Below are positions 1 to 64,000 of a stretch of 64,000 nucleotides of DNA, piece by piece (position 1 is the first letter of the stretch; each line of letters starts with the position of its first letter). Position numbers and translations under genes: made by a program. Under the pieces are notes generated by a model, which was not told where the DNA came from, searched no databases, and saw nothing but the letters and a program-made list of their open reading frames with translations. The stretch is from the NCBI RefSeq assembly GCF_000258425.1, contig NC_017461.1, positions 558,001-622,000 on the forward strand, written 5' to 3'. Source of the DNA: Fervidicoccus fontis Kam940 (GTDB taxonomy: Archaea; Thermoproteota; Thermoprotei_A; Sulfolobales; Fervidicoccaceae).

Positions 1-2
1 AG

Positions 3-215
3 GACATACTGAATCTTATCAAAGATGATCTTGAAAAAGTCGTAATAGACGAATATGATCCAACAACAATGCTGTACACTGCTAAAGTTTATTTCAGAAA
101 GGGAAAAACCATGCTCGTGAGAAGATTCATTCCGAGCCATGCTATATTTTTGGCAATGATTGCTGGAAAAGATGTTTATGTATCTGAAAGGATATTGAAT
201 ATACAGAAGAACTAA
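3..215 (+). CDS. Bifunctional nuclease-family protein (DUF151), C-terminal part
   Basis: The open frame enters from the left edge and ends at TAA 213-215, giving about 70 residues of C-terminus. The segment with PSHAIFLAM followed by VYVSERIL matches the conserved end of the DUF151 / bifunctional nuclease fold, whose usual form is a PSDAIALA motif and then YVSEEVL. In the family, members are small nucleases or single-domain proteins of uncertain role. The usual Asp of the PSD motif is His here. The gene converges on rps12 with only 12 bases between the stops. The start and N-terminal half lie outside the window, so function cannot be judged further. Confidence 0.6.
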   Translation, partial: DILNLIKDDLEKVVIDEYDPTTMLYTAKVYFRKGKTMLVRRFIPSHAIFLAMIAGKDVYVSERILNIQKN

Positions 216-227
216 AATTTAAAAATT

Positions 228-671
228 TTACCTTACCGGCTTTTGCTTCTTCCCTTTCAGCAGAGCATCTAAACTTACTCCATTGACCATAACTACTTTG
301 TATCGAACGCCGGGAATATCTCCCATTGATCTGCCCTTAGGTCCTCCTATTCCCTCAATGACAACCTCATCGTGTTCATCTATGAAGTTTAATCCACCGT
401 CGCTAGGCACGAATGCTGTTACGACCTTTCCGTTCTTTACAAGCTGGACTCTCACGCACTTTCTCACTGCAGAGTTAGGCTGTCTAGATTCCACTCCAAC
501 CTTCTCCAAAACAATTCCACTCGCTCTCGGAGCACCCTCAAGAGGATCAGCCTTCTTCTTTAAGTTTAGCATCCTCCTTTTGAACTCTCTCTGACTCCAT
601 CTGAATTTTAGCTTCTTTCTTCTTAGAGTTCTCGCTGCAAACAATCCAAGGGGCGATTTCTTACCTGGCAA
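228..671 (-). CDS. rps12: Small ribosomal subunit protein S12 (uS12)
   Basis: Decoding-centre protein of the 30S subunit. The 147 residues match archaeal S12 end to end, including the N-terminal [11 protein letters not shown] and RRKKLKFRW stretches, the central [13 protein letters not shown], and the C-terminal [11 protein letters not shown] and KKQKPVR. The start is TTG at 671, with a GGAGG-type ribosome binding site about ten bases upstream. It is the last gene of the minus-strand rpo-rpl30e-nusA-rps12 operon. In many crenarchaea rps7 follows directly; here the next gene is a convergent DUF151 gene. Confidence 0.97.
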
Positions 672-735
672 ACTAGATCAAACCTCCATTTATTCACATT
701 AAAGGAAAACACTCGAGCCTTATAAAGTTTCTTTT

Positions 736-1167
736 TTAAACAATTATCACATTTGAAACATCATAGTATCTTTTAAGCAGTAGCTTAGCCCTTGTTACAT
801 TTTTGCCATTTTTCCCAATTGCAACACCCTTATCGCTAGGTTCAACAGTTATGTAAACAGTCTTCTTCGATGGAGTCTCAACTACCTTCACTGCCTTAAC
901 CCTCGCAGGCGCGACAGCATTCTTAGCGAGCTCCTCAAGCGTAGTTCCGTCCTCAACTATCTCTATTTCTTTTCCCAAAACCTTTCTCAACTTCTTTATG
1001 TTTGAGCCTCCTCTTCCTATAGCAGCTCCTGCTTCTCCCTTCTTAACAACAAAAATTATCATGTTATTTTCATTGTCTATTATGCAATCTTTCACAGTGG
1101 TTCCTGTAACATCCTGAAAAAGGGCTATATGCCTCAGCTCTTCAGGTGTTAGCTTAATCTCTGGCAT
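736..1167 (-). CDS. nusA: NusA-like transcription termination/antitermination factor (KH domains)
   Basis: A 143-residue protein of the archaeal NusA-like family, consisting of two KH RNA-binding domains without the N-terminal and S1 parts of bacterial NusA. The two GxxG-type loops are visible as AAIGRGGSNIKKL near residues 48-60 and VAIGKNGKNVTRAKL near 113-127. It sits between rpl30e and rps12, its usual archaeal position, and is presumably co-transcribed with RNA polymerase genes. It is expected to bind nascent RNA; its exact role in archaea is not settled. Confidence 0.93.
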   Translation of the reverse strand: MPEIKLTPEELRHIALFQDVTGTTVKDCIIDNENNMIIFVVKKGEAGAAIGRGGSNIKKLRKVLGKEIEIVEDGTTLEELAKNAVAPARVKAVKVVETPSKKTVYITVEPSDKGVAIGKNGKNVTRAKLLLKRYYDVSNVIIV

Positions 1168-1181
1168 TATTTTACCACCCT

Positions 1182-1484
1182 TTATGTCTCTACCAGCTCC
1201 AATATCTTTGAATCGCCCACGTCTATTATTGATAGCGCCTGTATCGGGAAAGGTTTCCCAAGCAATGTTCCAAGCTCAACAGATGTACCTTGAAAGACAT
1301 ATATGGGCGTTTGGGACAGCTTGGCATAGTATTCTATGTCCTTCTTAACTGAAGGATCTGCATTAGAAGCTATTACAACCATTTTTGACTTGCCATGCTT
1401 TAAGGTTTTTATTGTAGACTGGGAACCTATTTCTAATTTTCCAGTTCTTATTACCATTTTTATCTCGTTTTCGAATGACGCCAT
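1182..1484 (-). CDS. rpl30e: Large ribosomal subunit protein L30e (eL30)
   Basis: A 100-residue protein with the L7Ae/L30e fold: the N-terminal helix with TGKLEIGSQ, the central KMVVIASNADP strand-loop, and the C-terminal GTSVELGTLLGKPF that contacts kink-turn RNA. Length and order match archaeal L30e encoded directly downstream of rpo1C. Two bases separate it from the rpo1C stop and 14 from the nusA start, so it is in a tight operon. Confidence 0.95.
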   Translation of the reverse strand: MASFENEIKMVIRTGKLEIGSQSTIKTLKHGKSKMVVIASNADPSVKKDIEYYAKLSQTPIYVFQGTSVELGTLLGKPFPIQALSIIDVGDSKILELVET

Positions 1485-1486
1485 AT

Positions 1487-2701
1487 TTACATTTCACCAT
1501 TTCCACTTTCTTTTTCATTTAAAATTTGTCTTTTATCCTTTTCAATATGAGGAGTGAAATAAAGTTCGATCATTCCCGTACCAACAGGTATAACCTGACC
1601 AACTATCACGTTTTCAGTTACTCCTTTAAGTTCATCTGTTTTTCCCTGTGTAGATGCCTCAAATAAATGTTTCGTTGTCATTTCGAATGCAGCCCTAGCG
1701 AGGAAGCTCTCCTTTTCTCCAGAAACCCCATGCCTTCCGATCTGCCTCACGACTCCCGTCTGAGTCATGATGTCTGCAACAAGGTAAACGTGCCTCACAT
1801 CAACGTCCAAACCTTGCTCCCTTAGAACGTTCATTATCTCATTTATTATGACCTTCCTCGCGGCTTCTATTCCCAAAACCATCATCGTTTCATAAACGCT
1901 GTTTGTCCTTGTTCTTGTAGGATCTACTCCTTTTACCTTTAAGACCTGCTCCAGATTAGAGCCATCAGTAACTATTACATACTCCTCTCTTCCGTCCTCT
2001 CCCCTTCTCGACTGAATTATAGCTCTCTTTATCCCAGCTATTCCCTTTATCTTTAGGTTTAGAACCTTCTCCCTCTTCTTAGAAATATATGAGAGATCGC
2101 TGGATTCTTTGAGGTAAATCGCTATCGTGTTCTCTCCTGTTATCTCAGCCTTTCCCACATTGGATTTTTTAATAACTTCATATACTTCCTCTACTGTGAG
2201 CCCCTTATCTTCCAGCATTGCAGGATCAAGCTCAACTCTAATGCTATTGGAGAACAGGTCCGCTTCAACGACATTGGCAACGTTTTCTATCTTCGTGAAC
2301 TCGATCCTCCTAGCAACTTCTTTCGCCTTTTCCCTGTCGTATTTATGCTCCTCATCTAGGTACACTTCCATCATTGGAGTTGATGGGACCTTTCTCGCGT
2401 CAACTATCTCTATCAGTCGTGGAAGACCTAAAGTTACGTTTAGCTCTCTGACTCCAGCATAGTGGAATGTTCTGAGCGTCATCTGCGTACCCGGTTCTCC
2501 AATGCTCTGAGCAGTTACAGTACCTATAGGCTCTCCCGGCTCAACTAAGCTGTTTAAGTATGTCTGAACCGTAAGCTCAACTATCTTTTCAAGCTCCTCA
2601 TCAGTAACGTTCCTTTTTTCAAGCTTGCTTGCGAGCTCATCGATCAAATTTTGGGAAAGAACCCCCCTCGCTTTTGACTCTATTTTCTCCCTAACAGACA
2701 T
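1487..2701 (-). CDS. rpoA2: DNA-directed RNA polymerase subunit Rpo1C (A'')
   Basis: C-terminal part of the split largest RNA polymerase subunit (about 404 residues). It carries the trigger-loop and bridge-helix region, seen as [25 protein letters not shown], and the conserved C-terminal block with [26 protein letters not shown] and [10 protein letters not shown]. An upstream in-frame ATG would overlap rpo1N; I prefer ATG at 2701, which lies just after the rpo1N stop and has a GGAGGGAG ribosome binding site 5-6 bases upstream. Split Rpo1 is the normal archaeal state. Confidence 0.97.
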
Positions 2702-2703
2702 CC

Positions 2704-5352
2704 CTACTCCCTCCATCCTACAACTCTCTCAATGATTCTATCTACATTAACTGCCTTTCCATGATCGCTTTTCGCTGGATCGACCTGGTCGTACCCGTAT
2801 TTGAACTGTACGACTGTCCCATCAGGCAATCTTGCAGAACCGTCGTATTCTATCCTGACATCGAGCAGCGCATTTATTAACCTTCTCTGCATATAACCGC
2901 TCTGGCTTGTTCTAACCGCGGTGTCGACCAATCCCTCTCTACCTCCAGCCGCATGGTAGAAGAGCTCTACCGGATTAAGACCTGTTCTGAAGCTGTTGTA
3001 GACGAATCCCCTTGAAGCAGGAGATTTATCATTTTCTTTAAAGTGCGGCAGAGGTCTGTTCCTATACCCTCTGTTTATTCTCTCCCCTCTTATTGACTGC
3101 TGCCCTAAGGTAGCGCTCATCTGGGTTAAGTTCAATATATTTCCTCTTGCCCCCGTCCTAGCCATGATGAATGCATTGTTGAATATGTCCAAGTTATTTG
3201 CCGCGTACTCTCCCGCATCATCTCTTGCCTTGCTGAGCCTCTCCATTATCTTAGTCTCGAGCGTTTCCTCAATAGTTCTTCCAGGCAGTGGTTCAAGCCT
3301 ACCCTCTTCCATCATTCTAATCAGCTCATTTACATCGTCCTCAGCCTTCTTCAGTATCTTCCTTATTTCCTCCCTAGCCTCCTCGCTTATTTCTACATCA
3401 TCCAAGCTCATAGTAAAGCCGTGCTTCTCAATATATCTTATGAACATCTTGAACATTACATCTGAGATGTACCTCGCATAATCGCTACCATACTCCTTAG
3501 TTATCCAGTGGTAGAAGCTTTCAGGCTGCTGGGCTCCAATGCTTTTCTTGTCTATGACTCCGGTGTGCATCTTTCCTTTTTTAATTACTATATAGCTGTC
3601 GTTTAGGCAATCTTCGTCTTCGCACTTCAGCTTACCAGCATTGATGGAGGCCTTCGTCTTGAGCGTGAAATCCTTTGGAAGGAAGAGGCTTACAAGCTGC
3701 TTTCCAGTCCAGAACTCCTTTGGAGAGTAAATTGCAGGCTCCGGGAGTTCTTCCTTATATCCGGTAACAGAAAGCACTTCTATAACATCTTCCTTTTCCA
3801 AAAGCGTGGCCTTGCTTGTCAAAAGGTAACCTCCGCTGATGTAATCCTGAAGACCCCCAATTATAGGTCCTCCATATCTCGGAGAAAGTATATGCCTCTG
3901 AACAAGCATAAGCTCCTTCGCTTCGGCCCTAGCTTCTTCAGTCTGAGGAACGTGAAGGTTCATCTCATCTCCATCGAAGTCTGCATTGTACGGAGGGCAT
4001 ACTAGCAGGTTAAGCCTGAACGTTCTTCCAGGAAGGACCTTTACTTGGTGGGCCATAATGCTCATTCTGTGAAGGCTCGGCTGCCTATTGAAGAGGACTA
4101 TATCGCCATCTATAAGGTGCCTTTCTATTATGTATCCAGGCGTTAGAGAGCTTGCTAAGGCCTTTCTGTCCTTAAAGTACCTGAGATCGACCCTCTTCCC
4201 GTCCGGTCTTATTATATAGTTTGCGCCAGGCCATTTATAAGGACCGTTAAGAACGTAGCTTCTCATTTCCTCTAAGTTCCACTGTGTGACCTTTACCGGC
4301 ACTGTAAGTATCTTCGCAGCATCCTCAGGAACGCCCACCTCGTTTATCCCTATATTTGGATCTGGAGATATAACGGTTCTTGAGGAGAAGTCGACCCTCT
4401 TCCCGGACAAGTACCCTCTGAACCTTCCTTCCTTTCCCTTCAATCTCTGAGCCAATGTTTTAAGGGCTCTTCCAGTCCTGTGCTTCGCAGGCGGTATTCC
4501 GGGGACCTCATTGTCAAAGTAAGTAGTGACATGGTACTGGAGCAACTCCCAAATGTCGTCTATTACGATTGGAGGTGCAGCCGCCTCCATGCTTTCTTTA
4601 AGCCTTTGATTAGTCCTCACTATATCCACAAGCTTGTGAGTGAGGTCGTCTTCAGCTCTAATTCCAGTTTCAAGCATTATGCTTGGTCTTACCTGAACTG
4701 GAGGAACCGGAAGAACTGTTAAGATAAACCATTCAGGCCTAGAATCCTCGGGATTTATACCAAAAAGCCTGACATCGTCATCTGGTGTGTTCGATAGCCT
4801 GTTCCTTATTTCATCTGGAGCTAGCTTCCTGCTGCTTCCCTTCTCCTCTTCAAGGAATGTCGTGGGCCTCTCGAGCTTTATCTTTCTCTGAGCAGCGCCG
4901 CAGTGTGGACATACGGTCGTCTTGGAAGCCTTCTGCTTTATGTGCTCATAAAGCCTAGGAAGGAGGAATGGCATGTACTTTTCTACTCTCCTCATGAGGT
5001 CTAGGTACTGCTTTATCTCCTCCTCAGGGAGGAGGATTCTTCCGCACTTCCAGCATGTTCCTCTAAGCAGATCATATATCTCCTTAACGTACCCTATATG
5101 TATTACCGGCTTTGCAAGCTCGATATGTCCAAAGTGTCCAGGACAACTTTGCATAGTATTTCCGCATACAGGGCACTTCTGCCCCGGCTCTATGACTCCC
5201 AGCCTCGGATCCATGACACCTCCTTGAATTGGGAGACCGTCGTCGTCGTATGTCTCTGCAGTTATGATCTGAACCTTGCTCATCCTCCTGATCTCATCAG
5301 GAGAGAGGACGGAAAGCTTTATTCCCTTTATTTTCTTCTGCACTCCAGGCAT
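2704..5352 (-). CDS. rpoA1: DNA-directed RNA polymerase subunit Rpo1N (A')
   Basis: N-terminal part of the largest RNA polymerase subunit, 882 residues from the ATG at 5352. Zinc sites are visible: CPVCG, a later Cys and a His at residues 60-73 (CPGHFGH), then CWKCG and CPHCG. The catalytic magnesium site [10 protein letters not shown] lies near residue 456. An alternative GTG start three codons upstream overlaps the rpo2 stop; the ATG is favoured because a GGTGAT ribosome binding site inside the rpo2 end precedes it. It is the third gene of the rpo5-rpo2-rpo1N-rpo1C string. Confidence 0.98.
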
Positions 5353-5353
5353 G

Positions 5354-8300
5354 TTAATCACCCACTATATCTCCAAGCTTTAATCTGGGCATGATTCCCA
5401 TGCTCATAAGCTCCTGAATAAGGAGCTTAAATCCGTATGCCACCTCTACAGGATATATCTCTCCCTTATCTCCGTGTATTGGACAGACATATGCATTTTT
5501 GTTTCTATCGAACCACCCTATGTGCCCGCACTTCGCGCAAACATAAATGACCGTCTTGTCGCTACTTTCTAAAAGCCTCTCTCTGAGGAGCATAGAAGCT
5601 CCATGCCCTACAAGCACGTCTCTTTCCATCTCTCCGAACCTGAGCCCTCCTTCCCTTGCCCTTCCCTCGGTTGGCTGTCTCGTCAAGAGCTGCACAGGAC
5701 CTCTTGATCTGGCGTGGAACTTATCAGCAACCATGTGGTGGAGCCTCTGATAATAAACTATACCTATCATTATGGGAACTCCTATTATCTCTCCTGTCCT
5801 CCCGTCATACATTACCTCCCTTCCATCTGGCGAATATCCTTTCTTCATCAGCTTCATTCTTATTTCCTCAACGGGCTCCTTTGAGAACGGAGTTGCATCT
5901 ACTGTTTTTCCTAGAAGAGCTGCTGTCTTTCCTGCGAGCATTTCCAGAAGCTGACCGAGCGTCATTCTTGATGGAAAAGCATGCGGATTTATTATTATGT
6001 CTGGAACGATCCCTTCTTCCGTATATGGCATGTCATATTGAGGTATAAGCATTCCTATTACTCCCTTCTGTCCATGCCTCGAGGCAAACTTATCCCCTAT
6101 CTCAGGTATCCTGTAGTCCCTGACCCTTACCTTAACAAGCTTGTCGCCTTCCTGTGTTTCTGATATGAAAACGCTGTCTACAACTCCCTTCTCTCCGTAC
6201 CTTATAGTTACGCTAGTGTCCTTCCTTACTGAAGCTCCGAAGCCGTATTCTTTGAATTCCTCAAGGAATCTCGGTGGGCTCGTTTTGCCGATGAGCGCCT
6301 CTCCATCCGCGACCTCAGTTTCTGGAGAGATTATGCCATCCGGGTCGAGCTTTTTGTATACCTCAAAACCCCTGTATATCTTCACGCCTGCCTCGGGGAC
6401 TTCAATTTTGTCCTCCTGACCTCCAGGATACTTCTTCTCCTCAGTTGAGTAGAGCCTGAAGAACGTCGATCTCATGAACCCCCTTTCAACGCTTGACTTA
6501 TTGAAGATCAGTGCATCTTCGATGTTGTACCCAGTATAGGACATGATGGCTACAACAGCGTTCTGTCCTGCAGGCTTTTCATTATACCTTATTACTTCCA
6601 GCGGCTTTGTCTGAACTAGAGGCTTTTCAGGGTGGTGGAGTATATGCCCCCTTGAATCGGTTCTAACGTTGAAGTTAGCTGCATATAGACCTAAGGCCTG
6701 CTTAACCATTGCAGACTGGTAGGTGTTTCTCGGGGACTGGTTATGCTCAATGTATGGAATAGTTGAAGCCGCGACTCCAAATATTCCAGCAGTCCAGAGC
6801 TCAAGATGAGTATATTCCTTTCCATTCGGTCCTAGCAGATCTGAAGGATCTAGAGCTATATACGCGTTTTCCTCTTCCTCAGCATCGAGGTACTCTATTT
6901 TCCCTTCCTTTACAAGATCTGAAAACGTCTTTTCCCCTTTCCTTAAAGCTTCAATGTCTCTTTTAGTTACTGCAGGCTTTCCGTTTCTCACTATGATTAA
7001 AGGCCTCCTTATCCTCCCAGCATCTGTATTGACGTAGAGTTCTTTTATTTGAGGTCTCTCGTAATAAACGACATTGATCTCGTGATGAAGATCTCCCTTC
7101 CTCCTCATCTCCCTTATTGTGGAAGCGAGCTTTTCACCATCCGGGTAATATCCTATGTGCCTTCCGTTTAAGTAAACCCTAGTCATTTCTAGGTACTGGG
7201 TGTTGTTGTTCTCCACAGCGTCTTTAAGGGCTTCTTCAACTGGTATGACTCCGAGCTTGTAAAGCTGGTTTTCAACCTTCTTCTCGCTGATTCCAACAGT
7301 TATGTATGTGAGAAGGGAGAGGTTCTTCACCAGACCGCAATTTGGACCCTCGGGAGTCTCGAATGGACACATCCTCCCCCATTGAGTGCCGTGGAGGTCT
7401 CTAGCCTTAAACAGGGGCTGGCTCCTGCTCAGCGGCGATACAACCCTTCTCAAATGACTGAGCATGCTCATCCAGTTCGTCCTATCTAAAAGCTGGGATA
7501 CGCCCGTCTTTCCTCCGACCCATGTGCCCGTTGCCAAGGCATGCCTTATCCTCTCGGTCATAACATCTGATCTTACTATTGACGATATTTTGAACCTCTT
7601 GCTCCTGGTTAGGACCTTCTCAGCTTGGTAGTTAAAGTCCTTTACAAAGTTCTTGAAGGACGCCCTGAAGAGGGTTGCAAGCAGGTCGCCTGCAAGCTTC
7701 AGCCTTTTGTTCGCGTAATGGTCCCTGTCATCAGGCTCCCTCCAGCCTAAAGAGAGCTCAAGAATCATGTTGGCCATTTGTGCTAAGAAGAAGCCCTTCT
7801 TCCTTCTGTCCTTAGGGGAAGAACCCAAATGAGGGAAGAAGTACTTGTCGATAACCTGCTTTGCCCTTTCTATTCTGTTCTCCCTGACCTGACCTATTGC
7901 AACTCTAGTTCCTATATAATCTAAAGCGTCATCGACAGTCGCTATAGATCTGGAGGCTTCAAGGCTTGGGAGAAGGAGGCTCTGAACCTCCGGGTTTAAG
8001 CTTACCGCATAAACAATATCCTGATCCTTCTCAAATCCGAGGGCCCTCATGAGTATGGCAAAGGGAAGCTTTCCAGGAACTCCTCCAAATGAGATCGTGA
8101 TAGTCCCATCCTTATGGAGCTCCATCATAACTGAAATCCTATAAGATCCGGTGCTAGATATTGCCTTAGCCGTATAGAGAACATTGCTCCCCGCCTTTCC
8201 CTCATCGACCAATACTCTGTTTGTTACCATATCTTCCTGAGCTATTATGACTTTTTCAGTTCCATTTATTATAAAGTATCCTCCCGGATCATCGGGATCT

Positions 8301-8779
8301 TCGTTTATCTTTATAAGCTCCTCAGGGCTCATCTTGCTCAGAGGATCGAGCTTGCTTTTAATCATTATTGGAAGATCTCCGATGTATACCTTATCCTTTA
8401 TGCTCTCAACTCCATTTTCAACCAGCGTTATTTCAAGGTACATTGGGGACGCATAAGTAATGTTCCTTACCCTCGCCTCAAACGGAGTTATCTCTACTTC
8501 AGATCCGTCAGCCTCTCTAGAAACTGGCTTTAAAACTTCAATCTTACCAAGCTTAAACTTCACTTCAGGGAAAGCTGTTTCTATAATCTCCTGTTCATCT
8601 ATAATTTCCTGCAGCATAGTCTCAACAAATCTGTTATAAGAATCGAGATGCTGTCTAGAAAGCCCCTGCTCTTCAATAAACTTTTTAGCTAAAAGCCACC
8701 TCGCTTCTCCATCTAAGTAGCTAAGGTCTTCTTTTTTCTTGGATTCACGCGCTCCCTCTTCTTGGATATTATTGGACAT
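5354..8779 (-). CDS. rpoB: DNA-directed RNA polymerase subunit Rpo2 (B), unsplit
   Basis: Second-largest RNA polymerase subunit, 1141 residues in one chain, as in crenarchaea; some euryarchaea split it into B' and B''. Conserved blocks include [16 protein letters not shown] (lobe region), [17 protein letters not shown], the [18 protein letters not shown] active-site region, [12 protein letters not shown], and the C-terminal zinc ribbon CAKCGHIGW followed by CPIHG. It starts at ATG 8779, one base after the rpo5 stop. Confidence 0.98.
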
Positions 8780-8780
8780 G

Positions 8781-9026
8781 TCAGCCGATCACCACTAGTC
8801 TGTAGACAACTGATTCTCCTGTTATCTCATCTCTCCTTGTAATCTTCACAAGCTCTCCTGGCTTTGCTCCTATCTCCCTCGCAACTGGATCGCTCGATCT
8901 GATTAGCGGGAGCTGATTAATGCTAACATTAAGCTCCTTCAGTACCTTTGGGACCTCAGTTATTGGTATCCTCTCATGCTTTGGAACGAGAACGTGATCT
9001 TGTACAGAAAACTTTTTTGGAGACAT
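8781..9026 (-). CDS. rpoH: DNA-directed RNA polymerase subunit Rpo5 (H)
   Basis: An 81-residue subunit that forms part of the RNA polymerase jaw and corresponds to the C-terminal domain of eukaryotic RPB5. Hallmarks are HVLVPKHERI, the LPLIRSSDPVAREIGAKPGE block and the ending VVYRLVV. It is the first gene of the minus-strand operon, with an A+T-rich promoter region upstream. Confidence 0.97.
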   Translation of the reverse strand: MSPKKFSVQDHVLVPKHERIPITEVPKVLKELNVSINQLPLIRSSDPVAREIGAKPGELVKITRRDEITGESVVYRLVVIG

Positions 9027-9127
9027 GACCTTTTACAACCCCATTTTGTTGTTAAGAACGATTTTACGCATTTTACTAAACCTTTCATAAAACATAAAGC
9101 AAACAAAAATTTACACTGAATAAGAGT

Positions 9128-9142
9128 TTTTAAATATTTATG
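9128..9142 (-). promoter_or_regulatory. Putative TATA-type promoter of the rpo operon
   Basis: On the minus strand a strongly A+T-rich box (AAATATTTA-like, near 9131-9140) lies about 100 bases before the rpo5 start in the only sizeable gap upstream of the operon. If it is the TATA box, transcription would begin near 9105 with a leader of about 80 bases. Inferred from position and composition only; other A+T-rich stretches nearby are possible. Confidence 0.3.
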
Positions 9143-9228
9143 CTCTTTTTGTATTTCATGATTATAAATATAAGGGATTTTATTTTTTACTATGAAAATT
9201 TTACTACTGAATAGAAAATATTTAATGT

Positions 9229-9302
9229 GCCGCGGCCGGGATTTGAACCCGGGTCACGGGCTCGAGAGGCCCGCATACTTGGCCGGGCTATACTACCGCG
9301 GC
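9229..9302 (-). tRNA. tRNA-Glu (anticodon CTC)
   Basis: A 74-base cloverleaf reads on the minus strand. The acceptor is GCCGCGG/CCGCGGC, the anticodon stem CGGGC/GCCCG has a seven-base loop with CTC at its centre, and the T-arm is CCGGG-TTCAAAT-CCCGG. CCA is not encoded. CTC reads GAG codons. No intron is seen. Confidence 0.92.
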
Positions 9303-9456
9303 TTCTCTTTAAAAATCTCTTTTAAAAGATTTTAAAATTTGCTCTCAATTGTACAAATTAAAAAATATATACCCTGTATTTAAATAAAAAATTTCCGTTC
9401 TCCGCTTTAACGAGTAGAGTTTTTATCTAGTAAATTAAAATATTAAAGTAGAGGGC

Positions 9457-9579
9457 GCCGGGGTGGCCGAGCGGTCTAAGGCGGTGGGCTCGAGACCATA
9501 AGGATGAGTCGTTTCCGGCCTTCAGCAGGAGACCCACTGCTCCTTGCGGGGCGCGCGGGTTCAAATCCCGCCCCCGGCG
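9457..9579 (+). tRNA. tRNA-Ser (anticodon CGA) with a 37-base intron
   Basis: Acceptor GCCGGGG/CCCCGGC with discriminator G, as expected for serine; D-arm; anticodon stem GTGGG/CCCAC; a long variable arm (GCTCC/GGGGC); and a T-arm GCGGG-TTCAAAT-CCCGC. The cloverleaf closes only if 9495-9531 is removed, leaving loop CTCGAGA with anticodon CGA at 9491-9493. The intron sits after position 37, the canonical archaeal site cut by the bulge-helix-bulge endonuclease. CCA is not encoded. Confidence 0.88.
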
Positions 9580-9639
9580 CCTTAGTGCGCTATTTCTGTT
9601 TTTATAAAGGTTATAGTTGTTGAAACATCTCAAGCGATT

Positions 9640-10004
9640 ATGCATATAAGTTAGCAAACATTATTGCAGACATAGCTAATAGATACGATGCTTTAGTTCT
9701 GCAGGAGGATCTGAAGGACATCAAAGAAAACATGAAGAAGGGTAACAACTTCAACAAGACGCTTTCTCTGCGGTTCTACAGAATACTTGCCTAGACAAAG
9801 TGTTTTGAGTTTCATAAAGGTTTATAGGGGCTGATATTGATTATCTGATTTGAGCTAGAAAATATATTCCTTAAATACTCAAGATGTGGGGTGCCTGGGG
9901 TCACTCTGAATGCCCTCAAGCCAGATGAAGCTCCCCATGAATCCGCGAGGAATGTAAAGGTGATGAACCCCAAGAGCTACATAAGTCTACAAAAGACTAC
10001 GTAG
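9640..10004 (+). pseudogene. TnpB (IS200/IS605) relic, plus strand
   Basis: Two blocks of TnpB-like coding survive. The first, from about 9642, encodes IADIANRYDALVLQEDLKDI and ends at a stop near 9795; this is the region around the catalytic Glu of the RuvC-like fold (VLEDL). The second, about 9880-10004, encodes a typical archaeal TnpB tail with PDEAP, RNVKVMNP and a TAG at 10004. The stretch between has stops and has lost the zinc-finger cysteines. The N-terminal third is missing. No TnpA gene is nearby. It lies between tRNA-Ser and the aldehyde oxidoreductase, in a gap with nothing else recognisable. Confidence 0.7.
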
Positions 10005-10097
10005 TCCCAAACCCTTCTGCTTCTAAAACTCATAACATAAATTTTATTATTATAAAAAATACAATTATCATTTTGTAAAATTCAAGTGGGATAAAAA

Positions 10098-11969
10098 ATG
10101 TCTCCAAATTCAATATACGGATACGCTGGAAAAATTTTATGGTTAGATTTAACGAAAAGAGAGGCGAAAAAGCTAGAGCTTAGCAGAGAAATGGCAAGAG
10201 ATTATATTGGCGCTAGGGGATTTGGTATAAAAATTCTATGGGACAATATGAAAAAAGGAACTGATCCCCTCAGCCCGGAAAGCTTGTTAGTTGTATCAGT
10301 AGGTCCTTTGGCCGGAACCTCTTCTCAGAGTGCGAGTAGGTGGTTTGTAGTATTCAAATCACCATTAACTGGAACGTACTTCAGAAGTGTTGGGGGAGGG
10401 TACTTCGGTGCAGAGATGAAGTTTGCGGGTTATGATGCAATAGTCGTAAGCGGAAGAGCTGAGAAGCCCACTTACGTTTGGATAAAAGATGATAATGTCG
10501 AGTTCAGGGATGCCACGAGGGCTTGGGGCCTAACCACAAACATGACGACTGAGCTTTTAAAAGAGGAAACGGACAAGAGCGCGAGGCTCATTACTATAGG
10601 TCCTGCAGGAGAGAGGTTGGTGAAGATCTCCTCTATTCAGAGTGACGACCAGAGGAGCGCAGGAAGAGGTGGAGGAGGTGCAGTGCTTGGAGCAAAGAAC
10701 TTGAAGGCTATAGTGGTTAAAGGCTCAAAGATGCCGAAGCTATTTGATGAGGAGAGGTTCAGAGAAGCAGTAAAGGAAGAAATTCAGACGTATCAAAAGA
10801 GCCCTGCACTTGAAGGATTTAGGGCCCTTGGAACTGCGGGAGTAGTCGATCTATTTTATTCTTTGGGGCATAACCCGAGCTTCAACTTCATGCAGAGGGA
10901 ATTCAACGGAATAGATAATTATAAAGCTGATGTATTTCCAAGGTATATTATTAAAAGGGGAGGCTGCTATGGATGCATGATAAGCTGCTGGCAGTTCTTG
11001 AAGACAACGGACGGTCCTTATGCCGGCTTCTTTTGGGACAAGCCAGAATACGAGGCTCTCTGGTCTTTCGGATCAAACCTTGGCAACGCTAACCTTGAAG
11101 CCGTTATGCAGGCCAACATGCTCTGTGATAAATATGGGCTTGACGTAATTTCTGTTGGTTCAGCGATTGGTATGGCCTATGAGCTGTATGAAAAGGGGAT
11201 CCTGACGAGAAAAGAGACGGATGGAATGGAATTGAGGTGGGGGGATCCTGAGCCAGCGCTTGAAATTATCAGGAAAATAGCGCTTAGAGAAGGAATAGGA
11301 AGGATTTTGGGAGAAGGGACGAAGAGAGCTGCCGAAATTATTGGCAGAGGTGCGGAAAAGTATGCGATACAAATAAAAGGTCTCGAGTTACCCGCATATG
11401 ACCCAAGGGCAGCAAAAGCTCACGGATTAAGTTTGGTGACTTCAAATATTGGAGCAAGTCATAACATGGGCTGGAACTACTTTGAGATAACTGGAGTTCC
11501 AAAGGACGGAAAACAGGTTGATCCGCTTTCGATTGAGGGAAAAGGGGAGCTTACCAAGTACGTGCAGGATGAGACCGCAATGTATGAAGTTGCGGGAAAG
11601 TGCACATTCCCTGCAGACTTCGTAATGTTTACAAGGGAGAACCTTGCAAAATTACTTTATTATGCTACAGGTATTGAGGAGTTCAAGAACCCAGACTACT
11701 TAATGCTTGTGGGAGAGAGAGTATATAACTTAGAGAGGGCATTCAATGTAAGAGAGGGATTTGGAAGAGAGCACGACACCATTCCTGAGAGGTTCGTAAA
11801 GGAGCCTTTCCCGAGAACACCTGCGAAGGGACAGGTGTTCGAGCTTGATAAATTGCTCGACGACTACTATAAGGCAAGAGGTTGGGACTTGAAGACTGGT
11901 AAGCCAACTAAGGCGAAACTAGAGTCTTTAGGATTGAACGATGTTGCAAAAGAGATAAACGCGGAGTAA
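10098..11969 (+). CDS. Tungsten-dependent aldehyde:ferredoxin oxidoreductase
   Basis: A 623-residue AOR-family enzyme, cytoplasmic, which would oxidise aldehydes to carboxylates and pass electrons to ferredoxin using a bis-tungstopterin cofactor and one 4Fe-4S cluster. Visible: the N-terminal GxILWLDLT and GARGFGIKILW, the pterin-binding SVGPLAGT and IGPAGE-type loops, the cluster motif CxxCxxxC near residues 289-297, the LCDKYGLDVISVG motif (family D-x-x-G-L-D), and SHNMGW. A late Cys in GKCTF supplies the fourth ligand position. Length is normal. A sulfur-carrier gene follows after two bases, which supports use of molybdopterin-type cofactor. The substrate cannot be told; AOR, FOR and GOR subtypes differ subtly. 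Confidence 0.93.
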   Translation: MSPNSIYGYAGKILWLDLTKREAKKLELSREMARDYIGARGFGIKILWDNMKKGTDPLSPESLLVVSVGPLAGTSSQSASRWFVVFKSPLTGTYFRSVGGGYFGAEMKFAGYDAIVVSGRAEKPTYVWIKDDNVEFRDATRAWGLTTNMTTELLKEETDKSARLITIGPAGERLVKISSIQSDDQRSAGRGGGGAVLGAKNLKAIVVKGSKMPKLFDEERFREAVKEEIQTYQKSPALEGFRALGTAGVVDLFYSLGHNPSFNFMQREFNGIDNYKADVFPRYIIKRGGCYGCMISCWQFLKTTDGPYAGFFWDKPEYEALWSFGSNLGNANLEAVMQANMLCDKYGLDVISVGSAIGMAYELYEKGILTRKETDGMELRWGDPEPALEIIRKIALREGIGRILGEGTKRAAEIIGRGAEKYAIQIKGLELPAYDPRAAKAHGLSLVTSNIGASHNMGWNYFEITGVPKDGKQVDPLSIEGKGELTKYVQDETAMYEVAGKCTFPADFVMFTRENLAKLLYYATGIEEFKNPDYLMLVGERVYNLERAFNVREGFGREHDTIPERFVKEPFPRTPAKGQVFELDKLLDDYYKARGWDLKTGKPTKAKLESLGLNDVAKEINAE

Positions 11970-11971
11970 AG

Positions 11972-12247
11972 ATGGAAAGAGAAATAAGCGTATATGTGGA
12001 GTTCGTGGGGCCCGCAAAAGAAAAAGTAGGAAGGGGCTTTATGTGGGTGAAGCTCCCTTCGGGCTCAAATTTAAGAAACTTTTTTTACTCAATTTTTCAG
12101 AACAGAAACGAGGCAGAAGATTTTCTGAGCAGAATTGAGAGAGAGGAGCTCTTTGTATTTTTAAATGGAAGGAGAGCGAGGGATCTGAGCGCTATGCTCA
12201 ATGATGGAGACAAGATATACGTGACATTTATAGCATTTGGTGGCTGA
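11972..12247 (+). CDS. MoaD/ThiS-like ubiquitin-fold sulfur carrier
   Basis: A 91-residue beta-grasp protein ending in the diagnostic Gly-Gly (VTFIAFGG), the site of adenylation and thiocarboxylation by an E1-like enzyme. VFLNGRRARDL and LNDGDKIYV resemble the NG and LxDGDxV signatures of MoaD. It lies two bases after the AOR gene, so it probably supplies sulfur for that enzyme's tungstopterin dithiolene. It could instead serve tRNA thiolation; context favours cofactor synthesis. Confidence 0.85.
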   Translation: MEREISVYVEFVGPAKEKVGRGFMWVKLPSGSNLRNFFYSIFQNRNEAEDFLSRIEREELFVFLNGRRARDLSAMLNDGDKIYVTFIAFGG

Positions 12248-12332
12248 GAATTCGTCAATTATCTAATTAAAAGTAGATTTCTGACGAAAACAATATATTT
12301 TTAGAAAAGAAAAAATTTGTGGAGGTCTTTTT

Positions 12333-13493
12333 ATGAAGAGAGATGTAGCAATAATAAGTTCCGGGATGTCGAAGTTTGGAAAGAGGGAGGGAAAGGGGCT
12401 TATAGATTTGTATTTGGAAGCTATTGAGGAAGTCATTCAAAGCACAAAGCTTGAAAGGATTGATGCTCTTATAGCAGCATCTATGAGCCCTGGAAGATAT
12501 GAGAACATTATGGGCCCTGCAAATATACTCGCAGGACTTCTGGGGATAGAGGAAGGAACTGTTATGAGAGTTGAGAACACAAGCGGAAGCGGAGGAGCTG
12601 CCATATTCGTAGGTTATCAGCTCGTCTCATCTGGAAGGAGCGACTTCGCTCTTGTTATAGGTGGAGAGAAGATGACTCATTTAAGCACTGAAGAGAATAC
12701 CTCGATCATAGCAGGCTTGGTTCATGAGTATGAGAGGAAGCTCGGCATAACTCTTCCAAGCTATGCAGCGCTTTTGGCCAGGGCGTACATGAATGAGTTC
12801 AATGCACCTCAAGAGGCGCTTGCAAGCGTTGCAGTGAAGAACCACCTCCACGGCAGCATGAACCCTAAGGCACACTTCCAAAAGAGGATAACAATAGAAG
12901 ACTACTTCAATTCTAAAGTTGTGAGCGATCCTCTTAGAGTTATGGACTACACTCCAATAAGCGACGGCGCCGCAGCTATCCTACTGACTCCCAAGGATAT
13001 TGCACTGTCATATACAAGCAAGCCCATAATTATAAAAGGAGTGGCGGGGGCAACGGATACTCTAGTTGTTCATGAGAGAGATGACTTCTTAAACCTCAAA
13101 GCGGTCGAGATCTCATCTAAAAAGGCACTCAAAGAGAGCGGTTTGGACTTGAAGAATATAGATTTGATTGAACTCCATGACATGGCGACAATACTGGAAA
13201 TTGTCGAGCTAGAATCAATGGGCTTCTATAAGAGAGGTGAGGCGTGGAAGGCTGAAATGAACGGAGAAAACAGGTATGATGGAGATCTCCCTGTGAATAC
13301 GAGCGGCGGGCTTAAGGCGAAGGGACATCCTATCGGAGCTACAGGAGTAGCACAGGCATATGAGATTTCAATGCAGATGTGGAAAAGGGCTGGAGAAAGA
13401 CAGGCGAAGAGGGAAGTTAACCATGCACTCTCCATGAGTATGGGGGGTTTTGGAAATAACGCATATACCGTAATTTATGAGAAGGGGTGGTAA
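12333..13493 (+). CDS. Thiolase-family protein with Ser at the nucleophile position
   Basis: A 386-residue thiolase-fold protein of the archaeal acetyl-CoA acetyltransferase / SCP-x type. Fold markers are present: ISDGAAAILLT, the ELHDMATILE block, and the NTSGGLKAKGHPIGATG loop carrying the catalytic His. The nucleophile motif, normally N-x-C-A-S-G, reads ENTSGSGGAA, so residue 84 is Ser (codon AGC at 12582-12584). The C-terminal Cys/His-Gly-Gly motif is altered too (SMSMGGFG). It overlaps or abuts a DUF35 gene, the usual archaeal pairing for acyl-CoA channelling (in the mevalonate route a thiolase, HMG-CoA synthase and DUF35 form one complex). Whether it condenses, cleaves or only binds acyl-CoA is open. 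Confidence 0.85.
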   Translation: MKRDVAIISSGMSKFGKREGKGLIDLYLEAIEEVIQSTKLERIDALIAASMSPGRYENIMGPANILAGLLGIEEGTVMRVENTSGSGGAAIFVGYQLVSSGRSDFALVIGGEKMTHLSTEENTSIIAGLVHEYERKLGITLPSYAALLARAYMNEFNAPQEALASVAVKNHLHGSMNPKAHFQKRITIEDYFNSKVVSDPLRVMDYTPISDGAAAILLTPKDIALSYTSKPIIIKGVAGATDTLVVHERDDFLNLKAVEISSKKALKESGLDLKNIDLIELHDMATILEIVELESMGFYKRGEAWKAEMNGENRYDGDLPVNTSGGLKAKGHPIGATGVAQAYEISMQMWKRAGERQAKREVNHALSMSMGGFGNNAYTVIYEKGW

Positions 13494-13495
13494 AA

Positions 13496-13807
13496 ATGTT
13501 CAAATATTACGTATGCGAGAAGTGCGGGAAGGGGTATTATCCTAAAAAGGTAAGGTGCAGGTGCGGATCTACAAGCTTTAAAGAGGTCATTGATGAGAAT
13601 GCAGAAGGGAAGATATATACCTATACGATCATTTACGTACCTCCTAAAGGCTTCACTCCACCCATTGCTGTTGCAATAGCAGAATACAATGGCATGAGGT
13701 TCCTTGGAAAGTATAATGGAGATCCGGGTAAAATAAAAATAGGAGAAAAAGTCAGACTTGACACCAGCGAAGACGGATCTATACTAATCTCTCCTATTGA
13801 ATCCTAA
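13496..13807 (+). CDS. DUF35 OB-fold/zinc-ribbon acyl-CoA-associated protein
   Basis: About 103 residues from ATG 13496; a GTG three codons upstream overlaps the thiolase. The N-terminal rubredoxin-like zinc ribbon has CEKCG and CRCGS, followed by an OB-fold (GKIYTYTIIYVPPKGFTPPIAVAIAEY). In archaea this family bridges thiolase and HMG-CoA synthase and binds CoA. Here it immediately follows the thiolase-like gene with a GAAGGGGTGG ribosome binding site, so the two very likely form a complex. Confidence 0.88.
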   Translation: MFKYYVCEKCGKGYYPKKVRCRCGSTSFKEVIDENAEGKIYTYTIIYVPPKGFTPPIAVAIAEYNGMRFLGKYNGDPGKIKIGEKVRLDTSEDGSILISPIES

Positions 13808-13849
13808 AAATCTTAGAAATTAAAAAATCAAAGATTTTTCGAATCTAGC

Positions 13850-14130
13850 AAAACATGTGAACTACCCCGCCCTTACTGAAGAGGCATCTCCCCCCTTGCG
13901 GTGGAGGTTTCCTGTTTCTTCCAGGAAACTTACTATACACTCATCTTTTTTTTACATCTTCTCTCGTTGGATAAATCTTGTACTTGAATGCCAATTGGAT
14001 CACGTTATTCTCTCTCTTTGGCTCTTCACATATTTTTTCAGGGCCTCCAGTGTTAAATGTTGTCCACTCCATCCCCGCCTCATTGAAGGAGACTTTCACC
14101 CAAAAAAGTTAAAACGATTATAAATATTAC
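13850..14130 (-). mobile_element. Internally deleted IS200/IS605 (TnpB) remnant, MITE-like
   Basis: On the minus strand a GTG at 14003 opens a 20-codon stub encoding IQLAFKYKIYPTRE, the universal TnpB N-terminus, which ends at a TGA (13941-13943). It is followed directly by sequence resembling a TnpB 3' end: GRNRKPPP-like coding, then a G+C-rich end toward 13860. A strong hairpin at 13905-13931 lies in that end. So the start and finish of an IS605-type unit survive with the middle gone, as in non-autonomous derivatives. Bounds are approximate. Confidence 0.6.
13905..13931. repeat. Hairpin (10-bp stem, 7-base loop) in the IS605-type end
   Basis: AGGTTTCCTG and CAGGAAACTT pair over ten positions (one G-T wobble) around the loop TTTCTTC. 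Subterminal hairpins of this kind are recognised by IS200/IS605 TnpA single-strand transposases; that role here is inferred from the adjoining TnpB stub. Confidence 0.6.
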
Positions 14131-14426
14131 AACCTAAATTGCCTTCAATTTGGTATGATTGAAAAGTTTTAATCTCTGTATCATCTATTTCGCTTTAATG
14201 ATGAGTATTAGGATAACATATTGATGATAAATTTGTCCTCGAGAGCTAAATGAAAAATCGTCGATTCTGGGAAAAGATCAAGGATATCTCTGAACATGAA
14301 AGAAGTGCAGCTTAATAAATGTGAAGGACCTACAATCTCTCCAAAAGAGAAAGAGAAGGGCAGCTTAAAAGTACGAGAAATTTTACGTTTATATTCCTCT
14401 GAAAGAGGTTCAAACGAAAGGAAGAG
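14131..14426. other. Intergenic, no recognisable gene
   Basis: A+T-rich spacer between the IS605 remnant and tRNA-Ala. There are short purine-rich tracts and two TGATGA-like hexamers near 14198 and 14222, but no matching CTGA boxes at the distance a C/D guide RNA needs. I see no gene. Confidence 0.5.
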
Positions 14427-14499
14427 TGGACCGGCCGGGACTTGAACCCGGGACCTCTCGGGTGCAAACCGAGTGCTCTTCCAGCTGAGCTACCGGCCC
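14427..14499 (-). tRNA. tRNA-Ala (anticodon TGC)
   Basis: A 73-base cloverleaf on the minus strand. The acceptor GGGCCGG/CCGGTCC has the G3-U70 wobble that identifies alanine tRNA, with discriminator A. Anticodon stem CTCGG/CCGAG holds loop TTTGCAC, giving TGC. T-arm CCGGG-TTCAAGT-CCCGG. No intron and no encoded CCA. It lies 35 bases downstream of the DUF1641 gene on the same strand. Confidence 0.95.
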
Positions 14500-14534
14500 T
14501 CAAAAGAAATTTTATTAAAAAAAGATTTTTAAAA

Positions 14535-14936
14535 TTATTTCTTCTGGTAAGAACCTATTACCTTAAGAATCTTCACCAGCTTCGTAGCTGCGAGCTGAAC
14601 ATCCGGGTCGCTGAAGGCCCTCATGAGTCCTGTGAGTCCTGTCTTCTTCTCCTCTTTCTCTATCATGACATCTGTCACCTGCTGGAGAACAGCCATGAGG
14701 TCATTTATGCTGTCCATGAGCCTTAGAAATTCAGGAGTCATTATCAGTTTCATGAGGGAAGCGATAAAGTCCTCGTTTACGATAGCATTGAGCATGTCCA
14801 GCAAACCGGTCTTGTTCAGGTTAATTAGCAGAGATAAAGTCTTGTTGAGAGATTCTACTAGCTCAGGATTCTGAAGCAATTTCAGAAGCTCCTGCTCTTC
14901 CTTCTCACTCAACTCCTTTGTCTCCATTTCTACCAT
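14535..14936 (-). CDS. DUF1641 family protein
   Basis: A 133-residue helical protein with repeated NPELVESLNKTLSLLINLNKTGLL and DLMAVLQQVTDVM segments, typical of DUF1641. In many prokaryotes this family is encoded beside FAD-dependent sulfide:quinone-type oxidoreductases, and here it overlaps the SQR-like gene by seven bases. No catalytic motif or membrane segment is visible; a structural or membrane-docking partner role for the flavoprotein is inference. Confidence 0.75.
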   Translation of the reverse strand: MVEMETKELSEKEEQELLKLLQNPELVESLNKTLSLLINLNKTGLLDMLNAIVNEDFIASLMKLIMTPEFLRLMDSINDLMAVLQQVTDVMIEKEEKKTGLTGLMRAFSDPDVQLAATKLVKILKVIGSYQKK

Positions 14937-16117
14937 CCCCTCTCCCCCAGTACTGAAGGTTCTGTTGCTTTAAAGTAGGTGTCAAATATGCTCTCATACT
15001 TTAATGGGTACCTCAGAGAGGCCCAGTACATCACGATAAATACATCCTCAAGAAGCCTCTTGAACCTCGTAAACCTCACGGGTACTGCGTGATGATCATA
15101 GTCGCTTATCACGAAAAGTCCTTCGTCATCTGTAATGCAGGGACAGTTGGTCCTCCCCGTAAAGTAAGATTCCTCTCCCAATATCCTCTTAGCAATTGCA
15201 AAAGCTCCAAGATGCGCAGTTACACCGGACTTAGAAGTTGGAAGGTTCGTGCAGTCTCCGACAGCAAATGCATCGTCATAGCCTTCTATATTTAAGTAAT
15301 TCTTATGTACTTTCACATACCTGTCATCATCCAATACCTCAGGCGGATTGAACTTTATATTGGTCCCCTTGTGCATTGGTATCATTATCAGAGCGTCGAA
15401 GCTGACTTCCTCACCAGTAGCGCTCCTGACAACTTTCTTCTCATTGTCTATGCTGTCTATGAGGAAAGAAGTTCTGTAGTCAATGTTGCCAAACTCCTTC
15501 ATCTTCTCTTCAATAGCCTTTGAGACCTCCTTCTCTCCATAGACGTGGGGAGCTGGATATAACAGCTCGACCCTCACGTCCGCCCTTTTCTCCTTAAAGT
15601 ATCCGGCAGATAGAAACGTCCCCTTGTGCGGCGCTGGAGGGCACTTTATAACGAGATCTGGAACGCCTATTACCAGCTTTCCTTTCTTCATATCCTTTAT
15701 ATTGTTCCATACCTTTACAGCAGCCTCTGGAGTTGAGTAGTAGTCTCCCATCTTCTCATAGTTTTCTCTGTGCCCCGGTATTAGGTCGTAGTTGAGAGAT
15801 GCGCCTGTTGCTACGACAACCTTCTCATAGCTTATACTCTTCCCCTTCTCCGTCTTGATGCTCCTTTCCTTGAGGTCTACTTCCGTTACCTTATCCTGAA
15901 TGAATTTAACTCTCGGATCTAGAAGTTCCTCAACAGTCCTTATATATTTTGAAGGCTCATGACCCTTGAACGCTATAAAAAGATAGCCTGGCTGGAACGG
16001 ATGAATGTTTGAGTCGCTTATTAATGTGACGTCTTTTCCCTTTTCTGCCAATATGTTTGCAGTAATTATTCCTCCAGCTCCTCCTCCTATAATAACGATG
16101 CCTCTCTTCTCGCTCAT
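14930..16117 (-). CDS. SQR-like FAD-dependent pyridine-nucleotide-disulfide oxidoreductase
   Basis: A 395-residue flavoprotein related to sulfide:quinone oxidoreductase. The N-terminal FAD-binding GGGAGGIITA motif lies near residues 11-20, VVVATGASLNYDLIPG near 100, and the second FAD motif AFAVGDCTNLP near 283-293. Candidate redox cysteines are C159 in KCPPAP, C289 and C325/C327 in NCPC, a spacing reminiscent of SQR, which uses Cys pairs to oxidise sulfide. No N-terminal signal is seen. It sits 13 bases after tusA and overlaps the DUF1641 gene. The product may deal with persulfide or sulfide carried by TusA/DsrE; the electron acceptor is unknown. Confidence 0.85.
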   Translation of the reverse strand: MSEKRGIVIIGGGAGGIITANILAEKGKDVTLISDSNIHPFQPGYLFIAFKGHEPSKYIRTVEELLDPRVKFIQDKVTEVDLKERSIKTEKGKSISYEKVVVATGASLNYDLIPGHRENYEKMGDYYSTPEAAVKVWNNIKDMKKGKLVIGVPDLVIKCPPAPHKGTFLSAGYFKEKRADVRVELLYPAPHVYGEKEVSKAIEEKMKEFGNIDYRTSFLIDSIDNEKKVVRSATGEEVSFDALIMIPMHKGTNIKFNPPEVLDDDRYVKVHKNYLNIEGYDDAFAVGDCTNLPTSKSGVTAHLGAFAIAKRILGEESYFTGRTNCPCITDDEGLFVISDYDHHAVPVRFTRFKRLLEDVFIVMYWASLRYPLKYESIFDTYFKATEPSVLGERGW

Positions 16118-16130
16118 CTCAATTTTACCC

Positions 16131-16367
16131 CTATTTCTTTCCGGCTACCTCTATTGTTGCCCTTATTACATCTCCTTCAACTTTAAGCTCCAAAAGCTTA
16201 TTTCCAGTGCTCTGGCACCAAGCCTTAACATCTTCTATGAAGCCCTTGTCTGTCGCGAGGGCCTCTATTATATCTCCATTCTTTGCCTCTCTGTATGCTC
16301 TTGTGAGTTTAGAAATTGGGCCTGGACAGGCCATTCCTCTCGCATCAACAACTTTTTTCTCTCCCAT
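16131..16367 (-). CDS. TusA-family sulfur-transfer protein
   Basis: A 78-residue TusA/SirA-like protein. The Cys-Pro-x-Pro signature appears as ACPGPI with Cys14, the residue that accepts persulfide sulfur in the family. The two-layer alpha/beta fold is supported by the VVDARGMACP start and a C-terminal VIRATIEVAG strand. It lies between a DsrE-like gene and an SQR-like gene, a common sulfur-trafficking arrangement. Confidence 0.92.
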   Translation of the reverse strand: MGEKKVVDARGMACPGPISKLTRAYREAKNGDIIEALATDKGFIEDVKAWCQSTGNKLLELKVEGDVIRATIEVAGKK

Positions 16368-16412
16368 TTGTTCTCACCTTTTTTATTTTTAATAAAAATT
16401 AAATATATATAA

Positions 16413-16826
16413 TTAAATATATATAACAGTATCCCCCTTTGTCTGTGTGAGGAAGAACGTCGCCCCTACTATTTCATCTACCAGAGGATCCCAGTCCTCC
16501 CTCTTTACCCCGAGCGCCTCAGCAGTCATTGAGCAACCGTAGATCTTAACTTCACCGACTTCCTTGGCCTCCTTCAGCATGTCATACCAGCTAGGAGATT
16601 TCAGCTTCTCCATCCCCTCGAACATCTTCTTCGCATAATCCTCAAACTCCTTTGAAGGTCTCAGCTCCGGCTTGTTCTTCGTAAAATACGGAACAGCTAG
16701 ACCAGTTACGAATACTTTCACAGGTACTCCTAAATTCGCGGCAGTATAGGTAAGAACTCCTAAAGAAATGAAGTTTTCTGCCTGACCTCTTGCAATTATT
16801 ATGCTTAACCCTGACGTTTTCAACAC
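16413..16826 (-). CDS. DsrE-family sulfur carrier-like protein
   Basis: A 137-residue DsrE/DsrF-like protein. The N-terminal SIIIARGQAENFISLGVLTYTAANLG block and a Cys at residue 98 in the KIYGCSMT motif fit DsrE-like proteins, where this Cys carries sulfur. The start is GTG or TTG (16826/16823) behind an AAAGGTG site. It is the first gene of the DsrE-TusA-SQR-DUF1641 operon and is divergent from PEP carboxykinase, with a 215-base A+T-rich gap containing promoters for both. Confidence 0.82.
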   Translation of the reverse strand: MLKTSGLSIIIARGQAENFISLGVLTYTAANLGVPVKVFVTGLAVPYFTKNKPELRPSKEFEDYAKKMFEGMEKLKSPSWYDMLKEAKEVGEVKIYGCSMTAEALGVKREDWDPLVDEIVGATFFLTQTKGDTVIYI

Positions 16827-17041
16827 CTTTTAAGATTTATATATGATTTATTTGTAAATCGGTGGTAAAATAATTAATTATTAATATTTTTTTGCAAAAT
16901 ATTCGTAAAAAATTTTATTATTTAAGAAAGCCAATAAAGCTCGCTCAATAAAGAAACAAGACATGTTATTATTGCTTTTCGCAAAAAAGATAAAGGTTAT
17001 TTTTAAGAAAATTTCCATATATTGATTTGAGATGATTTATA

Positions 17042-18826
17042 ATGAGCTCCATAATTCCAAAGCTTGATGAAATAACGCCGGAAAGCTTTTTAGAGAGCGT
17101 TAACAGGATTTTTGAGCTTAAAAGAAAAGCGGGACTTGTTCCATATTTAGATAATCCTGAAGATGTGAGGAAGAGGGCTGAGCTTTATGCAACGAAGTAT
17201 AAGAACGGTTCCCTAGGCTGGGCATCCAATATTTGGAGCAGGTCCGCAGCAAATACTGTGGTTATAAACTCTGAGAGCGAGCTTAAAAAAGAGCACAAGC
17301 TCCTCATGCTCAGGGTTCTTGAACACATACTTGCTCAGGGACCGATGATAAGAGTAGACGGCGCTTATGGGTCTCCAAACTCTAAGGTAAGGATGCACAT
17401 TAGAGTCTATGTAGACACTCAATTTCCAGATCTGGCATATAGGTGGAAGCAGCTCGTCTTCGATGTAGACAAGGAGAGTAAAGTGGATGCAACTTTATTC
17501 GTAGTCCCTCACTACTTAGGAAATCCAAATATTCCCGGAAGCGATAAGTTGCTTGCTGTAATTAGGTTCCCCTTCCAAAATTTCACAATAATAACACTCT
17601 CTTCCTACCAGGGAGAAATAAAGAAGGGAGCTCTATGCCACTGGATATTCCATGCATATAAGCAGGGATGCACGGGCGAGCATGCCGCGCTCAGAGAGTT
17701 CTCCGTCAGAACCGTTGAGGAAAGTTGGAAGAGGGTTGTATTGGCGATTTGGGGACTGACAGGAAGTGGGAAATCCACGCATGGATTTTACATGTGGACT
17801 GAGAAGAACGCGCCACTATATGTAAAGAACTTCGGCACAAATCCGCTGGATTATGTTAAGGATCAGGAGGTGAAAAACGATGACATCGTTGCAATATGTG
17901 AGGATAGAGTCTATGGCTCTGAGCTCGGGGCGTGGACGAAAACCGAGGACTTGACCCCAGATATGGAAGCGATGTGGAACGGCGCTTTCAGCAGCAGAGC
18001 TCTCCATGAGAACACGGAGTTTGACGAGAACGGGAACCCCTCATTTGAAGGTAAGCTCTTCCAGTACTTCGGCTCTCCCAACAGAAATGCGAGGACCGTT
18101 CTCTACTTAGAGGACACAGGTTTCTTCAAGGGGAGCGTCGACAGCTCCGGACCTCTCAACACGGCAGTGTTCCTAAGCCCAGGCTACTTCACTGACTATG
18201 CATGGGTGAAGCTCAATGATATAGAGCTCGCTGCAAAGGCTCTGGCCGATGGTAGGACGGTCGGCCATCCAGCGCAGGCAAGGGAGCTAGTAGGGAAAGT
18301 GAGGTTCGTGCCGAGATACACTGAATTTACAATAGGAATTGGGGATGATGCCCATGTATTGAGATTCTACGAGTTCCTTAAGAAGTGGAAGGAAAGAGGG
18401 AATGAGGTTGAAATATTCATGTGGAATACAACGGGAAGGATCATAGCTAAGTACAGATGGGTGGAAAAAAAGCTTGGAGATAAGATGATAATGGTTCCCG
18501 AGCCCATACTCCAGGAAGTTAATGGAGTTCTCAAGCCTATAGGAGGGGAGAGACCTACGATAGAGGAGACGGAGTTTTTCCTCCTTCAAGCGACAAGAGG
18601 GGCTGTGGAGTACAAGCCTCATCCTGTCTGGGGAGAGAAGGTACTTGTCCCCAAGCACGTGCCTGGAATAAAAGATGAGAGGCTGAAGCAACTGGATCCT
18701 ACAACATACCTATCAATGGATGAGTTCAAGGCTCTACTGAAGGCTCAAATAGAAGAGAGCAAGTACAACCTCCAGAAGCTTGGCTTAAAGCTTCCCAGCG
18801 AGATCATGAACGCCATGGACTTCTAA
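17042..18826 (+). CDS. pckA: Phosphoenolpyruvate carboxykinase, ATP-type
   Basis: A 594-residue enzyme interconverting oxaloacetate and PEP with ATP/ADP, at the branch between gluconeogenesis and the C4 acids. The ATP-type nucleotide loop GLTGSGKST lies at residues 237-245; the GTP type would show a cysteine-containing PSACGKT-like loop. Other conserved stretches include WSRSAANTVV near the N-terminus, GEHAALREFSVRT, and SSGPLNTAVFLSPGYFTDYAW. It is somewhat longer than the usual 520-540 residues. It stands alone, with a GAGATGAT-like ribosome binding site before the ATG. Confidence 0.9.
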   Translation: MSSIIPKLDEITPESFLESVNRIFELKRKAGLVPYLDNPEDVRKRAELYATKYKNGSLGWASNIWSRSAANTVVINSESELKKEHKLLMLRVLEHILAQGPMIRVDGAYGSPNSKVRMHIRVYVDTQFPDLAYRWKQLVFDVDKESKVDATLFVVPHYLGNPNIPGSDKLLAVIRFPFQNFTIITLSSYQGEIKKGALCHWIFHAYKQGCTGEHAALREFSVRTVEESWKRVVLAIWGLTGSGKSTHGFYMWTEKNAPLYVKNFGTNPLDYVKDQEVKNDDIVAICEDRVYGSELGAWTKTEDLTPDMEAMWNGAFSSRALHENTEFDENGNPSFEGKLFQYFGSPNRNARTVLYLEDTGFFKGSVDSSGPLNTAVFLSPGYFTDYAWVKLNDIELAAKALADGRTVGHPAQARELVGKVRFVPRYTEFTIGIGDDAHVLRFYEFLKKWKERGNEVEIFMWNTTGRIIAKYRWVEKKLGDKMIMVPEPILQEVNGVLKPIGGERPTIEETEFFLLQATRGAVEYKPHPVWGEKVLVPKHVPGIKDERLKQLDPTTYLSMDEFKALLKAQIEESKYNLQKLGLKLPSEIMNAMDF

Positions 18827-18877
18827 AAACTTTTCAAAAATTTTAATATAAAGCTTTTAGAAATCAATATTTAGTAG

Positions 18878-18884
18878 TTTTTTT
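18878..18884 (+). terminator. T-run terminator candidate after PEP carboxykinase
   Basis: A run of seven T, about 50 bases after the stop, in A+T-rich spacer. Archaeal RNA polymerase stops at such tracts without a hairpin. Inferred only. Confidence 0.35.
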
Positions 18885-18918
18885 AAAGATAAATTATTCT
18901 CCTTTACATAAGTGGAGA

Positions 18919-19683
18919 GTGCAGGTTTTGAGCAACAGCGGAAGGATCATAATTTCTAACCCATTTCACCCATTAATGCTAGTTGTGTACTTTGTAATAT
19001 TCTTCCCAGCGTTCTTGATAATGCCCTCAGTATTCTCATCCCTCTCCTTCTTCATAGGTTTGCCTCAGGGAATTTCCATCCTCATCGGTCTTTCAATGCC
19101 TATGCTAAGCTTTGTATTTAGCTTTATGAACATCGTTATAAGGAGGATAAGGCTCGAAGGGTTTTTCTATACGATTGAGTCTAGATATGTTTACTTCATG
19201 GGGATACCTTTTCCTGTATACTATCCAGTCTACCAGAGGAGGGAAATCGTGATAGCGATAAATATTGGAGGTGCAGTTATACCGATAACCTTCAGCGCTC
19301 TTCTCCTTGCAAGGCTCTATTGTATGTCTTCTCTATATTTCATAGACGCATTAATAGTCATAGCAATAACCTCAATCATTACATTTCTCATCTCAAGGAC
19401 GGTACCAAATGTGGGAATTGCTACTCCCTCTCTGATACCTCCCCTCGTCTCGGGAATAAGCGCACTAGCAATATGCGGGACCAACTACATATTTCCTGTC
19501 GCATATGTGGGAGGGGTCCTGGGGAGCCTGATTGGCGCTGATGTCCTCAGGCTCAGTAAGGACTTTTCAAAGTTCACTCATCAATTGGGGCCCGTATTCT
19601 TGAGCATTGGGGGGGCTGGAACATTTGACGGTGTGTTCCTTTCCGGAATAATAGCGGCAATATTCGCATACATATTCACATAA
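18919..19683 (+). CDS. DUF1614 family membrane protein
   Basis: A 254-residue polytopic protein with seven or so hydrophobic segments: an N-terminal pair, one near 115-135, and several Gly-rich segments toward the C-terminus. The motifs PNVGIATPSLIPPLVSG, GGVLGSLIGADVL and LSIGGAGTFDGVFLSGIIA fit DUF1614, found in archaea and thermophilic bacteria, with no known function. Conserved Asp/Gly in membrane segments (GADVL, GTFDGVF) suggest an ion- or proton-handling or proteolytic role, but that is speculation. Starts at GTG 18919; ends 12 bases before a GNAT gene. Confidence 0.75.
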   Translation: MQVLSNSGRIIISNPFHPLMLVVYFVIFFPAFLIMPSVFSSLSFFIGLPQGISILIGLSMPMLSFVFSFMNIVIRRIRLEGFFYTIESRYVYFMGIPFPVYYPVYQRREIVIAINIGGAVIPITFSALLLARLYCMSSLYFIDALIVIAITSIITFLISRTVPNVGIATPSLIPPLVSGISALAICGTNYIFPVAYVGGVLGSLIGADVLRLSKDFSKFTHQLGPVFLSIGGAGTFDGVFLSGIIAAIFAYIFT

Positions 19684-19695
19684 AGGTGCATTGCT

Positions 19696-20151
19696 TTGAC
19701 CGCGGAGATCTCATTCTCTATAGAGAGCGCATCAATGCGTGATCTGAAGGAGGTTTATGAGATAGAGCTCTCCTCATTCCCTAGGTATCCTTACTCTATA
19801 AGCGTTCTCGTCTCATTCTTAACCCTATTCCCAGAGCTCTTTTTGATTGCAAGGCATGAAGAGAGGATAGTTGGCTACATTGCAGGTTTTATGGAGAAGG
19901 AGGACAGGGGGCATATAGCATCCATCGCCGTGAGGCAGGAGTACAGAGGGAGGGGGATAGGGAGGAAGTTGCTTGAAGAGGAGGAAAATAAGATGAGGAA
20001 TCTCGATGTGAAGGAGGTTGTTCTTGAGGTCTCTGAAAACAATGAAGTTGCGATAAGGCTCTACACCTCAATGGGGTACAAAAAAATCAAGAGAGTGAAG
20101 AACTACTACCCAGACGGAAGCGCCGCATTTATTATGAAGAAGACTTTATAG
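19696..20151 (+). CDS. RimI-type N-acetyltransferase (GNAT)
   Basis: A 151-residue GNAT enzyme. The acetyl-CoA pyrophosphate loop V-R-Q-E-Y-R-G-R-G-I-G-R-K-L-L is near residues 79-93 and the C-terminal LEVSENNEVAIRLYTSMGYKKIK is typical of RimI/Ard1 protein N-alpha-acetyltransferases. The start is TTG at 19696. The 3' end overlaps the convergent NifX-like gene by six bases. It could acetylate protein N-termini including Alba; the exact substrate is unknown. Confidence 0.88.
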   Translation: MTAEISFSIESASMRDLKEVYEIELSSFPRYPYSISVLVSFLTLFPELFLIARHEERIVGYIAGFMEKEDRGHIASIAVRQEYRGRGIGRKLLEEEENKMRNLDVKEVVLEVSENNEVAIRLYTSMGYKKIKRVKNYYPDGSAAFIMKKTL

Positions 20152-20586
20152 CATTTTCTTTATGATCTTTACAAGATCCTTCAATTGAAGCGGGTTGTAG
20201 CACTCGATTATCTTTATCTTCATTTTATCCATAGCTTCCTGAACATGATATCCTATCCTTCCAGCCACGATGGCATCAGCCCTGTTGTCAACTATCCACT
20301 TAGCTATTCCTATTCCTACCCCTCCCCTTAAGTTAGAGATCTCGTTCCTAACAAATCTCACGCTTTTGACTTCATCTCCACTGAAGTCTAATACTGCTAA
20401 GAAATTTGAGTGATTTAAGAACGGATCGTATGTGCTCTCCATGCCTCTGTCATCAGCAGTTGCAAGTATGACTCTCTTCTCCCCTTCATTCTTTTCGAAA
20501 ACAGGCATCTCCTTTACCTTTTGCATAATGTATTTTATAGTTTCAGGGTCGTGCTCATGAACCTCGTGATCATGCTTGTGTTGCAT
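20146..20586 (-). CDS. NifX/NifB-like iron-molybdenum cofactor-binding family protein, His-rich N-terminus
   Basis: A 146-residue protein. Residues about 37-146 fit the dinitrogenase iron-molybdenum cofactor family (NifX/NafY/NifB C-terminal domain): VILATADDRG, then GGVGIGIAKWIVDNRADAIVAGRIGYHVQEAM. The first dozen residues are a His/Asp/Glu cluster (HKHDHEVHEHD), apparently a metal-binding tail. No nitrogenase genes are in view; in non-diazotrophs such proteins are thought to handle metal clusters. It may serve the tungsten or Fe-S enzymes nearby, which is inference. Confidence 0.8.
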   Translation of the reverse strand: MQHKHDHEVHEHDPETIKYIMQKVKEMPVFEKNEGEKRVILATADDRGMESTYDPFLNHSNFLAVLDFSGDEVKSVRFVRNEISNLRGGVGIGIAKWIVDNRADAIVAGRIGYHVQEAMDKMKIKIIECYNPLQLKDLVKIIKKML

Positions 20587-20658
20587 TTCGTTTCACCTTA
20601 TCATTTTGAAAAGAATTAAACACTCGAGAACTAATAAATCTTTAAACTTATTTAATTC

Positions 20659-21129
20659 TCAATCGCTAAGCTTGTACCAAGTTCCAGTAGCTATGGCTAC
20701 GGTTTCATCCTTAGAGCTCTTTATTGTGACCAAAGTTACTATGCTCCTCTTTCCTGCATGAACAACGCTCCCCTCAACCGTAAATGGAGATCCGGACTCA
20801 AGCATGGGCAATAGATAGTTTATCTTCAGCTCCATTGTGACCTGTTGCTCGCTCATGTGTGTGCTCCAAGCCGCAATTGCTCCGACTTGATCTATAAGAG
20901 TGGCGATTATCCCACCGTGAATAGAGCCGTCAGGATTTGTTAGCATTGGAGAGTAGATGAACAAGGCCTTCGCTCTCCCCCTTTCAACGCTCAAAAGCTT
21001 CAAGTTGGTTATCTTGTATACAGGATTCAGCTCCCTCATCGCCTCATCTATCGCGTCCTCAATCTTGTAACCTTTTGACATGAGCTCCTGCGCTTTTTTA
21101 TAGATCTCAGAGTATATCTTCTTGCTCAT
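20659..21129 (-). CDS. PaaI-type hotdog thioesterase
   Basis: About 156 residues with the hotdog fold. PDGSIHGGIIATLIDQVGAIAAWS is the family's central helix with the HGG and Asp typical of PaaI/YbdB acyl-CoA thioesterases, and VTMELKINYLLPM is the following strand. ATG 21129 is preceded by AGGTG at six bases; a GTG three codons earlier is also possible. The acyl-CoA substrate is unknown. Confidence 0.88.
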   Translation of the reverse strand: MSKKIYSEIYKKAQELMSKGYKIEDAIDEAMRELNPVYKITNLKLLSVERGRAKALFIYSPMLTNPDGSIHGGIIATLIDQVGAIAAWSTHMSEQQVTMELKINYLLPMLESGSPFTVEGSVVHAGKRSIVTLVTIKSSKDETVAIATGTWYKLSD

Positions 21130-21239
21130 CAAAAGCACCTGATAAAAAATTGAGAAAGAAGGTTAAAAGATGTTTCGAAACTTGCAATTGAGATACTCGC
21201 ATTTCAATGTAGAATAAAAAATTTTGAAGATTTTCCGAC

Positions 21240-21610
21240 CACGAACTCTACTGATAAGTCTGACCTCCTATTCGCCCTAAAGAGCGAGGGTTCCCCTTAG
21301 GGAATTCATCTGTTCCACGCATCTATTCGTGAATACATCTTTCATCTGCAGGGCAGTCGTGGTGATCAGAGATCCCCTTTTCCATCTAGACAATGGATAA
21401 AGCCCTCCTCTCAATGTTTAGAATAGCGATTGTATCCATGTCCATGGGTTAGCCACATTCTAAACGTTTTTACACCTGATATCCTCCCTCTCCTCTGGTT
21501 CCTAAGCCAGACCCTGGCGATCGCGATAGCCTCTCTGTAGCAGTCCTGGGCGATTTTAAAGGGTAAAGAACCCATGAACTACATGAAGGAAGCTTTTTCC
21601 TGAGAGGAGA
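21240..21610 (-). pseudogene. TnpB (IS200/IS605) relic, minus strand
   Basis: Minus-strand coding between about 21560 and 21420 encodes KIAQDCYREAIAIARVWLRN and then GRISGVKTFRMWLTHGHGY, a clear match to the N-terminal helical part of archaeal TnpB (the usual form is AQDCYRNA...SWL). The start is lost, a stop interrupts upstream, and the reading dissolves into stops near 21400. The RuvC domain is absent. A G+C-rich end with a short inverted repeat (TCGC/GCGA) around 21274-21289 looks like an IS605 end. Nothing else occupies this gap. Confidence 0.7.
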
Positions 21611-21617
21611 GGGGAGG

Positions 21618-22820
21618 TCAGATCCATGTGCTCTTTAGAACTCTGATCACGTTGCCTCCAACAGCCTTGGAAATCTCCTCATCGGAGTATCCGTTCTTTA
21701 TCATCCACCTAATTATGTTTGAGAATTCTGAGGGATTTTCGAGCCCATCTACATATTCCACTGACTTGAAGTTTGGTGCGAGATCATAAAGAGCCTTGAG
21801 CGCTGATGCACCTCCGAATATCTTGTGATATGCTACATGATCACCGAAAAGCGTATCCGGACCAAATGCGACATGATCTATTCCCACAAGCTTCTCCACA
21901 TATTGGAAGTGCTCCATAACACTTTCTATACTGTGAACTGGGTGGTTCTTCGTCAATGTACTGTGAGGAGCGGCTTCAATACCGAAAAATCCCCCCTTTT
22001 CAGCTATTGCATGTATGAGCTCATCAGGCTTCATTCTCCTAGTAGGCCAGAGAGCCCTAGCGCCTGCATGTGTAACAACCACCGGGTACTTAGATGCTTC
22101 TACAGCCTCCATTCCAGTCCTATCTCCAGCGTGACTTACATCTATAAGGATCCCAAGCTTGTTGCACCTTTCAATGAGCCCATATCCGAGATCTGTGAGC
22201 CCGTTGTCCTTCTTGCTCGTAAGCCCGCTCCCGAACTCGTTGTTATTTCCATAGACAACCCCCATAACCCTCACTCCTAGCCCATAAAGAGCGTCTATCT
22301 TAGCGATATCATCTCCTATAGAAGGAGCTGATTCCAGAGAGAGTATCATTGCTATCTTCCCCTCATTATGAGCCCTTTCAATGTCCTCAACCCTCCTTCC
22401 AATAAAGACCATATCTTGGTGATCCACATCGCTTTGGATCATCCCTATCTGAAAGACCTGGTTCTCCCAGCTCCAGGAATCTGGAGAATAAGTATATGTT
22501 TCCCCATCCATCATGTTCTCAAAGACCGCATCGAGCCCTGAAGCTGAGAGGCCTTCATAACCTATGAAAGGCCTACCAGTCCTCGCGTACTCCATAAACT
22601 CTCCAGGATCTTCAGGATAAACTAATGAGTGATCGTGTACTGAGACTACTATGTTATTCTCGAGGAATGACTCGAACCTCTCCTCCTCCGCCTTCGAGAG
22701 CGGGATAGCTTTCGATGGAACCCTTCCTATCTCCTTCGCTAGCCTGAACTTCCTGTAATCCTTCCCCTCCTCCAAAAAGCTCCAAGACTTGTACCCTCTG
22801 TAGACTTTGTTCTTTCCCAA
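21618..22820 (-). CDS. Membrane dipeptidase-family (M19) metallopeptidase
   Basis: A 400-residue amidohydrolase-fold dipeptidase related to renal dipeptidase and thermostable D-/L-dipeptidases. The metal-site motif at the start of the barrel reads SVHDHSL, and later metal ligands are in IDVSHAGDRTG, VVTHAGARALWPTRR and the Asp of FGPDTLFGD. LSLESAPSIGDDIAKIDALYGLGVRVMG is the typical M19 Glu-containing block. No signal peptide is evident, so it is likely cytoplasmic. Single gene. Confidence 0.88.
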   Translation of the reverse strand: MGKNKVYRGYKSWSFLEEGKDYRKFRLAKEIGRVPSKAIPLSKAEEERFESFLENNIVVSVHDHSLVYPEDPGEFMEYARTGRPFIGYEGLSASGLDAVFENMMDGETYTYSPDSWSWENQVFQIGMIQSDVDHQDMVFIGRRVEDIERAHNEGKIAMILSLESAPSIGDDIAKIDALYGLGVRVMGVVYGNNNEFGSGLTSKKDNGLTDLGYGLIERCNKLGILIDVSHAGDRTGMEAVEASKYPVVVTHAGARALWPTRRMKPDELIHAIAEKGGFFGIEAAPHSTLTKNHPVHSIESVMEHFQYVEKLVGIDHVAFGPDTLFGDHVAYHKIFGGASALKALYDLAPNFKSVEYVDGLENPSEFSNIIRWMIKNGYSDEEISKAVGGNVIRVLKSTWI

Positions 22821-22885
22821 AGTTTTGCACCTTAATTTAAAATATGAGCTGTTTAAATATAAAATTTTTTTATAAAAAATTTCTC

Positions 22886-24391
22886 TTACTGCAAAGCTTC
22901 CTCGAAGTACTTTCCCTCATTTTCCTCCTTCAAGCCAGAGAGAGAAAAGTATATTGTGAGAGAGAGAAATATTATGTGCCACAGCGCCCAGAAGAGGTTT
23001 ACCGCTATAGCGCCCCTCTCAGTTGGGAGGCTTGAAGTCAAGAGCCAATACGAACCATTTACTACAGAAGCTATGAGGAGGATGAAGATTATTATGTGCG
23101 GTATTATGGCTTTAAAGCTCCTCATCCCCTTTCCCTTAGGGGTGACCTTGAACGGGATCTTCCTTCCAAGCAAAAATGAGATGAATGCCATGGTTATGCC
23201 GAAGAATGCTAAATATTCATTAGCCTGGTGAACCAAGAATCCCCTCACACCATAGCTTGTACCTCTGATGGAGAATGCAAATATGAGGAAGGTTATTATC
23301 ATGTAAGGTATATAAGCCAAAATGTAGGCATATGGGTTCATCGCGATGAACCCCTGCTTGAATAAGAGGAAAACGACTGGGGCTATGAGCTCGAAGAGGG
23401 TGAGTATCCCCTCCTTCAACCAATAGAAGAACCCCGAGATGTAGTCGAAGAAAGCGATAAAGCTCAGGTCGCTCCTCAGTATCTTTCCAGTTATCTTGAA
23501 GTTCCCAAACGCCCACCTGTTCTGCTGCTGTATGTAGGAAGCCGCATCGAGGGGAGGCTCCCCGTACCAAATGAGCTGCTCATCATGATAAATAGACTTC
23601 CACCCCCTCCCATGCATTCTCACAGAGATCTCCGCGTCTTCAGTAATTGCGCTTTCATCAAAGTATCCCACATCCCTCACAGCATCAATCCTGAAAGTTG
23701 TGCCTGAGCCTAATGAGAATGCGGAAACGATGTTCCTCCCCTTCATTATTACTCTTAGGAAAGGCTCCTGCTGGAACTTCGCCCCATGCGCTATTTTTGA
23801 CCGTGTTTCAGTGTACCTCTGGGGGATCTGGACGAATCCGACTTTTGGGTCTGAGAAGTATGGGATTATGTGGTCGAAATAATCGCTCCTCGGCCTCTGA
23901 TCGGCGTCGAATATTGAGACGAGGTCGTACTTATCTCCATAAAGCTTTAATGCATTGTTTATAGCCCCAGCTTTGAAGCCCTTTCTATTTTCCCTATGAA
24001 CGTAGGTTATCCCGTTCTTCTCGCAGAAATTTTTGAGCTCCTCGGCAATCTCCTTCTTAGTCGAGTCATCAAGAAGGAAGACTTCTCCCCTCCCTCTCAG
24101 TGCGGATTTCACGGAGAGAAGGGTCTCCTCAACTATCTTAGGATCCTCGTTATAAGATGTTACAAAGGCCGCGATCCTGAGATTTTTCACTTCTCCTACA
24201 TGCTTTAAAGAATACTTTTTAGATCTTATATATGTGGAGGTGTAGTTCGCAGCCACGTAAGCCCCGACGACCATCGCGAGCCATATAAAGTATGTGAGCC
24301 AGGCTAGGTAAATTGAGGTCATTGTAAAGATTGTGAAGATGAGGGCGATTAAAAAGGGAGAAAGGAAGAAAAGGATATTCAAAGCCTTCAT
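22886..24391 (-). CDS. Cellulose-synthase-like processive glycosyltransferase (GT2, BcsA-type)
   Basis: A 501-residue membrane glycosyltransferase. Two N-terminal transmembrane segments (residues about 3-50) precede a GT2 domain with the D, DxD, TED and Q-x-x-RW motifs of processive synthases: LLDDS, FDADQRPRSDYF, ITEDAEISVRM and QQQNRWAFGNF. At least five membrane segments follow, with the gating-loop-like KIPFKVTPKGKG. The PilZ domain of bacterial BcsA is absent. It would polymerise and translocate a beta-linked polysaccharide from nucleotide sugar; which sugar is unknown. ATG 24391 overlaps the MinD-like stop as ATGA, so the two are translationally coupled. Confidence 0.9.
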   Translation of the reverse strand: MKALNILFFLSPFLIALIFTIFTMTSIYLAWLTYFIWLAMVVGAYVAANYTSTYIRSKKYSLKHVGEVKNLRIAAFVTSYNEDPKIVEETLLSVKSALRGRGEVFLLDDSTKKEIAEELKNFCEKNGITYVHRENRKGFKAGAINNALKLYGDKYDLVSIFDADQRPRSDYFDHIIPYFSDPKVGFVQIPQRYTETRSKIAHGAKFQQEPFLRVIMKGRNIVSAFSLGSGTTFRIDAVRDVGYFDESAITEDAEISVRMHGRGWKSIYHDEQLIWYGEPPLDAASYIQQQNRWAFGNFKITGKILRSDLSFIAFFDYISGFFYWLKEGILTLFELIAPVVFLLFKQGFIAMNPYAYILAYIPYMIITFLIFAFSIRGTSYGVRGFLVHQANEYLAFFGITMAFISFLLGRKIPFKVTPKGKGMRSFKAIIPHIIIFILLIASVVNGSYWLLTSSLPTERGAIAVNLFWALWHIIFLSLTIYFSLSGLKEENEGKYFEEALQ

Positions 24392-25746
24392 AAGGTCCAC
24401 GGAACCCTGCTGTACTCTAAGATATACCTGATCTCTCCATCCTCAGCTCTAGCCTTAACAACGAGGTCGACGTGCCCCTCTACCGCCAGGCAATTAGCTT
24501 TTTGCGGATCGCATATTACAGCGATAGAGATGTTCTCAAAGTTGCTCATCAGTTGCGTTAATAGCTCGTTCCAAAATGTCTTTGAGAGCAGAGATCTGTC
24601 GCAACAGTCGCTTGACGGCTCTATGTCTTCGGATGGGAAGAAGAAAATTAAGCCCTTCTCGAAGCTCTGCTTCCTCATCTCCTCCGTTATCTCTCCAGCA
24701 AGCTTCTTGGCCAATCTTATCCCATCGTCGAGGCTCTTGAGCTTTGTCCTCTCAGAAAGGTATGAATATACAGATTTGAAAACCGTGATTCCAATGAATG
24801 GATATATGCTGAGGGATGTGAACAGAAATCCTTTCGAGTTCGAGTAGCTCTCCCTAAGGACCCTCGATGCAGCTCTTATTACTTCTTGAGCTCCATTATA
24901 ATCCGCTTTTATTAAAGCTGAGGAGCTTGAGAACACGATCCTCTTTATAGGGTCGAGGGGAGAGGGGAATATGATCTCTCTCCCCCTCGGCTTCCTGATG
25001 AGGTAGTTCCCCAATTCCATAACCTGCGTGGGAACGCCTATCTTCTCGAAGTCAACCTGCTCAACTTGGTAGATAGGATAGTAGGGTATTGCAACTCCTA
25101 TCTCGGATCCCATGGAGTCCATGAATTCGAGAAGCGTTGAGAGAAATTCGCTTTGGCTGATCCTTGAGAAGTCCACCTTGTTAAGAACAGCCGCATCGAT
25201 CCTTTCACTTATATGCCCATTCTCCTTCAGCACTTTGAAGTACCTAATGGAACCTTCAATCGATGCCTTCGATGGATCGCTAATCATTATATAAGTGCTT
25301 TTCTCGCTGGAATGCTGATGAAAAGTAGCATATTCCCACCCCGTCACAACCTCCAGAGGAGTTGTCGCCGCCATTGTATCTACAATGACAATATCAAAGC
25401 TCCCATTTTCAAGTATCTTCCCGTAGGCTTCAGAGATCCTCTCCTTGTTTTTAATAAGGTCGTCCCTCTCATACTCTATAGGTATTCCGTCGCTGAATAA
25501 CTTGAGAGCAGTTATGCTCCCCCTTCCAAATTGAACTTTTGCCAAAGCCTTCTCGTATCCTTCCCCCTTCTTGATGAGTTGTATCAATCCTAGCCCGCTC
25601 AGCCCCAAATACGATGAAGCCGTGCTTATAGCATCTCTATCGACGAGGAGGACCCTCTTCCCGATCATTGCGAAGTACTTTGAGAGCGAAAGGCTTATCG
25701 AAGATCCTCCAACCCCTCCCTTCGCCCTCAAGATATCGATTCTCAT
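24388..25746 (-). CDS. MinD/ParA-like ATPase with degenerate P-loop (BcsQ-like position)
   Basis: A 452-residue SIMIBI-class ATPase-like protein, longer than MinD (about 260), with a C-terminal extension of unknown fold. The deviant Walker A motif, normally KGGxGKT/S, reads KGGVGGSS at residues 9-16. The signature Lys9 is kept but the phosphate-binding Lys is Gly. VLLVDRDAIS (Walker A') and DIVIVDTMAATTP (Walker B) remain. It is coupled to the cellulose-synthase-like gene, the same association as bacterial BcsQ with BcsA, where BcsQ localises the synthase. ATG 25746 has an AGTGATC site at six bases; GTG 25755 is an alternative. Confidence 0.85.
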   Translation of the reverse strand: MRIDILRAKGGVGGSSISLSLSKYFAMIGKRVLLVDRDAISTASSYLGLSGLGLIQLIKKGEGYEKALAKVQFGRGSITALKLFSDGIPIEYERDDLIKNKERISEAYGKILENGSFDIVIVDTMAATTPLEVVTGWEYATFHQHSSEKSTYIMISDPSKASIEGSIRYFKVLKENGHISERIDAAVLNKVDFSRISQSEFLSTLLEFMDSMGSEIGVAIPYYPIYQVEQVDFEKIGVPTQVMELGNYLIRKPRGREIIFPSPLDPIKRIVFSSSSALIKADYNGAQEVIRAASRVLRESYSNSKGFLFTSLSIYPFIGITVFKSVYSYLSERTKLKSLDDGIRLAKKLAGEITEEMRKQSFEKGLIFFFPSEDIEPSSDCCDRSLLSKTFWNELLTQLMSNFENISIAVICDPQKANCLAVEGHVDLVVKARAEDGEIRYILEYSRVPWTL

Positions 25747-25816
25747 AATGATCACTTTCTGTCATGATCATATATTATGAAAATTTATATTTAAAAATTT
25801 ATTAATTAATGAAAAA
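25747..25816. promoter_or_regulatory. Divergent promoter region with paired TGATCA palindromes
   Basis: The roughly 70 bases between the minus-strand MinD-GT2 pair and the plus-strand permease operon must hold both promoters. TATA-like stretches lie at about 25771-25777 and 25786-25797. TGATCA occurs at 25749-25754 and 25765-25770, 16 bases apart. The first copy also supplies the ribosome binding site of the MinD-like gene. A shared operator is possible but not shown. Confidence 0.35.
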
Positions 25817-26698
25817 ATGGTGGGTTTTCATTTAAGGAGGAAGAAAGCTTTGAATATGCCCTACCTCTCGATTAAAGCTATCTCATCCGCATGGAGGGGC
25901 GTGGAGATATTCATAATTGCATCCATCGCGCTATCTATATCTTTTCCCTTCGCATCTCTATACGACTCGATGAGCTCCATATTCTCCCTCTACCAAGCAC
26001 AGCAGTACAGCTACCAGATGCCGTTTGGAGCAAAACTTGGAGAAGGGTATTACCTCTCTGTAATATGCTCAGGGGGAGGAAATGAGGGGATCTTGCTTCC
26101 CGATTACATGAGGGAGGAATTTCCAGTAAACTCTACGGTGGAAATAAATGGAGATGGGTACAGAGTTTTGGGATATACCGGCTCAAACTCCTCCCTCGCG
26201 GTCCTCTATTCGAGATCCTGCAACTCCTTCTCCCAGCAATTATCCCCCATGCAGGTTCTGCTAAACTCAGCTCTTAAGGAAGCATTTGGAATAAGCATTT
26301 TGTGGATCTCCTTCTCCCTTATCCTCTCATCACTGACAACAGCCCTCCTCATGCTTAAGAACAGAGAGAGGGCGGAGGGTGAAATTAAAGCCCTCATTTC
26401 TATGGGCATAAGGAGGAGGCACTTTCTCCTGTCCTCGATCCTCTATTCTCTGATCCTCTCACTTCTCTCCTCGTTCATGGCTCTTTCCATAGGAATATTT
26501 TCCATGAAGCTTGTAGCCTATGCTTCTTCATCACTCTTCAACCTCTCAATACTCCAGCCATATATAACGCTCGATCATGCGCTATCTCTCCTTTCTGTAA
26601 GCGCCCTCTCCGTCTTTGTTCCATCTTTCTCTATTTCATGGGCTGAGTTCAGAATGTGCATGAAAAATGCTACAGAACAGGGCGGTGGGGGAGAGTGA
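25817..26698 (+). CDS. FtsX/MacB-type ABC permease, subunit 1
   Basis: A 293-residue membrane protein with one N-terminal transmembrane segment (about 31-55), an extracytoplasmic domain of some 100 residues rich in Gly and aromatic residues, and three C-terminal segments (about 155-180, 205-235, 255-275). That is the 1+3 topology of MacB/FtsX permeases. The cytoplasmic loop IKALISMGIRRRHFLLSSIL fits the coupling-helix region (family: LxAxGxxRRxI). ATG 25817 would give a near-leaderless message; TTG 25850 behind an AAGGAGG site is an alternative. Overlaps the next permease by a GTGA junction. Confidence 0.75.
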   Translation: MVGFHLRRKKALNMPYLSIKAISSAWRGVEIFIIASIALSISFPFASLYDSMSSIFSLYQAQQYSYQMPFGAKLGEGYYLSVICSGGGNEGILLPDYMREEFPVNSTVEINGDGYRVLGYTGSNSSLAVLYSRSCNSFSQQLSPMQVLLNSALKEAFGISILWISFSLILSSLTTALLMLKNRERAEGEIKALISMGIRRRHFLLSSILYSLILSLLSSFMALSIGIFSMKLVAYASSSLFNLSILQPYITLDHALSLLSVSALSVFVPSFSISWAEFRMCMKNATEQGGGGE

Positions 26699-27837
26699 AG
26701 AGGCTGGTCTTAAAGAGCTTCGGAATGAGGGGCTTCGCTATTGAAGTGCTCTCCCTCTTCTTCATCCTGATTTTCTCATACTCTCTCATATCGATAACCT
26801 CATCAGTAGCTTATGCTCCATTCTACATAGCTGAAGCTGGAGGTGGAGGGGAGCTGTTGTACAGCTCTTCAAGCACACTTGTATATACAGGCTTAGTTCC
26901 CTCATCCCTCTACACTTATCTTTTAAACGTAACAGGAGGTCAAGGGATTAGCCCGGAGGTTTCTGTACCAATTCTGATAGATGGAAAAGCCGTTTTAGCT
27001 AGGGGGATAGAGGTGGGGAGATTCGTGAAGTGTACGGATTTGAAAGTAATAGAAGGAGGTCTGAATTTATCGAATGGAGGCGCACTAGTGGGAGAGAGGG
27101 TTGCAGAAGGCTTTAAATTGAAGGTCGGGGATCAATTCACAGCGCTGAGCGCGATGAGCAATAGGAGCTTGACGTTTTTCGTAGTGGGAATCATCTCCGG
27201 TAGTGCTGTCTCCGATGAGGTGCTGATAAGCATAGATGATGCGAGATACTTAAGGGGGATAAATGATGAAATGCTCTCCTACATAAGGGTTTGCTCGCAA
27301 TCTCCTGAAGTTATGAACGCGATAGGAGAAATAGGGAACAGCTCTCAGGAGAGGGAGGGGATCTCCGTCCCCTCTTGGCTCCTTTCCCTGGCTTCAAGGT
27401 TCTCAGTATCATCGACGCTATCAGGCTACTCAACAAGGATCTCGAAAAATATAGAGGAGGCTGAGAGGGTCACTCTGATAGCATCTCTATCCGTATCAGT
27501 AGCTCTCTCATCGATCCTAGCCTTTTCTCTCTCAGGGGCTTCAATATCATCATCCTCGAGCGCAATAAAGGCTTTGAGGGATATGGGGATGAGAAAAAGG
27601 GATGTCCTAAAGAGCGTGGCGGTCGAGAAATCTATCGCTTTTTCATCATCTCTAATACTGTCGATCGCATCTTATTTGTTAATGGAGAAAATGGGCATAA
27701 TTTATGCGTACGTGCTTGAACACAGGATCCCGCCATCTCTTTCATGGATCGATGCAATGATATACACAATTGCAGTATTCTCTATTTACATAGCGATCTC
27801 TCTAAGAAGAGCGGAGGTCATTTTAAATGAGATCTAG
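26695..27837 (+). CDS. FtsX/MacB-type ABC permease, subunit 2
   Basis: About 380 residues from GTG 26695 (GTGA overlap with the preceding stop); an ATG 13 codons upstream is less likely. Topology: a signal-anchor segment, an extracytoplasmic domain of about 210 residues, and three C-terminal segments. VGERVAEGFKLKVGDQFTAL and FFVVGIISGSAVSDEVLISIDDARYL are typical MacB periplasmic-core features, and IKALRDMGMRKRDVLKSV is the coupling loop. It probably pairs with subunit 1 and the downstream ATPase. Such complexes transmit ATP-driven movement across the membrane rather than import solutes. Confidence 0.82.
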   Translation: MKRLVLKSFGMRGFAIEVLSLFFILIFSYSLISITSSVAYAPFYIAEAGGGGELLYSSSSTLVYTGLVPSSLYTYLLNVTGGQGISPEVSVPILIDGKAVLARGIEVGRFVKCTDLKVIEGGLNLSNGGALVGERVAEGFKLKVGDQFTALSAMSNRSLTFFVVGIISGSAVSDEVLISIDDARYLRGINDEMLSYIRVCSQSPEVMNAIGEIGNSSQEREGISVPSWLLSLASRFSVSSTLSGYSTRISKNIEEAERVTLIASLSVSVALSSILAFSLSGASISSSSSAIKALRDMGMRKRDVLKSVAVEKSIAFSSSLILSIASYLLMEKMGIIYAYVLEHRIPPSLSWIDAMIYTIAVFSIYIAISLRRAEVILNEI

Positions 27838-29350
27838 CGAAAAGCTATTGATAATAGCCTCGCTTTCATTCTTCTCCCTTCTCAGGCTCTTCCCTTACTT
27901 GAGGACTGGCGTTCCATATTCTATGGACTCACTCGGCTTGATAAGGAACGCCCTCGTTTTTTCATCACACTCCCCTATATCACTCTTCTCCGATCTGTTC
28001 GACGGATACAACAACTTCTGGCCAGGGGCCAGCATACTTGCATCTTCCCTCTCAATTGTAATCGGGGGAGAAATCGTCAAGGTCTCCTCCCTCCTCCCCG
28101 CATATGCTTTCTTCTCAACTGCCCTCTTGTTCTCCCTCCTGGGAATGGGCTTGAGGAGGGGGACTTCAATTGCGATAACATCAGCTATACTAGGGAGCAC
28201 TACTGGAATACTTATGTTGCAGGGATCGCTCATAAAGGAGGGGTTCGCCTACCCGCTCTTCGGTCTATTTCTATACCTCCTCTTCAGAAGGGAGAGCTCC
28301 CTGAGAACTGGGATCCTATTAGTGCTGACATCTTTTTCCCTAGCATTTACGCATCATTTCACCACTTTAATAGCTGTTCTCATCGCTGTTTTCTTCCTGA
28401 TCTCGGACCTCTTCAAGTCTATAAGCTTCGGGACTCCGAAAATAGGCTTCCACATCCTCTCTTCGCTTGAGATCATCCTTCCCTCATCGATCCAGTTCTT
28501 TCTCCTAGGGAGGTACAGCACCCTCTCTCTAGCGACTCCCTGGCTAGCCATTTCCCTATTCTCCTCTCTTTTCTTAACTGCATCTCTCTTCTCTCTCTCA
28601 TCTCCATACATCGAGAGGAGGATGAGAGAGGTGAAGATCGCATCGCTCTTTTCAATTCTCATCCTCTCCATGGTCTCTCTCTCATTCTACAAAGCGTTTG
28701 GATTGGAGCAGTTGCCCCCGAGCACCTACTTGTTAGCTACAGCATTCGCGCTCCTCCTCTCCTCCGCGATTCTGACCGCAGAGGGAGGAGATCTCAACGA
28801 TTTCTGGATCCCCTTCTTCTCCGTTCTCTCTTTGATGCTCTTCGCTCTTTCCGAGGACATCCCAATGAAGGTGGACATCCTTGAGAGATCTGCGACGTTC
28901 CTTATATTCCCACTCGCCACCATGCTCTCAATAAGGGGAAAGGGACTCAGGATCAGGAGAGCTTCGGCTCTCTCCTTCTCTCTGATAATGCTCTTAGTAT
29001 ACCTCCTCGTTCAGGCAGGAGTGTTTATATCTCCCGGATGGCACTGGATATATCATGAGGATGAGTTCGAGGCTGAGAGCTTCCTCCAGGATCACTACAG
29101 GATTGGAGAGAGCATAATGAGCGACATCAAGCAGGAGTATTTGCTCAGCTCATACGGCAACCTCAGCTCATCTCTTTGGAATGGGAGTATTGAAAGAGGC
29201 AACATTCTCTACTCAAGCTACATGGACAGGGAGGGGATGCTCCTGAACACGGGATATGTAATGGTTCTTGAAAAAATCTCCTTCTCCGCTCTCTGCCATA
29301 TGAATAGCATAGTATACAGCAACAGAGAGGAGGTGCTTTTTGTTGGGTAG
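27827..29350 (+). CDS. Polytopic membrane protein, GT-C-like
   Basis: A 507-residue protein with about twelve transmembrane segments. The first extracytoplasmic loop has an Asp in GVPYSMDSLGLIRN and the phrase DGYNNFWPG. The acidic residue in the first loop and the later HHFTT within a segment resemble archaeal GT-C enzymes that take sugars from polyprenyl-phosphate carriers. The C-terminal 100 residues after the last segment (GWHWIYHEDEFEAESFLQDHYRIG onward) are outside the membrane. It is embedded in the ABC operon, overlapping both neighbours by about ten bases. Enzyme activity is not proven; it could be a polymerase or flippase. Confidence 0.6.
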   Translation: MRSSEKLLIIASLSFFSLLRLFPYLRTGVPYSMDSLGLIRNALVFSSHSPISLFSDLFDGYNNFWPGASILASSLSIVIGGEIVKVSSLLPAYAFFSTALLFSLLGMGLRRGTSIAITSAILGSTTGILMLQGSLIKEGFAYPLFGLFLYLLFRRESSLRTGILLVLTSFSLAFTHHFTTLIAVLIAVFFLISDLFKSISFGTPKIGFHILSSLEIILPSSIQFFLLGRYSTLSLATPWLAISLFSSLFLTASLFSLSSPYIERRMREVKIASLFSILILSMVSLSFYKAFGLEQLPPSTYLLATAFALLLSSAILTAEGGDLNDFWIPFFSVLSLMLFALSEDIPMKVDILERSATFLIFPLATMLSIRGKGLRIRRASALSFSLIMLLVYLLVQAGVFISPGWHWIYHEDEFEAESFLQDHYRIGESIMSDIKQEYLLSSYGNLSSSLWNGSIERGNILYSSYMDREGMLLNTGYVMVLEKISFSALCHMNSIVYSNREEVLFVG

Positions 29351-30002
29351 GGTGTTGAGGCTTAAAGAAATTGAAGCCTGGTACGGGGACAGGATCGTGC
29401 TGAACGGAGTCAGCTTGAGCGCTGATGAGGGGGAGCTCATGAGGATTAGGGGAAGGAGCGGATCTGGGAAGAGCACGCTGCTCAGGATAATGTCTCTGCT
29501 CCAGAAGCCAAATGTGGGTGAGGTTGAAGTTCTTGGGAAGAGCGCGTGGAGCATCAGCGAGGGCGAGAGGGAGGAGCTGAGGGGAAAGATCTCGTACATC
29601 CCTCAGTTCCTGGAGCTCATAGAGAACTTGACTGTGCTAGAGAACGTACAGCTCGCGCTTGAAGTTAGAGGAATAGAAAACGGAGAGGATAGAGCGAGGG
29701 AAGCTTTAGAAGTTCTAGGAATAAGAGGATTTGAAGAGAGGCTTCCGAGAGAGCTCTCAGGGGGACAGAGGCAGAGGGTCGCGATAGCTAGAGCTCTAGT
29801 TTCAAGCCCAAAGATTTTGATCGCGGATGAGCCTACGAGCTTTTTAGATGATATAGCTTCATCCTCATTCTACAGACTGCTCGAAGAGCTTTCCTCATCT
29901 TTTAAAATGGGAATAATCGTGTCAACAACTGAGCTGAATCTTCCCAAAAGAAGCGGGTGGAGGGAGATGATCCTGGAGAAGGGATCTCTGAGGGAGTTGT
30001 GA
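29340..30002 (+). CDS. ABC transporter ATP-binding protein (LolD/MacB-like) lacking the H-loop histidine
   Basis: A 220-residue nucleotide-binding subunit. Walker A GRSGSGKST near residues 39-47, a Q-loop in SYIPQFLELIENLTVLENV, signature LSGGQRQRVAIARAL and Walker B ILIADEPTSFLD are all intact. The switch region normally reads V-T-H-D; here it is STTEL, with Thr197 in the His place. The start is TTG 29340 (overlap of 11 bases with the GT-C-like gene) or GTG 29352. It serves the two FtsX-like permeases upstream. Confidence 0.9.
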   Translation: MLGRVLRLKEIEAWYGDRIVLNGVSLSADEGELMRIRGRSGSGKSTLLRIMSLLQKPNVGEVEVLGKSAWSISEGEREELRGKISYIPQFLELIENLTVLENVQLALEVRGIENGEDRAREALEVLGIRGFEERLPRELSGGQRQRVAIARALVSSPKILIADEPTSFLDDIASSSFYRLLEELSSSFKMGIIVSTTELNLPKRSGWREMILEKGSLREL

Positions 30003-30074
30003 ACTTTTTGAAGCTAAATAAGAAAACCTTTTATACTATTTCTTTTTATAAGATAAAAAAGGTGCATATTATCT

Positions 30075-30482
30075 ATGTCCGCGCTCGAGGACGGAAAGGC
30101 GATAGAAAAAGCTAAGAGTCTTCTTTCAGAGATACTGCTGTCTGAGAGAATAACGGGCGCGGATGTAGAGAAGTACATAAGGAAGGCTATAAGGTACAAT
30201 GTTTGGAGGCTCCTCCCCGATGAGAGGAGGATTTTCCTGATCCTCGCGAGGAGGAAGAGATCCTTCACTTCAAAGCTAATTTCTGAAGTCATTAGGTCTT
30301 CCCTTATAGAGATTGAATCGCTAACTTTAAGGGGGAAGGCCCTAATTCATGGAATTATCCTCAAGTTCAAGGAAATGATATTCGGGATAGGCAAGAAGGA
30401 AGTGGAGAGGGAGAAAGATATCATTTTGGCTTTGGGAATATCCCACCTGAATGCTCCATCTCTAGGATATGTCCCTGGGTAG
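30075..30482 (+). CDS. Hypothetical helical protein
   Basis: A 135-residue protein I do not recognise. It is rich in Lys, Arg, Glu and Leu, with predicted helices throughout and no membrane segment, Cys or obvious motif. RKAIRYNVWRLLPDERRIFLILARRKRSFTS is a basic block that could bind nucleic acid, and the C-terminus ends LGISHLNAPSLGYVPG. ATG 30075 is preceded by AGGTG and a TTTTATAC box about 45 bases upstream, so it probably has its own promoter after the ABC operon. Confidence 0.6.
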   Translation: MSALEDGKAIEKAKSLLSEILLSERITGADVEKYIRKAIRYNVWRLLPDERRIFLILARRKRSFTSKLISEVIRSSLIEIESLTLRGKALIHGIILKFKEMIFGIGKKEVEREKDIILALGISHLNAPSLGYVPG

Positions 30483-30545
30483 AGAACGGGAATGTTCAAT
30501 AAAGCTTAAATTCATACATTATGCTCTAGACAATTGGAGAGGAAA

Positions 30546-31586
30546 ATGGTGATAAAGCTCCCTCACGAAGTTATGATGAAGTATGTTCTGAATAGAGTTG
30601 GAAGGGAAGATCCCCAGGTTATAATGGGTCCGAAAATAGGAGAGGACGCTTCTATAATCGATTTGGGAGATGGGAGGGTCCTAGTCTCCCACGTCGATCC
30701 AATAGTAGGCGCAATCGAATCGATAGGTTGGCTCTCTGTGAACATAGTAAGCAACGACATAGCGGTTAGGGGAGTTGAGCCGAGGTGGCTTCTCTCGGAC
30801 ATCCTCCTTCCCGAGAGTTCGAGCATTGATCTTCTGGACAGGATAACTTCCCAGATAGATGAAGCCGCAAAGGAAGTAGGAGTGATGATCGTAGGAGGGC
30901 ACACAGTATTCGCTCCTAAGCTGACGAGGCCCATAGTATCTATGACGGCTATTGGAATAGGGGAGAGGGAAAAGATCGTAACGACCTCTGGTGCTAGAGA
31001 GGGAGATGAAATTGTTATGACGAAAACTGCAGGCATTGAGGGGACAGCGATTCTCGTCACGGACTTCAAGGATGTCCTTCTGAAGAAAGGTATAAAGGAA
31101 GAAGTTCTGGAAAGGGGAAGAGAATTCCTGAAGATGGTGAGCGTTGTCAAGGAAGCCCTAGCGCTCTCGAGGAGAGGATTAGCTAACTCGATGCACGATG
31201 CAACGAACGGAGGGGTTCTCGAGGGAGTAGCGGAGATGGCTTATGCCTCTAGGAAAACCATTGAGCTCTTCGAGGATAGAATCCCAGTTGCTGAGGAGAC
31301 CGCTTCAATGTCAAAAGCCTTGGGAATAGATCCCCTAAAGCTCATAAGCTCGGGAGTCCTCATTGCTTCCGTACCTAGCGGAAGGGGGAGAGAGGCTGTT
31401 GAGCTCCTGAGATCAATTGGAATAAAAGGTTCTGTGGTAGGGAGAGTAAAGGAGTTCTCAGGAGATTATCTTCTGCTGCACAGAAAAAATGGAGGAATTG
31501 AGAGGATCGGGGATATATACATTGAGGACGAGCTCGATAATCTTTGGGAATCCTACAGAAAGGAGGTTTCGAAGAGCGATCTCTAG
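30546..31586 (+). CDS. PurM/HypE-like AIR synthase-related protein
   Basis: About 346 residues with the two-domain PurM ATP-binding fold: GPKIGEDASIIDLGDGRVLVSHVDPIVGA at the N-terminus, the SNDIAVRGVEPRWLLSDILLP block and VGGHTVFAPKLTRP. It resembles HypE and the AIR-synthase-related proteins common in archaea. The C-terminus ends in a charged tail and lacks the terminal Cys on which HypE builds the thiocyanate, so it is not a hydrogenase maturation HypE. ATG 30546 follows a GGAGAGG site; TTG 30534 is an alternative. Substrate unknown. Confidence 0.82.
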   Translation: MVIKLPHEVMMKYVLNRVGREDPQVIMGPKIGEDASIIDLGDGRVLVSHVDPIVGAIESIGWLSVNIVSNDIAVRGVEPRWLLSDILLPESSSIDLLDRITSQIDEAAKEVGVMIVGGHTVFAPKLTRPIVSMTAIGIGEREKIVTTSGAREGDEIVMTKTAGIEGTAILVTDFKDVLLKKGIKEEVLERGREFLKMVSVVKEALALSRRGLANSMHDATNGGVLEGVAEMAYASRKTIELFEDRIPVAEETASMSKALGIDPLKLISSGVLIASVPSGRGREAVELLRSIGIKGSVVGRVKEFSGDYLLLHRKNGGIERIGDIYIEDELDNLWESYRKEVSKSDL

Positions 31587-31588
31587 GA

Positions 31589-32560
31589 ATGAATTCTAGG
31601 ATTTTGGTTACAGGAGGAGCGGGCTTCATAGGAAGCCATCTCGTTGATAGGCTAATAGAGAGAGGAGAGGAAGTCTTAGTAATAGACGACCTGAGCAGCG
31701 GGAAGACAGAGAACTTAGAGAGATGGTTTGGGGAGAAGAAATTCAAGTTCATCAAAGCAGATCTCTCCGAGCCTGGAAAATGGATAGACGAGCTGAAAGG
31801 CATAGAGGCCGTTTTCCACTTCGCAGCGAACCCAGAGGTCAGGGTCAGCACAACAAACCCAGAAGTGCACTACAGAGCAAACGTACAAGCTACCTTCAAC
31901 GTCCTGGAGGCTTCCAGAGCTAATGGAGCCGAGATCTTCATCTATGCTTCCTCTAGTACCGTTTATGGAGAAGCTAGGGTAATCCCAACTCCAGAGGATT
32001 ATGAGCCCAAGGAGCCGATCTCGATCTATGGAGCTTCTAAGCTGATGGGAGAGGTGCTTGTATCAACATATTCTAGGATTTATGGAGTGAAGAGCGCGAT
32101 GCTCAGGTTCGCGAATGTTGTTGGGAAGAGGAGCAACCACGGAGTGATATTTGACTTCATAGCGAAGCTGAAGAGGGATCCAGAGAGGCTCGAAATCCTT
32201 GGAGATGGAAAGCAGAGGAAAAGCTACATCTATATAGACGATGCTATTGAAGCTACACTGAAAGTTATGGAGCACATGGAAAGCTCGCAGGAAATGAGCG
32301 AGGCATTCAATGTGGGGTCCCTCGATGCAATCGGAGTCGACGATATCGCATACATAATCGAGGAGGAAATGGGCTTGGGGAAGGTGGAACACGTCTTCAA
32401 GAGCGCAACTCATGATGGGAGAGGTTGGATAGGAGACGTCAAGGTCATGCAGCTAGACGTTTCAAAGATAATGGGGAAAACCAATTGGAAGCCGAAGATG
32501 AATTCCAGGGAAGCTGTGAGGAAGGCTACGAAGGATCTTCTCGAGAGAATGGAGCTCTAG
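31589..32560 (+). CDS. NAD-dependent sugar-nucleotide epimerase/dehydratase (GalE-like)
   Basis: A 323-residue extended short-chain dehydrogenase. The Rossmann motif VTGGAGFIGSHL starts at residue 6, the catalytic YxxxK is SIYGASKLMGE near residue 150, and SSSTVYGEA supplies the Ser/Thr. The C-terminal substrate domain ends in WKPKMNSREAVRKAT. Family members interconvert UDP-glucose/galactose or form dehydrated sugars. It begins two bases after the PurM-like stop and is followed four bases later by a GT2, so it probably makes donor sugars for the glycan genes. Confidence 0.92.
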   Translation: MNSRILVTGGAGFIGSHLVDRLIERGEEVLVIDDLSSGKTENLERWFGEKKFKFIKADLSEPGKWIDELKGIEAVFHFAANPEVRVSTTNPEVHYRANVQATFNVLEASRANGAEIFIYASSSTVYGEARVIPTPEDYEPKEPISIYGASKLMGEVLVSTYSRIYGVKSAMLRFANVVGKRSNHGVIFDFIAKLKRDPERLEILGDGKQRKSYIYIDDAIEATLKVMEHMESSQEMSEAFNVGSLDAIGVDDIAYIIEEEMGLGKVEHVFKSATHDGRGWIGDVKVMQLDVSKIMGKTNWKPKMNSREAVRKATKDLLERMEL

Positions 32561-32564
32561 AGAG

Positions 32565-33668
32565 ATGCTGGAATATATAGGACTAGGATTGGCCTTAATC
32601 CACTTCGGGACGCCCCTCTCCTATTATGTTTATATGAAGAAGAAGTATTTCGGAAAGCCCTGGGACATGAAGAGGGAGGAGGGCTTTAAGCCCAAGATCA
32701 CTGTAATTGTTCCGACATACAACGAAGCGAAACTCATAGAGAAGAAGCTCGATGACATCTACGCCCAAGAGTATCCTAGAGATAGGCTGGAGGTTATCCT
32801 CATAGACTCCGCATCCTCCGATGGCACCTTGGAGATAGCTGAGAAGTGGAAGGAAGAGCATGGGGAAATAAACCTGAAGATAATTGGGGAAGATTCTAGA
32901 AGAGGGAAGGCTCATTCTCTCAATGAGGCTCTCAAGCACTCTACAGGAGAAATAGTCGTAATCACGGATGCAGATTCTTTCTGGGGAACGAGGGATTCTC
33001 TGGGAAGAGCTGCCGAGTGGTTCTCCGATCCTTCAGTTGGAGCGGTTTCATGCTTGAAGGATCCAGAGGGATCGGAAGCTCCAAGCATAGAACTGGGCTA
33101 CAGGGGGTACTACAATGTCCTAAGGGTAGCCGAGAGCAAAGCCTACTCCACTCCAATATTCCATGGAGAGCTCGCATCCTTCAGAAAAGACCTTTTGGAG
33201 GAGGTTGGAGAGTTTCCAGTAGATATAGGCTCAGATGACAGCCACACGGCGACGAAAATAGCAGCAATGGGATACAGAGCCATAATACCTGAGGATGTTC
33301 TGTGTAAAGAATTGGTGCCCAAGAGAGGTTACAATTCCTGGAGGATAAGGAGGGCTCAGCACCTTGTGCAGCACTTCATGAAAGCGATGAAGCTAAAAGT
33401 GAAGGCTCCTAAGAATTTCGATAGAATATTGAAGGTGGAGGAATACCTTCACTTGATGAATCCATGGATACTCTTGGGTGGAGCAGTTCTGCTTTCAGCA
33501 TCGGCCATAATGGGCTCTCTCATTTCCTTGATATTCTTAGCTTTAGGCATAGCTCTGCTCATGTACAAGCCATACAGGACTTGGATATCGATGCAACTTT
33601 ACCTAGTAATTGCAGCAATTAAGAATCTCTGGAGCAGGGAAATTGTCTGGGAGAAGCAGGAAAAGTAG
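32565..33668 (+). CDS. Membrane-anchored GT2 glycosyltransferase
   Basis: A 367-residue family-2 glycosyltransferase. There is an N-terminal hydrophobic segment (about 3-22), then the GT2 domain with VIVPTYNEAKLIEKKL, VILIDSASSDGT, TDADSFW (DxD-like) and SDDSHTATKIA as acceptor acidic motif, RRAQHL as the Q/RxxR-like motif, and two C-terminal membrane segments around 302-335. This arrangement is seen in processive or dolichol-linked GT2s. Immediately after the epimerase in an operon. Sugar and acceptor cannot be told. Confidence 0.88.
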   Translation: MLEYIGLGLALIHFGTPLSYYVYMKKKYFGKPWDMKREEGFKPKITVIVPTYNEAKLIEKKLDDIYAQEYPRDRLEVILIDSASSDGTLEIAEKWKEEHGEINLKIIGEDSRRGKAHSLNEALKHSTGEIVVITDADSFWGTRDSLGRAAEWFSDPSVGAVSCLKDPEGSEAPSIELGYRGYYNVLRVAESKAYSTPIFHGELASFRKDLLEEVGEFPVDIGSDDSHTATKIAAMGYRAIIPEDVLCKELVPKRGYNSWRIRRAQHLVQHFMKAMKLKVKAPKNFDRILKVEEYLHLMNPWILLGGAVLLSASAIMGSLISLIFLALGIALLMYKPYRTWISMQLYLVIAAIKNLWSREIVWEKQEK

Positions 33669-33880
33669 AATATCGAATGTTATAACAGAATGCTAAATGA
33701 GAATAGTTTCAATAAGACTAAGGTTTGTGTCGAAACGTATAGCTTCCCAATCGTCTCGTAAAGACTTTCAATCGCGTTTGAAGCTGAAGCAACTGTAAGA
33801 AAAACCAGAGGATATATGGATAATCCGCTTAGCACATGCCAATTATTATCTCGGTATTCTCATAAATTGACTAGTTTATA

Positions 33881-34903
33881 GTGTTATTATTGAGAATATT
33901 ATTCGTGTCACCCAGCTATTATCCACATATAGGTGGTGTAGAGTACGTAGTCAAGAGCATAGCTGAAAGATTAGCTAGGATGGGTCATGACGTTATTATA
34001 CTAGCGGGAAAGCCTGATTCTGAGAAACCTTATGAGGAGGTTGTTAATGAAGTCAACGTTATTAGATGGCCTGTCTGGAGCCCAAGCGGAGCGTATCATA
34101 TACCTAAAATGCATAGCAAATTGGATAAACAGCTGAGAGATGTGCTCAATTATCTTGATGTCGTTCATGTTCACAGTGCACATAGCATTTTCTCCGTCTA
34201 TACAGGTTTAGCCGTGAAAAAGCTAAAACCTGATATCAGACTAGTCTTTACTCCCCACTATCATGGGGGCGGTCATTCTTTTACTAGGAACGCTTTATGG
34301 TTTTTGTGGAGAAGGCGTATGTCTAAGCTTGTGGAGATATCAAGTATGGTTCACGCAGTCAGTAAACCTGAAGCTTCTAGAATACTAAATCATTACCCTA
34401 AGGCGAATGAAAAGCTGGTCGTGATACCAAACGGTATTGAAGAAGATGTATTGGAATATAAATGGATTGGGAAAGATAGCGATTATATGATTTATGCAGG
34501 GAGGATAGAAAAGTACAAAAATCTGGAGAAAGCGATAGAAGTGGCTAGGCAGCTGGGATTAAAACTCCTACTCATCGGCAATGGTCCCTATAAGAAGAGG
34601 CTCGAGGCTAAAGCAGAAAGAACTTACCCAAATGCGGTAGCTTTTAAAAATTTCTTACCAAGAGCCCAATATTTGGATTTACTTTCGAAAGCTAGATATG
34701 TCATAAACCCCAGTGAAAGAGAAGCTTTCAGTATATTCATAGCAGAAGCTCTAGCAATGGGAGTACCAGCTATTATTTCGAGAAATATAGCAGAAAACCT
34801 AGATGTTAACGGTAGTGAAATGGTTGAAGGTTTAGTCGTTGTGGAAAAAGGTTTAGTAGAAACATGGAACAACGTTTTAAGAAAATATCTAAGTATTTAT
34901 TGA
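33881..34903 (+). CDS. GT4 glycosyltransferase
   Basis: A 340-residue GT-B enzyme. The N-terminal Rossmann part has the acceptor-side loop SYYPHIGGVEYVVKSIAERLARMGHDV, and the C-terminal part has the donor-binding E-x7-E motif in EREAFSIFIAEALAMGVPAI. The start is GTG 33881 or TTG 33890. It is the first gene of the mosaic glycan region, where base composition becomes more A+T-rich than in the preceding operon. Compared with standard GT4 enzymes (about 360-400) it is a little short at the C-terminus. Confidence 0.88.
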   Translation: MLLLRILFVSPSYYPHIGGVEYVVKSIAERLARMGHDVIILAGKPDSEKPYEEVVNEVNVIRWPVWSPSGAYHIPKMHSKLDKQLRDVLNYLDVVHVHSAHSIFSVYTGLAVKKLKPDIRLVFTPHYHGGGHSFTRNALWFLWRRRMSKLVEISSMVHAVSKPEASRILNHYPKANEKLVVIPNGIEEDVLEYKWIGKDSDYMIYAGRIEKYKNLEKAIEVARQLGLKLLLIGNGPYKKRLEAKAERTYPNAVAFKNFLPRAQYLDLLSKARYVINPSEREAFSIFIAEALAMGVPAIISRNIAENLDVNGSEMVEGLVVVEKGLVETWNNVLRKYLSIY

Positions 34904-34976
34904 TGGGTTTTTACGATGATACGTTCAGATAAAATTATTACGTTTATTACAACTTCGGGGAATTTCTTATTGTGTT

Positions 34977-35486
34977 ATGGACATTGGGGCGATATACTTC
35001 ACAATATTAGCTACCAGGGAAGAACTTAACTTAAGAGCAGTTATCGTTGGACCAGGTGACCAAAGGCTGTATAGGGAACTAGCCGATAAGCTCGGCATTA
35101 GCAATAAAGTCTTATTCACAGGATTCGTTGATGAAGATACTAAGATTGGGGCCATTGACGCATCAATAGCCCTAACCCTACCCAGTTTAAGTAACTATGT
35201 AGAAGCATATTCACTGGCAATAACGGAGGCATGGGCCAGGGAAAAACCAGTAATAGCCTCAGCTACAGGCGAAATACCATACAGGGTAAAGCACATGATT
35301 AATGGACTCGTGGTACCACCCAGAGACCCTAAAGCCCTAGCCGAAGCAATAAAAATACTTATTCAAGATAGGGGGCTAGGTGAAAAACTTGGTGAGATCG
35401 GAAAGAGCGGAGTGATTACTTGGAGCAATGTGGTGGATATGCTATTGAAAATATATGGTGAAGTATTTAATGCATCCAAGGGTTAA
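34977..35486 (+). pseudogene. GT4 glycosyltransferase, C-terminal half only
   Basis: 169 residues corresponding to the donor-binding half of a GT4 enzyme: AVIVGPGDQRLYRELADKLGISNKVLFTGFV, then the E-x7-E region EAYSLAITEAWAREKPVIAS and GLVVPPRDPKALAEAI. The acceptor-binding half is missing; nothing comparable is readable in the 73 bases upstream. Probably a truncated gene left by recombination, though the domain itself has no internal lesion. Confidence 0.75.
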
Positions 35487-36134
35487 AGACTCTGTGGATC
35501 TGTTAAACATGTATGGGGGAAGGATAGATAGCATCATTGAACTTGGATTTGGTGATGGGTCAATTTTATCTGAAGTTGCTAAGCATGTTAGAGTTAGGGC
35601 ATTGTATGGATGCGATATCAATTATGAGGCTCTTAATAAAGCCAGTGAAAAAGGGATAATTACCGTTAAGGCTGATCTCAATACTGATAAGCTTTCCTTT
35701 CCAGACAATTACTTTGACGCAGTCATAATGGAGGAGGTAATAGAGCACCTAGTTAATCCAGACAATGCATTAGAGGAAGCATACAGGATACTTAAGCCAG
35801 ACGGTATATTCATATTGACAACACCTAACCTGGCCTGGTGGGTTAATAGGTTCATCCTCCTATTAGGGTCCAGCCTTATTGGAGCGAAGTGAGCACCAAG
35901 TACAATGTTGGTAAACTGCTCAGGAGCACTAATGAGCCGTTAAGCGGCCACTTAAGGCTATATACTCTCAGGGCGTTAAAAGAATTATTAAGACTACATG
36001 GATTCAATGTAGTGGGTGTAAAGGGTACATCATACCCTCACAATAGCTTACTTCACGTAATTGATAAGGTGGCATCAGCTATATCTCCAGGCCTAGCCGA
36101 AATATTAGCTATTGCGGCAAAACCTATGAAGTGA
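35470..36134 (+). pseudogene. SAM-dependent methyltransferase (type 11), single frameshift
   Basis: The first part (to TGA 35890-35892) has SAM-binding ELGFGDGSILSEVA, then FPDNYFDAVIMEEVIEHLVNP and the typical EAYRILKPDGIFILTTPN. After a one-base slip near 35886 the other frame continues with VSTKYNVGKLLRSTNEPLSGHLRLYT and runs to 36134, which is the normal C-terminus of this family. Joined, it would be about 220 residues. It is either a recent pseudogene or a sequencing error. ATG 35470 is the likely start; ATG 35455 overlaps the preceding gene more. Confidence 0.8.
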
Positions 36135-36139
36135 CTGGT

Positions 36140-37207
36140 ATGAAGATTGCATTAATACGCCGTGAATACATAACGCACATTGACGGTGTCAACAGGTTTA
36201 TAGCCTGGCTTGGGGAGGCGTTCAGGAAGCTTGGCCATGATGTTGTAGTGATTAGCTGGGGCTTCTATAACGTTGATAGGGATGAATTAAGTAAGTGGAT
36301 TAAGGATATACATGCATTAGATGAGGAGATAGAGGTAATGACACTAATGGATAAGCCAACACATGGGGATCCTTGGAGTAGAATAACATTCGACTGGTTA
36401 ATTAAAGGAGCTAAGCTTCTCAAGAAAGAGGAGGTAGATATTGCTATAGTTAATGGTGTTATTCCTTTAAGCTCTAGACCAAAGATTGCGATTGCTCATG
36501 GACCTATTTCTATTTCAAAAATTCAACACATGGTAATCAAGGCACTTTATGCAACCTATGACATGGTAATCTGCGTTTCTAGCAAGAGTAGACAAGAGTA
36601 TGCTAGTATAGTTAACTGTGAAGCTATAATACCATTACCAATGAAGCTAAGTCTCTATAATCCATTAGATTATCGGCAGCGGAGCAATACTATAGTACAC
36701 ATAGGCACTAGATCCGTGAAGAATCCTGAAATTAGCATAAAAACTATTGATATACTTAGAAGGAAGGGATATGACGTTAACTTAGCCGTAATAGGACCAT
36801 ATTCAAAGCAGGTAGAGGAACTAGCCAAGGGTGATAACTCCATTGAATTGCACTTTAATGCTGAGGAGAGGGAGAAGATGAGGATTTTATGCGGTGCTAA
36901 GGCACTAATATTACCATCAAGCAATGAAACATTCTCATTCACAGCCATGGAAGCCATGGCCTGTGGTACGCCTGTAGTGGTTTCAGATGCAGTACCTGAG
37001 GAGGTCGTTATAGATGGATACAATGGGGTGAGGGTGAGGAGCCTTAACCCTAAGGACTACGCCGCGGTACTTGAAAGATTGCTGGTCGATAAAGAGCTGT
37101 GGATTAGATTATCAACAAATGGCATTGAATTCGTTAAGCAATTTGACTACATCAACATAGCTAAGAGGTATATTGAAATCTCTGAAAGGCTAATTAAGGA
37201 AGGTTAA
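36140..37207 (+). CDS. GT4 glycosyltransferase
   Basis: About 355 residues from ATG 36140, with a GTG three codons upstream also possible. The N-terminal MKIALIRREYITHIDGVNRFIAWLGEAFRKLGHD is the GT-B acceptor loop, VHIGTRSVKNPEISIKTI starts the donor half, and the E-x7-E motif is in NETFSFTAMEAMACGTPVVVSD. Likely adds a hexose to a surface or N-glycan. It follows the broken methyltransferase within five bases. Confidence 0.9.
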   Translation: MKIALIRREYITHIDGVNRFIAWLGEAFRKLGHDVVVISWGFYNVDRDELSKWIKDIHALDEEIEVMTLMDKPTHGDPWSRITFDWLIKGAKLLKKEEVDIAIVNGVIPLSSRPKIAIAHGPISISKIQHMVIKALYATYDMVICVSSKSRQEYASIVNCEAIIPLPMKLSLYNPLDYRQRSNTIVHIGTRSVKNPEISIKTIDILRRKGYDVNLAVIGPYSKQVEELAKGDNSIELHFNAEEREKMRILCGAKALILPSSNETFSFTAMEAMACGTPVVVSDAVPEEVVIDGYNGVRVRSLNPKDYAAVLERLLVDKELWIRLSTNGIEFVKQFDYINIAKRYIEISERLIKEG

Positions 37208-37217
37208 GAAATTGGTT

Positions 37218-37322
37218 ATGAAGGCTTCCGTAATTGTACCGTCAACAAGCCTAGAGAGGCTAAGTGTTCTCCTTCGCAGCCTTACCTATCAATCTATTAA
37301 GCCTCATTATTTGTTAGTATAA
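37218..37322 (+). pseudogene. GT2 glycosyltransferase N-terminal stub
   Basis: A 34-codon frame beginning KASVIVPSTSLERLSVLLRS and continuing with SLTYQSIKPH is the first beta-alpha unit of a GT2 enzyme, cut off by TAA at 37320-37322. No continuation is present because the next GT4 starts eight bases later. A recombination scar from a replaced gene. Confidence 0.6.
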
Positions 37323-37329
37323 AGGATTC

Positions 37330-38517
37330 ATGACTAACATCCTTATAATTTCTGAAAAATGGTGGCCGGAGGGAGGTGGAGCTGAATTAGCAACATATCT
37401 TATAACTGATATGCTTTCAAGGCACTTTAAGGTAACTGTAATTACAGGTAGCAAGCTACATAAATCGCTAAATGGCGTAAGAATGTTCAATACACCATTA
37501 CTCATATCACACAGCAAACACGAACTTTGGATCAAGACTACGTTACTAGCAAACGAATCATGGTTTAAAAAACTAATTAAGAATACGGATATTGTTTACA
37601 TACCAGGTTTCTCTTTCCCAGTAATATCATTGGCAAAAAGAATGGGTAAAAAAGTTATTGTACATTTACATGGTTATATACCTGTAAGTTATACGTCATT
37701 AATTCCGGCACCATATGAAGAGAATAAAAACAGTATTTGGAAATTCAATATTTGGCTAGAGCATAGAAGAGGTCTGGTTAACCTATTATTAGCGGGATTA
37801 TCATCGTATATAATGCCTAGAATAGCTCGAACCTGGTTAGAACAAGCAGATAAAGTATTATGTGTTTCCAACAGGCACGCAAAGATAATAAGTGAGTTAG
37901 CACCAAAGCTAAAGAATAAGATAGCAGTCATCTATAATCCGCCGCCAAAAGATTCACTGATGATTAACACTAATGAGATAAGTAAGGAACATAAGCCAAC
38001 AATTGCGTACAATATCTCAGATATAATTAAGGGATATCATATATTTCTCAAGGTACTTTTAAGATCGTCAGATAACACAAGATTCATAACCTTCGGCTCT
38101 ACCATTCCTGCAAATATAAAAAATAAGGAAAAAAACATCCTTCACTATCCGAGAAGACTTTCTCATGAGGAAGTTATTAAAATTTACATGAGGAGCTGGG
38201 CCGCATTATCTCTCTCGATCGTGGAAGAGACCTTTGGTTACGCTGTTCTTGACGCAGGATTAGCAACAGCAATACCCATAGCGTTTAAAGTTGGTGGCAT
38301 AAGTGAGATTATTGAAGGAACTCATGCTGAATCCTTTTCCGTGAAACCATATGATATCTCCAGCTTACTGGATAAGATCGAGTATATCTCGTCCATGTCT
38401 CCTCACCAAGTCATGGATATTGGTATCAAGATAAGGAGTGAACTTCTTAGAAAATTTGATGAGAAGAAAATAGAGAGTTCTTTAATCGAGATATTTAATA
38501 CGATCCTATCAGAATAG
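37330..38517 (+). CDS. GT4-like glycosyltransferase
   Basis: A 395-residue GT-B-type protein. N-terminal EKWWPEGGGAELATYLITDMLSRHFKVTVITG is a GT4 acceptor loop; the donor-side motif reads EETFGYAVLDAGLATAIPIAFKVGGISEI, with Asp in place of the second Glu of E-x7-E. Strongly A+T-rich codon use compared with upstream genes suggests foreign origin together with the next two genes. Intact reading frame. Confidence 0.8.
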   Translation: MTNILIISEKWWPEGGGAELATYLITDMLSRHFKVTVITGSKLHKSLNGVRMFNTPLLISHSKHELWIKTTLLANESWFKKLIKNTDIVYIPGFSFPVISLAKRMGKKVIVHLHGYIPVSYTSLIPAPYEENKNSIWKFNIWLEHRRGLVNLLLAGLSSYIMPRIARTWLEQADKVLCVSNRHAKIISELAPKLKNKIAVIYNPPPKDSLMINTNEISKEHKPTIAYNISDIIKGYHIFLKVLLRSSDNTRFITFGSTIPANIKNKEKNILHYPRRLSHEEVIKIYMRSWAALSLSIVEETFGYAVLDAGLATAIPIAFKVGGISEIIEGTHAESFSVKPYDISSLLDKIEYISSMSPHQVMDIGIKIRSELLRKFDEKKIESSLIEIFNTILSE

Positions 38518-38523
38518 TAGTTA

Positions 38524-39579
38524 ATGATCACTATGTGTGAAAAAGAGGCATCAACGTGTGTCAGTATTGTTTTAACAACTTATAATGATGAGGATACAAT
38601 ATCAGCAGTTCTTAACAGTATTTATACATTAGGATTAGATCTAAACCATATAGAGTTAATAATAGTTGACGGAGGTAGTACTGATAAGACTCTTAGTATA
38701 ATTAATGACTTTCTTTCTAACAATGCGATATACTTTAAACGTAATTTGTTAATAGTTCATGATAAAAATTACGGAATATCAAGGGCACGTAATGACGGAA
38801 TTAGAGAGGCACGGTGTCCGTATGTGCTAATACTAGACAGTGATATAGTGCTGCCAAGTAATGCGTTAGAGACAATGCTACAATACTTGATAAGTGAACG
38901 AAAAACTAAAAAAGTTGTAGGCGTTAAACCACTAATAGATACGGCTCCTTTTATATTTAAGGTTATCGCACAAGGTAAGATACATCGTAAGAATTTGGGT
39001 GCCTGTGAAGCTTTTTTAGCATCAACCGAGATATTAATGAAAAATATGTATGATGAAACTATGGGTCCACCTCACTCATCTGATGAAGATATTGAATTAG
39101 GAGCTCGACTATTAAAGCAAGGTCTCGAAATACACATGCTTGGCTTTATTACGGCACATCATATTAAATCCCCGCAAAGCTTATATGTGACGACAACTAG
39201 ATCTAAAAAGAAATACCTTATAAAAATATTAAAAATAATACGTAGTTATTATACTCCTTACGTGAAATATGGATTCAAAAGATACTTTAAGAGCCTTCCT
39301 ATCTTAATTAAATTTTCATATATTTTAGACATGATAACGTATATGACTATGATAATGATTATTGCTCTCTCAGTAATTACAATCAGCTGGCATACTCAAT
39401 TTTCATATTGTTCAGGACTATTAAGTATTATGTTCACTAGTTCGATCATTAGTTCATTAATTATTAAGATTATTTTCGAATTAAAAGGCTTATTCGATTA
39501 TAGAACTCTGCATTATATAGTTTTATACGCATTCCTGCAGTCAATTAATAGATTCTTAAGAATGTTATCCTTGATTTAG
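38524..39579 (+). CDS. GT2 glycosyltransferase with C-terminal membrane segments
   Basis: A 351-residue GT2. SIVLTTYNDEDTISAVLNSI opens the domain, IIVDGGSTDKT and LILDSDIVLPSNALETM carry the DxD-type metal site, and SSDEDIELGARLL the acidic acceptor motif. Two or three hydrophobic segments close the protein (about 265-335). The start may be ATG 38524 or ATG 38533. A+T-rich like its neighbours. Confidence 0.85.
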   Translation: MITMCEKEASTCVSIVLTTYNDEDTISAVLNSIYTLGLDLNHIELIIVDGGSTDKTLSIINDFLSNNAIYFKRNLLIVHDKNYGISRARNDGIREARCPYVLILDSDIVLPSNALETMLQYLISERKTKKVVGVKPLIDTAPFIFKVIAQGKIHRKNLGACEAFLASTEILMKNMYDETMGPPHSSDEDIELGARLLKQGLEIHMLGFITAHHIKSPQSLYVTTTRSKKKYLIKILKIIRSYYTPYVKYGFKRYFKSLPILIKFSYILDMITYMTMIMIIALSVITISWHTQFSYCSGLLSIMFTSSIISSLIIKIIFELKGLFDYRTLHYIVLYAFLQSINRFLRMLSLI

Positions 39580-39584
39580 CCTAA

Positions 39585-41357
39585 TTGATAAGTATGAATA
39601 ATAAGAAACTGTTAATGTATAATATTATTATTTTAATAGTAATACTTATCATATATGATTATACAACTATAAGTGGAACAGTGACTAATAATTATAATAT
39701 CGCATTGTTCGTACAAAGATTATTGTTGATAATTCAGTTTGTTTCATTAGCGATCCTTAATGTAAAAATCTTCTTCAAGGCAAATTTATCAAAATATGAT
39801 ATGTTATACTTAGTTTTATCTATTGCACTAGCGCTTAATGCTGAATATATTACGCATATTTTTTCATCCGGAGCATATTATTTACTTCAGAACGATTATC
39901 AAATTCTTCCTACAATGAGAACACCAGCAGCCATTCTCATGTTAGATAGTGGTCAATTAAAAATTATAGATCCACATTATTTGTTCCCATCAGAATTCAT
40001 AATAGTATGGTTATTGAGTAAATTCACAGGTCTAAATGTTGCTTCTTCATATATAATTAGTTTTGGTATGATGCAATTAACTCTATGGATATCGATATTT
40101 CTAGCTATATTTAATAGTTATAAATTATTTATAACCAATAGTAAATCTTATATATATAACTTTATGCTAATACTATCAATAACATTGCTTATATTTAATG
40201 GACCTGGATTTTTCTTTTCCGAATTTTCAATAGGAAAACCTCTTCTTCTTTTAATACTTCTAAGCATGATTAATATAAAGAATAAAAGATACATTATTAA
40301 TGAAACTAATTTATTAATTATCCTTCTATTAACGTTAGGAATTATATTAAATTCATTAAGAGATACCATAGCATTAATTATGATATTCACTATATCAATA
40401 ATCTACCTTTTACTATCTAATCAATCCGTGAGTGGCAATAGATCAGGGAAATTAAGAATACTTATCCACACCTTTATAATAGTAATATCTCTATCAATGA
40501 TTAGGATTTTATATTTTGGCTCACTCTATCTAGTAGGATATCATGACTATGTTAAATACTTGCTTGATGCATTATTAAAAGCATTAGAGATTGGATTTAA
40601 GTTTCAAAGACCTCCACTTCATACAATAGCCTATTCAGATATTAACATTATTGATAAGATTCTTAATTTATCTGGCTCAATAGATTTATTCCTATTGTTT
40701 ACTATGCTTGGTATAATATCTATTTATCTAATGTATAACTTATTAAAAGATACTCATGGTGATATAGATCATTCTATATTCGCAGGTATATATACATCTT
40801 ATATATTAACAGGCGCAGTTGCAGCAATGGCTTACATTGTAAATATTTCGGCATATTTTAATATTGATTTCGAGGTATTCTTTTCTCTTATTCCATACTC
40901 AGCATTAATGCCTCTTGGTTTTGTTTTGCTTTTAAAAGATAGACATATCAATATTGATAAACATAGAGAAATTAAAATCATTATAGTATTTTTGATAATC
41001 TTTATGACTATGTTCTCATCATTTGGATTAGCGAATCGTACATTTGTTAGATCAATCATTGATATCAGAAATGATCCCAATAATCCAGATAATGCTATTA
41101 TACAGTTAAATCAGTTATATTATCTTCTTACAAATAATTACGATTATAAAATATTGTATGTAGAGTATAATGCGGGTTATATTCAATTATATCTGACTCT
41201 TCCATTAATGTATGACGGATTTAATACAATTAATAAGTATTCATGTAAGTTACCTTATAATAATATTATTTATAGTAATGGTATCTTTAATATAGATTTA
41301 TATGAACAGAAATATGCTTTATTATGCCAGAAATATGCGGTGGTGCTACCGTATTAG
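39585..41357 (+). CDS. Polytopic membrane protein of the glycan locus (unassigned)
   Basis: A 590-residue protein with about eleven or more hydrophobic segments and a C-terminal soluble tail of about 110 residues. I do not recognise a family with certainty. The position between glycosyltransferases and the topology (many segments, an extracytoplasmic loop before residue 130 with a DSGQLKIIDPHYLFPSEF phrase) suggest an oligosaccharide polymerase or GT-C-like enzyme. It is the most A+T-rich gene in the window and codon use is dominated by ATA, TTA and AAT. Confidence 0.6.
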   Translation: MISMNNKKLLMYNIIILIVILIIYDYTTISGTVTNNYNIALFVQRLLLIIQFVSLAILNVKIFFKANLSKYDMLYLVLSIALALNAEYITHIFSSGAYYLLQNDYQILPTMRTPAAILMLDSGQLKIIDPHYLFPSEFIIVWLLSKFTGLNVASSYIISFGMMQLTLWISIFLAIFNSYKLFITNSKSYIYNFMLILSITLLIFNGPGFFFSEFSIGKPLLLLILLSMINIKNKRYIINETNLLIILLLTLGIILNSLRDTIALIMIFTISIIYLLLSNQSVSGNRSGKLRILIHTFIIVISLSMIRILYFGSLYLVGYHDYVKYLLDALLKALEIGFKFQRPPLHTIAYSDINIIDKILNLSGSIDLFLLFTMLGIISIYLMYNLLKDTHGDIDHSIFAGIYTSYILTGAVAAMAYIVNISAYFNIDFEVFFSLIPYSALMPLGFVLLLKDRHINIDKHREIKIIIVFLIIFMTMFSSFGLANRTFVRSIIDIRNDPNNPDNAIIQLNQLYYLLTNNYDYKILYVEYNAGYIQLYLTLPLMYDGFNTINKYSCKLPYNNIIYSNGIFNIDLYEQKYALLCQKYAVVLPY

Positions 41358-41398
41358 TAACGTTATAATATGGGTTAAACTTTAAAAGGGTATTAAGA

Positions 41399-42544
41399 AT
41401 GAAGATAGCTGTCATACATGATTCATTGAATAATGGTGGAGGTGCTGAGAGACTCGCTGTTTATATGGCTAAGACTCTTAGTGAGTCTGGTTATGATGTT
41501 TATCTTGTGACAATGGAGAAGACGAACTGGCTTAGGTTAAGGGGAATTATGGGGGATGATGTGGAAAGTTACTTTAAAGGTGAAGTAATTATACCTTACT
41601 TGAAACTCCCTCTTTCACTATATGATAGGTTTAATGCATGGCTTATTAGGGATATAGTAGCCTTCTCCTTAAAGGTAAGGAGTCGTTATGATTTAACCAT
41701 AGTAACTAAACAATATGGTATACCAATACTCGCGGATATAGCCTATATTCATTTCCCTGACTTTTACCCAGGGGTGGAGTCGCTGTATTATCCTGAGAGA
41801 TACGTTAAAAATACGTTCCTGAGAATATACTCCATGCCATATAGGCTAATTTTAAAGGCATTGCTTGAGCTATATAAAGTGATAGATTATAGGCCCTTAA
41901 TACTCACTAATTCATCATTTAGTAAAGCCGTGATTGAAAGATGGTTAAGGACGCCAGCCATAGTACTTTACCCGCCTGTAAATGTGGAAAAATACCTTAA
42001 ATATTCCAGCAATAAGCAAAGGGATAATTTAGTGGTTAGTATAGGCAGGATTGAGAGAGCTAAAGGGCTTCATGTAATACCCTACGTAGCTAAGGAGACC
42101 TCAGGAATCAAATATGCAATAGTCGGTCTAGTAAGTGACCATAAGTACTTAGCCGAGATTAATGAATTAATTAAAAAACTCAACGTGGAAGATAAAGTTA
42201 AAATACTTAATAATTTGAACGAGGATAAGAAGCTTAAAATATTATCAAGAGCTAAAGTGTATTTTCATCCAATGAAGTATGAACATTTCGGTATATCTAT
42301 AATTGAAGCCATGGCTGCTGGATTAGTTCCAGTGGTAAATAGGATGAGTGGGTCATGGAGTGATATTATAAAATTTGGCAAGTATGGATTAGGTTGTGAC
42401 GGCCAGGATGATTGCGCTAATATGATTACCTACGCAGTAAATAAGTATGACCAATTATCTAAAATAGCTACTATGCGTGTACGATACTTCAATTATGAAC
42501 GGTTCAAAGACAATTTAACAAGAATACTTAAAAAATTTTCTTAA
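41399..42544 (+). CDS. GT4 glycosyltransferase
   Basis: A 381-residue GT4 enzyme. MKIAVIHDSLNNGGGAERLAVYMAKTLSESGYDVYLVT is the acceptor loop, VSIGRIERAKGLHVIPYVAKE starts the donor half and EHFGISIIEAMAAGLVPVVNRMSGSW bears the E-x7-E motif. It resembles archaeal and eukaryotic ALG2/ALG11-like mannosyltransferases in its NGGGAER and long DFYPGVESLYYPERY insert, though assignment to that class is tentative. Confidence 0.9.
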   Translation: MKIAVIHDSLNNGGGAERLAVYMAKTLSESGYDVYLVTMEKTNWLRLRGIMGDDVESYFKGEVIIPYLKLPLSLYDRFNAWLIRDIVAFSLKVRSRYDLTIVTKQYGIPILADIAYIHFPDFYPGVESLYYPERYVKNTFLRIYSMPYRLILKALLELYKVIDYRPLILTNSSFSKAVIERWLRTPAIVLYPPVNVEKYLKYSSNKQRDNLVVSIGRIERAKGLHVIPYVAKETSGIKYAIVGLVSDHKYLAEINELIKKLNVEDKVKILNNLNEDKKLKILSRAKVYFHPMKYEHFGISIIEAMAAGLVPVVNRMSGSWSDIIKFGKYGLGCDGQDDCANMITYAVNKYDQLSKIATMRVRYFNYERFKDNLTRILKKFS

Positions 42545-43100
42545 AATACAAAGGATTTAATTATATTAAGGCTTTGTTTTAGATAATGAAGAGCTAGCAA
42601 TTGTTCATTTCTAATTCCTCTTATTCTGTAGCCTGGCAAGTAAAAGTCATTCATGTTCTGTCTAGATTTAAAACCCATATTTACTCCTCTAATTCCCAAA
42701 TCTAATTAATAATCAATAGTAGGTATTAACGTTTTGCTAAATAATCCTTGCCCTTGCATGCTAATAAACCCATGCCATTGATGATATAATTTCGGTGATT
42801 TGAAATAGTTAATCAACAATTTAATTGATTTTAAGTGTTCATAACAACATTGGGTAGCAAGTACGGAAAGCCCATGAATTATTGCTGTTTCATCGTGATA
42901 TCTATGGAATGGTACATGATTCCTCAAATCTCTTTCCAATCATTCTTTAGCAATCATAGGTATGAATATATATGGCAGTTCAATGGAACATTACTATACT
43001 CTTAAAGCCTAATTTACCGGCGAATGCATTAGCAAGCATTAACCATCTAATTCTCTCCCACAGGATTAATATTGTATCGATATTGTAGTCACGAGACACC
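42545..43100 (-). pseudogene. Decayed minus-strand gene, unrecognised
   Basis: Read on the minus strand, this gap keeps long stretches of one frame with few stops: DTILILWERIRWLMLANAFAG near 43080-43000, a shift, then about 80 residues including PFHRYHDETAIIHGLS and SPKLYHQWHGFISMQGQG ending at a TAA near 42716, and then in the same frame about 50 more residues to a stop near 42543. Such continuity over a stop is typical of a dead gene. I do not recognise the family; the first block looks glycosyltransferase-like. The spacer otherwise holds nothing clear. Confidence 0.35.
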
Positions 43101-43106
43101 CTAGTT

Positions 43107-44526
43107 ATGTTATTTTTTTCTCCTGAGTACAAGTACTGGTACGGAACTCAAGATGTTGAAAGAAAGTATCCATTCCCCGCTATCATGCTTGCTATAGTAA
43201 AAATCGTGACAGATATACCTCTGGGCACACTTCCTTTGCTACCCCTTCCAGGTATTGTCATAGTTATCATATTTTACCTGATACTTAAATTAGCAGTGCG
43301 GGAATTCAAAAACATACTTAATAAATTCGTTCTAATATCATTTCTAACGATGTATTTAGCGGTGTTCACATTGTTAGGTCTACACGCCTTTTACGTTGGA
43401 CGAGCTACACTAGGCGTCGCTCTTGTCATGCTTTATGTATTCGTACTTATCAAGTTACATGTATTCAAGGGCATCGAAGTACCGTCAGTGGTTGCTTTAA
43501 TTTTTTTGATGCTAGCTTCGACCTTTACTTATTACACTACGTCTCTGGCGGTGTTTGTACTTCCAACCACATTACTGATGTCTGGCCTAATCAGCAAGAA
43601 TAGTAAAGGATATAACAGCAATATTAATATGAACGTGCTGAAAACATTAGCCATAATAGGCCTTATCCTGATATACTTCCAACCAATTGTGTCTTCACTT
43701 GTTAAATCTGCATCTCCCTCTACATTTTTCTATAATTTGTACAAGTTCGTGTTGGCTCAATTAAAGTTTGAAAAGGAGAGTGAAGCGTATTTGCTAAATG
43801 TTGGTTATGTAGAGATCGATCTCTTTACTCGCATTACAGGTGTTTGGTTTAGTTATTTCATAAGAATTGCTATCGTAGTTATTGTTACATATACCTTTAT
43901 GTACCTTTATGCGATATCTACCATCGCGGACTACGAAAACGATAGAATGGGTGATCGCCGCCATAGCAATAGGTGGCTTGGTAGCCGAACTGCCATATAC
44001 CTTACATGTGCCTACAGTATCGTTAAGGTTTGTAACAATATTTGGAGTGCCACTACTCCTGTTAATTGTCGTAAAAGGCTTTCAAAATAAAGGCAAATCT
44101 AGACATATTGTAGTAAGGCTTTTTTCAATTATTATAATGGTAGTAGTGCTACTCAACTTTTTCGCAAATATTTACAGCTCTACAAAGTACTCACACCCCA
44201 GAATTTTTGGTATTGAAAACATAAGACCCTTAACCAAGTTTATCTGTTCAAACTCCGGCAGCCATATTCAAATTGCAGCAAGTGATGCTTACTATGCTGC
44301 ATTTTTGACATATTTTTGTGTTACTTCAAATAGCATGTTTATTACTGTTCCTCTGGGCAAGAATGCAATAAGCTTGAAGCTGGCACTGCATAATGTAAGC
44401 ATGCTTACCGATTTTATAATTCACAATTTAAAAGAGGGAGGAATCACATATCTAGTATATGTCGACGATGGATACCCCCCTATTTGGGGATGCTTGGGGG
44501 TATGCGGTATCTTTATCTCCGTTTGA
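43107..44526 (+). pseudogene. Polytopic membrane protein disrupted by a frameshift
   Basis: The first frame encodes several transmembrane segments (VIVIIFYLILKLAV, VVALIFLMLASTFTYYTTSLAVFVLP and others) and then becomes non-membrane after about 43930. In the alternative frame, hydrophobic coding resumes (WVIAAIAIGGLVAELPYTL, FGVPLLLLIVVKGF) and runs to a TGA near 44526 with a soluble tail. Joined at about 43900-43945 the product would be some 470 residues. It also begins mid-topology (SPEYKYWYGTQDVERKYPFPAIML), hinting at a lost N-terminus. A relative of GT-C-like or polymerase membrane proteins. Confidence 0.65.
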
Positions 44527-44649
44527 CTTTGCAAAGTTTTATCGGTATATGTCTTTAATATATGTGAATGGTAAATCTGTAGTGTTAACATTAAGTATTT
44601 AAGTATTTGAGTCATATAGTTCTGTGTTATCGGGAAACCTCGTGAGATC

Positions 44650-45909
44650 ATGAAGTTACTAGCTATCTCTCATGGCTTAGTACTCGGTGGTGCCCAGCTT
44701 TCAACTTTGGAGTTTCTTGAATTACTAAAAGATAGGGTTGAAGTTAAAGTTCTCACGTGCGATAATGCTGTTAACAGCTTTACGCAGGGCTTAAGGAACC
44801 TGGGCCTAGAGGTTTACAAAGTTACCTGCTTAAGGAAACTCAACTACCCTATTATGTTATACAATCCCTCTGTTGAAAAGCTTGTCAAGTGGGCTGATAT
44901 CATTTGGATTACCGATATAGAATTCACTATTGCTTATCAAATTAAGGAAATTAAAAAGAATATCCCGATAGTAGCGCATTTACATAGTTATGCCTTGGTG
45001 TGTCCTTGGTGGGGGGCCTACTATAGTTTTAGAGAAACTTGCACAAGAAGATGTAGTATACGGAGAATCATCCAATGCAAATTGGGAATAAATAATGAGC
45101 TATCCAAGGTGGGATATTTAAACAAACGGAAAGCATGTATTTATAATGGGGCTAGCTTTCTCAAAGGTCCTCTAGACTACACGAGATGGCGACAGCTCGT
45201 TGGAGACGTTGTCGATAATATAGACGGGTTTATCGCGGTATCTAATTCGCTATGGAAGATTCACGTAGCACATATACCTCACCTGGGGAATAAGCCCCAC
45301 GTGATTATTAAAAATCCCTCGGTAATGCCTCTTAAGTACATTTCGCCTAAGCCTCACAAAGCTTATGGTAACTACATCGTATACGCGTCTGGAGAAAATC
45401 CTCTAAAGGGTCCCCATGTTTTGCTTAAAGCATGGGTTGCGGTATCAAAGGAGCTTAAAGATTTAAAACTCTATATGATAAGATGTAAGGACACTTGCGT
45501 TGAGAGACAAGCTAAGAAACTGGCTTTGAAGAACATAACTTTCACAGACTACGTACCTCCGAAAGAACACTACGAACTCATGTATAGAGCACGTGCTGTA
45601 GTGATGCCTTCGCTTTGGCCGGAACCCTTCGGTCGTATTCCTATTGAAGCTAATCGTCTAGGGGTGCCTGCGATTGTCTCAGACACCGGAGGTTTACCTG
45701 AAATAATTATCAATGATACTACAGGATTTATTTTCAAAAGAGGGGACCCAGGCGATCTGATTACCAAAATATTAAAAGTATTCGATTTGAATTTCGAAAG
45801 ACAGAGAATAATTGATTCGTCATTTGAAGTTGTAAATCCAAGTGAAAGTTTGAACCAATTGTTGGACTTTTTCAGGGATATAACATCAAGTTCCAAAGGG
45901 GTAAAATAA
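44650..45909 (+). CDS. GT4 glycosyltransferase
   Basis: A 419-residue GT4. SHGLVLGGAQLSTLEFLELLKDRVEV is the acceptor loop, ASGENPLKGPHVLLKAW begins the donor half and PEPFGRIPIEANRLGVPAIVSDTGG has the E-x7-E motif. A mid-region Cys cluster (CPWWGAYYSF, CTRRCSIRRIIQC) recalls other GT4 enzymes with Cys-rich inserts and might bind metal. A+T content is moderate, unlike the preceding A+T-rich block. Confidence 0.88.
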   Translation: MKLLAISHGLVLGGAQLSTLEFLELLKDRVEVKVLTCDNAVNSFTQGLRNLGLEVYKVTCLRKLNYPIMLYNPSVEKLVKWADIIWITDIEFTIAYQIKEIKKNIPIVAHLHSYALVCPWWGAYYSFRETCTRRCSIRRIIQCKLGINNELSKVGYLNKRKACIYNGASFLKGPLDYTRWRQLVGDVVDNIDGFIAVSNSLWKIHVAHIPHLGNKPHVIIKNPSVMPLKYISPKPHKAYGNYIVYASGENPLKGPHVLLKAWVAVSKELKDLKLYMIRCKDTCVERQAKKLALKNITFTDYVPPKEHYELMYRARAVVMPSLWPEPFGRIPIEANRLGVPAIVSDTGGLPEIIINDTTGFIFKRGDPGDLITKILKVFDLNFERQRIIDSSFEVVNPSESLNQLLDFFRDITSSSKGVK

Positions 45910-46086
45910 CATAGATTGGCGGCCTTCTATCTGCATAACATCGCTACACGAAGATCCCTCCCAAACTTATTCTTGGAAATACCGGGATCCATAATTAATG
46001 AGACTGATCGATCTCTTGATGCGTTTTAAACTGCTATTGTATAGTTGAGGGAGGACTAGAAATCATTTGAAAGGTCGCTACCCAAG

Positions 46087-46115
46087 CTTATATAACCATT
46101 TCGGGAGGATATGAG
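46087..46115 (+). promoter_or_regulatory. TATA box and ribosome binding site upstream of the pyruvyltransferase-like gene
   Basis: GCTTATATAACC at about 46086-46097 lies 20-30 bases before the GTG start (46116), the right distance for a short-leader message. GGGAGGAT at 46104-46111 and GAGGTG at the start could serve as ribosome binding sites. Confidence 0.45.
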
Positions 46116-47306
46116 GTGGTTAGCGTAGGAGTCCTTACCTTTCACTGGGCTAATCATGTTGGTGCTGTCCTGCAAGCGTATTGTATGCAGAGTATTTTAT
46201 CTGATCTGGGTTTTGATGTAGAATTCATCAACTACATACCTAAGCTCGAGTCTCTCGTCAAAACGTATTCTGATGTGTTAAAGATCCCGAGGAAATATAG
46301 TGTGATACGCGGTCTTCTTAATCTTTCAATGTTTAGTGCCTTTAGGACAATTGTTGGCGAATTAGCTAATAGCTTATATGCATACAAAATGGAAAGATTG
46401 AAAAATGAGGAATTCGAGATCTTTAGGAAATCGCACCTTAAGTTGACAAAACCATTAACATCCTTAACGGAGCTCAAACAAGCAGCAGAGAAATACGACT
46501 ATGTCGTTGTTGGTAGCGACCAGGTATGGAACCCGATCTTTCTTATGTATTCTGATTACGCGTATATACTTCCATTTAAGACAAGCTCAAAGAAGATGGC
46601 ACTTGCTGCCAGTATAGGGGTAGATCCAAGTAACATCCCAAACCACATTCTTAATTATTTTAGGCTTGCATTAAGAGATTTTGATTTTATTTCCGTAAGG
46701 GAAAAAAGGCATGTTAGTATCCTCAGCAAGCTGATCGGACGCGATATATATCATATTCCTGACCCCGTGTTATTAGTGAGATCTGAGATTTTGAGTAATC
46801 TTGAGCAAAGAGTTGAATTTCCTTTTGATGAGTTTGTAATGGTTTATAATCTCGACCCTACGATTCTACCCCTGATCGATAAAATAAGTGAAGATCTTGG
46901 TTTGCCAGTAGTAATATACTCTAAGCCCTACGTATTTCCGTTATCACAGTATCTTCAGTACAGAAGATGGGGTAAATACGTGTCGATTTATAATGTTGGC
47001 CCTAAAGGGTTTATCTATTTGATCAAGAAAGCTTCTTATGTGATCACAAATAGTTATCATGGGGTAATACTCTCGATAAGGTTTAAAAAGAGTTTCGCTA
47101 TAGTCCCAGGAGGTGTTGCGTCTAAGGTTCCATCACGTATAATTGACTTATTGGAAGAACTAGGTCTTCTTGATAGGGTTGTTAGTAATAGGTTAAAACT
47201 CATAAACACCGTTAAGAAGGATATCGACTGGGACAATGTTAACTTAAGAGTAGAAGAAATGAGTAAAAACGCTTATACACTATTAAGAGAGGCGTTTAAA
47301 CGATGA
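46116..47306 (+). CDS. Polysaccharide pyruvyltransferase-family protein
   Basis: A 396-residue protein of the polysaccharide pyruvyl transferase superfamily (PF04230). GVLTFHWANHVGAVLQAYCMQSIL at the N-terminus, VVGSDQVWNPIF in the middle and the donor-binding NSYHGVILSIRFKKSFAIVPGG near residues 310-335 are typical. Family members attach ketal pyruvate to surface sugars using PEP. The gene overlaps the following FrhB-like gene by four bases, a pairing common in polysaccharide clusters. Confidence 0.9.
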   Translation: MVSVGVLTFHWANHVGAVLQAYCMQSILSDLGFDVEFINYIPKLESLVKTYSDVLKIPRKYSVIRGLLNLSMFSAFRTIVGELANSLYAYKMERLKNEEFEIFRKSHLKLTKPLTSLTELKQAAEKYDYVVVGSDQVWNPIFLMYSDYAYILPFKTSSKKMALAASIGVDPSNIPNHILNYFRLALRDFDFISVREKRHVSILSKLIGRDIYHIPDPVLLVRSEILSNLEQRVEFPFDEFVMVYNLDPTILPLIDKISEDLGLPVVIYSKPYVFPLSQYLQYRRWGKYVSIYNVGPKGFIYLIKKASYVITNSYHGVILSIRFKKSFAIVPGGVASKVPSRIIDLLEELGLLDRVVSNRLKLINTVKKDIDWDNVNLRVEEMSKNAYTLLREAFKR

Positions 47307-48616
47307 GTAAGTCGCCAAGAATACCGCCAGACCTATGTTCCGGATGTGGTGTATGTTCACTTATATGTCCAAAAAACGCTATAAGATTTAGAGTTTTCAC
47401 GAATGGGTACATTAGGCCTTTATTAGATTCAAGCAACTGTATCAATTGCTATCTATGTGAAAAGGTTTGCCCCTTTCTCGAGGAACCCAATTCTTTAATG
47501 TCGAGAGGTTTATATGGAAATAAAGAGAACGCATTGATTGGTAAATACCTGAAAGTAGTTTTAGCGTGGTCTACAAACAAGTATGTTAGATTTATGGGGA
47601 GTAGCGGAGGCGTAATCACCTCTCTACTCATTTATCTCTTAAGAAAGAGACATGTAGATGCGGTGGTAGTTCCAAAACTACATGTAATTAATGGTAGGGT
47701 TTTTGGTGTATATGAAGTTGTGACAGACCCGGCTAAGCTTATTGAGTACTCAGGCTCTATCTATGCTCCAATTTTTGGTGTCCATAAAGCACTTAAGGAA
47801 GTATCCCTGAGGAAATATAAGATCGCGATCGTAGCACTACCGTGTTTAATTAGAGGTTTAAGAAATGCTATGAGATTTAATCCGAGGCTTAGAAACAGTA
47901 TTAGATACGTCTTTGGGGTATATTGCTATAACACGCCGAGTGCTTCGGCTACTGAGTACGTTATGAATACATTTCTTAACAACGTCTCCAATGTAAATCA
48001 CGTCAGATTTAGAGGATTTGGATGGCCAGGTTATTTAATTATTCGGACAGTAAATGGTAGGTCTTTCAGGATAAAATACCAAGAATATTCCGATAGCGGA
48101 TTTGGTCAGTATTTCTATGATTATTCATGCTTCATGTGTAATGATCAGACAGCTGAGTTGGCTGATATATCATTTGCGGATCCGTGGACATATCAAGTTG
48201 ATATAGGTTTAGGTAAGACTTTAGTTGTGATAAGGACGGCTGAGGGTTGGAGGGTCTTTAGTGAAGCCGTTGAGGAAGGCTATATAGAGTATCGAGAATT
48301 ACCATCATTCATATATGCAGTTCAATTCACAACTCTGTTGAAGAAAACCCTGAGAGGTTTCACACTTCTATCAAAACACGAAGTAACGAGAGGAAACTAT
48401 GTGTTACCTCCAAGCATATCAACAATCGTACATGAGATAGATTATAGAGTAGGGCATTTTCTGGCATCGAATAAGAGGTTGTGGAACCTCTTGAGAATGT
48501 ACGTAGAATTGAAACCATATGTATACTTGCCGTTAATAGCATTAGACTATAAGCTAAAAACTCGCTGGACGCAGATATTAATGAAGATTGTTAGCACTTG
48601 GAAAATAGGTAAATGA
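47303..48616 (+). CDS. FrhB-like coenzyme F420 hydrogenase/dehydrogenase beta-family protein with two 4Fe-4S sites
   Basis: A 437-residue protein. The N-terminal ferredoxin domain has CSGCGVCSLICP and CINCYLCEKVCP, binding two 4Fe-4S clusters. The middle has FMGSSGGVITSLLIYLL and the C-terminal FrhB-like domain includes VRFRGFGWPGYLII and CFMCNDQTAELADISFADPW. Family members in polysaccharide loci occur beside pyruvyltransferase-like genes and are thought to reduce or oxidise a sugar or its carrier, with flavin and Fe-S. Overlap with the preceding gene supports joint action. Confidence 0.88.
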   Translation: MSKSPRIPPDLCSGCGVCSLICPKNAIRFRVFTNGYIRPLLDSSNCINCYLCEKVCPFLEEPNSLMSRGLYGNKENALIGKYLKVVLAWSTNKYVRFMGSSGGVITSLLIYLLRKRHVDAVVVPKLHVINGRVFGVYEVVTDPAKLIEYSGSIYAPIFGVHKALKEVSLRKYKIAIVALPCLIRGLRNAMRFNPRLRNSIRYVFGVYCYNTPSASATEYVMNTFLNNVSNVNHVRFRGFGWPGYLIIRTVNGRSFRIKYQEYSDSGFGQYFYDYSCFMCNDQTAELADISFADPWTYQVDIGLGKTLVVIRTAEGWRVFSEAVEEGYIEYRELPSFIYAVQFTTLLKKTLRGFTLLSKHEVTRGNYVLPPSISTIVHEIDYRVGHFLASNKRLWNLLRMYVELKPYVYLPLIALDYKLKTRWTQILMKIVSTWKIGK

Positions 48617-48749
48617 ACTATTCGGGTTCTCCTTACAATAGGCAAACCTGAGTTGTGTTCTTTTATAAAAGTTTCGTTCACGATCTACTCATAGTGTGCA
48701 GGAAGACACTTGATCTCTCCGAGGGCTGTTATATAATTCGTTGCCCAGA

Positions 48750-49139
48750 GTTAAACTGGGGAAAGAGTGTTTTCTACGCATACGCGGAGACTCCGGGGGT
48801 GTCACGAGTTTCTTGCTCGTAGCCTTGTAGGGAGGGTGTTGTGGAAGCTTGCATCGGTATTTACATCATTGGTGTTGATATTGAGCCCGGTAGGTACGTA
48901 GATATTGTTCTACCGGCTGAGAGGACTGTTGATTACTTCGGTTCTAGATGTCGACATTAAAACTGCTGTTGAGAGGAAGAAAGATATTGTGTCGTTGAAA
49001 GAGCTTGAGTTTAAGAGGAAGCTGTACCTTTTACTTGAATATGCCTGTTGTTAATGCTGGAAGGAGTGTTGATGATGTTGTTCAAGAAGTCTGTGAGAAG
49101 CTAGGATTAGGGATAGTGAAAACATCCCATGGTATTTAG
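48750..49139 (+). pseudogene. Thymidylate-kinase-like nucleotide kinase relic (C-terminal part, many frameshifts)
   Basis: Short blocks in changing frames line up as one decayed kinase: GRVLWKLASVFTSLVLIL at about 48835-48890, RYVDIVLPAERTVDYF at 48890-48940, then SVLDVDIKTAVERKKDIVSL and KRKLYLLLEYA (48940-49050) and NMPVVNAGRSVDDVVQEVCEKLGL to a TAG at 49139. LDVD followed by a charged RKxD and a closing VDA/NAxxSVDDV block is the C-terminal pattern of dTMP-kinase-like enzymes found in glycan loci. At least three frameshifts. The P-loop half is not here, but a similar N-terminal half lies at 52195. Confidence 0.55.
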
Positions 49140-49354
49140 CATTTTAAAGCTTGAATTATGTTAAAGCTCCTAACATAGCCCGGTTCATCGATTGTACAGC
49201 AGTATGTGAGATTTTGAAAGTGGGCCGTGCCGAGACTGAGGTCGCCTTCTGGCGCTGAGTGCTTTGAAGATGCCGGCATCTGCTAAGGGCTCAGGCTGAG
49301 AAGCTTATCAACGGCGTGAAGCCAACGACAGCATCCCATTACCTATCATGCTAA
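49140..49354. other. Decayed spacer, no assignable gene
   Basis: One plus-strand stretch, about 49150-49260, encodes NYVKAPNIARFIDCTAVCEIL and a little more before a TGA. It may be a gene fragment but matches nothing I recognise. The rest is stop-rich. Confidence 0.3.
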
Positions 49355-49399
49355 GTGAGTTGTGTTGAATATAGTTCGTTTCTCAACTCTTTACTTTTC

Positions 49400-49842
49400 T
49401 TTTTCTGGGAGGTCTTGAAATTGCTCTGCAACTACTCGACTAGTAATCATGGTTTAACCAATGCCACGGTTTTAGGCATTAACCCTAGAATTCGCAACGA
49501 AGAGACTAACAACGCGGTTATTGATCACGTGGCTGATATGATCAAGGTCTTTACAAGTAAGGGTCTCGCTAGAATAGTCTTCGTATCGATCGGCTTTGGT
49601 AGCTTTCAATACAAGTTCCTTGGTTACGACTTGATGATGTCTCGGTAGTTCAACAACAGAGCTGAAGACCCAGTGTTCATTGGTGAAAAGCTCGATCAAA
49701 GGCGGGTGTGCTGTGCCTATCTAACTACCCTGTCAGTCAAGAAGCCTTTAACGGCAATCACACATGATACGCAGTCACCAGAGTTGATCAAAAGCACCGA
49801 CAGTAACAATAGCGAGATTGCGACCATGGACCTAAAAGGCTA
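49400..49842 (+). pseudogene. Possible polysaccharide pyruvyltransferase relic
   Basis: One plus-strand frame encodes ATVLGINPRIRNEETNNAVI and DMIKVFTSKGLARIVFVSIGFGSFQ, then a TAG (near 49648), and continues in the same frame with NNRAEDPVFIGEKLD and KKPLTAITHDTQSPELIK to a stop at about 49842. The order (LGxNPR, NxxxIDxxxxMI, IVFVxxGFGS, then vFIxExLD and a KPxTAI block) resembles pyruvyltransferase-family proteins. The key substrate His motif cannot be read because of decay. Tentative. Confidence 0.4.
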
Positions 49843-49846
49843 GACC

Positions 49847-50837
49847 ATGATAGAACACCGAGAGTCATTAGTGGGAACACCGACAAAAGAGCTTCTTAGA
49901 AACGCTGAGGGCATTCGCGAAGTGCTCGTCGAAGCCTCTCGAGAGTTAACCTCGGAGATTTCCAGTGCGTGTAGGATTCTTCACCTGCCAGGGGTGGAGG
50001 TGTTGCTTTCTCTGAAGGAGTCCCAGGAAGAAGAAGGCGAAGGTACGCTTATCGAGTGCGGTAGGTACGATCCAGTTAGCAGGGAGATCCTGGTTTCTCT
50101 ACCGTGTCTGTTAAGATCAGGTGGGAATATTGCTGATAAATTCCTTGAGACCGTCTCTCACGGGCTTGTTCACCACTGCCAGTTTGCTGGAGGCCCTGAT
50201 AAAGTGTGTAAAGTAAAACTTGGTGTGAAGTAATGCAGAGTTGCTAAATAAGATCCTGCCCTATGCTCATAGACCACATGAAATCGAGGCTTATAGCAGG
50301 CAACGTAGGTTGAGCGAGTTAATTAAACATTACCTAGGTAAGTCTGGGAAGCTCATAATGAGGGTGTTACGTACGCTCAAAAACAATGTAGAGCTTGAAC
50401 ACCCACAGTGGTTTTCCACTCAAAGCATAGACACAAGAGATGAGTTTAGCGCTGGATCACTCTTCGAAACTCTAGAAAACTTCGGGGTTAACGAGGTTGT
50501 TGTTGACCCGGACTTGTCCAAGGAGCCTGGCGAAGCCCAAATATATGTGCTTACAGATAAGGGTGTGGCAATCAAGTATTTGGGGCGCGAAGATCCGCAG
50601 AGAGACATCTACATACCTCTAAAGCCTGTGAGCATTAGACTTCCCAGAGGAAAGTACCAGATTAAACACGTCAAGGCATCGTACGATTTCCTCGAAAGCA
50701 CTCGAAGAAGCAAAGATCAAGATGTTGAATACAACGTTCTAAAGCCAGCAGAGGTAGAGAGCTACATTATTAATAACACTTGTAGGTTTAAACAAAAAGC
50801 GATTCGTGCGAAGGATCTGATCTCCTTAGAGCCATAA
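49847..50837 (+). pseudogene. Zincin-like protein with broken HExxH motif, one frameshift
   Basis: The first part (49847-50233) ends with FLETVSHGLVHHCQFAGG. The pattern matches a zincin H-E-x-x-H-H core in which the catalytic Glu codon GAG has become GGG (Gly at 50162-50164). After a stop the adjoining frame, readable from about 50229, continues with ELLNKILPYAHRPHEIEAYSRQ. The Arg-Pro-x-Glu-x-Glu-Ala segment is the usual downstream metal-ligand region of such proteins. The remaining 170 residues to 50837 have no recognised domain. Lost Glu and frameshift together argue for a dead protease-like gene. Confidence 0.5.
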
Positions 50838-51171
50838 GGCACCTAATGTCGAATTTGTGGGTAGGGTCCCGCACGATTACTTAATGCAGGAGCACAGACG
50901 TGCCTGGGACCTGCTATTCCCCTCAATTAACGAAGAGCAGCTACCCTACGCTGTCGTGGAGTCGGTAGCTGCCGGTACAATGCCGTTGGTGACCAGGGTC
51001 GGGGGACTAGAGGAGGTACTCGAGGGGACGCCAGCCACAAAGTGCTTCTTCAGGCCAAACAACCACGTGGACTTGCTCGATAAAACCCTTGCTCTCGCGG
51101 GCGAAAGCCCCGAGAGGGTTGTAGAGCAGAGCCTGGAGACGAGGGGCACCGTGGTCAAGCGTCTCGAGTAG
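50830..51171 (+). pseudogene. GT4 glycosyltransferase, C-terminal fragment
   Basis: Plus-strand coding starts abruptly with APNVEFVGRVPHDYLMQEHR and includes the donor motif EEQLPYAVVESVAAGTMPLVTRVGGLEEVLEG. This is the last hundred or so residues of a GT4 enzyme. There is no start and no N-terminal half; the fragment abuts the zincin-like relic. G+C-richer than the earlier glycan genes. Confidence 0.65.
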
Positions 51172-51237
51172 TCCGCTAGCCGGCTGGCCAGGTACCTTTT
51201 AGACTTGGTGTAACAGTAGATGAAGCAGGAGAGGGCG

Positions 51238-52162
51238 ATGAGGGTTCTAGTGACGGGAGGGGCGGGTTTCATAGGCTCCCACCTCGTCAGATCTCTGGTG
51301 TTTTCCGGTTTTCAGGTTAGGGTACTCGACAACTTGTCGAGGGGATCGCTGGACAATATCAGGGGCGTGCTGGACTCTATAGAGTTTGTCGAGGGCGACG
51401 TGAGGGACTACGGCACTGTGGGAGACGCTGTCAGGGGCGTCGATGCCGTGGTGCACTTGGCGGCGCTAACAGACGTGGCGGAGTCCACTGTGGAGCCAGA
51501 CCTGTACTTCGACGTGAACGTGAGGGGCACTTACAACGTCGCCAAGGCCTCCAGGAGCGTGAGCGTCTTTGTCTTCGCCTCGTCTAGCGCTGTCTACGGC
51601 GAGCCCGTTAAACTGCCCATACCGGAAGACCACCCCCTCCAGCCGAAGTCCCCCTACGCTGCTACGAAGGTTGCCGGGGAAGCCCTTGTCCTGTCTTTCA
51701 GCGAACTCTACGGTTATCGCCCTGTCGTCCTGAGACTATTCAACGTATACGGGCCTCGCCAGTCGAAGAGTTACACCGGTGTCATCACAGAGTTCATTAA
51801 GAGGGTCTCTAGAGGGGAGCCCCCGGTGATATACGGATGGGAGGCAGACCCGGGACTTTGTCCACGTAGCAGACGTTGTTGAGGCGGTGGTGACCTCTAT
51901 AAAGAGCAGTAGGGCGAGAGGAGTTTATAACATAGGTAGCGGTAGGGCTGTGAGCGTAAACGAGCTCGCAAAGACAATAATGGAGCTAATGGGTCGCTTG
52001 GATCTAAAGCCTATATACAAACCCCCGAGGCCAGGTGACGTAAGGCACTCTGTTGCAAATATCTCCAGAGCCTTCACCGAGTTGAGATTTAACCCGAGAA
52101 TATACCTTCTCGAAGGGTTAAGGGGGCTAATTTTAGGGGGCGTCGCTTCAGGGATGATGTGA
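51238..52162 (+). pseudogene. NAD-dependent sugar epimerase, frameshifted
   Basis: ATG 51238 opens a GalE-type frame with VLVTGGAGFIGSHLVRSL, the SSSAVYGEPVKLPIPEDHPLQPKSPYAATK catalytic segment (YxxxK) and RLFNVYGPRQ. At about 51833-51840 two bases appear to be missing, in the place where the family has GDGRQTRDFVHV. The downstream frame supplies TRDFVHVADVVEAVV and RGVYNIGSGRAVSVNELA and runs to 52162. Joined, it is about 305 residues. Distinctly G+C-rich codon use versus the flanks suggests a separate origin. Confidence 0.8.
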
Positions 52163-52194
52163 ACTACATACATGGGTAACGTAGATTGGCAACC

Positions 52195-52360
52195 TTGAAG
52201 AGAAAACTAGACAAAACGATCGTGTTCGTCTTTATCGGTGATCCATGGGTTGGTAAAACAACCCACATTATGGCGGTTTACAGGAGGCTAAAGCGATCTC
52301 AACATACACATAGCCTATGCTAAAAAAGTGTTTTTGGTCTTTACCAAAGTATATAAATAG
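52195..52360 (+). pseudogene. Thymidylate-kinase-like relic, N-terminal P-loop part
   Basis: TTG 52195 opens a 42-codon frame with VFVFIGDPWVGKTTHIMAVY, a Walker A loop (GDPWVGKTT) of the dTMP-kinase-like type, ending at TAA 52321-52323. A shift to another frame near 52300 continues LNIHIAYAKKVFLVF to a TAG at 52360. The rest of the kinase is missing. The nucleotidyltransferase that often accompanies such kinases follows at once. Confidence 0.55.
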
Positions 52361-52443
52361 ACAAGATTATACGGATGATGAAGTCCTCATAGGCACTTCT
52401 GAACTGAGCCCCATCGAAGTAGTTGCCAGGGTGTTGAAGTGCG

Positions 52444-53307
52444 TTGGAAACCAATACGGTTAAGCTTATCAGAGCTCTCGAAGGCTCAGCGAAGCTTCAA
52501 GAAGATGAGCTTAAAGGGCTTCTGAAGCTTGCTGGAGAGAACAAGGTGCTCCTGGGGCTCTTGAGGAAAACGAATTCACGTGATGAAATAAGAAGAAATG
52601 AGGAGAGAAGATACAGGAGGTTCGCTGGAAGCGTTATCGAGGTAGCCGAAGCTCTAAAAGATCTGAACTACGCACTTCACAAGTTCAGAAAGCCAGTTGA
52701 GCACGTTTCAGTAGACATCGATGTCCTCATCGATAGGAAGGATCTAACCAAAGCTGCCAGGAGGCTCTCGGATAGAGGATTCAGGGTCGAGGTCAGCGAG
52801 AAATATACTGTGACCATGACCAGAGGTTCAACAATAGTTGACCTCTACACGAATCCTGCTTTCGCCTGGGTTATCTATTTGGATGGTTCCAAGCTGCTCG
52901 AGTGTTGCATCGAGGATTTCGAATTCGAGGGATACACGCTGAAAGGTCTGAGCAGAGAGGCAGAGGTCGTTGTCTCTGCATCGCACGCAGTGTACAAGGA
53001 GCATATCTATCTATTAATAGACTATTTCACTGTCAAGAAGTGGCTCGATGAGAAGGCTTTGAAGCTCTCAGTTGAGTTCGGAGCAGAGGAATCGATAAAG
53101 ATCGCTTCCATGCTGAACGATTTGGTTGAAAGCGGCTCGATGGAGTTGCCTTCGAGGATCCCCCCGGCTCTCCTCGCCAGAGCCTATTCGCTTAAGTTTC
53201 TTAAAGATGAAGAGTTCAGAGCAACATCTCCGAACTTACTGAAGTACCTCATTTCTGAGAGAGCGGGTAAAGCTATATTCTGGAGGTTAACTAGAAAAAC
53301 ATACTGA
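52444..53307 (+). CDS. Nucleotidyltransferase-fold protein (NTP_transf_5-like)
   Basis: A 287-residue protein of the family of putative nucleotidyltransferases that includes PF14907. The acidic pair is in VDIDVLIDRKDL near residues 95-107 (xxDIDxLI), followed by GFRVEVSEKYTVTMTRGSTIVDLY with the third Asp. It is alpha-helical beyond that. The start is TTG 52444. Base use is close to that of the host genes. It probably remains from a kinase-nucleotidyltransferase pair; substrate unknown. Confidence 0.7.
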   Translation: METNTVKLIRALEGSAKLQEDELKGLLKLAGENKVLLGLLRKTNSRDEIRRNEERRYRRFAGSVIEVAEALKDLNYALHKFRKPVEHVSVDIDVLIDRKDLTKAARRLSDRGFRVEVSEKYTVTMTRGSTIVDLYTNPAFAWVIYLDGSKLLECCIEDFEFEGYTLKGLSREAEVVVSASHAVYKEHIYLLIDYFTVKKWLDEKALKLSVEFGAEESIKIASMLNDLVESGSMELPSRIPPALLARAYSLKFLKDEEFRATSPNLLKYLISERAGKAIFWRLTRKTY

Positions 53308-53547
53308 AGGATTGGCTTTTCTGATCGAAACTTTTTCTATACTTTAAAGCTTTTTTCGCTTAACGAAGTTTTGAAGAAAGCATCAGTTTCCAGGCAATAG
53401 AAAATCTAAAAAGCAGAAGGCTCGCGGGCTCGAGGCAAAAGTTCCAGTTAAAAGAATTTAGATTGATAAAGTGGTGCATGAATATAAAAAATATTTAGAA
53501 TATATCAAAATTTAAAAATCTATAGATATTAGAGATTTTTTTAGTAA

Positions 53548-53592
53548 GTTATATAAACTCCTTCTATTCTATCTTATTTTAAGGAGATAAAA
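53548..53592 (+). promoter_or_regulatory. Promoter and ribosome binding site of the pst operon
   Basis: GTTATATAAACT at 53548-53559 is a good archaeal TATA box, with the expected start of transcription near 53580. AAGGAGAT at 53581-53588 lies five bases before the ATG of pstS (53593). The 280 bases upstream hold no gene. Confidence 0.55.
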
Positions 53593-54795
53593 ATGAAGGA
53601 AAGAGCAATATCTTATCTGGCTGTGACTGTCATAATAGCAGTTCTAGTGCTGGCATCGGTCGGAGCATACTTGGCTCTGAGCAAAGGCAGCTCAAGCACT
53701 CCAACATCTACACCTTCTCAGACTTCGACGCCTTCTCAAACGACCTCTGCCCCGATACAGACAACAACCCAGAAGCCCCCTGCTACAACAACGACATCTC
53801 AGCTTTCAGTGACGCTCAAGGCTGGAGGAGCGACCTTCCCGCTACCCCAGTACATAGCCTGGATAAACGAGTTCATGAAGAATTATCCCAACATCAAGAT
53901 ATCTTATGAGGGTGTGGGCTCGGGGGCGGGGCAGTCCAACTTCTTCGCAGGAGTCTTCGACTTCGCTGGAAGCGATCCGCCTCTCTCCAAATCTCAATGG
54001 AGCAACTACACGGGGAGGGTCATGCAGATCCCGATAGTCGCTGGTGCCATAGTAATAGTCTACAACGTACCGAACTTGAACGGGCAGCTCAAGGTGACTC
54101 CAGAGATACTCGCCATGATATACAACGGGACGATTGAGTACTGGGACGACCCGGCCATAAGGCAGGTGAACCCCAACCTCAACCTCCCCCACCAGAAGAT
54201 CTTCGTCGTCTTCAGATCTGATGCTTCCGGAACGCAGGAGATATTCACGACATATCTGAACGTCGCTGCCCCGCAGTACTGGCCGACCTCCCTCGTGGGT
54301 AAGGCTCCAGACTACCCAGTTAAGGCCACTGGGAGGGCTGCTGGAGGTCAAGGTAACCCGGGCGTAGCTGCAATACTCAACCAGACTCCATACTCAATAG
54401 GGTTCGTTGAGTGGAACTACGCCATTCAGCAGAACATGACGATGGCACTGCTCAGAAATGCCAATGGGAACTATGTGCTCCCTACTACTCAGGGAATCAT
54501 CGAGGCATTGAACTCCGCCGGGGGGAGCATACCTCTAGACCCCTTCGCCGACTTCAGCCAGGACATAAAGGCATTCCTCAACCTCCCAGGGAACGATTCT
54601 TACCCAATAATCGCTGCTACTCACCTCTTGGTGTGGGGCAAGTACCAGAACAAGGACATTGCGAAGGGTATTGCCACGTTCCTGGAATGGATTCTCAAGT
54701 ACGGAGATAACTACATAGTTCCTGGATATGCTCCGGTCGGGAGCACGTTGAAGCAGATAGGCTATAAGGCTGTGGATGTCCTGAACAGCCAGTGA
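53593..54795 (+). CDS. pstS: Phosphate ABC transporter substrate-binding protein PstS
   Basis: A 400-residue extracellular phosphate-binding protein. An N-terminal hydrophobic segment (about 8-29) anchors it, then a Ser/Thr/Pro/Gln linker (30-75), typical of archaeal cell-surface solute binders. The binding domain starts with LKAGGATFPLPQYIAWI; phosphate contacts lie in GSGAGQSNFFAG, FAGSDPPLSKSQW, and RSDASGTQEIFT. First gene of a pstSCAB operon with its own TATA box. No Cys lipobox is seen. Confidence 0.95.
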   Translation: MKERAISYLAVTVIIAVLVLASVGAYLALSKGSSSTPTSTPSQTSTPSQTTSAPIQTTTQKPPATTTTSQLSVTLKAGGATFPLPQYIAWINEFMKNYPNIKISYEGVGSGAGQSNFFAGVFDFAGSDPPLSKSQWSNYTGRVMQIPIVAGAIVIVYNVPNLNGQLKVTPEILAMIYNGTIEYWDDPAIRQVNPNLNLPHQKIFVVFRSDASGTQEIFTTYLNVAAPQYWPTSLVGKAPDYPVKATGRAAGGQGNPGVAAILNQTPYSIGFVEWNYAIQQNMTMALLRNANGNYVLPTTQGIIEALNSAGGSIPLDPFADFSQDIKAFLNLPGNDSYPIIAATHLLVWGKYQNKDIAKGIATFLEWILKYGDNYIVPGYAPVGSTLKQIGYKAVDVLNSQ

Positions 54796-54809
54796 AAGGA
54801 TGAGGTGGA

Positions 54810-55733
54810 ATGCAGAGGCCTCCGAAGCACGACAAGCTTTTTTTTCTATCGCTGCTCCCATTCGCTTCCATACTCATAGCTATCTTCATGTTCCTGTTCT
54901 ACTTCCTCTACGAGAAGTCGATCCCCATCCTCTCATCGGAGGGGATGAAGTTCTTAATTGGGAGTGTGTGGAATCCCGAAATGAACGAGTACCAGATCTT
55001 CCCAATGCTCCTTGGAACCCTCGAGACAGCTGCGATAGCACTGCTCATCTCTATTCCGCTCAGCCTAGCGGCTGTGGCTTTTCTCAACGAGTACGTTCCT
55101 TCGGGGAGAGTGGCGAAGTGGATCACGTTGATCTTCGAGCTCTTCGCTGGAATGCCCTCCATAATATTTGGAATATGGGGGGCCCAGTACTTGGCGGGGG
55201 CTCTCAAGGATAGCTTGATGGTTCCCCTTCATAACTACTTTGGCTTCATCCCGCTCTTCTCCTGCTCCCCAATGAGCGGCTTCACCCTTTTCACGGCCTC
55301 GATCCTCCTCTCCCTCATGATAACCCCATACATGTTCTCGATGCTCAACAGCTCCTACAATTCTATTCCTAGCCACATAAGGGAAGCTGCATATTCGATA
55401 GGGTTGAGGAAGTACCAGGTCTTCAGGATCCTCCTCTCGTATATGAAGCCTGGGACCTATGCCTCCCTCCTCCTGGGCTTTGGAAAGGCCGCGGGAGAGA
55501 CGGTGGCTGTTTCCCTCGTAATAGGGAACATAAACGTCGCATCCTACTGCCTCTTCTCTCCAGGAATGACGATATCTTCGCTCATAGCGAGTCAGTTCCC
55601 GGAGTCCTATCTATATCCAAACATGCTCTCAGCCCTCTATGCCGGGGGGTTGATTCTCCTGATAATAGGGATGGTGTTCAACTACCTAGGCTTCGTGCAA
55701 ACGAAGAAGTTCAGAGCGAGGTTGAACCTATGA
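54810..55733 (+). CDS. pstC: Phosphate ABC transporter permease PstC
   Basis: A 307-residue inner-membrane permease with six transmembrane segments. The EAA-type cytoplasmic loop reads IREAAYSIGLRKYQVFRILLSYMKPG and is followed by LLLGFGKAAGETVAVSLVIGN, diagnostic of PstC/PstA. PLSLAAVAFLNEYVP and ELFAGMPSIIFGIWG are further family signatures. Starts 14 bases after pstS with a GAGGTGG site and ends in an ATGA overlap with pstA. Confidence 0.95.
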   Translation: MQRPPKHDKLFFLSLLPFASILIAIFMFLFYFLYEKSIPILSSEGMKFLIGSVWNPEMNEYQIFPMLLGTLETAAIALLISIPLSLAAVAFLNEYVPSGRVAKWITLIFELFAGMPSIIFGIWGAQYLAGALKDSLMVPLHNYFGFIPLFSCSPMSGFTLFTASILLSLMITPYMFSMLNSSYNSIPSHIREAAYSIGLRKYQVFRILLSYMKPGTYASLLLGFGKAAGETVAVSLVIGNINVASYCLFSPGMTISSLIASQFPESYLYPNMLSALYAGGLILLIIGMVFNYLGFVQTKKFRARLNL

Positions 55734-56572
55734 AGATGGACAAGCTCCTGGACAGGGCATTCTTCCTCGCGGTTCTCTCCATGACGGCTATAGCCATATT
55801 CCCCTTCTTCGTCCTGCTGTTCCATGTCATAGAGAATGGCATTGAGGCTATCCTCCAAGTCGGGATCTTGAGATTCTTGACCTCCCTCCCCCCGAGTCCG
55901 GGGAATGGGATGGGGGGCGTCGGGCCAGCGGTCTTGGGAACGGTGATCGTCGTGGGGCTCTCGACCCTCTTCTCTATCCCCATATCTTTTGCTCTCTCGG
56001 TTCTGTTCGTGGAGTTCCCCAATTCTAGGATCTCAAAGATATCCTCGGTCCTCACGGATTCTCTGCTGGAGCTTCCCAGCATAATAGTTGGGATGCTCAT
56101 CTACGTCTTGGTCGTAGTCCCCATGAAGACTCCCTCTATGATTGCTGGCTCCATCGCATTGACTGTTGTATCTCTGCCTATTTACGTGACGTATATGAGG
56201 AACGCTTTACTTTCAGTTCCCCCGCAGTACAGGGAGGCCGGGTACTCGATAGGGCTGAAGAAGCTCCAGGTCCTCCTGAAGGTGATGATGCCGATAGCGA
56301 GGAGGGGTCTTTCTCTCTCGGTGGTGCTCGGAATTGCCAGGGCGATGGGGGAAACGGCTTCCCTCCTCTTCACGGTGGGCAATGTGCTGTATTATTATCC
56401 GAAAGATGTAGCTGAGCCTGGAACTACTCTCACTATACTGATATACAACTTCGTCCAGACTCCTTACGGGAACTACATCGCGATGGCGTGGGGCGCCGCG
56501 CTGATGATAGTCCTCTTCTATCTGCTGCTCTTCGCCATATCTAAGCTTCTGGTCAAGGAGGTGAGAATATGA
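55730..56572 (+). CDS. pstA: Phosphate ABC transporter permease PstA
   Basis: A 280-residue partner permease with six membrane segments. GGVGPAVLGTVIVVGLSTLFSIPISFALSVLF, LLELPSIIVGMLIYV, and the EAA loop YREAGYSIGLKKLQVLLKVMMPIARRG followed by LGIARAMGETASLLFTVGN are characteristic of PstA. Overlaps pstC upstream and pstB downstream by ATGA junctions, giving translational coupling. Confidence 0.95.
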   Translation: MKMDKLLDRAFFLAVLSMTAIAIFPFFVLLFHVIENGIEAILQVGILRFLTSLPPSPGNGMGGVGPAVLGTVIVVGLSTLFSIPISFALSVLFVEFPNSRISKISSVLTDSLLELPSIIVGMLIYVLVVVPMKTPSMIAGSIALTVVSLPIYVTYMRNALLSVPPQYREAGYSIGLKKLQVLLKVMMPIARRGLSLSVVLGIARAMGETASLLFTVGNVLYYYPKDVAEPGTTLTILIYNFVQTPYGNYIAMAWGAALMIVLFYLLLFAISKLLVKEVRI

Positions 56573-57339
56573 GGGAAGTTATAAGGACCGAGAGGCTCTC
56601 GTTCTGGTACGGGAGCAAGAAGGTGCTCCACGATGTGGAGCTGAGCATAATGGAGAACAGCATAACCGCGATCCTGGGTCACTCTGGCTCGGGGAAGAGC
56701 ACCCTCCTCAAGGTCTTCAACAGAATGACAGACCTCATACCTGGAGCTAGGATGAGCGGTAAAGTTGAGGTCTTCGGGAAGGACGTGAGGGAGTGGGATC
56801 CATATGAACTGAGGAGGAGGATGGGGATGCTGTTTCAGATCCCCAACCCCTTCCCCCATCTGAGCATTTACGATAACGTGGCCATTGCTGCTCAGGTATC
56901 TCGAAACATCAAGGATAAGAAGGAGATCCAGGCAACTGTGGAGTGGGCCCTGAGGGCAGCGGCCCTGTGGGATGATGTCGAGGACAGGCTCGATGATTTC
57001 CCATACAAGCTAAGCGGGGGGCAGCAGCAGAGGCTATGCCTCGCTAGAGCGCTAGCCATGAAGCCCGAGATACTGCTTCTCGATGAGCCTACTGCGAACA
57101 TAGACTTCGAGAACACGATAATAATAGAGAACGCTCTCAAGGATATAGCCAAGAGCTCCGGTATAACGATCGTTATAGTAACTCATCTCCCGGACCAAGC
57201 TGTAAGGGTCTCGAACTATATGATAATTATGAACAGAGGAGTAGTTGTTGAGGGAGGGAAGACAGAAGAGATAGTTAGGAATCCGAAGGAGAAGTTCACG
57301 AAGCTACTCTTCAATGGGTTCTTCCGGGAAAAAATTTAA
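56569..57339 (+). CDS. pstB: Phosphate ABC transporter ATP-binding protein PstB
   Basis: A 256-residue ATPase that powers phosphate import. Walker A GHSGSGKSTLL near residue 36, LFQIPNPFPHLSIYDNVA (the PNPFP motif is typical of PstB), signature LSGGQQQRLCLARAL, Walker B ILLLDEPTANID and the H-loop His in IVTHLPDQA. The final gene of the operon; no phoU follows. Its stop overlaps the convergent VapC-like gene by four bases. Confidence 0.96.
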   Translation: MREVIRTERLSFWYGSKKVLHDVELSIMENSITAILGHSGSGKSTLLKVFNRMTDLIPGARMSGKVEVFGKDVREWDPYELRRRMGMLFQIPNPFPHLSIYDNVAIAAQVSRNIKDKKEIQATVEWALRAAALWDDVEDRLDDFPYKLSGGQQQRLCLARALAMKPEILLLDEPTANIDFENTIIIENALKDIAKSSGITIVIVTHLPDQAVRVSNYMIIMNRGVVVEGGKTEEIVRNPKEKFTKLLFNGFFREKI

Positions 57340-57728
57340 GGGACTTCAGCCGATCGCATAGCTTTGATATATTTGGAAGCTATATCCTTCAGCTTTTCAT
57401 CGTCTGTTACTAAAGTAAAGCCGTTCCTAATGGCTATATATAAATAGACTGCATCGTAAACTGTTATACCTTCTTTTAAAGCTAAATTTAAAGCCTCGCC
57501 CTCAAAACCGGTTATGGAATAAGCCTCTATTGAAGAGAAGATCTTTGCTATGGAGCCTGCAAGCTTTAATGCTGTTTCCTCCTTAAGCCTTTTGAGCAAA
57601 AACGCTTCTTTCCAAACAGCATTCAAGCACTCATACAGAGCTAAATCTGTTGTGCTTGCATTTTCAAATGCTTCTAGCTTTTTGTTCTTAATCAAGTTTA
57701 TAATAGCGCTTGCATCCAGCAGATACAA
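57336..57728 (-). CDS. vapC: PIN-domain toxin (VapC family)
   Basis: A 130-residue PIN-domain ribonuclease. YLLDASAIINLI supplies the first catalytic Asp, ALYECLNAVWKEA the Glu, YDAVYLYIAI the next Asp and TLVTDDEKL the last. Paired with a VapB-like antitoxin two bases upstream. VapC toxins of archaea cut tRNA or rRNA; target unknown here. Confidence 0.93.
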   Translation of the reverse strand: MYLLDASAIINLIKNKKLEAFENASTTDLALYECLNAVWKEAFLLKRLKEETALKLAGSIAKIFSSIEAYSITGFEGEALNLALKEGITVYDAVYLYIAIRNGFTLVTDDEKLKDIASKYIKAMRSAEVP

Positions 57729-57730
57729 AG

Positions 57731-57958
57731 CTAATGCCCCTCCCTGTCTTCGCGTATTAGCCTCGCAATCTCATCGTCTTGAATAGCGGAAAGCTCTTGG
57801 GATATCTCGCTCAGCTCCTTTTCCACTTCCTTGAGGACGTACTTCTTTACTTCCTCTTCTATAGCCTTCCTTATTACAGGACCAGGCTTGATGCCATACT
57901 TGTCCATGAGCTCTTTCAGCCTTTTTGGAATCTTAGCGGAAACTGTTTCATAGCTCAT
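57731..57958 (-). CDS. vapB: VapB-type antitoxin (ribbon-helix-helix-like)
   Basis: About 75 residues. SAKIPKRLKELMDKYGIKPGPVIRKAIEEEV at the N-terminus is a ribbon-helix-helix DNA-binding pattern, and the acidic C-terminal helix should wrap and inhibit the toxin. ATG 57958 with GTGAT six bases upstream is preferred over the GTG three codons earlier. Expected to repress its own operon. Confidence 0.85.
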   Translation of the reverse strand: MSYETVSAKIPKRLKELMDKYGIKPGPVIRKAIEEEVKKYVLKEVEKELSEISQELSAIQDDEIARLIREDREGH

Positions 57959-58078
57959 ATTTATCACTGGTTTACTTTATATCTGTTTACTTATATAAAG
58001 GTTACTTTGTTAAATTATTAGTCTAAAAGCAAAGCGTAAAAAACTGGAGAAAACTTCAATTACTTATGGGGGTAAGTA

Positions 58079-58808
58079 ATGGGATACTTCAGCCCTGAGC
58101 CAAAGAAGAGAAAAAAGGAACTCTTCAACATGGAAGAAGAGTGAAATTTACTCGAGAATTCTCTTCAGAAGGGGAAAATGATTTCGGACACATGTCTGAG
58201 GAGGTACGGGAAGACCTCTCTTATGCTCACTTTCTTGAACGAGAAGCGGGAAAACTATATTTTCGTGGACTGCAGGCTGATGCAAAGAGGGGTATTCACG
58301 CTCAAGTCCTTCATTGAGATCCTCGAGGAAGAGCTGAGCAGGCTCGACTGGGCTCGCGATCTCCTAAAGAATATAGAAGAAGTTAGAGTTTGGACCTTTT
58401 GGAGTTAGGATCAGAGATAAGAAGGAGACCACGCTCCTCCGCATACTGAGATCGTTGGAAGGATCGGTCCTAGTTTTGGATGAAGCTAAGGAGCTCAGGA
58501 GATCGAACTACAGGTTTGACTCGCTACTTGCATACATATACGACGATCTGAACATAAAGGTTATCGTTTCAGGCTCCATGGTTGAACTCCTCTACAGGTT
58601 CCTCAGGGTAGAAGATCCTGAAGCTCCCCTCTACGGAAGGGCCTACTCGGAAGTTCGCTTGAAGCCACTCCCGAGGGAGAAGGCTATCGTCGCGATTGCC
58701 CATTTCTTCATGGGGAAGCATTTATACAATTCTTTCAAGAGGAGGGAGCTCTTGAGCTTCGCTCTGAAGTATCTCCTAGCATATCTCAAAAAATTCGGGT
58801 CATATTGA
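58079..58808 (+). pseudogene. Archaeal ATPase (AAA, PF01637-like), decayed
   Basis: ATG 58079 starts MGYFSPEPKKRKKELFNMEEE, typical of archaeal ATPases of this family. It stops at TGA 58142-58144 where a Leu codon is expected, then the same frame runs on with a damaged P-loop (CLRRYGKTS, where the family has GLRRYGKTS) and LNEKRENYIFVDCRLMQ. A frameshift at about 58392 moves coding to another frame: FGPFGVRIRDKKETT, then the Walker B-like VLVLDEAKELRR. The C-terminal part stops at 58808, about a third short. These proteins are often encoded by mobile or genomic-island DNA. Confidence 0.8.
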
Positions 58809-58922
58809 TCTTTTCTCTTTTCTGTTCGAGGAGAAAGCTTTTGGATGTGGTTTTATTATAGTAATATTCAAGAAGATAGATGCTCAACTTGATTGAATTT
58901 CAGGTAGGAGGTCTCTGTAATC

Positions 58923-60136
58923 ATGAAAAAGGTCGTAGTCGCGCAGCACCTATATGGCTTCATAGGAGGCGGGGAGATACTAGCAACTCAGTTCATAAAG
59001 GCCTTCAGAAAGATGGGCTATTCTATTGCGATAGCATCGACTGCTGAAATCAACAGGGATAAGGCGGAGAAGTGGTTCAACGTAGACTTGAGCGATGTCC
59101 GCACTTATGCTCTGTTCCCATTCTTCTTCCCGTACCTCGGTCTCTACCAAAGGTACTTCTTTCCATACGCGATAAACAAGGCAATAGAGAGGGAGAAGCC
59201 TGACCTCGTCTACATCGATACTCTGCTGTACAAGCCAGTTTTGAAGAAGAAGGAGAAGATGGGCTTCAAGATAATGAATTATATTCACTTTCCCGACCCG
59301 TATTAATATAGAGGATGGTCTAAGGAGGGCTTTTGACCCGGTCGCTGCTCAAAGGTTCAAAGAGGAGCAAAAAGAGTACCTGAGCAAGTACAACAGCGGA
59401 TGGTGGAGCTTCTACTACAGAGCATGGGCAAGAATTTCGAAGAGGATAATGGTCGAAGATCCGTTCAGTTCCGCAGAGTACGTCCTGACCAACAGCAAAT
59501 ACACTGCTCGAGCCATATATGCACTCTACGGGAAACAACCTACAGTACTGTATCCACCAGTCGAAGTAGAGATATTTGAGAGGAAGAGGAAGCCTTACAG
59601 CGAGAGGGAAAAAGCTGCCGTGATGATAGGAAGGATAACGAGGGAGAAGGGGCACCAAGCCGTAATAGAAGCGATCGCGAAGACCAAAAGCAAGCCCAAG
59701 CTCAGGATAGTGGGGGGGGCTTGCTCCCGCCGATTCTGCTTATAAGGATGAGATAGAGGCTTTTGCAAGGGAGAGGGACGTTGAAGTGGAATTCCACATA
59801 AATGTTCCGAGAGAGAAGGTTGCGGAGATAGCGGGCAGCTCCCTGCTGTTTATCCACAACACATCGGGAGAGCACTTCGGAATTGCAGTAGTAGAAGCGA
59901 TGGCTGCAGGGCTTCCCGTCATAGTGAGAAAGAGCGCAGGTCCCTATCTGGACATAATAGATGAGGGGAGATATGGGTTGTTCTTCGAGGGCATCGAAGA
60001 CCTGGCTTCGAAGATCGATGCCATAGCTGAAAGCGAGAGCGAGTGGAAGAAATACAGCGAGCTCTCAGAGAGGAGAGCAGAGGATTTCACTGAAGATAAG
60101 TTCTTCGAGAATCTTTCCAGAATAATGAGGGAGTGA
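58923..60136 (+). pseudogene. GT4 glycosyltransferase with two frameshifts
   Basis: N-terminal VVVAQHLYGFIGGGEILATQFIKAF and YIHFPDPY to a TAA (59304-59306) match the acceptor half. After a one-base shift, the frame continues with IEDGLRRAFDPVAAQRF, VLTNSKYTARAIYALYG and MIGRITREKGHQAVIEAI. At a run of eight G (59712-59719) a second shift occurs; removing one G restores VGGLAPADSAYKDEIEAF and the donor motif EHFGIAVVEAMAAGLPVIV to the stop at 60136. Joined length about 400 residues. It is either newly dead or affected by homopolymer sequencing errors. Confidence 0.85.
59712..59719. repeat. G8 homopolymer at a frameshift
   Basis: Eight consecutive G; deleting one base restores the GT4 frame across this site. 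Such runs slip in replication and are miscounted by several sequencing methods. Confidence 0.8.
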
Positions 60137-60238
60137 AGTTGCGCTTTTTTTAATTTAGAAGAAATCTCGCAAAGGTTAAGTATTTGGCATGATTTCTGAA
60201 ATAAACAGGATTGATGTGAGCGTTCAGGGGTAACCAGT

Positions 60239-61177
60239 ATGGCTGAGGAGAGAGATACTTGTGTGGTAACCGCGACTTATAAAAGAGCTTGGGCGCTGCC
60301 CTACTTCATAGGTTCTCTGAAGAGGCAGAGCCTTCTCCCTTCAAAGGTCATCTTCGTGTTGAAGCCTTCAGGTGATGAGAGTGAAGAAGTTATCGAAAAG
60401 GAGGCTCAAGGTCTGAACTACGAGATAGTTTTGCAGAAGAGCGGAAACTTTGTTGAAGCTGTCGAGCTTGGCATTAAAGCATGCGGAGGTCACAGTCTAA
60501 TCCTTTTTATAGATGATGATGCCATAGCTTCTGAAAACTGGATCGAAAAATATGTTCAGTTCTTCAATTTGAGAAAAGACGCAGGAGGTGCTGGTGGAGC
60601 CGTATATAAGGCGATTTTCGACGGCGATGATATCTCACCGACTGGAGACCATTTCTATGGAAGGGATACTTATAAGACGAAAGGAGGGATCCACAGGAGA
60701 CCACTGCCGGAGTATGAAGACTACTGTGAATGGCTCTCCACTTCAGGTCTCCCAAGAGGTAAAGAGTGCCAAGGGGATGCGATCCTCTCTACTCTCTTAA
60801 GCGGGGTGAACATGGCCTTCAGAGACGATGCCATTTTTGATTGCCCTCTCAGCAGGCTCTTCAAGAACAGCAGAAAGGGGTTCCATTCTGAGCAGACCCT
60901 CGCATTTTGTGCGAGGAGAAAGGGATATCACACGTACAGGCTGACCGGCGAGAGCTCTCCAGTAGTATATCATATAGTAGAGATCGAAAGCCTCAAGAGA
61001 AGAAAGGGGTTCATGAATGATTTTTGGATTCATTATGACATCGCGAGGGATTTCTGGAGGCTGAGGGAGCTCGGGGCGGAAGTCAATTTCCTTCACTATC
61101 TAATAGGTATGCTCATATTGGCGAGGAAAAAACCACTCGCCAGAATACCAGCAACTCTCTACGCTTTATTCAAGTGA
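60239..61177 (+). CDS. GT2 glycosyltransferase
   Basis: A 312-residue soluble GT2. CVVTATYKRAWALPYFIGSLKRQSLLPSKVI opens the domain, LILFIDDDAIASENWIEKYV carries the DDD metal site, and GFHSEQTLAFCARRKGYHTY the acidic acceptor motif. LLSGVNMAFRDDAIFD is the usual acceptor-loop region. No membrane anchor at either end, though the last 30 residues are moderately hydrophobic. Host-like base use and intact frame, unlike the neighbouring GT4. Confidence 0.88.
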   Translation: MAEERDTCVVTATYKRAWALPYFIGSLKRQSLLPSKVIFVLKPSGDESEEVIEKEAQGLNYEIVLQKSGNFVEAVELGIKACGGHSLILFIDDDAIASENWIEKYVQFFNLRKDAGGAGGAVYKAIFDGDDISPTGDHFYGRDTYKTKGGIHRRPLPEYEDYCEWLSTSGLPRGKECQGDAILSTLLSGVNMAFRDDAIFDCPLSRLFKNSRKGFHSEQTLAFCARRKGYHTYRLTGESSPVVYHIVEIESLKRRKGFMNDFWIHYDIARDFWRLRELGAEVNFLHYLIGMLILARKKPLARIPATLYALFK

Positions 61178-61295
61178 GTTTCCTCTATGCTTCATAGAGC
61201 GGGATTTTCAGCATAAAAAAATTAGTTTTCAATCTCCTTTAGACTGAAGTCCACATATCCAAAGCCCCAGTGCCCTTTCTCTGAAAAGATTTTCA

Positions 61296-61877
61296 CTAGG
61301 CAGCTTTTCCTATAATATCCCAGGAATTCTCCAGGAAGCCTTTGACCTTCAGGGACTCAGCATTCTTCTCCCTTATGGGTCTCAAATTTTCCCAGTCCTC
61401 CTCGGTTATCGGAGCTTCCCTTGACTCGCTCCTGAGGCCCCTGTAGAGGTCCACAGCTAGTTTCCAGCCGCTCTCGTTTATTGGTACTGTGAGGAATATG
61501 TGGTATAGAAGCGTTGTTTTGAATAGCCTGGGGATCTCAGCCAGGAGATGTATGATTATCAGATCTTCTCCTACCATCATTCCCTCCACGAAGACTACTT
61601 TCTTCGAGAGAGCATAGAAGAGGGATGTGGGCGTGAAGAGGGCTAGTGCGAGGCTCTTCATCACATCGGAGGTGCTCGCGGTAGCCTTAACGCTCATCTT
61701 CTCTAGAACCTCCTTCGCCTCATCTCTGTCGAGGTCCTCGAACTTTATCCCCTTATCAGAAATCATCTTCTGAAGAGGCTTTCTCCCGAGCATCCCGACT
61801 CCATGCTTCTTCTTCAGCTCCCCGAAGAATTTATCGTTCGCGAAGAGAACGAACGGCTCGTGCTCAACTGTTCCCAT
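61296..61877 (-). CDS. Hypothetical protein
   Basis: A 193-residue protein I do not recognise. It is mostly helical, with a Lys-rich N-terminal third (FVLFANDKFFGELKKKHGVGML), one hydrophobic segment (SLALALFTPTSLFYALSKKVVFVEGMMVG), a second around LLAEIPRLFKTTLLYHIFLTVPI and a charged C-terminus. No Cys, metal site or nucleotide motif. It reads on the opposite strand to the glycan genes, 118 bases from a GT2 and 162 bases before a radical SAM gene on the same strand. Confidence 0.55.
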   Translation of the reverse strand: MGTVEHEPFVLFANDKFFGELKKKHGVGMLGRKPLQKMISDKGIKFEDLDRDEAKEVLEKMSVKATASTSDVMKSLALALFTPTSLFYALSKKVVFVEGMMVGEDLIIIHLLAEIPRLFKTTLLYHIFLTVPINESGWKLAVDLYRGLRSESREAPITEEDWENLRPIREKNAESLKVKGFLENSWDIIGKAA

Positions 61878-62039
61878 CAGTTTTCACTACGCAAAAGTTC
61901 CTTGAAAATACATTATCCTATCGAATATATAAATTTATAGATTTTTCTTTTTGAGCTGATTATTTAATCAAGAGTTTCAATATAGAATGAAAATTTTTGA
62001 AATGTTTTTATTTTTCGATAGAAGAGAGCTCGATGAGAA

Positions 62040-62864
62040 TCAGATGAATTCCCTCGGTATTCCATCGGGGCTGAATGCTTTCTTCGGCCATATTCCATGC
62101 CTATTCATTAGCTCGACAACATGCGGATAGAGGAATACATACTCCTCCTCGAAGCTTTCCTCAAGAGATGGATCTATGCTACCCAGCCTCTCCTTGAGCT
62201 CTCTGCAAGATTCCTCTCCGCTGAAGCTCATCATCACTGCTGGATGAGCTTCGACACCCGCATCCAGGAGGTTCTCCAGAGCTCTTATCTGAAGCTCGAA
62301 GAATTCTTGCCTCGCTCCAGTTATCTCGAAGAATTCTTCGCTATTGCAACCCTTTATCGATACTCTGACGTGGAGATTCACGAAAGGAGAGAGCTCCTGG
62401 GCGAGCTCCCTCGAATATCCCAAGTATATGCCGTTCGTCTCCAGAATGAAGGTTTTATCCCGATCTCGGAATGTTCTCAGCACTCCGAGGAGGTGCTCGA
62501 AACCCAGGGTTGGCTCCCCTCCACTGATTCTAACATAGCTATATCCCTTTTCCTCAGCTATCAGAGAGAGCCTTTCAGCTACAGCTTCAGGGGAGTAAAA
62601 TTCGCCGTAGCTCCTAGGGCTATCCCTCTGTCTCCAGCTCCAGCAGAACTTGCACTTCAGATTGCAGCCCACGGCATCAGCTGTAGCTATTCCTCCGTAC
62701 CATCTACCTCCCCGGAACCTGTAGTACTTCCTGTAGAGAGATCCCCCCTCTCTTCTTGTCACGACTTCCTCAATGATTTTGCCCAGTGCAATGGGGTCGT
62801 ATCCCGTCTCCATGCCGAACAGCTCTTCTTTTGTGATCCCTCCTTCCCGAAGTTTCTCAGTCAT
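62040..62864 (-). CDS. Radical SAM protein
   Basis: A 274-residue radical SAM enzyme. The 4Fe-4S motif CxxxCxxC is CNLKCKFC near residues 66-73, followed by the SAM-contact GGEPTL motif in SYVRISGGEPTLGF, then FILETNGIYL and HVRVSIKGCN, all standard for the partial TIM barrel. No SPASM or C-terminal extra cluster domain is seen. It resembles pyruvate-formate-lyase-activating-like and archaeal uncharacterised subfamilies. It starts at ATG 62864. Substrate unknown. Confidence 0.85.
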   Translation of the reverse strand: MTEKLREGGITKEELFGMETGYDPIALGKIIEEVVTRREGGSLYRKYYRFRGGRWYGGIATADAVGCNLKCKFCWSWRQRDSPRSYGEFYSPEAVAERLSLIAEEKGYSYVRISGGEPTLGFEHLLGVLRTFRDRDKTFILETNGIYLGYSRELAQELSPFVNLHVRVSIKGCNSEEFFEITGARQEFFELQIRALENLLDAGVEAHPAVMMSFSGEESCRELKERLGSIDPSLEESFEEEYVFLYPHVVELMNRHGIWPKKAFSPDGIPREFI

Positions 62865-62964
62865 TTTGAGGAAAGTTGATCCTTTTGAGAATATGTTCCA
62901 AGGCGCTCATAAGCTTTTTGAAGGACAGAAAGAAATGTGAAAAATTGGAAATGTTGTGAGCTTC

Positions 62965-63060
62965 TGTGCCCTAAAGAGCGGAGCTTTCAGTATTTATGTC
63001 GAGCTCTTCACAGCTCATCACCACCATAAATTGCGGTTGTTTTTCACATTGAAAGTTTTA
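62965..63060. repeat. IS605-type end sequence, solo remnant
   Basis: TGCCCTAAAGAGCGGAGCTTTCAG at 62968-62991 and CACCATAAATTGCGGTTG near 63021-63038 resemble the ends seen at 21274-21295 (CGCCCTAAAGAGCGAGG) and at 63796-63812 (CACCATAAATGGCGAGG). No TnpB coding lies between them. Probably an excised or deleted element. Confidence 0.35.
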
Positions 63061-63141
63061 TAAAGTCCGTTCGAGCAAAGAAAAGAGAAAAACCGGCTCA
63101 TGCATCTAGAGATGCGTTGATGCGTCACAGCTCGAAATAGG

Positions 63142-63216
63142 GGGCCCGTCGTCTAGCCTGGTTAGGACGCCGCCCTGACACGGCGGAGGCCCTGGGTTCG
63201 AGTCCCAGCGGGCCCA
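63142..63216 (+). tRNA. tRNA-Val (anticodon GAC)
   Basis: A 75-base cloverleaf: acceptor GGGCCCG/CGGGCCC with discriminator A, anticodon stem CCGCC/GGCGG with loop CTGACAC giving GAC, T-arm CTGGG-TTCGAGT-CCCAG. No intron and no CCA. A short palindrome (GCATC-TAGA-GATGC) lies about 30 bases upstream. Confidence 0.95.
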
Positions 63217-63384
63217 CTATCAATTTATCAGAGTTCTTCTTCGGTATTGAGTTTATATAAGGTATCATACCAGTTGTGAGCTATTCTGCGAATCCGCTCA
63301 CATTTCCGCTAGGGCGATGTTTGTAGTGAACCATCCCACCATCACGAAGGGGATTTTTTCTTCAGCCCCCGAGAGGTTAAACTA

Positions 63385-63830
63385 AATGCTAGCTTCAGAT
63401 CCTTCAACTAGCGTTGAGCTGACCTCCTCCTGCTCCAAGGGAACCCTAGCTCTTTAGAGCTGATCATCGGTTTCCATCATTTACTCGCTTCCACATATCT
63501 CATCTTCTGGACACCCGGGAATGCAAGAGATCCTCATATCTGAGTAATTGCCTTTCCCTGATGTTCGATGCTCCTATGAGGTCTCTATCAGTTTCAAGGA
63601 ATAGATAGGGCTTTGTTCTCGGTTATCTTTTCAAATAGATTAGTTCAATGCTCTTCTGTATCTTCTCAGAAGGTCTTGTACTGTGGGCTCGGGGCTAACC
63701 TTCTTCCCAATTGTCACGGTTAGCACTTCTCCACCGCCCACAGCTTAAGCACGTCAAGTGCTAATGAAAGCATGGAAAATTTATGAGTATTCATCCTCAC
63801 CATAAATGGCGAGGCTTCCAAGAGGTAAAA
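63385..63830 (-). pseudogene. TnpB (IS200/IS605) relic with internal deletion, minus strand
   Basis: Read on the minus strand from about 63720: LTVTIGKKVSPEPTVQDLLRRYRRALN, stop, then KITENKALSI, the standard TnpB N-terminus. It jumps to LETDRDLIGASNIRERQLLR, the segment just after the zinc finger, and then in a third frame to PLEQEEVSSTLVEGSEASI and a stop near 63387, a common archaeal TnpB tail. The RuvC core is deleted. Upstream on the same strand, CCTCGCCATTTATGGTGAGG (63795-63814) folds into a perfect 8-bp hairpin, an IS605-type end. Confidence 0.65.
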
Positions 63831-64000
63831 TTTATATATATAAAAAAATTTTTATACGAGTTTATCTTAAACATACTTGGAAACTGGCTTTCCTTGCTGG
63901 CTCCTTTTCCGGATGAAGTGATGCCTAATGAACTACGTTAGGTCATCGGCTCCAGTTCTTTTAATACTAGTCTTAATAAGCCCGCTATCAGCTCCAATAG
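63831..64000. other. Intergenic to window end
   Basis: A very A+T-rich stretch around 63828-63870 (TTTATATATA and a T run) followed by about 130 bases without a long frame. A promoter for a gene outside the window is possible. Nothing else is seen. Confidence 0.3.

Follow-up and report, generated by a model that had tools for sequence, protein, structure and literature searches.

A BcsA-like synthase pair and a relocated FtsX/FtsX/GT-C-like/ABC module, two unrelated conserved modules, are neighbours in Fervidicoccus fontis

The locus lies in a 64,000-nucleotide stretch of the Fervidicoccus fontis Kam940 genome (NC_017461.1, positions 558,001 to 622,000; hereafter the window, to whose numbering all coordinates refer). 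It comprises six open reading frames, all of which were found in the sequence with the positions and motifs that a preliminary description had given for them. Two are on the minus strand: a BcsA-like processive GT2 synthase (22886-24391, or 22886-24400 if the alternative GTG start at 24400 is used) and, before it, a MinD/ParA-like SIMIBI protein with a C-terminal domain of about 190 residues (24388-25755, alternative ATG start at 25746). The two genes overlap by ATGA at 24388-24391. On the plus strand, two FtsX-like permeases, FtsXa (25817-26698) and FtsXb (26656-27837, with a likely GTG start at 26695), are followed by a putative GT-C glycosyltransferase (27827-29350) and an ABC ATPase (29340-30002). 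All four overlap, by GTGA at 26695-26698 and by 11 bases at each of the next two junctions, and form the coherent operon proposed earlier. The two halves of the locus do diverge, although the intergenic region, which carries TTTATA/TTTAAA boxes, measures 61 bases (25756-25816) rather than the roughly 70 first reported; comparison of this promoter region with relatives gave nothing informative. Among the six genes, Pfam recognized GT2, AAA_31/CbiA, FtsX (FtsXa above the cut-off and FtsXb just below it) and ABC_tran.

The motif complement of the GT2 identifies it, as far as sequence can, as a BcsA-like synthase core. The motifs DDST, DADQRP, ITED and QQxxRW are conserved in all eight aligned orthologues, which bears out the original reading of a processive GT2 with a full D/DxD/TED/QxxRW set, and so is FKVTPKG, which that reading had passed over. 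The latter contains the gating-loop motif of cellulose synthases (FKVTPK, 23135-23152, minus strand), aligned to fnvtakg of BcsA. Every full-length GT2 paired with a MinD-like protein has this motif (F[KR]VTPK; FxVTxK), whereas the other QxxRW GT2s examined do not. A profile comparison with E. coli BcsA gave 5.9e-44 across 420 columns. The protein thus shares with BcsA of the E. coli type II Bcs system the membrane GT2 core, the four catalytic motifs and the gating loop. Unlike the bacterial system, it gave no PilZ match in Pfam and NCBIfam searches and stops right after its last transmembrane helix, as the claim that PilZ regulation is absent here would have it; BcsB (PF03170) was absent from the genome in a search at E 0.1, and none of BcsZ, BcsC, BcsE and BcsR was seen at the locus.

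GT2 motifs do not tell which sugar goes into the product. Most likely, the enzyme would polymerize a beta-linked, cellulose-like hexose chain and extrude it via its own membrane channel. It is quite possible, if not what we would expect, that the product is instead a mannan, an aminosugar polymer or a glycolipid, and that the MinD-like protein positions the GT2 rather than activating it. The match to TIGR03030 (CelA), at 1.4e-54, falls far below the equivalog cut-off, and the biofilm exopolysaccharide of Sulfolobus acidocaldarius has mannose, glucose and ribose as its main sugars (PMC9549778), both of which favour such a product; the FxVTxK motif and the alignment along the whole BcsA core argue for a beta-glucan.

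The synthase and the MinD-like protein form a conserved two-gene cassette. In all 11 GT2 orthologues the MinD-like gene precedes the GT2 gene (it is truncated in two), and the ATGA overlap agrees with the suggested translational coupling. The fold model of the MinD-like protein (pLDDT 83.5) matches MinD/ParA in a fold search. Its Walker A motif is the deviant KGGVGGSS (25699-25722, minus strand), in which the alignment and a motif census show glycine in place of the usual P-loop lysine. A similar variant occurs in two other genomes (G040 and G209), and in F. fontis the loss of this lysine could impair the ATPase function. No relatives of the C-terminal domain were identified, and short MinD/ParA paralogues do not have it. 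Because the top Foldseek match was ArsA, a tandem SIMIBI protein, an internal duplication was considered; it found no support, as TM-scores were about 0.3 over the whole protein and a self profile comparison returned the trivial full-length match alone. Like BcsQ, the protein is a SIMIBI-fold ATPase by fold search and is encoded beside, and translationally coupled to, a synthase. It differs from BcsQ in its additional domain, and its match to BcsQ models is marginal (12.9 bits against a cut-off of 21.3 for PF06564; 18.8 bits against 157.85 for TIGR03371). With this extra domain, the protein may dock on the cytosolic face of the GT2 and position or switch on the synthase, a role that would be that of BcsQ in E. 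coli. A literature search turned up no account of such a BcsA-MinD pairing in archaea.

The third gene of the plus-strand operon is predicted to fold like the STT3/PglB/DPY19 glycosyltransferases. Its product had no sequence match in Pfam, NCBIfam or the PDB and was identified by fold search alone: the predicted structure (pLDDT 73) matched OST, PglB, DPY19 and AftA in Foldseek with a probability of 1.00 and TM-scores of about 0.5, which turns the earlier guess of a GT-C-like polytopic protein into a supported assignment. Judging by this model, it shares with the oligosaccharyltransferases STT3, PglB and AglB and with DPY19 a multi-helix membrane domain, a small C-terminal soluble domain and a conserved early Asp; residues D34, K137-E138, H176 and R354 are invariant in the alignment. 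At 507 residues, it is shorter than most of its OST matches (about 650-700), and unlike these enzymes it has no Pfam STT3 match. None of 16 family members matched PF02516, and a single weak PMT_2 match was seen. F. fontis has a separate AglB/STT3 gene, distinct from this one.

The genes around the GT-C resemble type VII ABC systems (FtsEX, LolCDE, MacB and YbbAP-TesA), with which they share FtsX-fold permeases and a LolD/FtsE-like ATPase. FtsXa matched PF02687 at 8.1e-08, and its relatives also matched family profiles; FtsXb, which has an extracytoplasmic domain, gave 2.9e-05, just below the cut-off. The ATPase matched PF00005 at 1.1e-35 and is closest to the LolD and FtsE models (TIGR02211, LolD, 6.3e-49, below its cut-off). 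As in YbbAP-TesA, the ABC system has an enzyme partner (PMC12646458). In contrast to type VII systems, this partner is a membrane GT-C encoded within the operon, the two permeases are different, and the ATPase is devoid of the H-loop histidine, a general ABC feature. The latter is missing in 26 of 27 GT-C-linked ATPases, where TTTDL or STTEL stands in place of xTHD (IIVSTTELNLP at 29913-29945 in F. fontis), whereas Walker A, the signature and Walker B are retained. Elsewhere in the genome, most ABC ATPases keep the histidine; its loss is specific to the FtsX/FtsX/GT-C/ABC module.

One could argue that FtsXa, FtsXb and the ATPase work as a MacB- or LolCDE-like exporter or lipoprotein extractor of the usual kind, with which the GT-C is merely co-located, as the affinity of the ATPase to LolD and FtsE and a weak MacB_PCD match of the FtsXb orthologue in a relative (6.8e-06, just below the cut-off) would suggest. 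We consider this unlikely. The histidine absent here is kept in a canonical ADEP/THD-type ATPase (L213) of the same genome, and the order FtsX-FtsX-GT-C-ABC, with the GT-C between permease and ATPase, was found in 21 of the 34 loci examined, in many families. An FtsX gene adjoins the GT-C gene in 28 of these loci, and a few GT-C genes (L110, L202 and L205) are devoid of FtsX or ABC neighbours.

The preliminary description had proposed that all six genes form one machine in which the polymer of the synthase is modified by the GT-C and extruded with the help of the ABC half under MinD-like control. Their adjacency and divergence across a short shared intergenic region in F. fontis, and the envelope or glycan character of every gene product, speak for it. 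However, the halves occur independently in the 147 genomes surveyed at the order level and the 300 at the phylum level, an outcome that the description itself had taken as contrary to its proposal. They are adjacent only in F. fontis and in one near-identical contig; a search of genome contigs for related loci gave a Fervidicoccus MAG contig alone. In the phylum survey, the GT-C was present in 42 genomes, the GT2 orthologue in 8 and both in 2, against about 1 expected by chance, and one of these two genomes has only a weak GT-C match, which lacks FtsX neighbours. Another member of the family, G040, has both halves on different contigs (C70 and C5). With co-occurrence at chance level, and with the four-gene module belonging to another cluster (see below), a single six-gene machine is very improbable and was ruled out on co-occurrence and synteny. 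The GT2/MinD-like pair and the FtsX/FtsX/GT-C/ABC set are two unrelated, widely conserved modules that are neighbours in this lineage only.

Across loci, the neighbours of the four-gene module are of the MoxR (15), DUF4350 (12), DUF1616 (12) and DUF58 (10) types, and in relatives a gene for an AglJ-like dolichyl-phosphate glycosyltransferase adjoins it. The MoxR/DUF58/DUF4350/DUF1616 cluster of F. fontis lies about 80 kb away from the module and is intact and collinear with the clusters of relatives, except that precisely the four module genes are missing from it; hence, the module has moved out of this cluster in the F. fontis lineage. Furthermore, the genes of the module diverge in the same way as those of the cluster: in both sets, F. 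fontis is farther from the two relatives than the relatives are from one another, which is what orthologues should show. The module would now lie beside the GT2/MinD-like cassette by chance. Its neighbourhood in other archaea is the putative secretion or surface system 'arCOG01314' predicted by Makarova et al. in 2015, for which Table 2 gives a MoxR AAA+, a vWA protein, DUF4350 and pfam07760 (PMC5898192); the MoxR, DUF4350, DUF58 and DUF1616 neighbours match these parts. The accessible part of Table 2 gives no ABC or GT-C partner for this system. The main text makes no mention of FtsX, MacB or permease and names a SalXY-type ABC for another system alone (section 3.3).

With the identity of the module established, we infer its biochemical function, as we do that of the synthase pair. 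FtsXa, FtsXb and the ATPase would form a type VII complex of the FtsEX/LolCDE kind, probably together with the GT-C. This complex would export no sugar and would instead drive or gate the membrane-bound GT-C. An AglJ-like enzyme, whose gene lies elsewhere in the F. fontis genome, would make the polyprenyl-phosphate donor from which the GT-C would transfer a sugar to extracytoplasmic proteins of the surface system that comprises MoxR, DUF58, DUF4350 and DUF1616. Alternatively, the module might be a lipid-linked oligosaccharide flippase with an oligosaccharyltransferase, an archaeal analogue of PglK-PglB whose ABC half flips the donor of the GT-C. OST enzymes are indeed nearest to the GT-C fold and the AglJ-like gene stands beside the module in relatives, but type VII systems with FtsX-like permeases typically do not transport substrates across the membrane (PMC12646458), the genome has its own AglB/STT3 and the ATPase lacks the H-loop histidine, so that we regard this alternative as improbable. 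Hence, the best explanation, to which we assign a probability of roughly 0.6, is that of two modules: a BcsA-type synthase with a MinD-like partner, and a relocated module whose type VII ABC complex would gate or drive an outer-face GT-C acting on surface proteins.

A wider proposal, possible rather than probable, is a machine for surface glycosylation found across the Thermoproteota. Its type VII ABC complex, with a non-canonical ATPase that lacks the H-loop histidine, would gate an STT3-like GT-C mechanically; the AglJ-like synthase would supply the donor, and the machine would work with the MoxR/DUF58/DUF4350/DUF1616 complex. A literature search found no description of the ABC/GT-C operon, and if the proposal is true, this would be the first ABC-gated GT-C glycosyltransferase as far as that search and general knowledge reach.

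In summary, two real archaeal envelope modules have been told apart from a chance adjacency. The first brings to light an archaeal enzyme that resembles cellulose synthase and is paired with a MinD-like protein. The second extends the conserved surface system of archaea that was predicted in 2015 by an ABC/GT-C core and a dolichyl-phosphate glycosyltransferase, and suggests for that system a role in glycosylation that can be tested.

We found all six genes that the preliminary description had placed at this locus, as judged from their open reading frames, sequences and Pfam matches, and the window lies within a single contig of 1,319,206 bases. On the minus strand, the gene of a MinD-like protein (24388-25755) leads with an ATGA overlap into that of a BcsA-like GT2 (22886-24400). 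The plus strand carries the genes of two FtsX-like permeases (25817-26698 and 26656-27837), a polytopic protein (27827-29350) and an ABC ATPase (29340-30002), each gene overlapping the next. The GT2 is 100% identical in a Fervidicoccus MAG contig over the 345 residues contained there. A plus-strand cluster at 31544-48616, adjoining this four-gene module, encodes an epimerase, a GT2, several GT4 enzymes, an FrhB-like protein and unassigned ORFs, among them one of 590 residues without a Pfam match (39585-41357); its GC content drops to 0.29 near 40-42 kb, and it looks like a variable surface-glycan island.

The proposal that the six genes form one machine for polymer synthesis and export was not borne out by a co-occurrence search of archaeal genomes, in which the two halves were found independently in subsets of one phylum (147 genomes of the order and 300 of the phylum). 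In the order survey, a GT2 orthologue (>50% identity) was present in 9 genomes and the polytopic protein in 20, both together only in three, all of one family. One of these, G040, has them on separate contigs (C70 and C5). Another, the MAG G048, has both on one contig (C310) that is all but identical to the window, and contig C15 of this MAG holds a further, diverged copy of the four-gene module. Because of this near-identity to F. fontis and the MAG's own diverged copy, C310 may be contamination. In the phylum survey, the corresponding numbers were 8, 42 and 2, with about 1 expected by chance, and in one of the two genomes with both (G066) the match is weak and the FtsX neighbours are absent. 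Hence, the two modules do not belong together, and this independence is the outcome that the preliminary description had said would refute its proposal.

The MinD-like gene is directly upstream of the GT2 gene in all 11 orthologues found, and is truncated in two of these pairs (G083 and G262). The only conserved surroundings across genera are a short-chain dehydrogenase near two pairs. The GT2 can be aligned with BcsA along the entire core of the latter. The aligned part contains the gating-loop motif F[KR]VTPK, which is present in every full-length MinD-paired GT2 and was not found in the other QxxRW GT2s examined, an unpaired relative in G397 included. Pfam and NCBIfam detected no PilZ domain in the GT2, and the F. 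fontis genome contains no BcsB. In G083, a Mutator-type transposase gene is directly upstream of the N-terminally truncated MinD-like gene (L096:8636-10997), and the equivalent site of its sister G101 (L103/L049) holds only a GT2 remnant with stops; the pair is therefore apparently being lost in this genus.

The MinD-like protein, for which the predicted model is confident (pLDDT 83.5), matches MinD and ParA in the fold of its N-terminal half. It carries a C-terminal domain to which the fold search matched nothing specific, and which is absent from the many paralogues of 260 residues in Sulfolobaceae-like genomes. In F. fontis, G040 and G209, glycine takes the place of the P-loop lysine, which is retained in the other relatives with an intact N-terminus. 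As G209, a genome from outside the order, shares this unusual lysine-less P-loop (KGGSGGST, L190:7839-9188), its sequence suggests that the whole cassette was transferred between orders. The protein fails the curated BcsQ models. The SIMIBI ATPase BcsQ of E. coli, whose dimer binds ATP, makes contact with BcsA, and secretion depends on it (PMC11470070); by analogy we propose that the MinD-like protein may have a docking or activating role.

The pair is also carried by a genome of 2,225,959 bases, which from its length we take to be that of S. acidocaldarius DSM 639. Mannose makes up 35% and glucose 29% of the biofilm exopolysaccharide of this species, whose synthesis has been tentatively assigned to a different gene cluster, saci_1904-1927 (PMC9549778). 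The MinD-like/GT2 pair adds another candidate for this role.

Searches of Pfam, NCBIfam and PDB gave no sequence match for the polytopic protein. Its model (pLDDT 73) matched human and yeast OST, PglB, DPY19 and AftA with a Foldseek probability of 1.00, well apart from other membrane folds, so that the earlier GT-C guess appears right as far as prediction goes. Invariant residues in the alignment include D34, K137-E138, H176 and R354. The order FtsX-FtsX-GTC-ABC is preserved exactly in 21 of the 34 loci examined, and in 28 the gene of the GT-C protein adjoins that of an FtsX permease. The module of three relatives encloses a membrane GT2 gene (L113:7268-8440, L114:7610-8788 and L207:7664-8881), and in L113 the GT-C gene is also followed by one for a UbiA-family prenyltransferase. 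The GT-C-linked ATPases retain Walker A, signature and Walker B, but the H-loop histidine is missing from 26 of 27, which read TTTDL or STTEL in place of xTHD; most other ABC ATPases of the F. fontis genome retain it. This loss suggests slow or atypical ATP hydrolysis, as of a switch rather than a pump.

In relatives, the module is recurrently surrounded by MoxR ATPase (15 loci), DUF4350 (12), DUF1616 (12) and DUF58-like (10) genes. The arCOG01314 system, with a putative role in secretion or membrane remodelling, has MoxR, DUF4350, a vWA protein and pfam07760 (DUF1616) among its listed components (PMC5898192). GT2 enzymes occur nearby in 14 loci as a mixed set that includes the BcsA-like GT2 of the window; three that were checked proved to be AglJ-like dolichyl-phosphate glycosyltransferases, with matches that fall short of the model cut-off. 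The F. fontis cluster of this type is complete and collinear with those of relatives at ~494.5-503 kb of the contig, and the four-gene module is missing from it. In two relatives the module adjoins an AglJ-like gene at the edge of the cluster, and the relative divergence of module and cluster genes is the same. These findings are explained most simply by a relocation of the module to its present site in the F. fontis lineage.

The work of type VII ABC complexes is mechanical and takes place outside the membrane, and it is the partner that defines each of them; in YbbAP-TesA, described recently, this partner is an enzyme (PMC12646458). As the F. fontis genome has a separate AglB/STT3 gene, the main enzyme of N-glycosylation is probably not the one in this module. 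We infer that the module is best read as a type VII complex with the GT-C enzyme as partner, which would draw sugar from a polyprenyl-phosphate donor and act on the surface proteins of the cluster.
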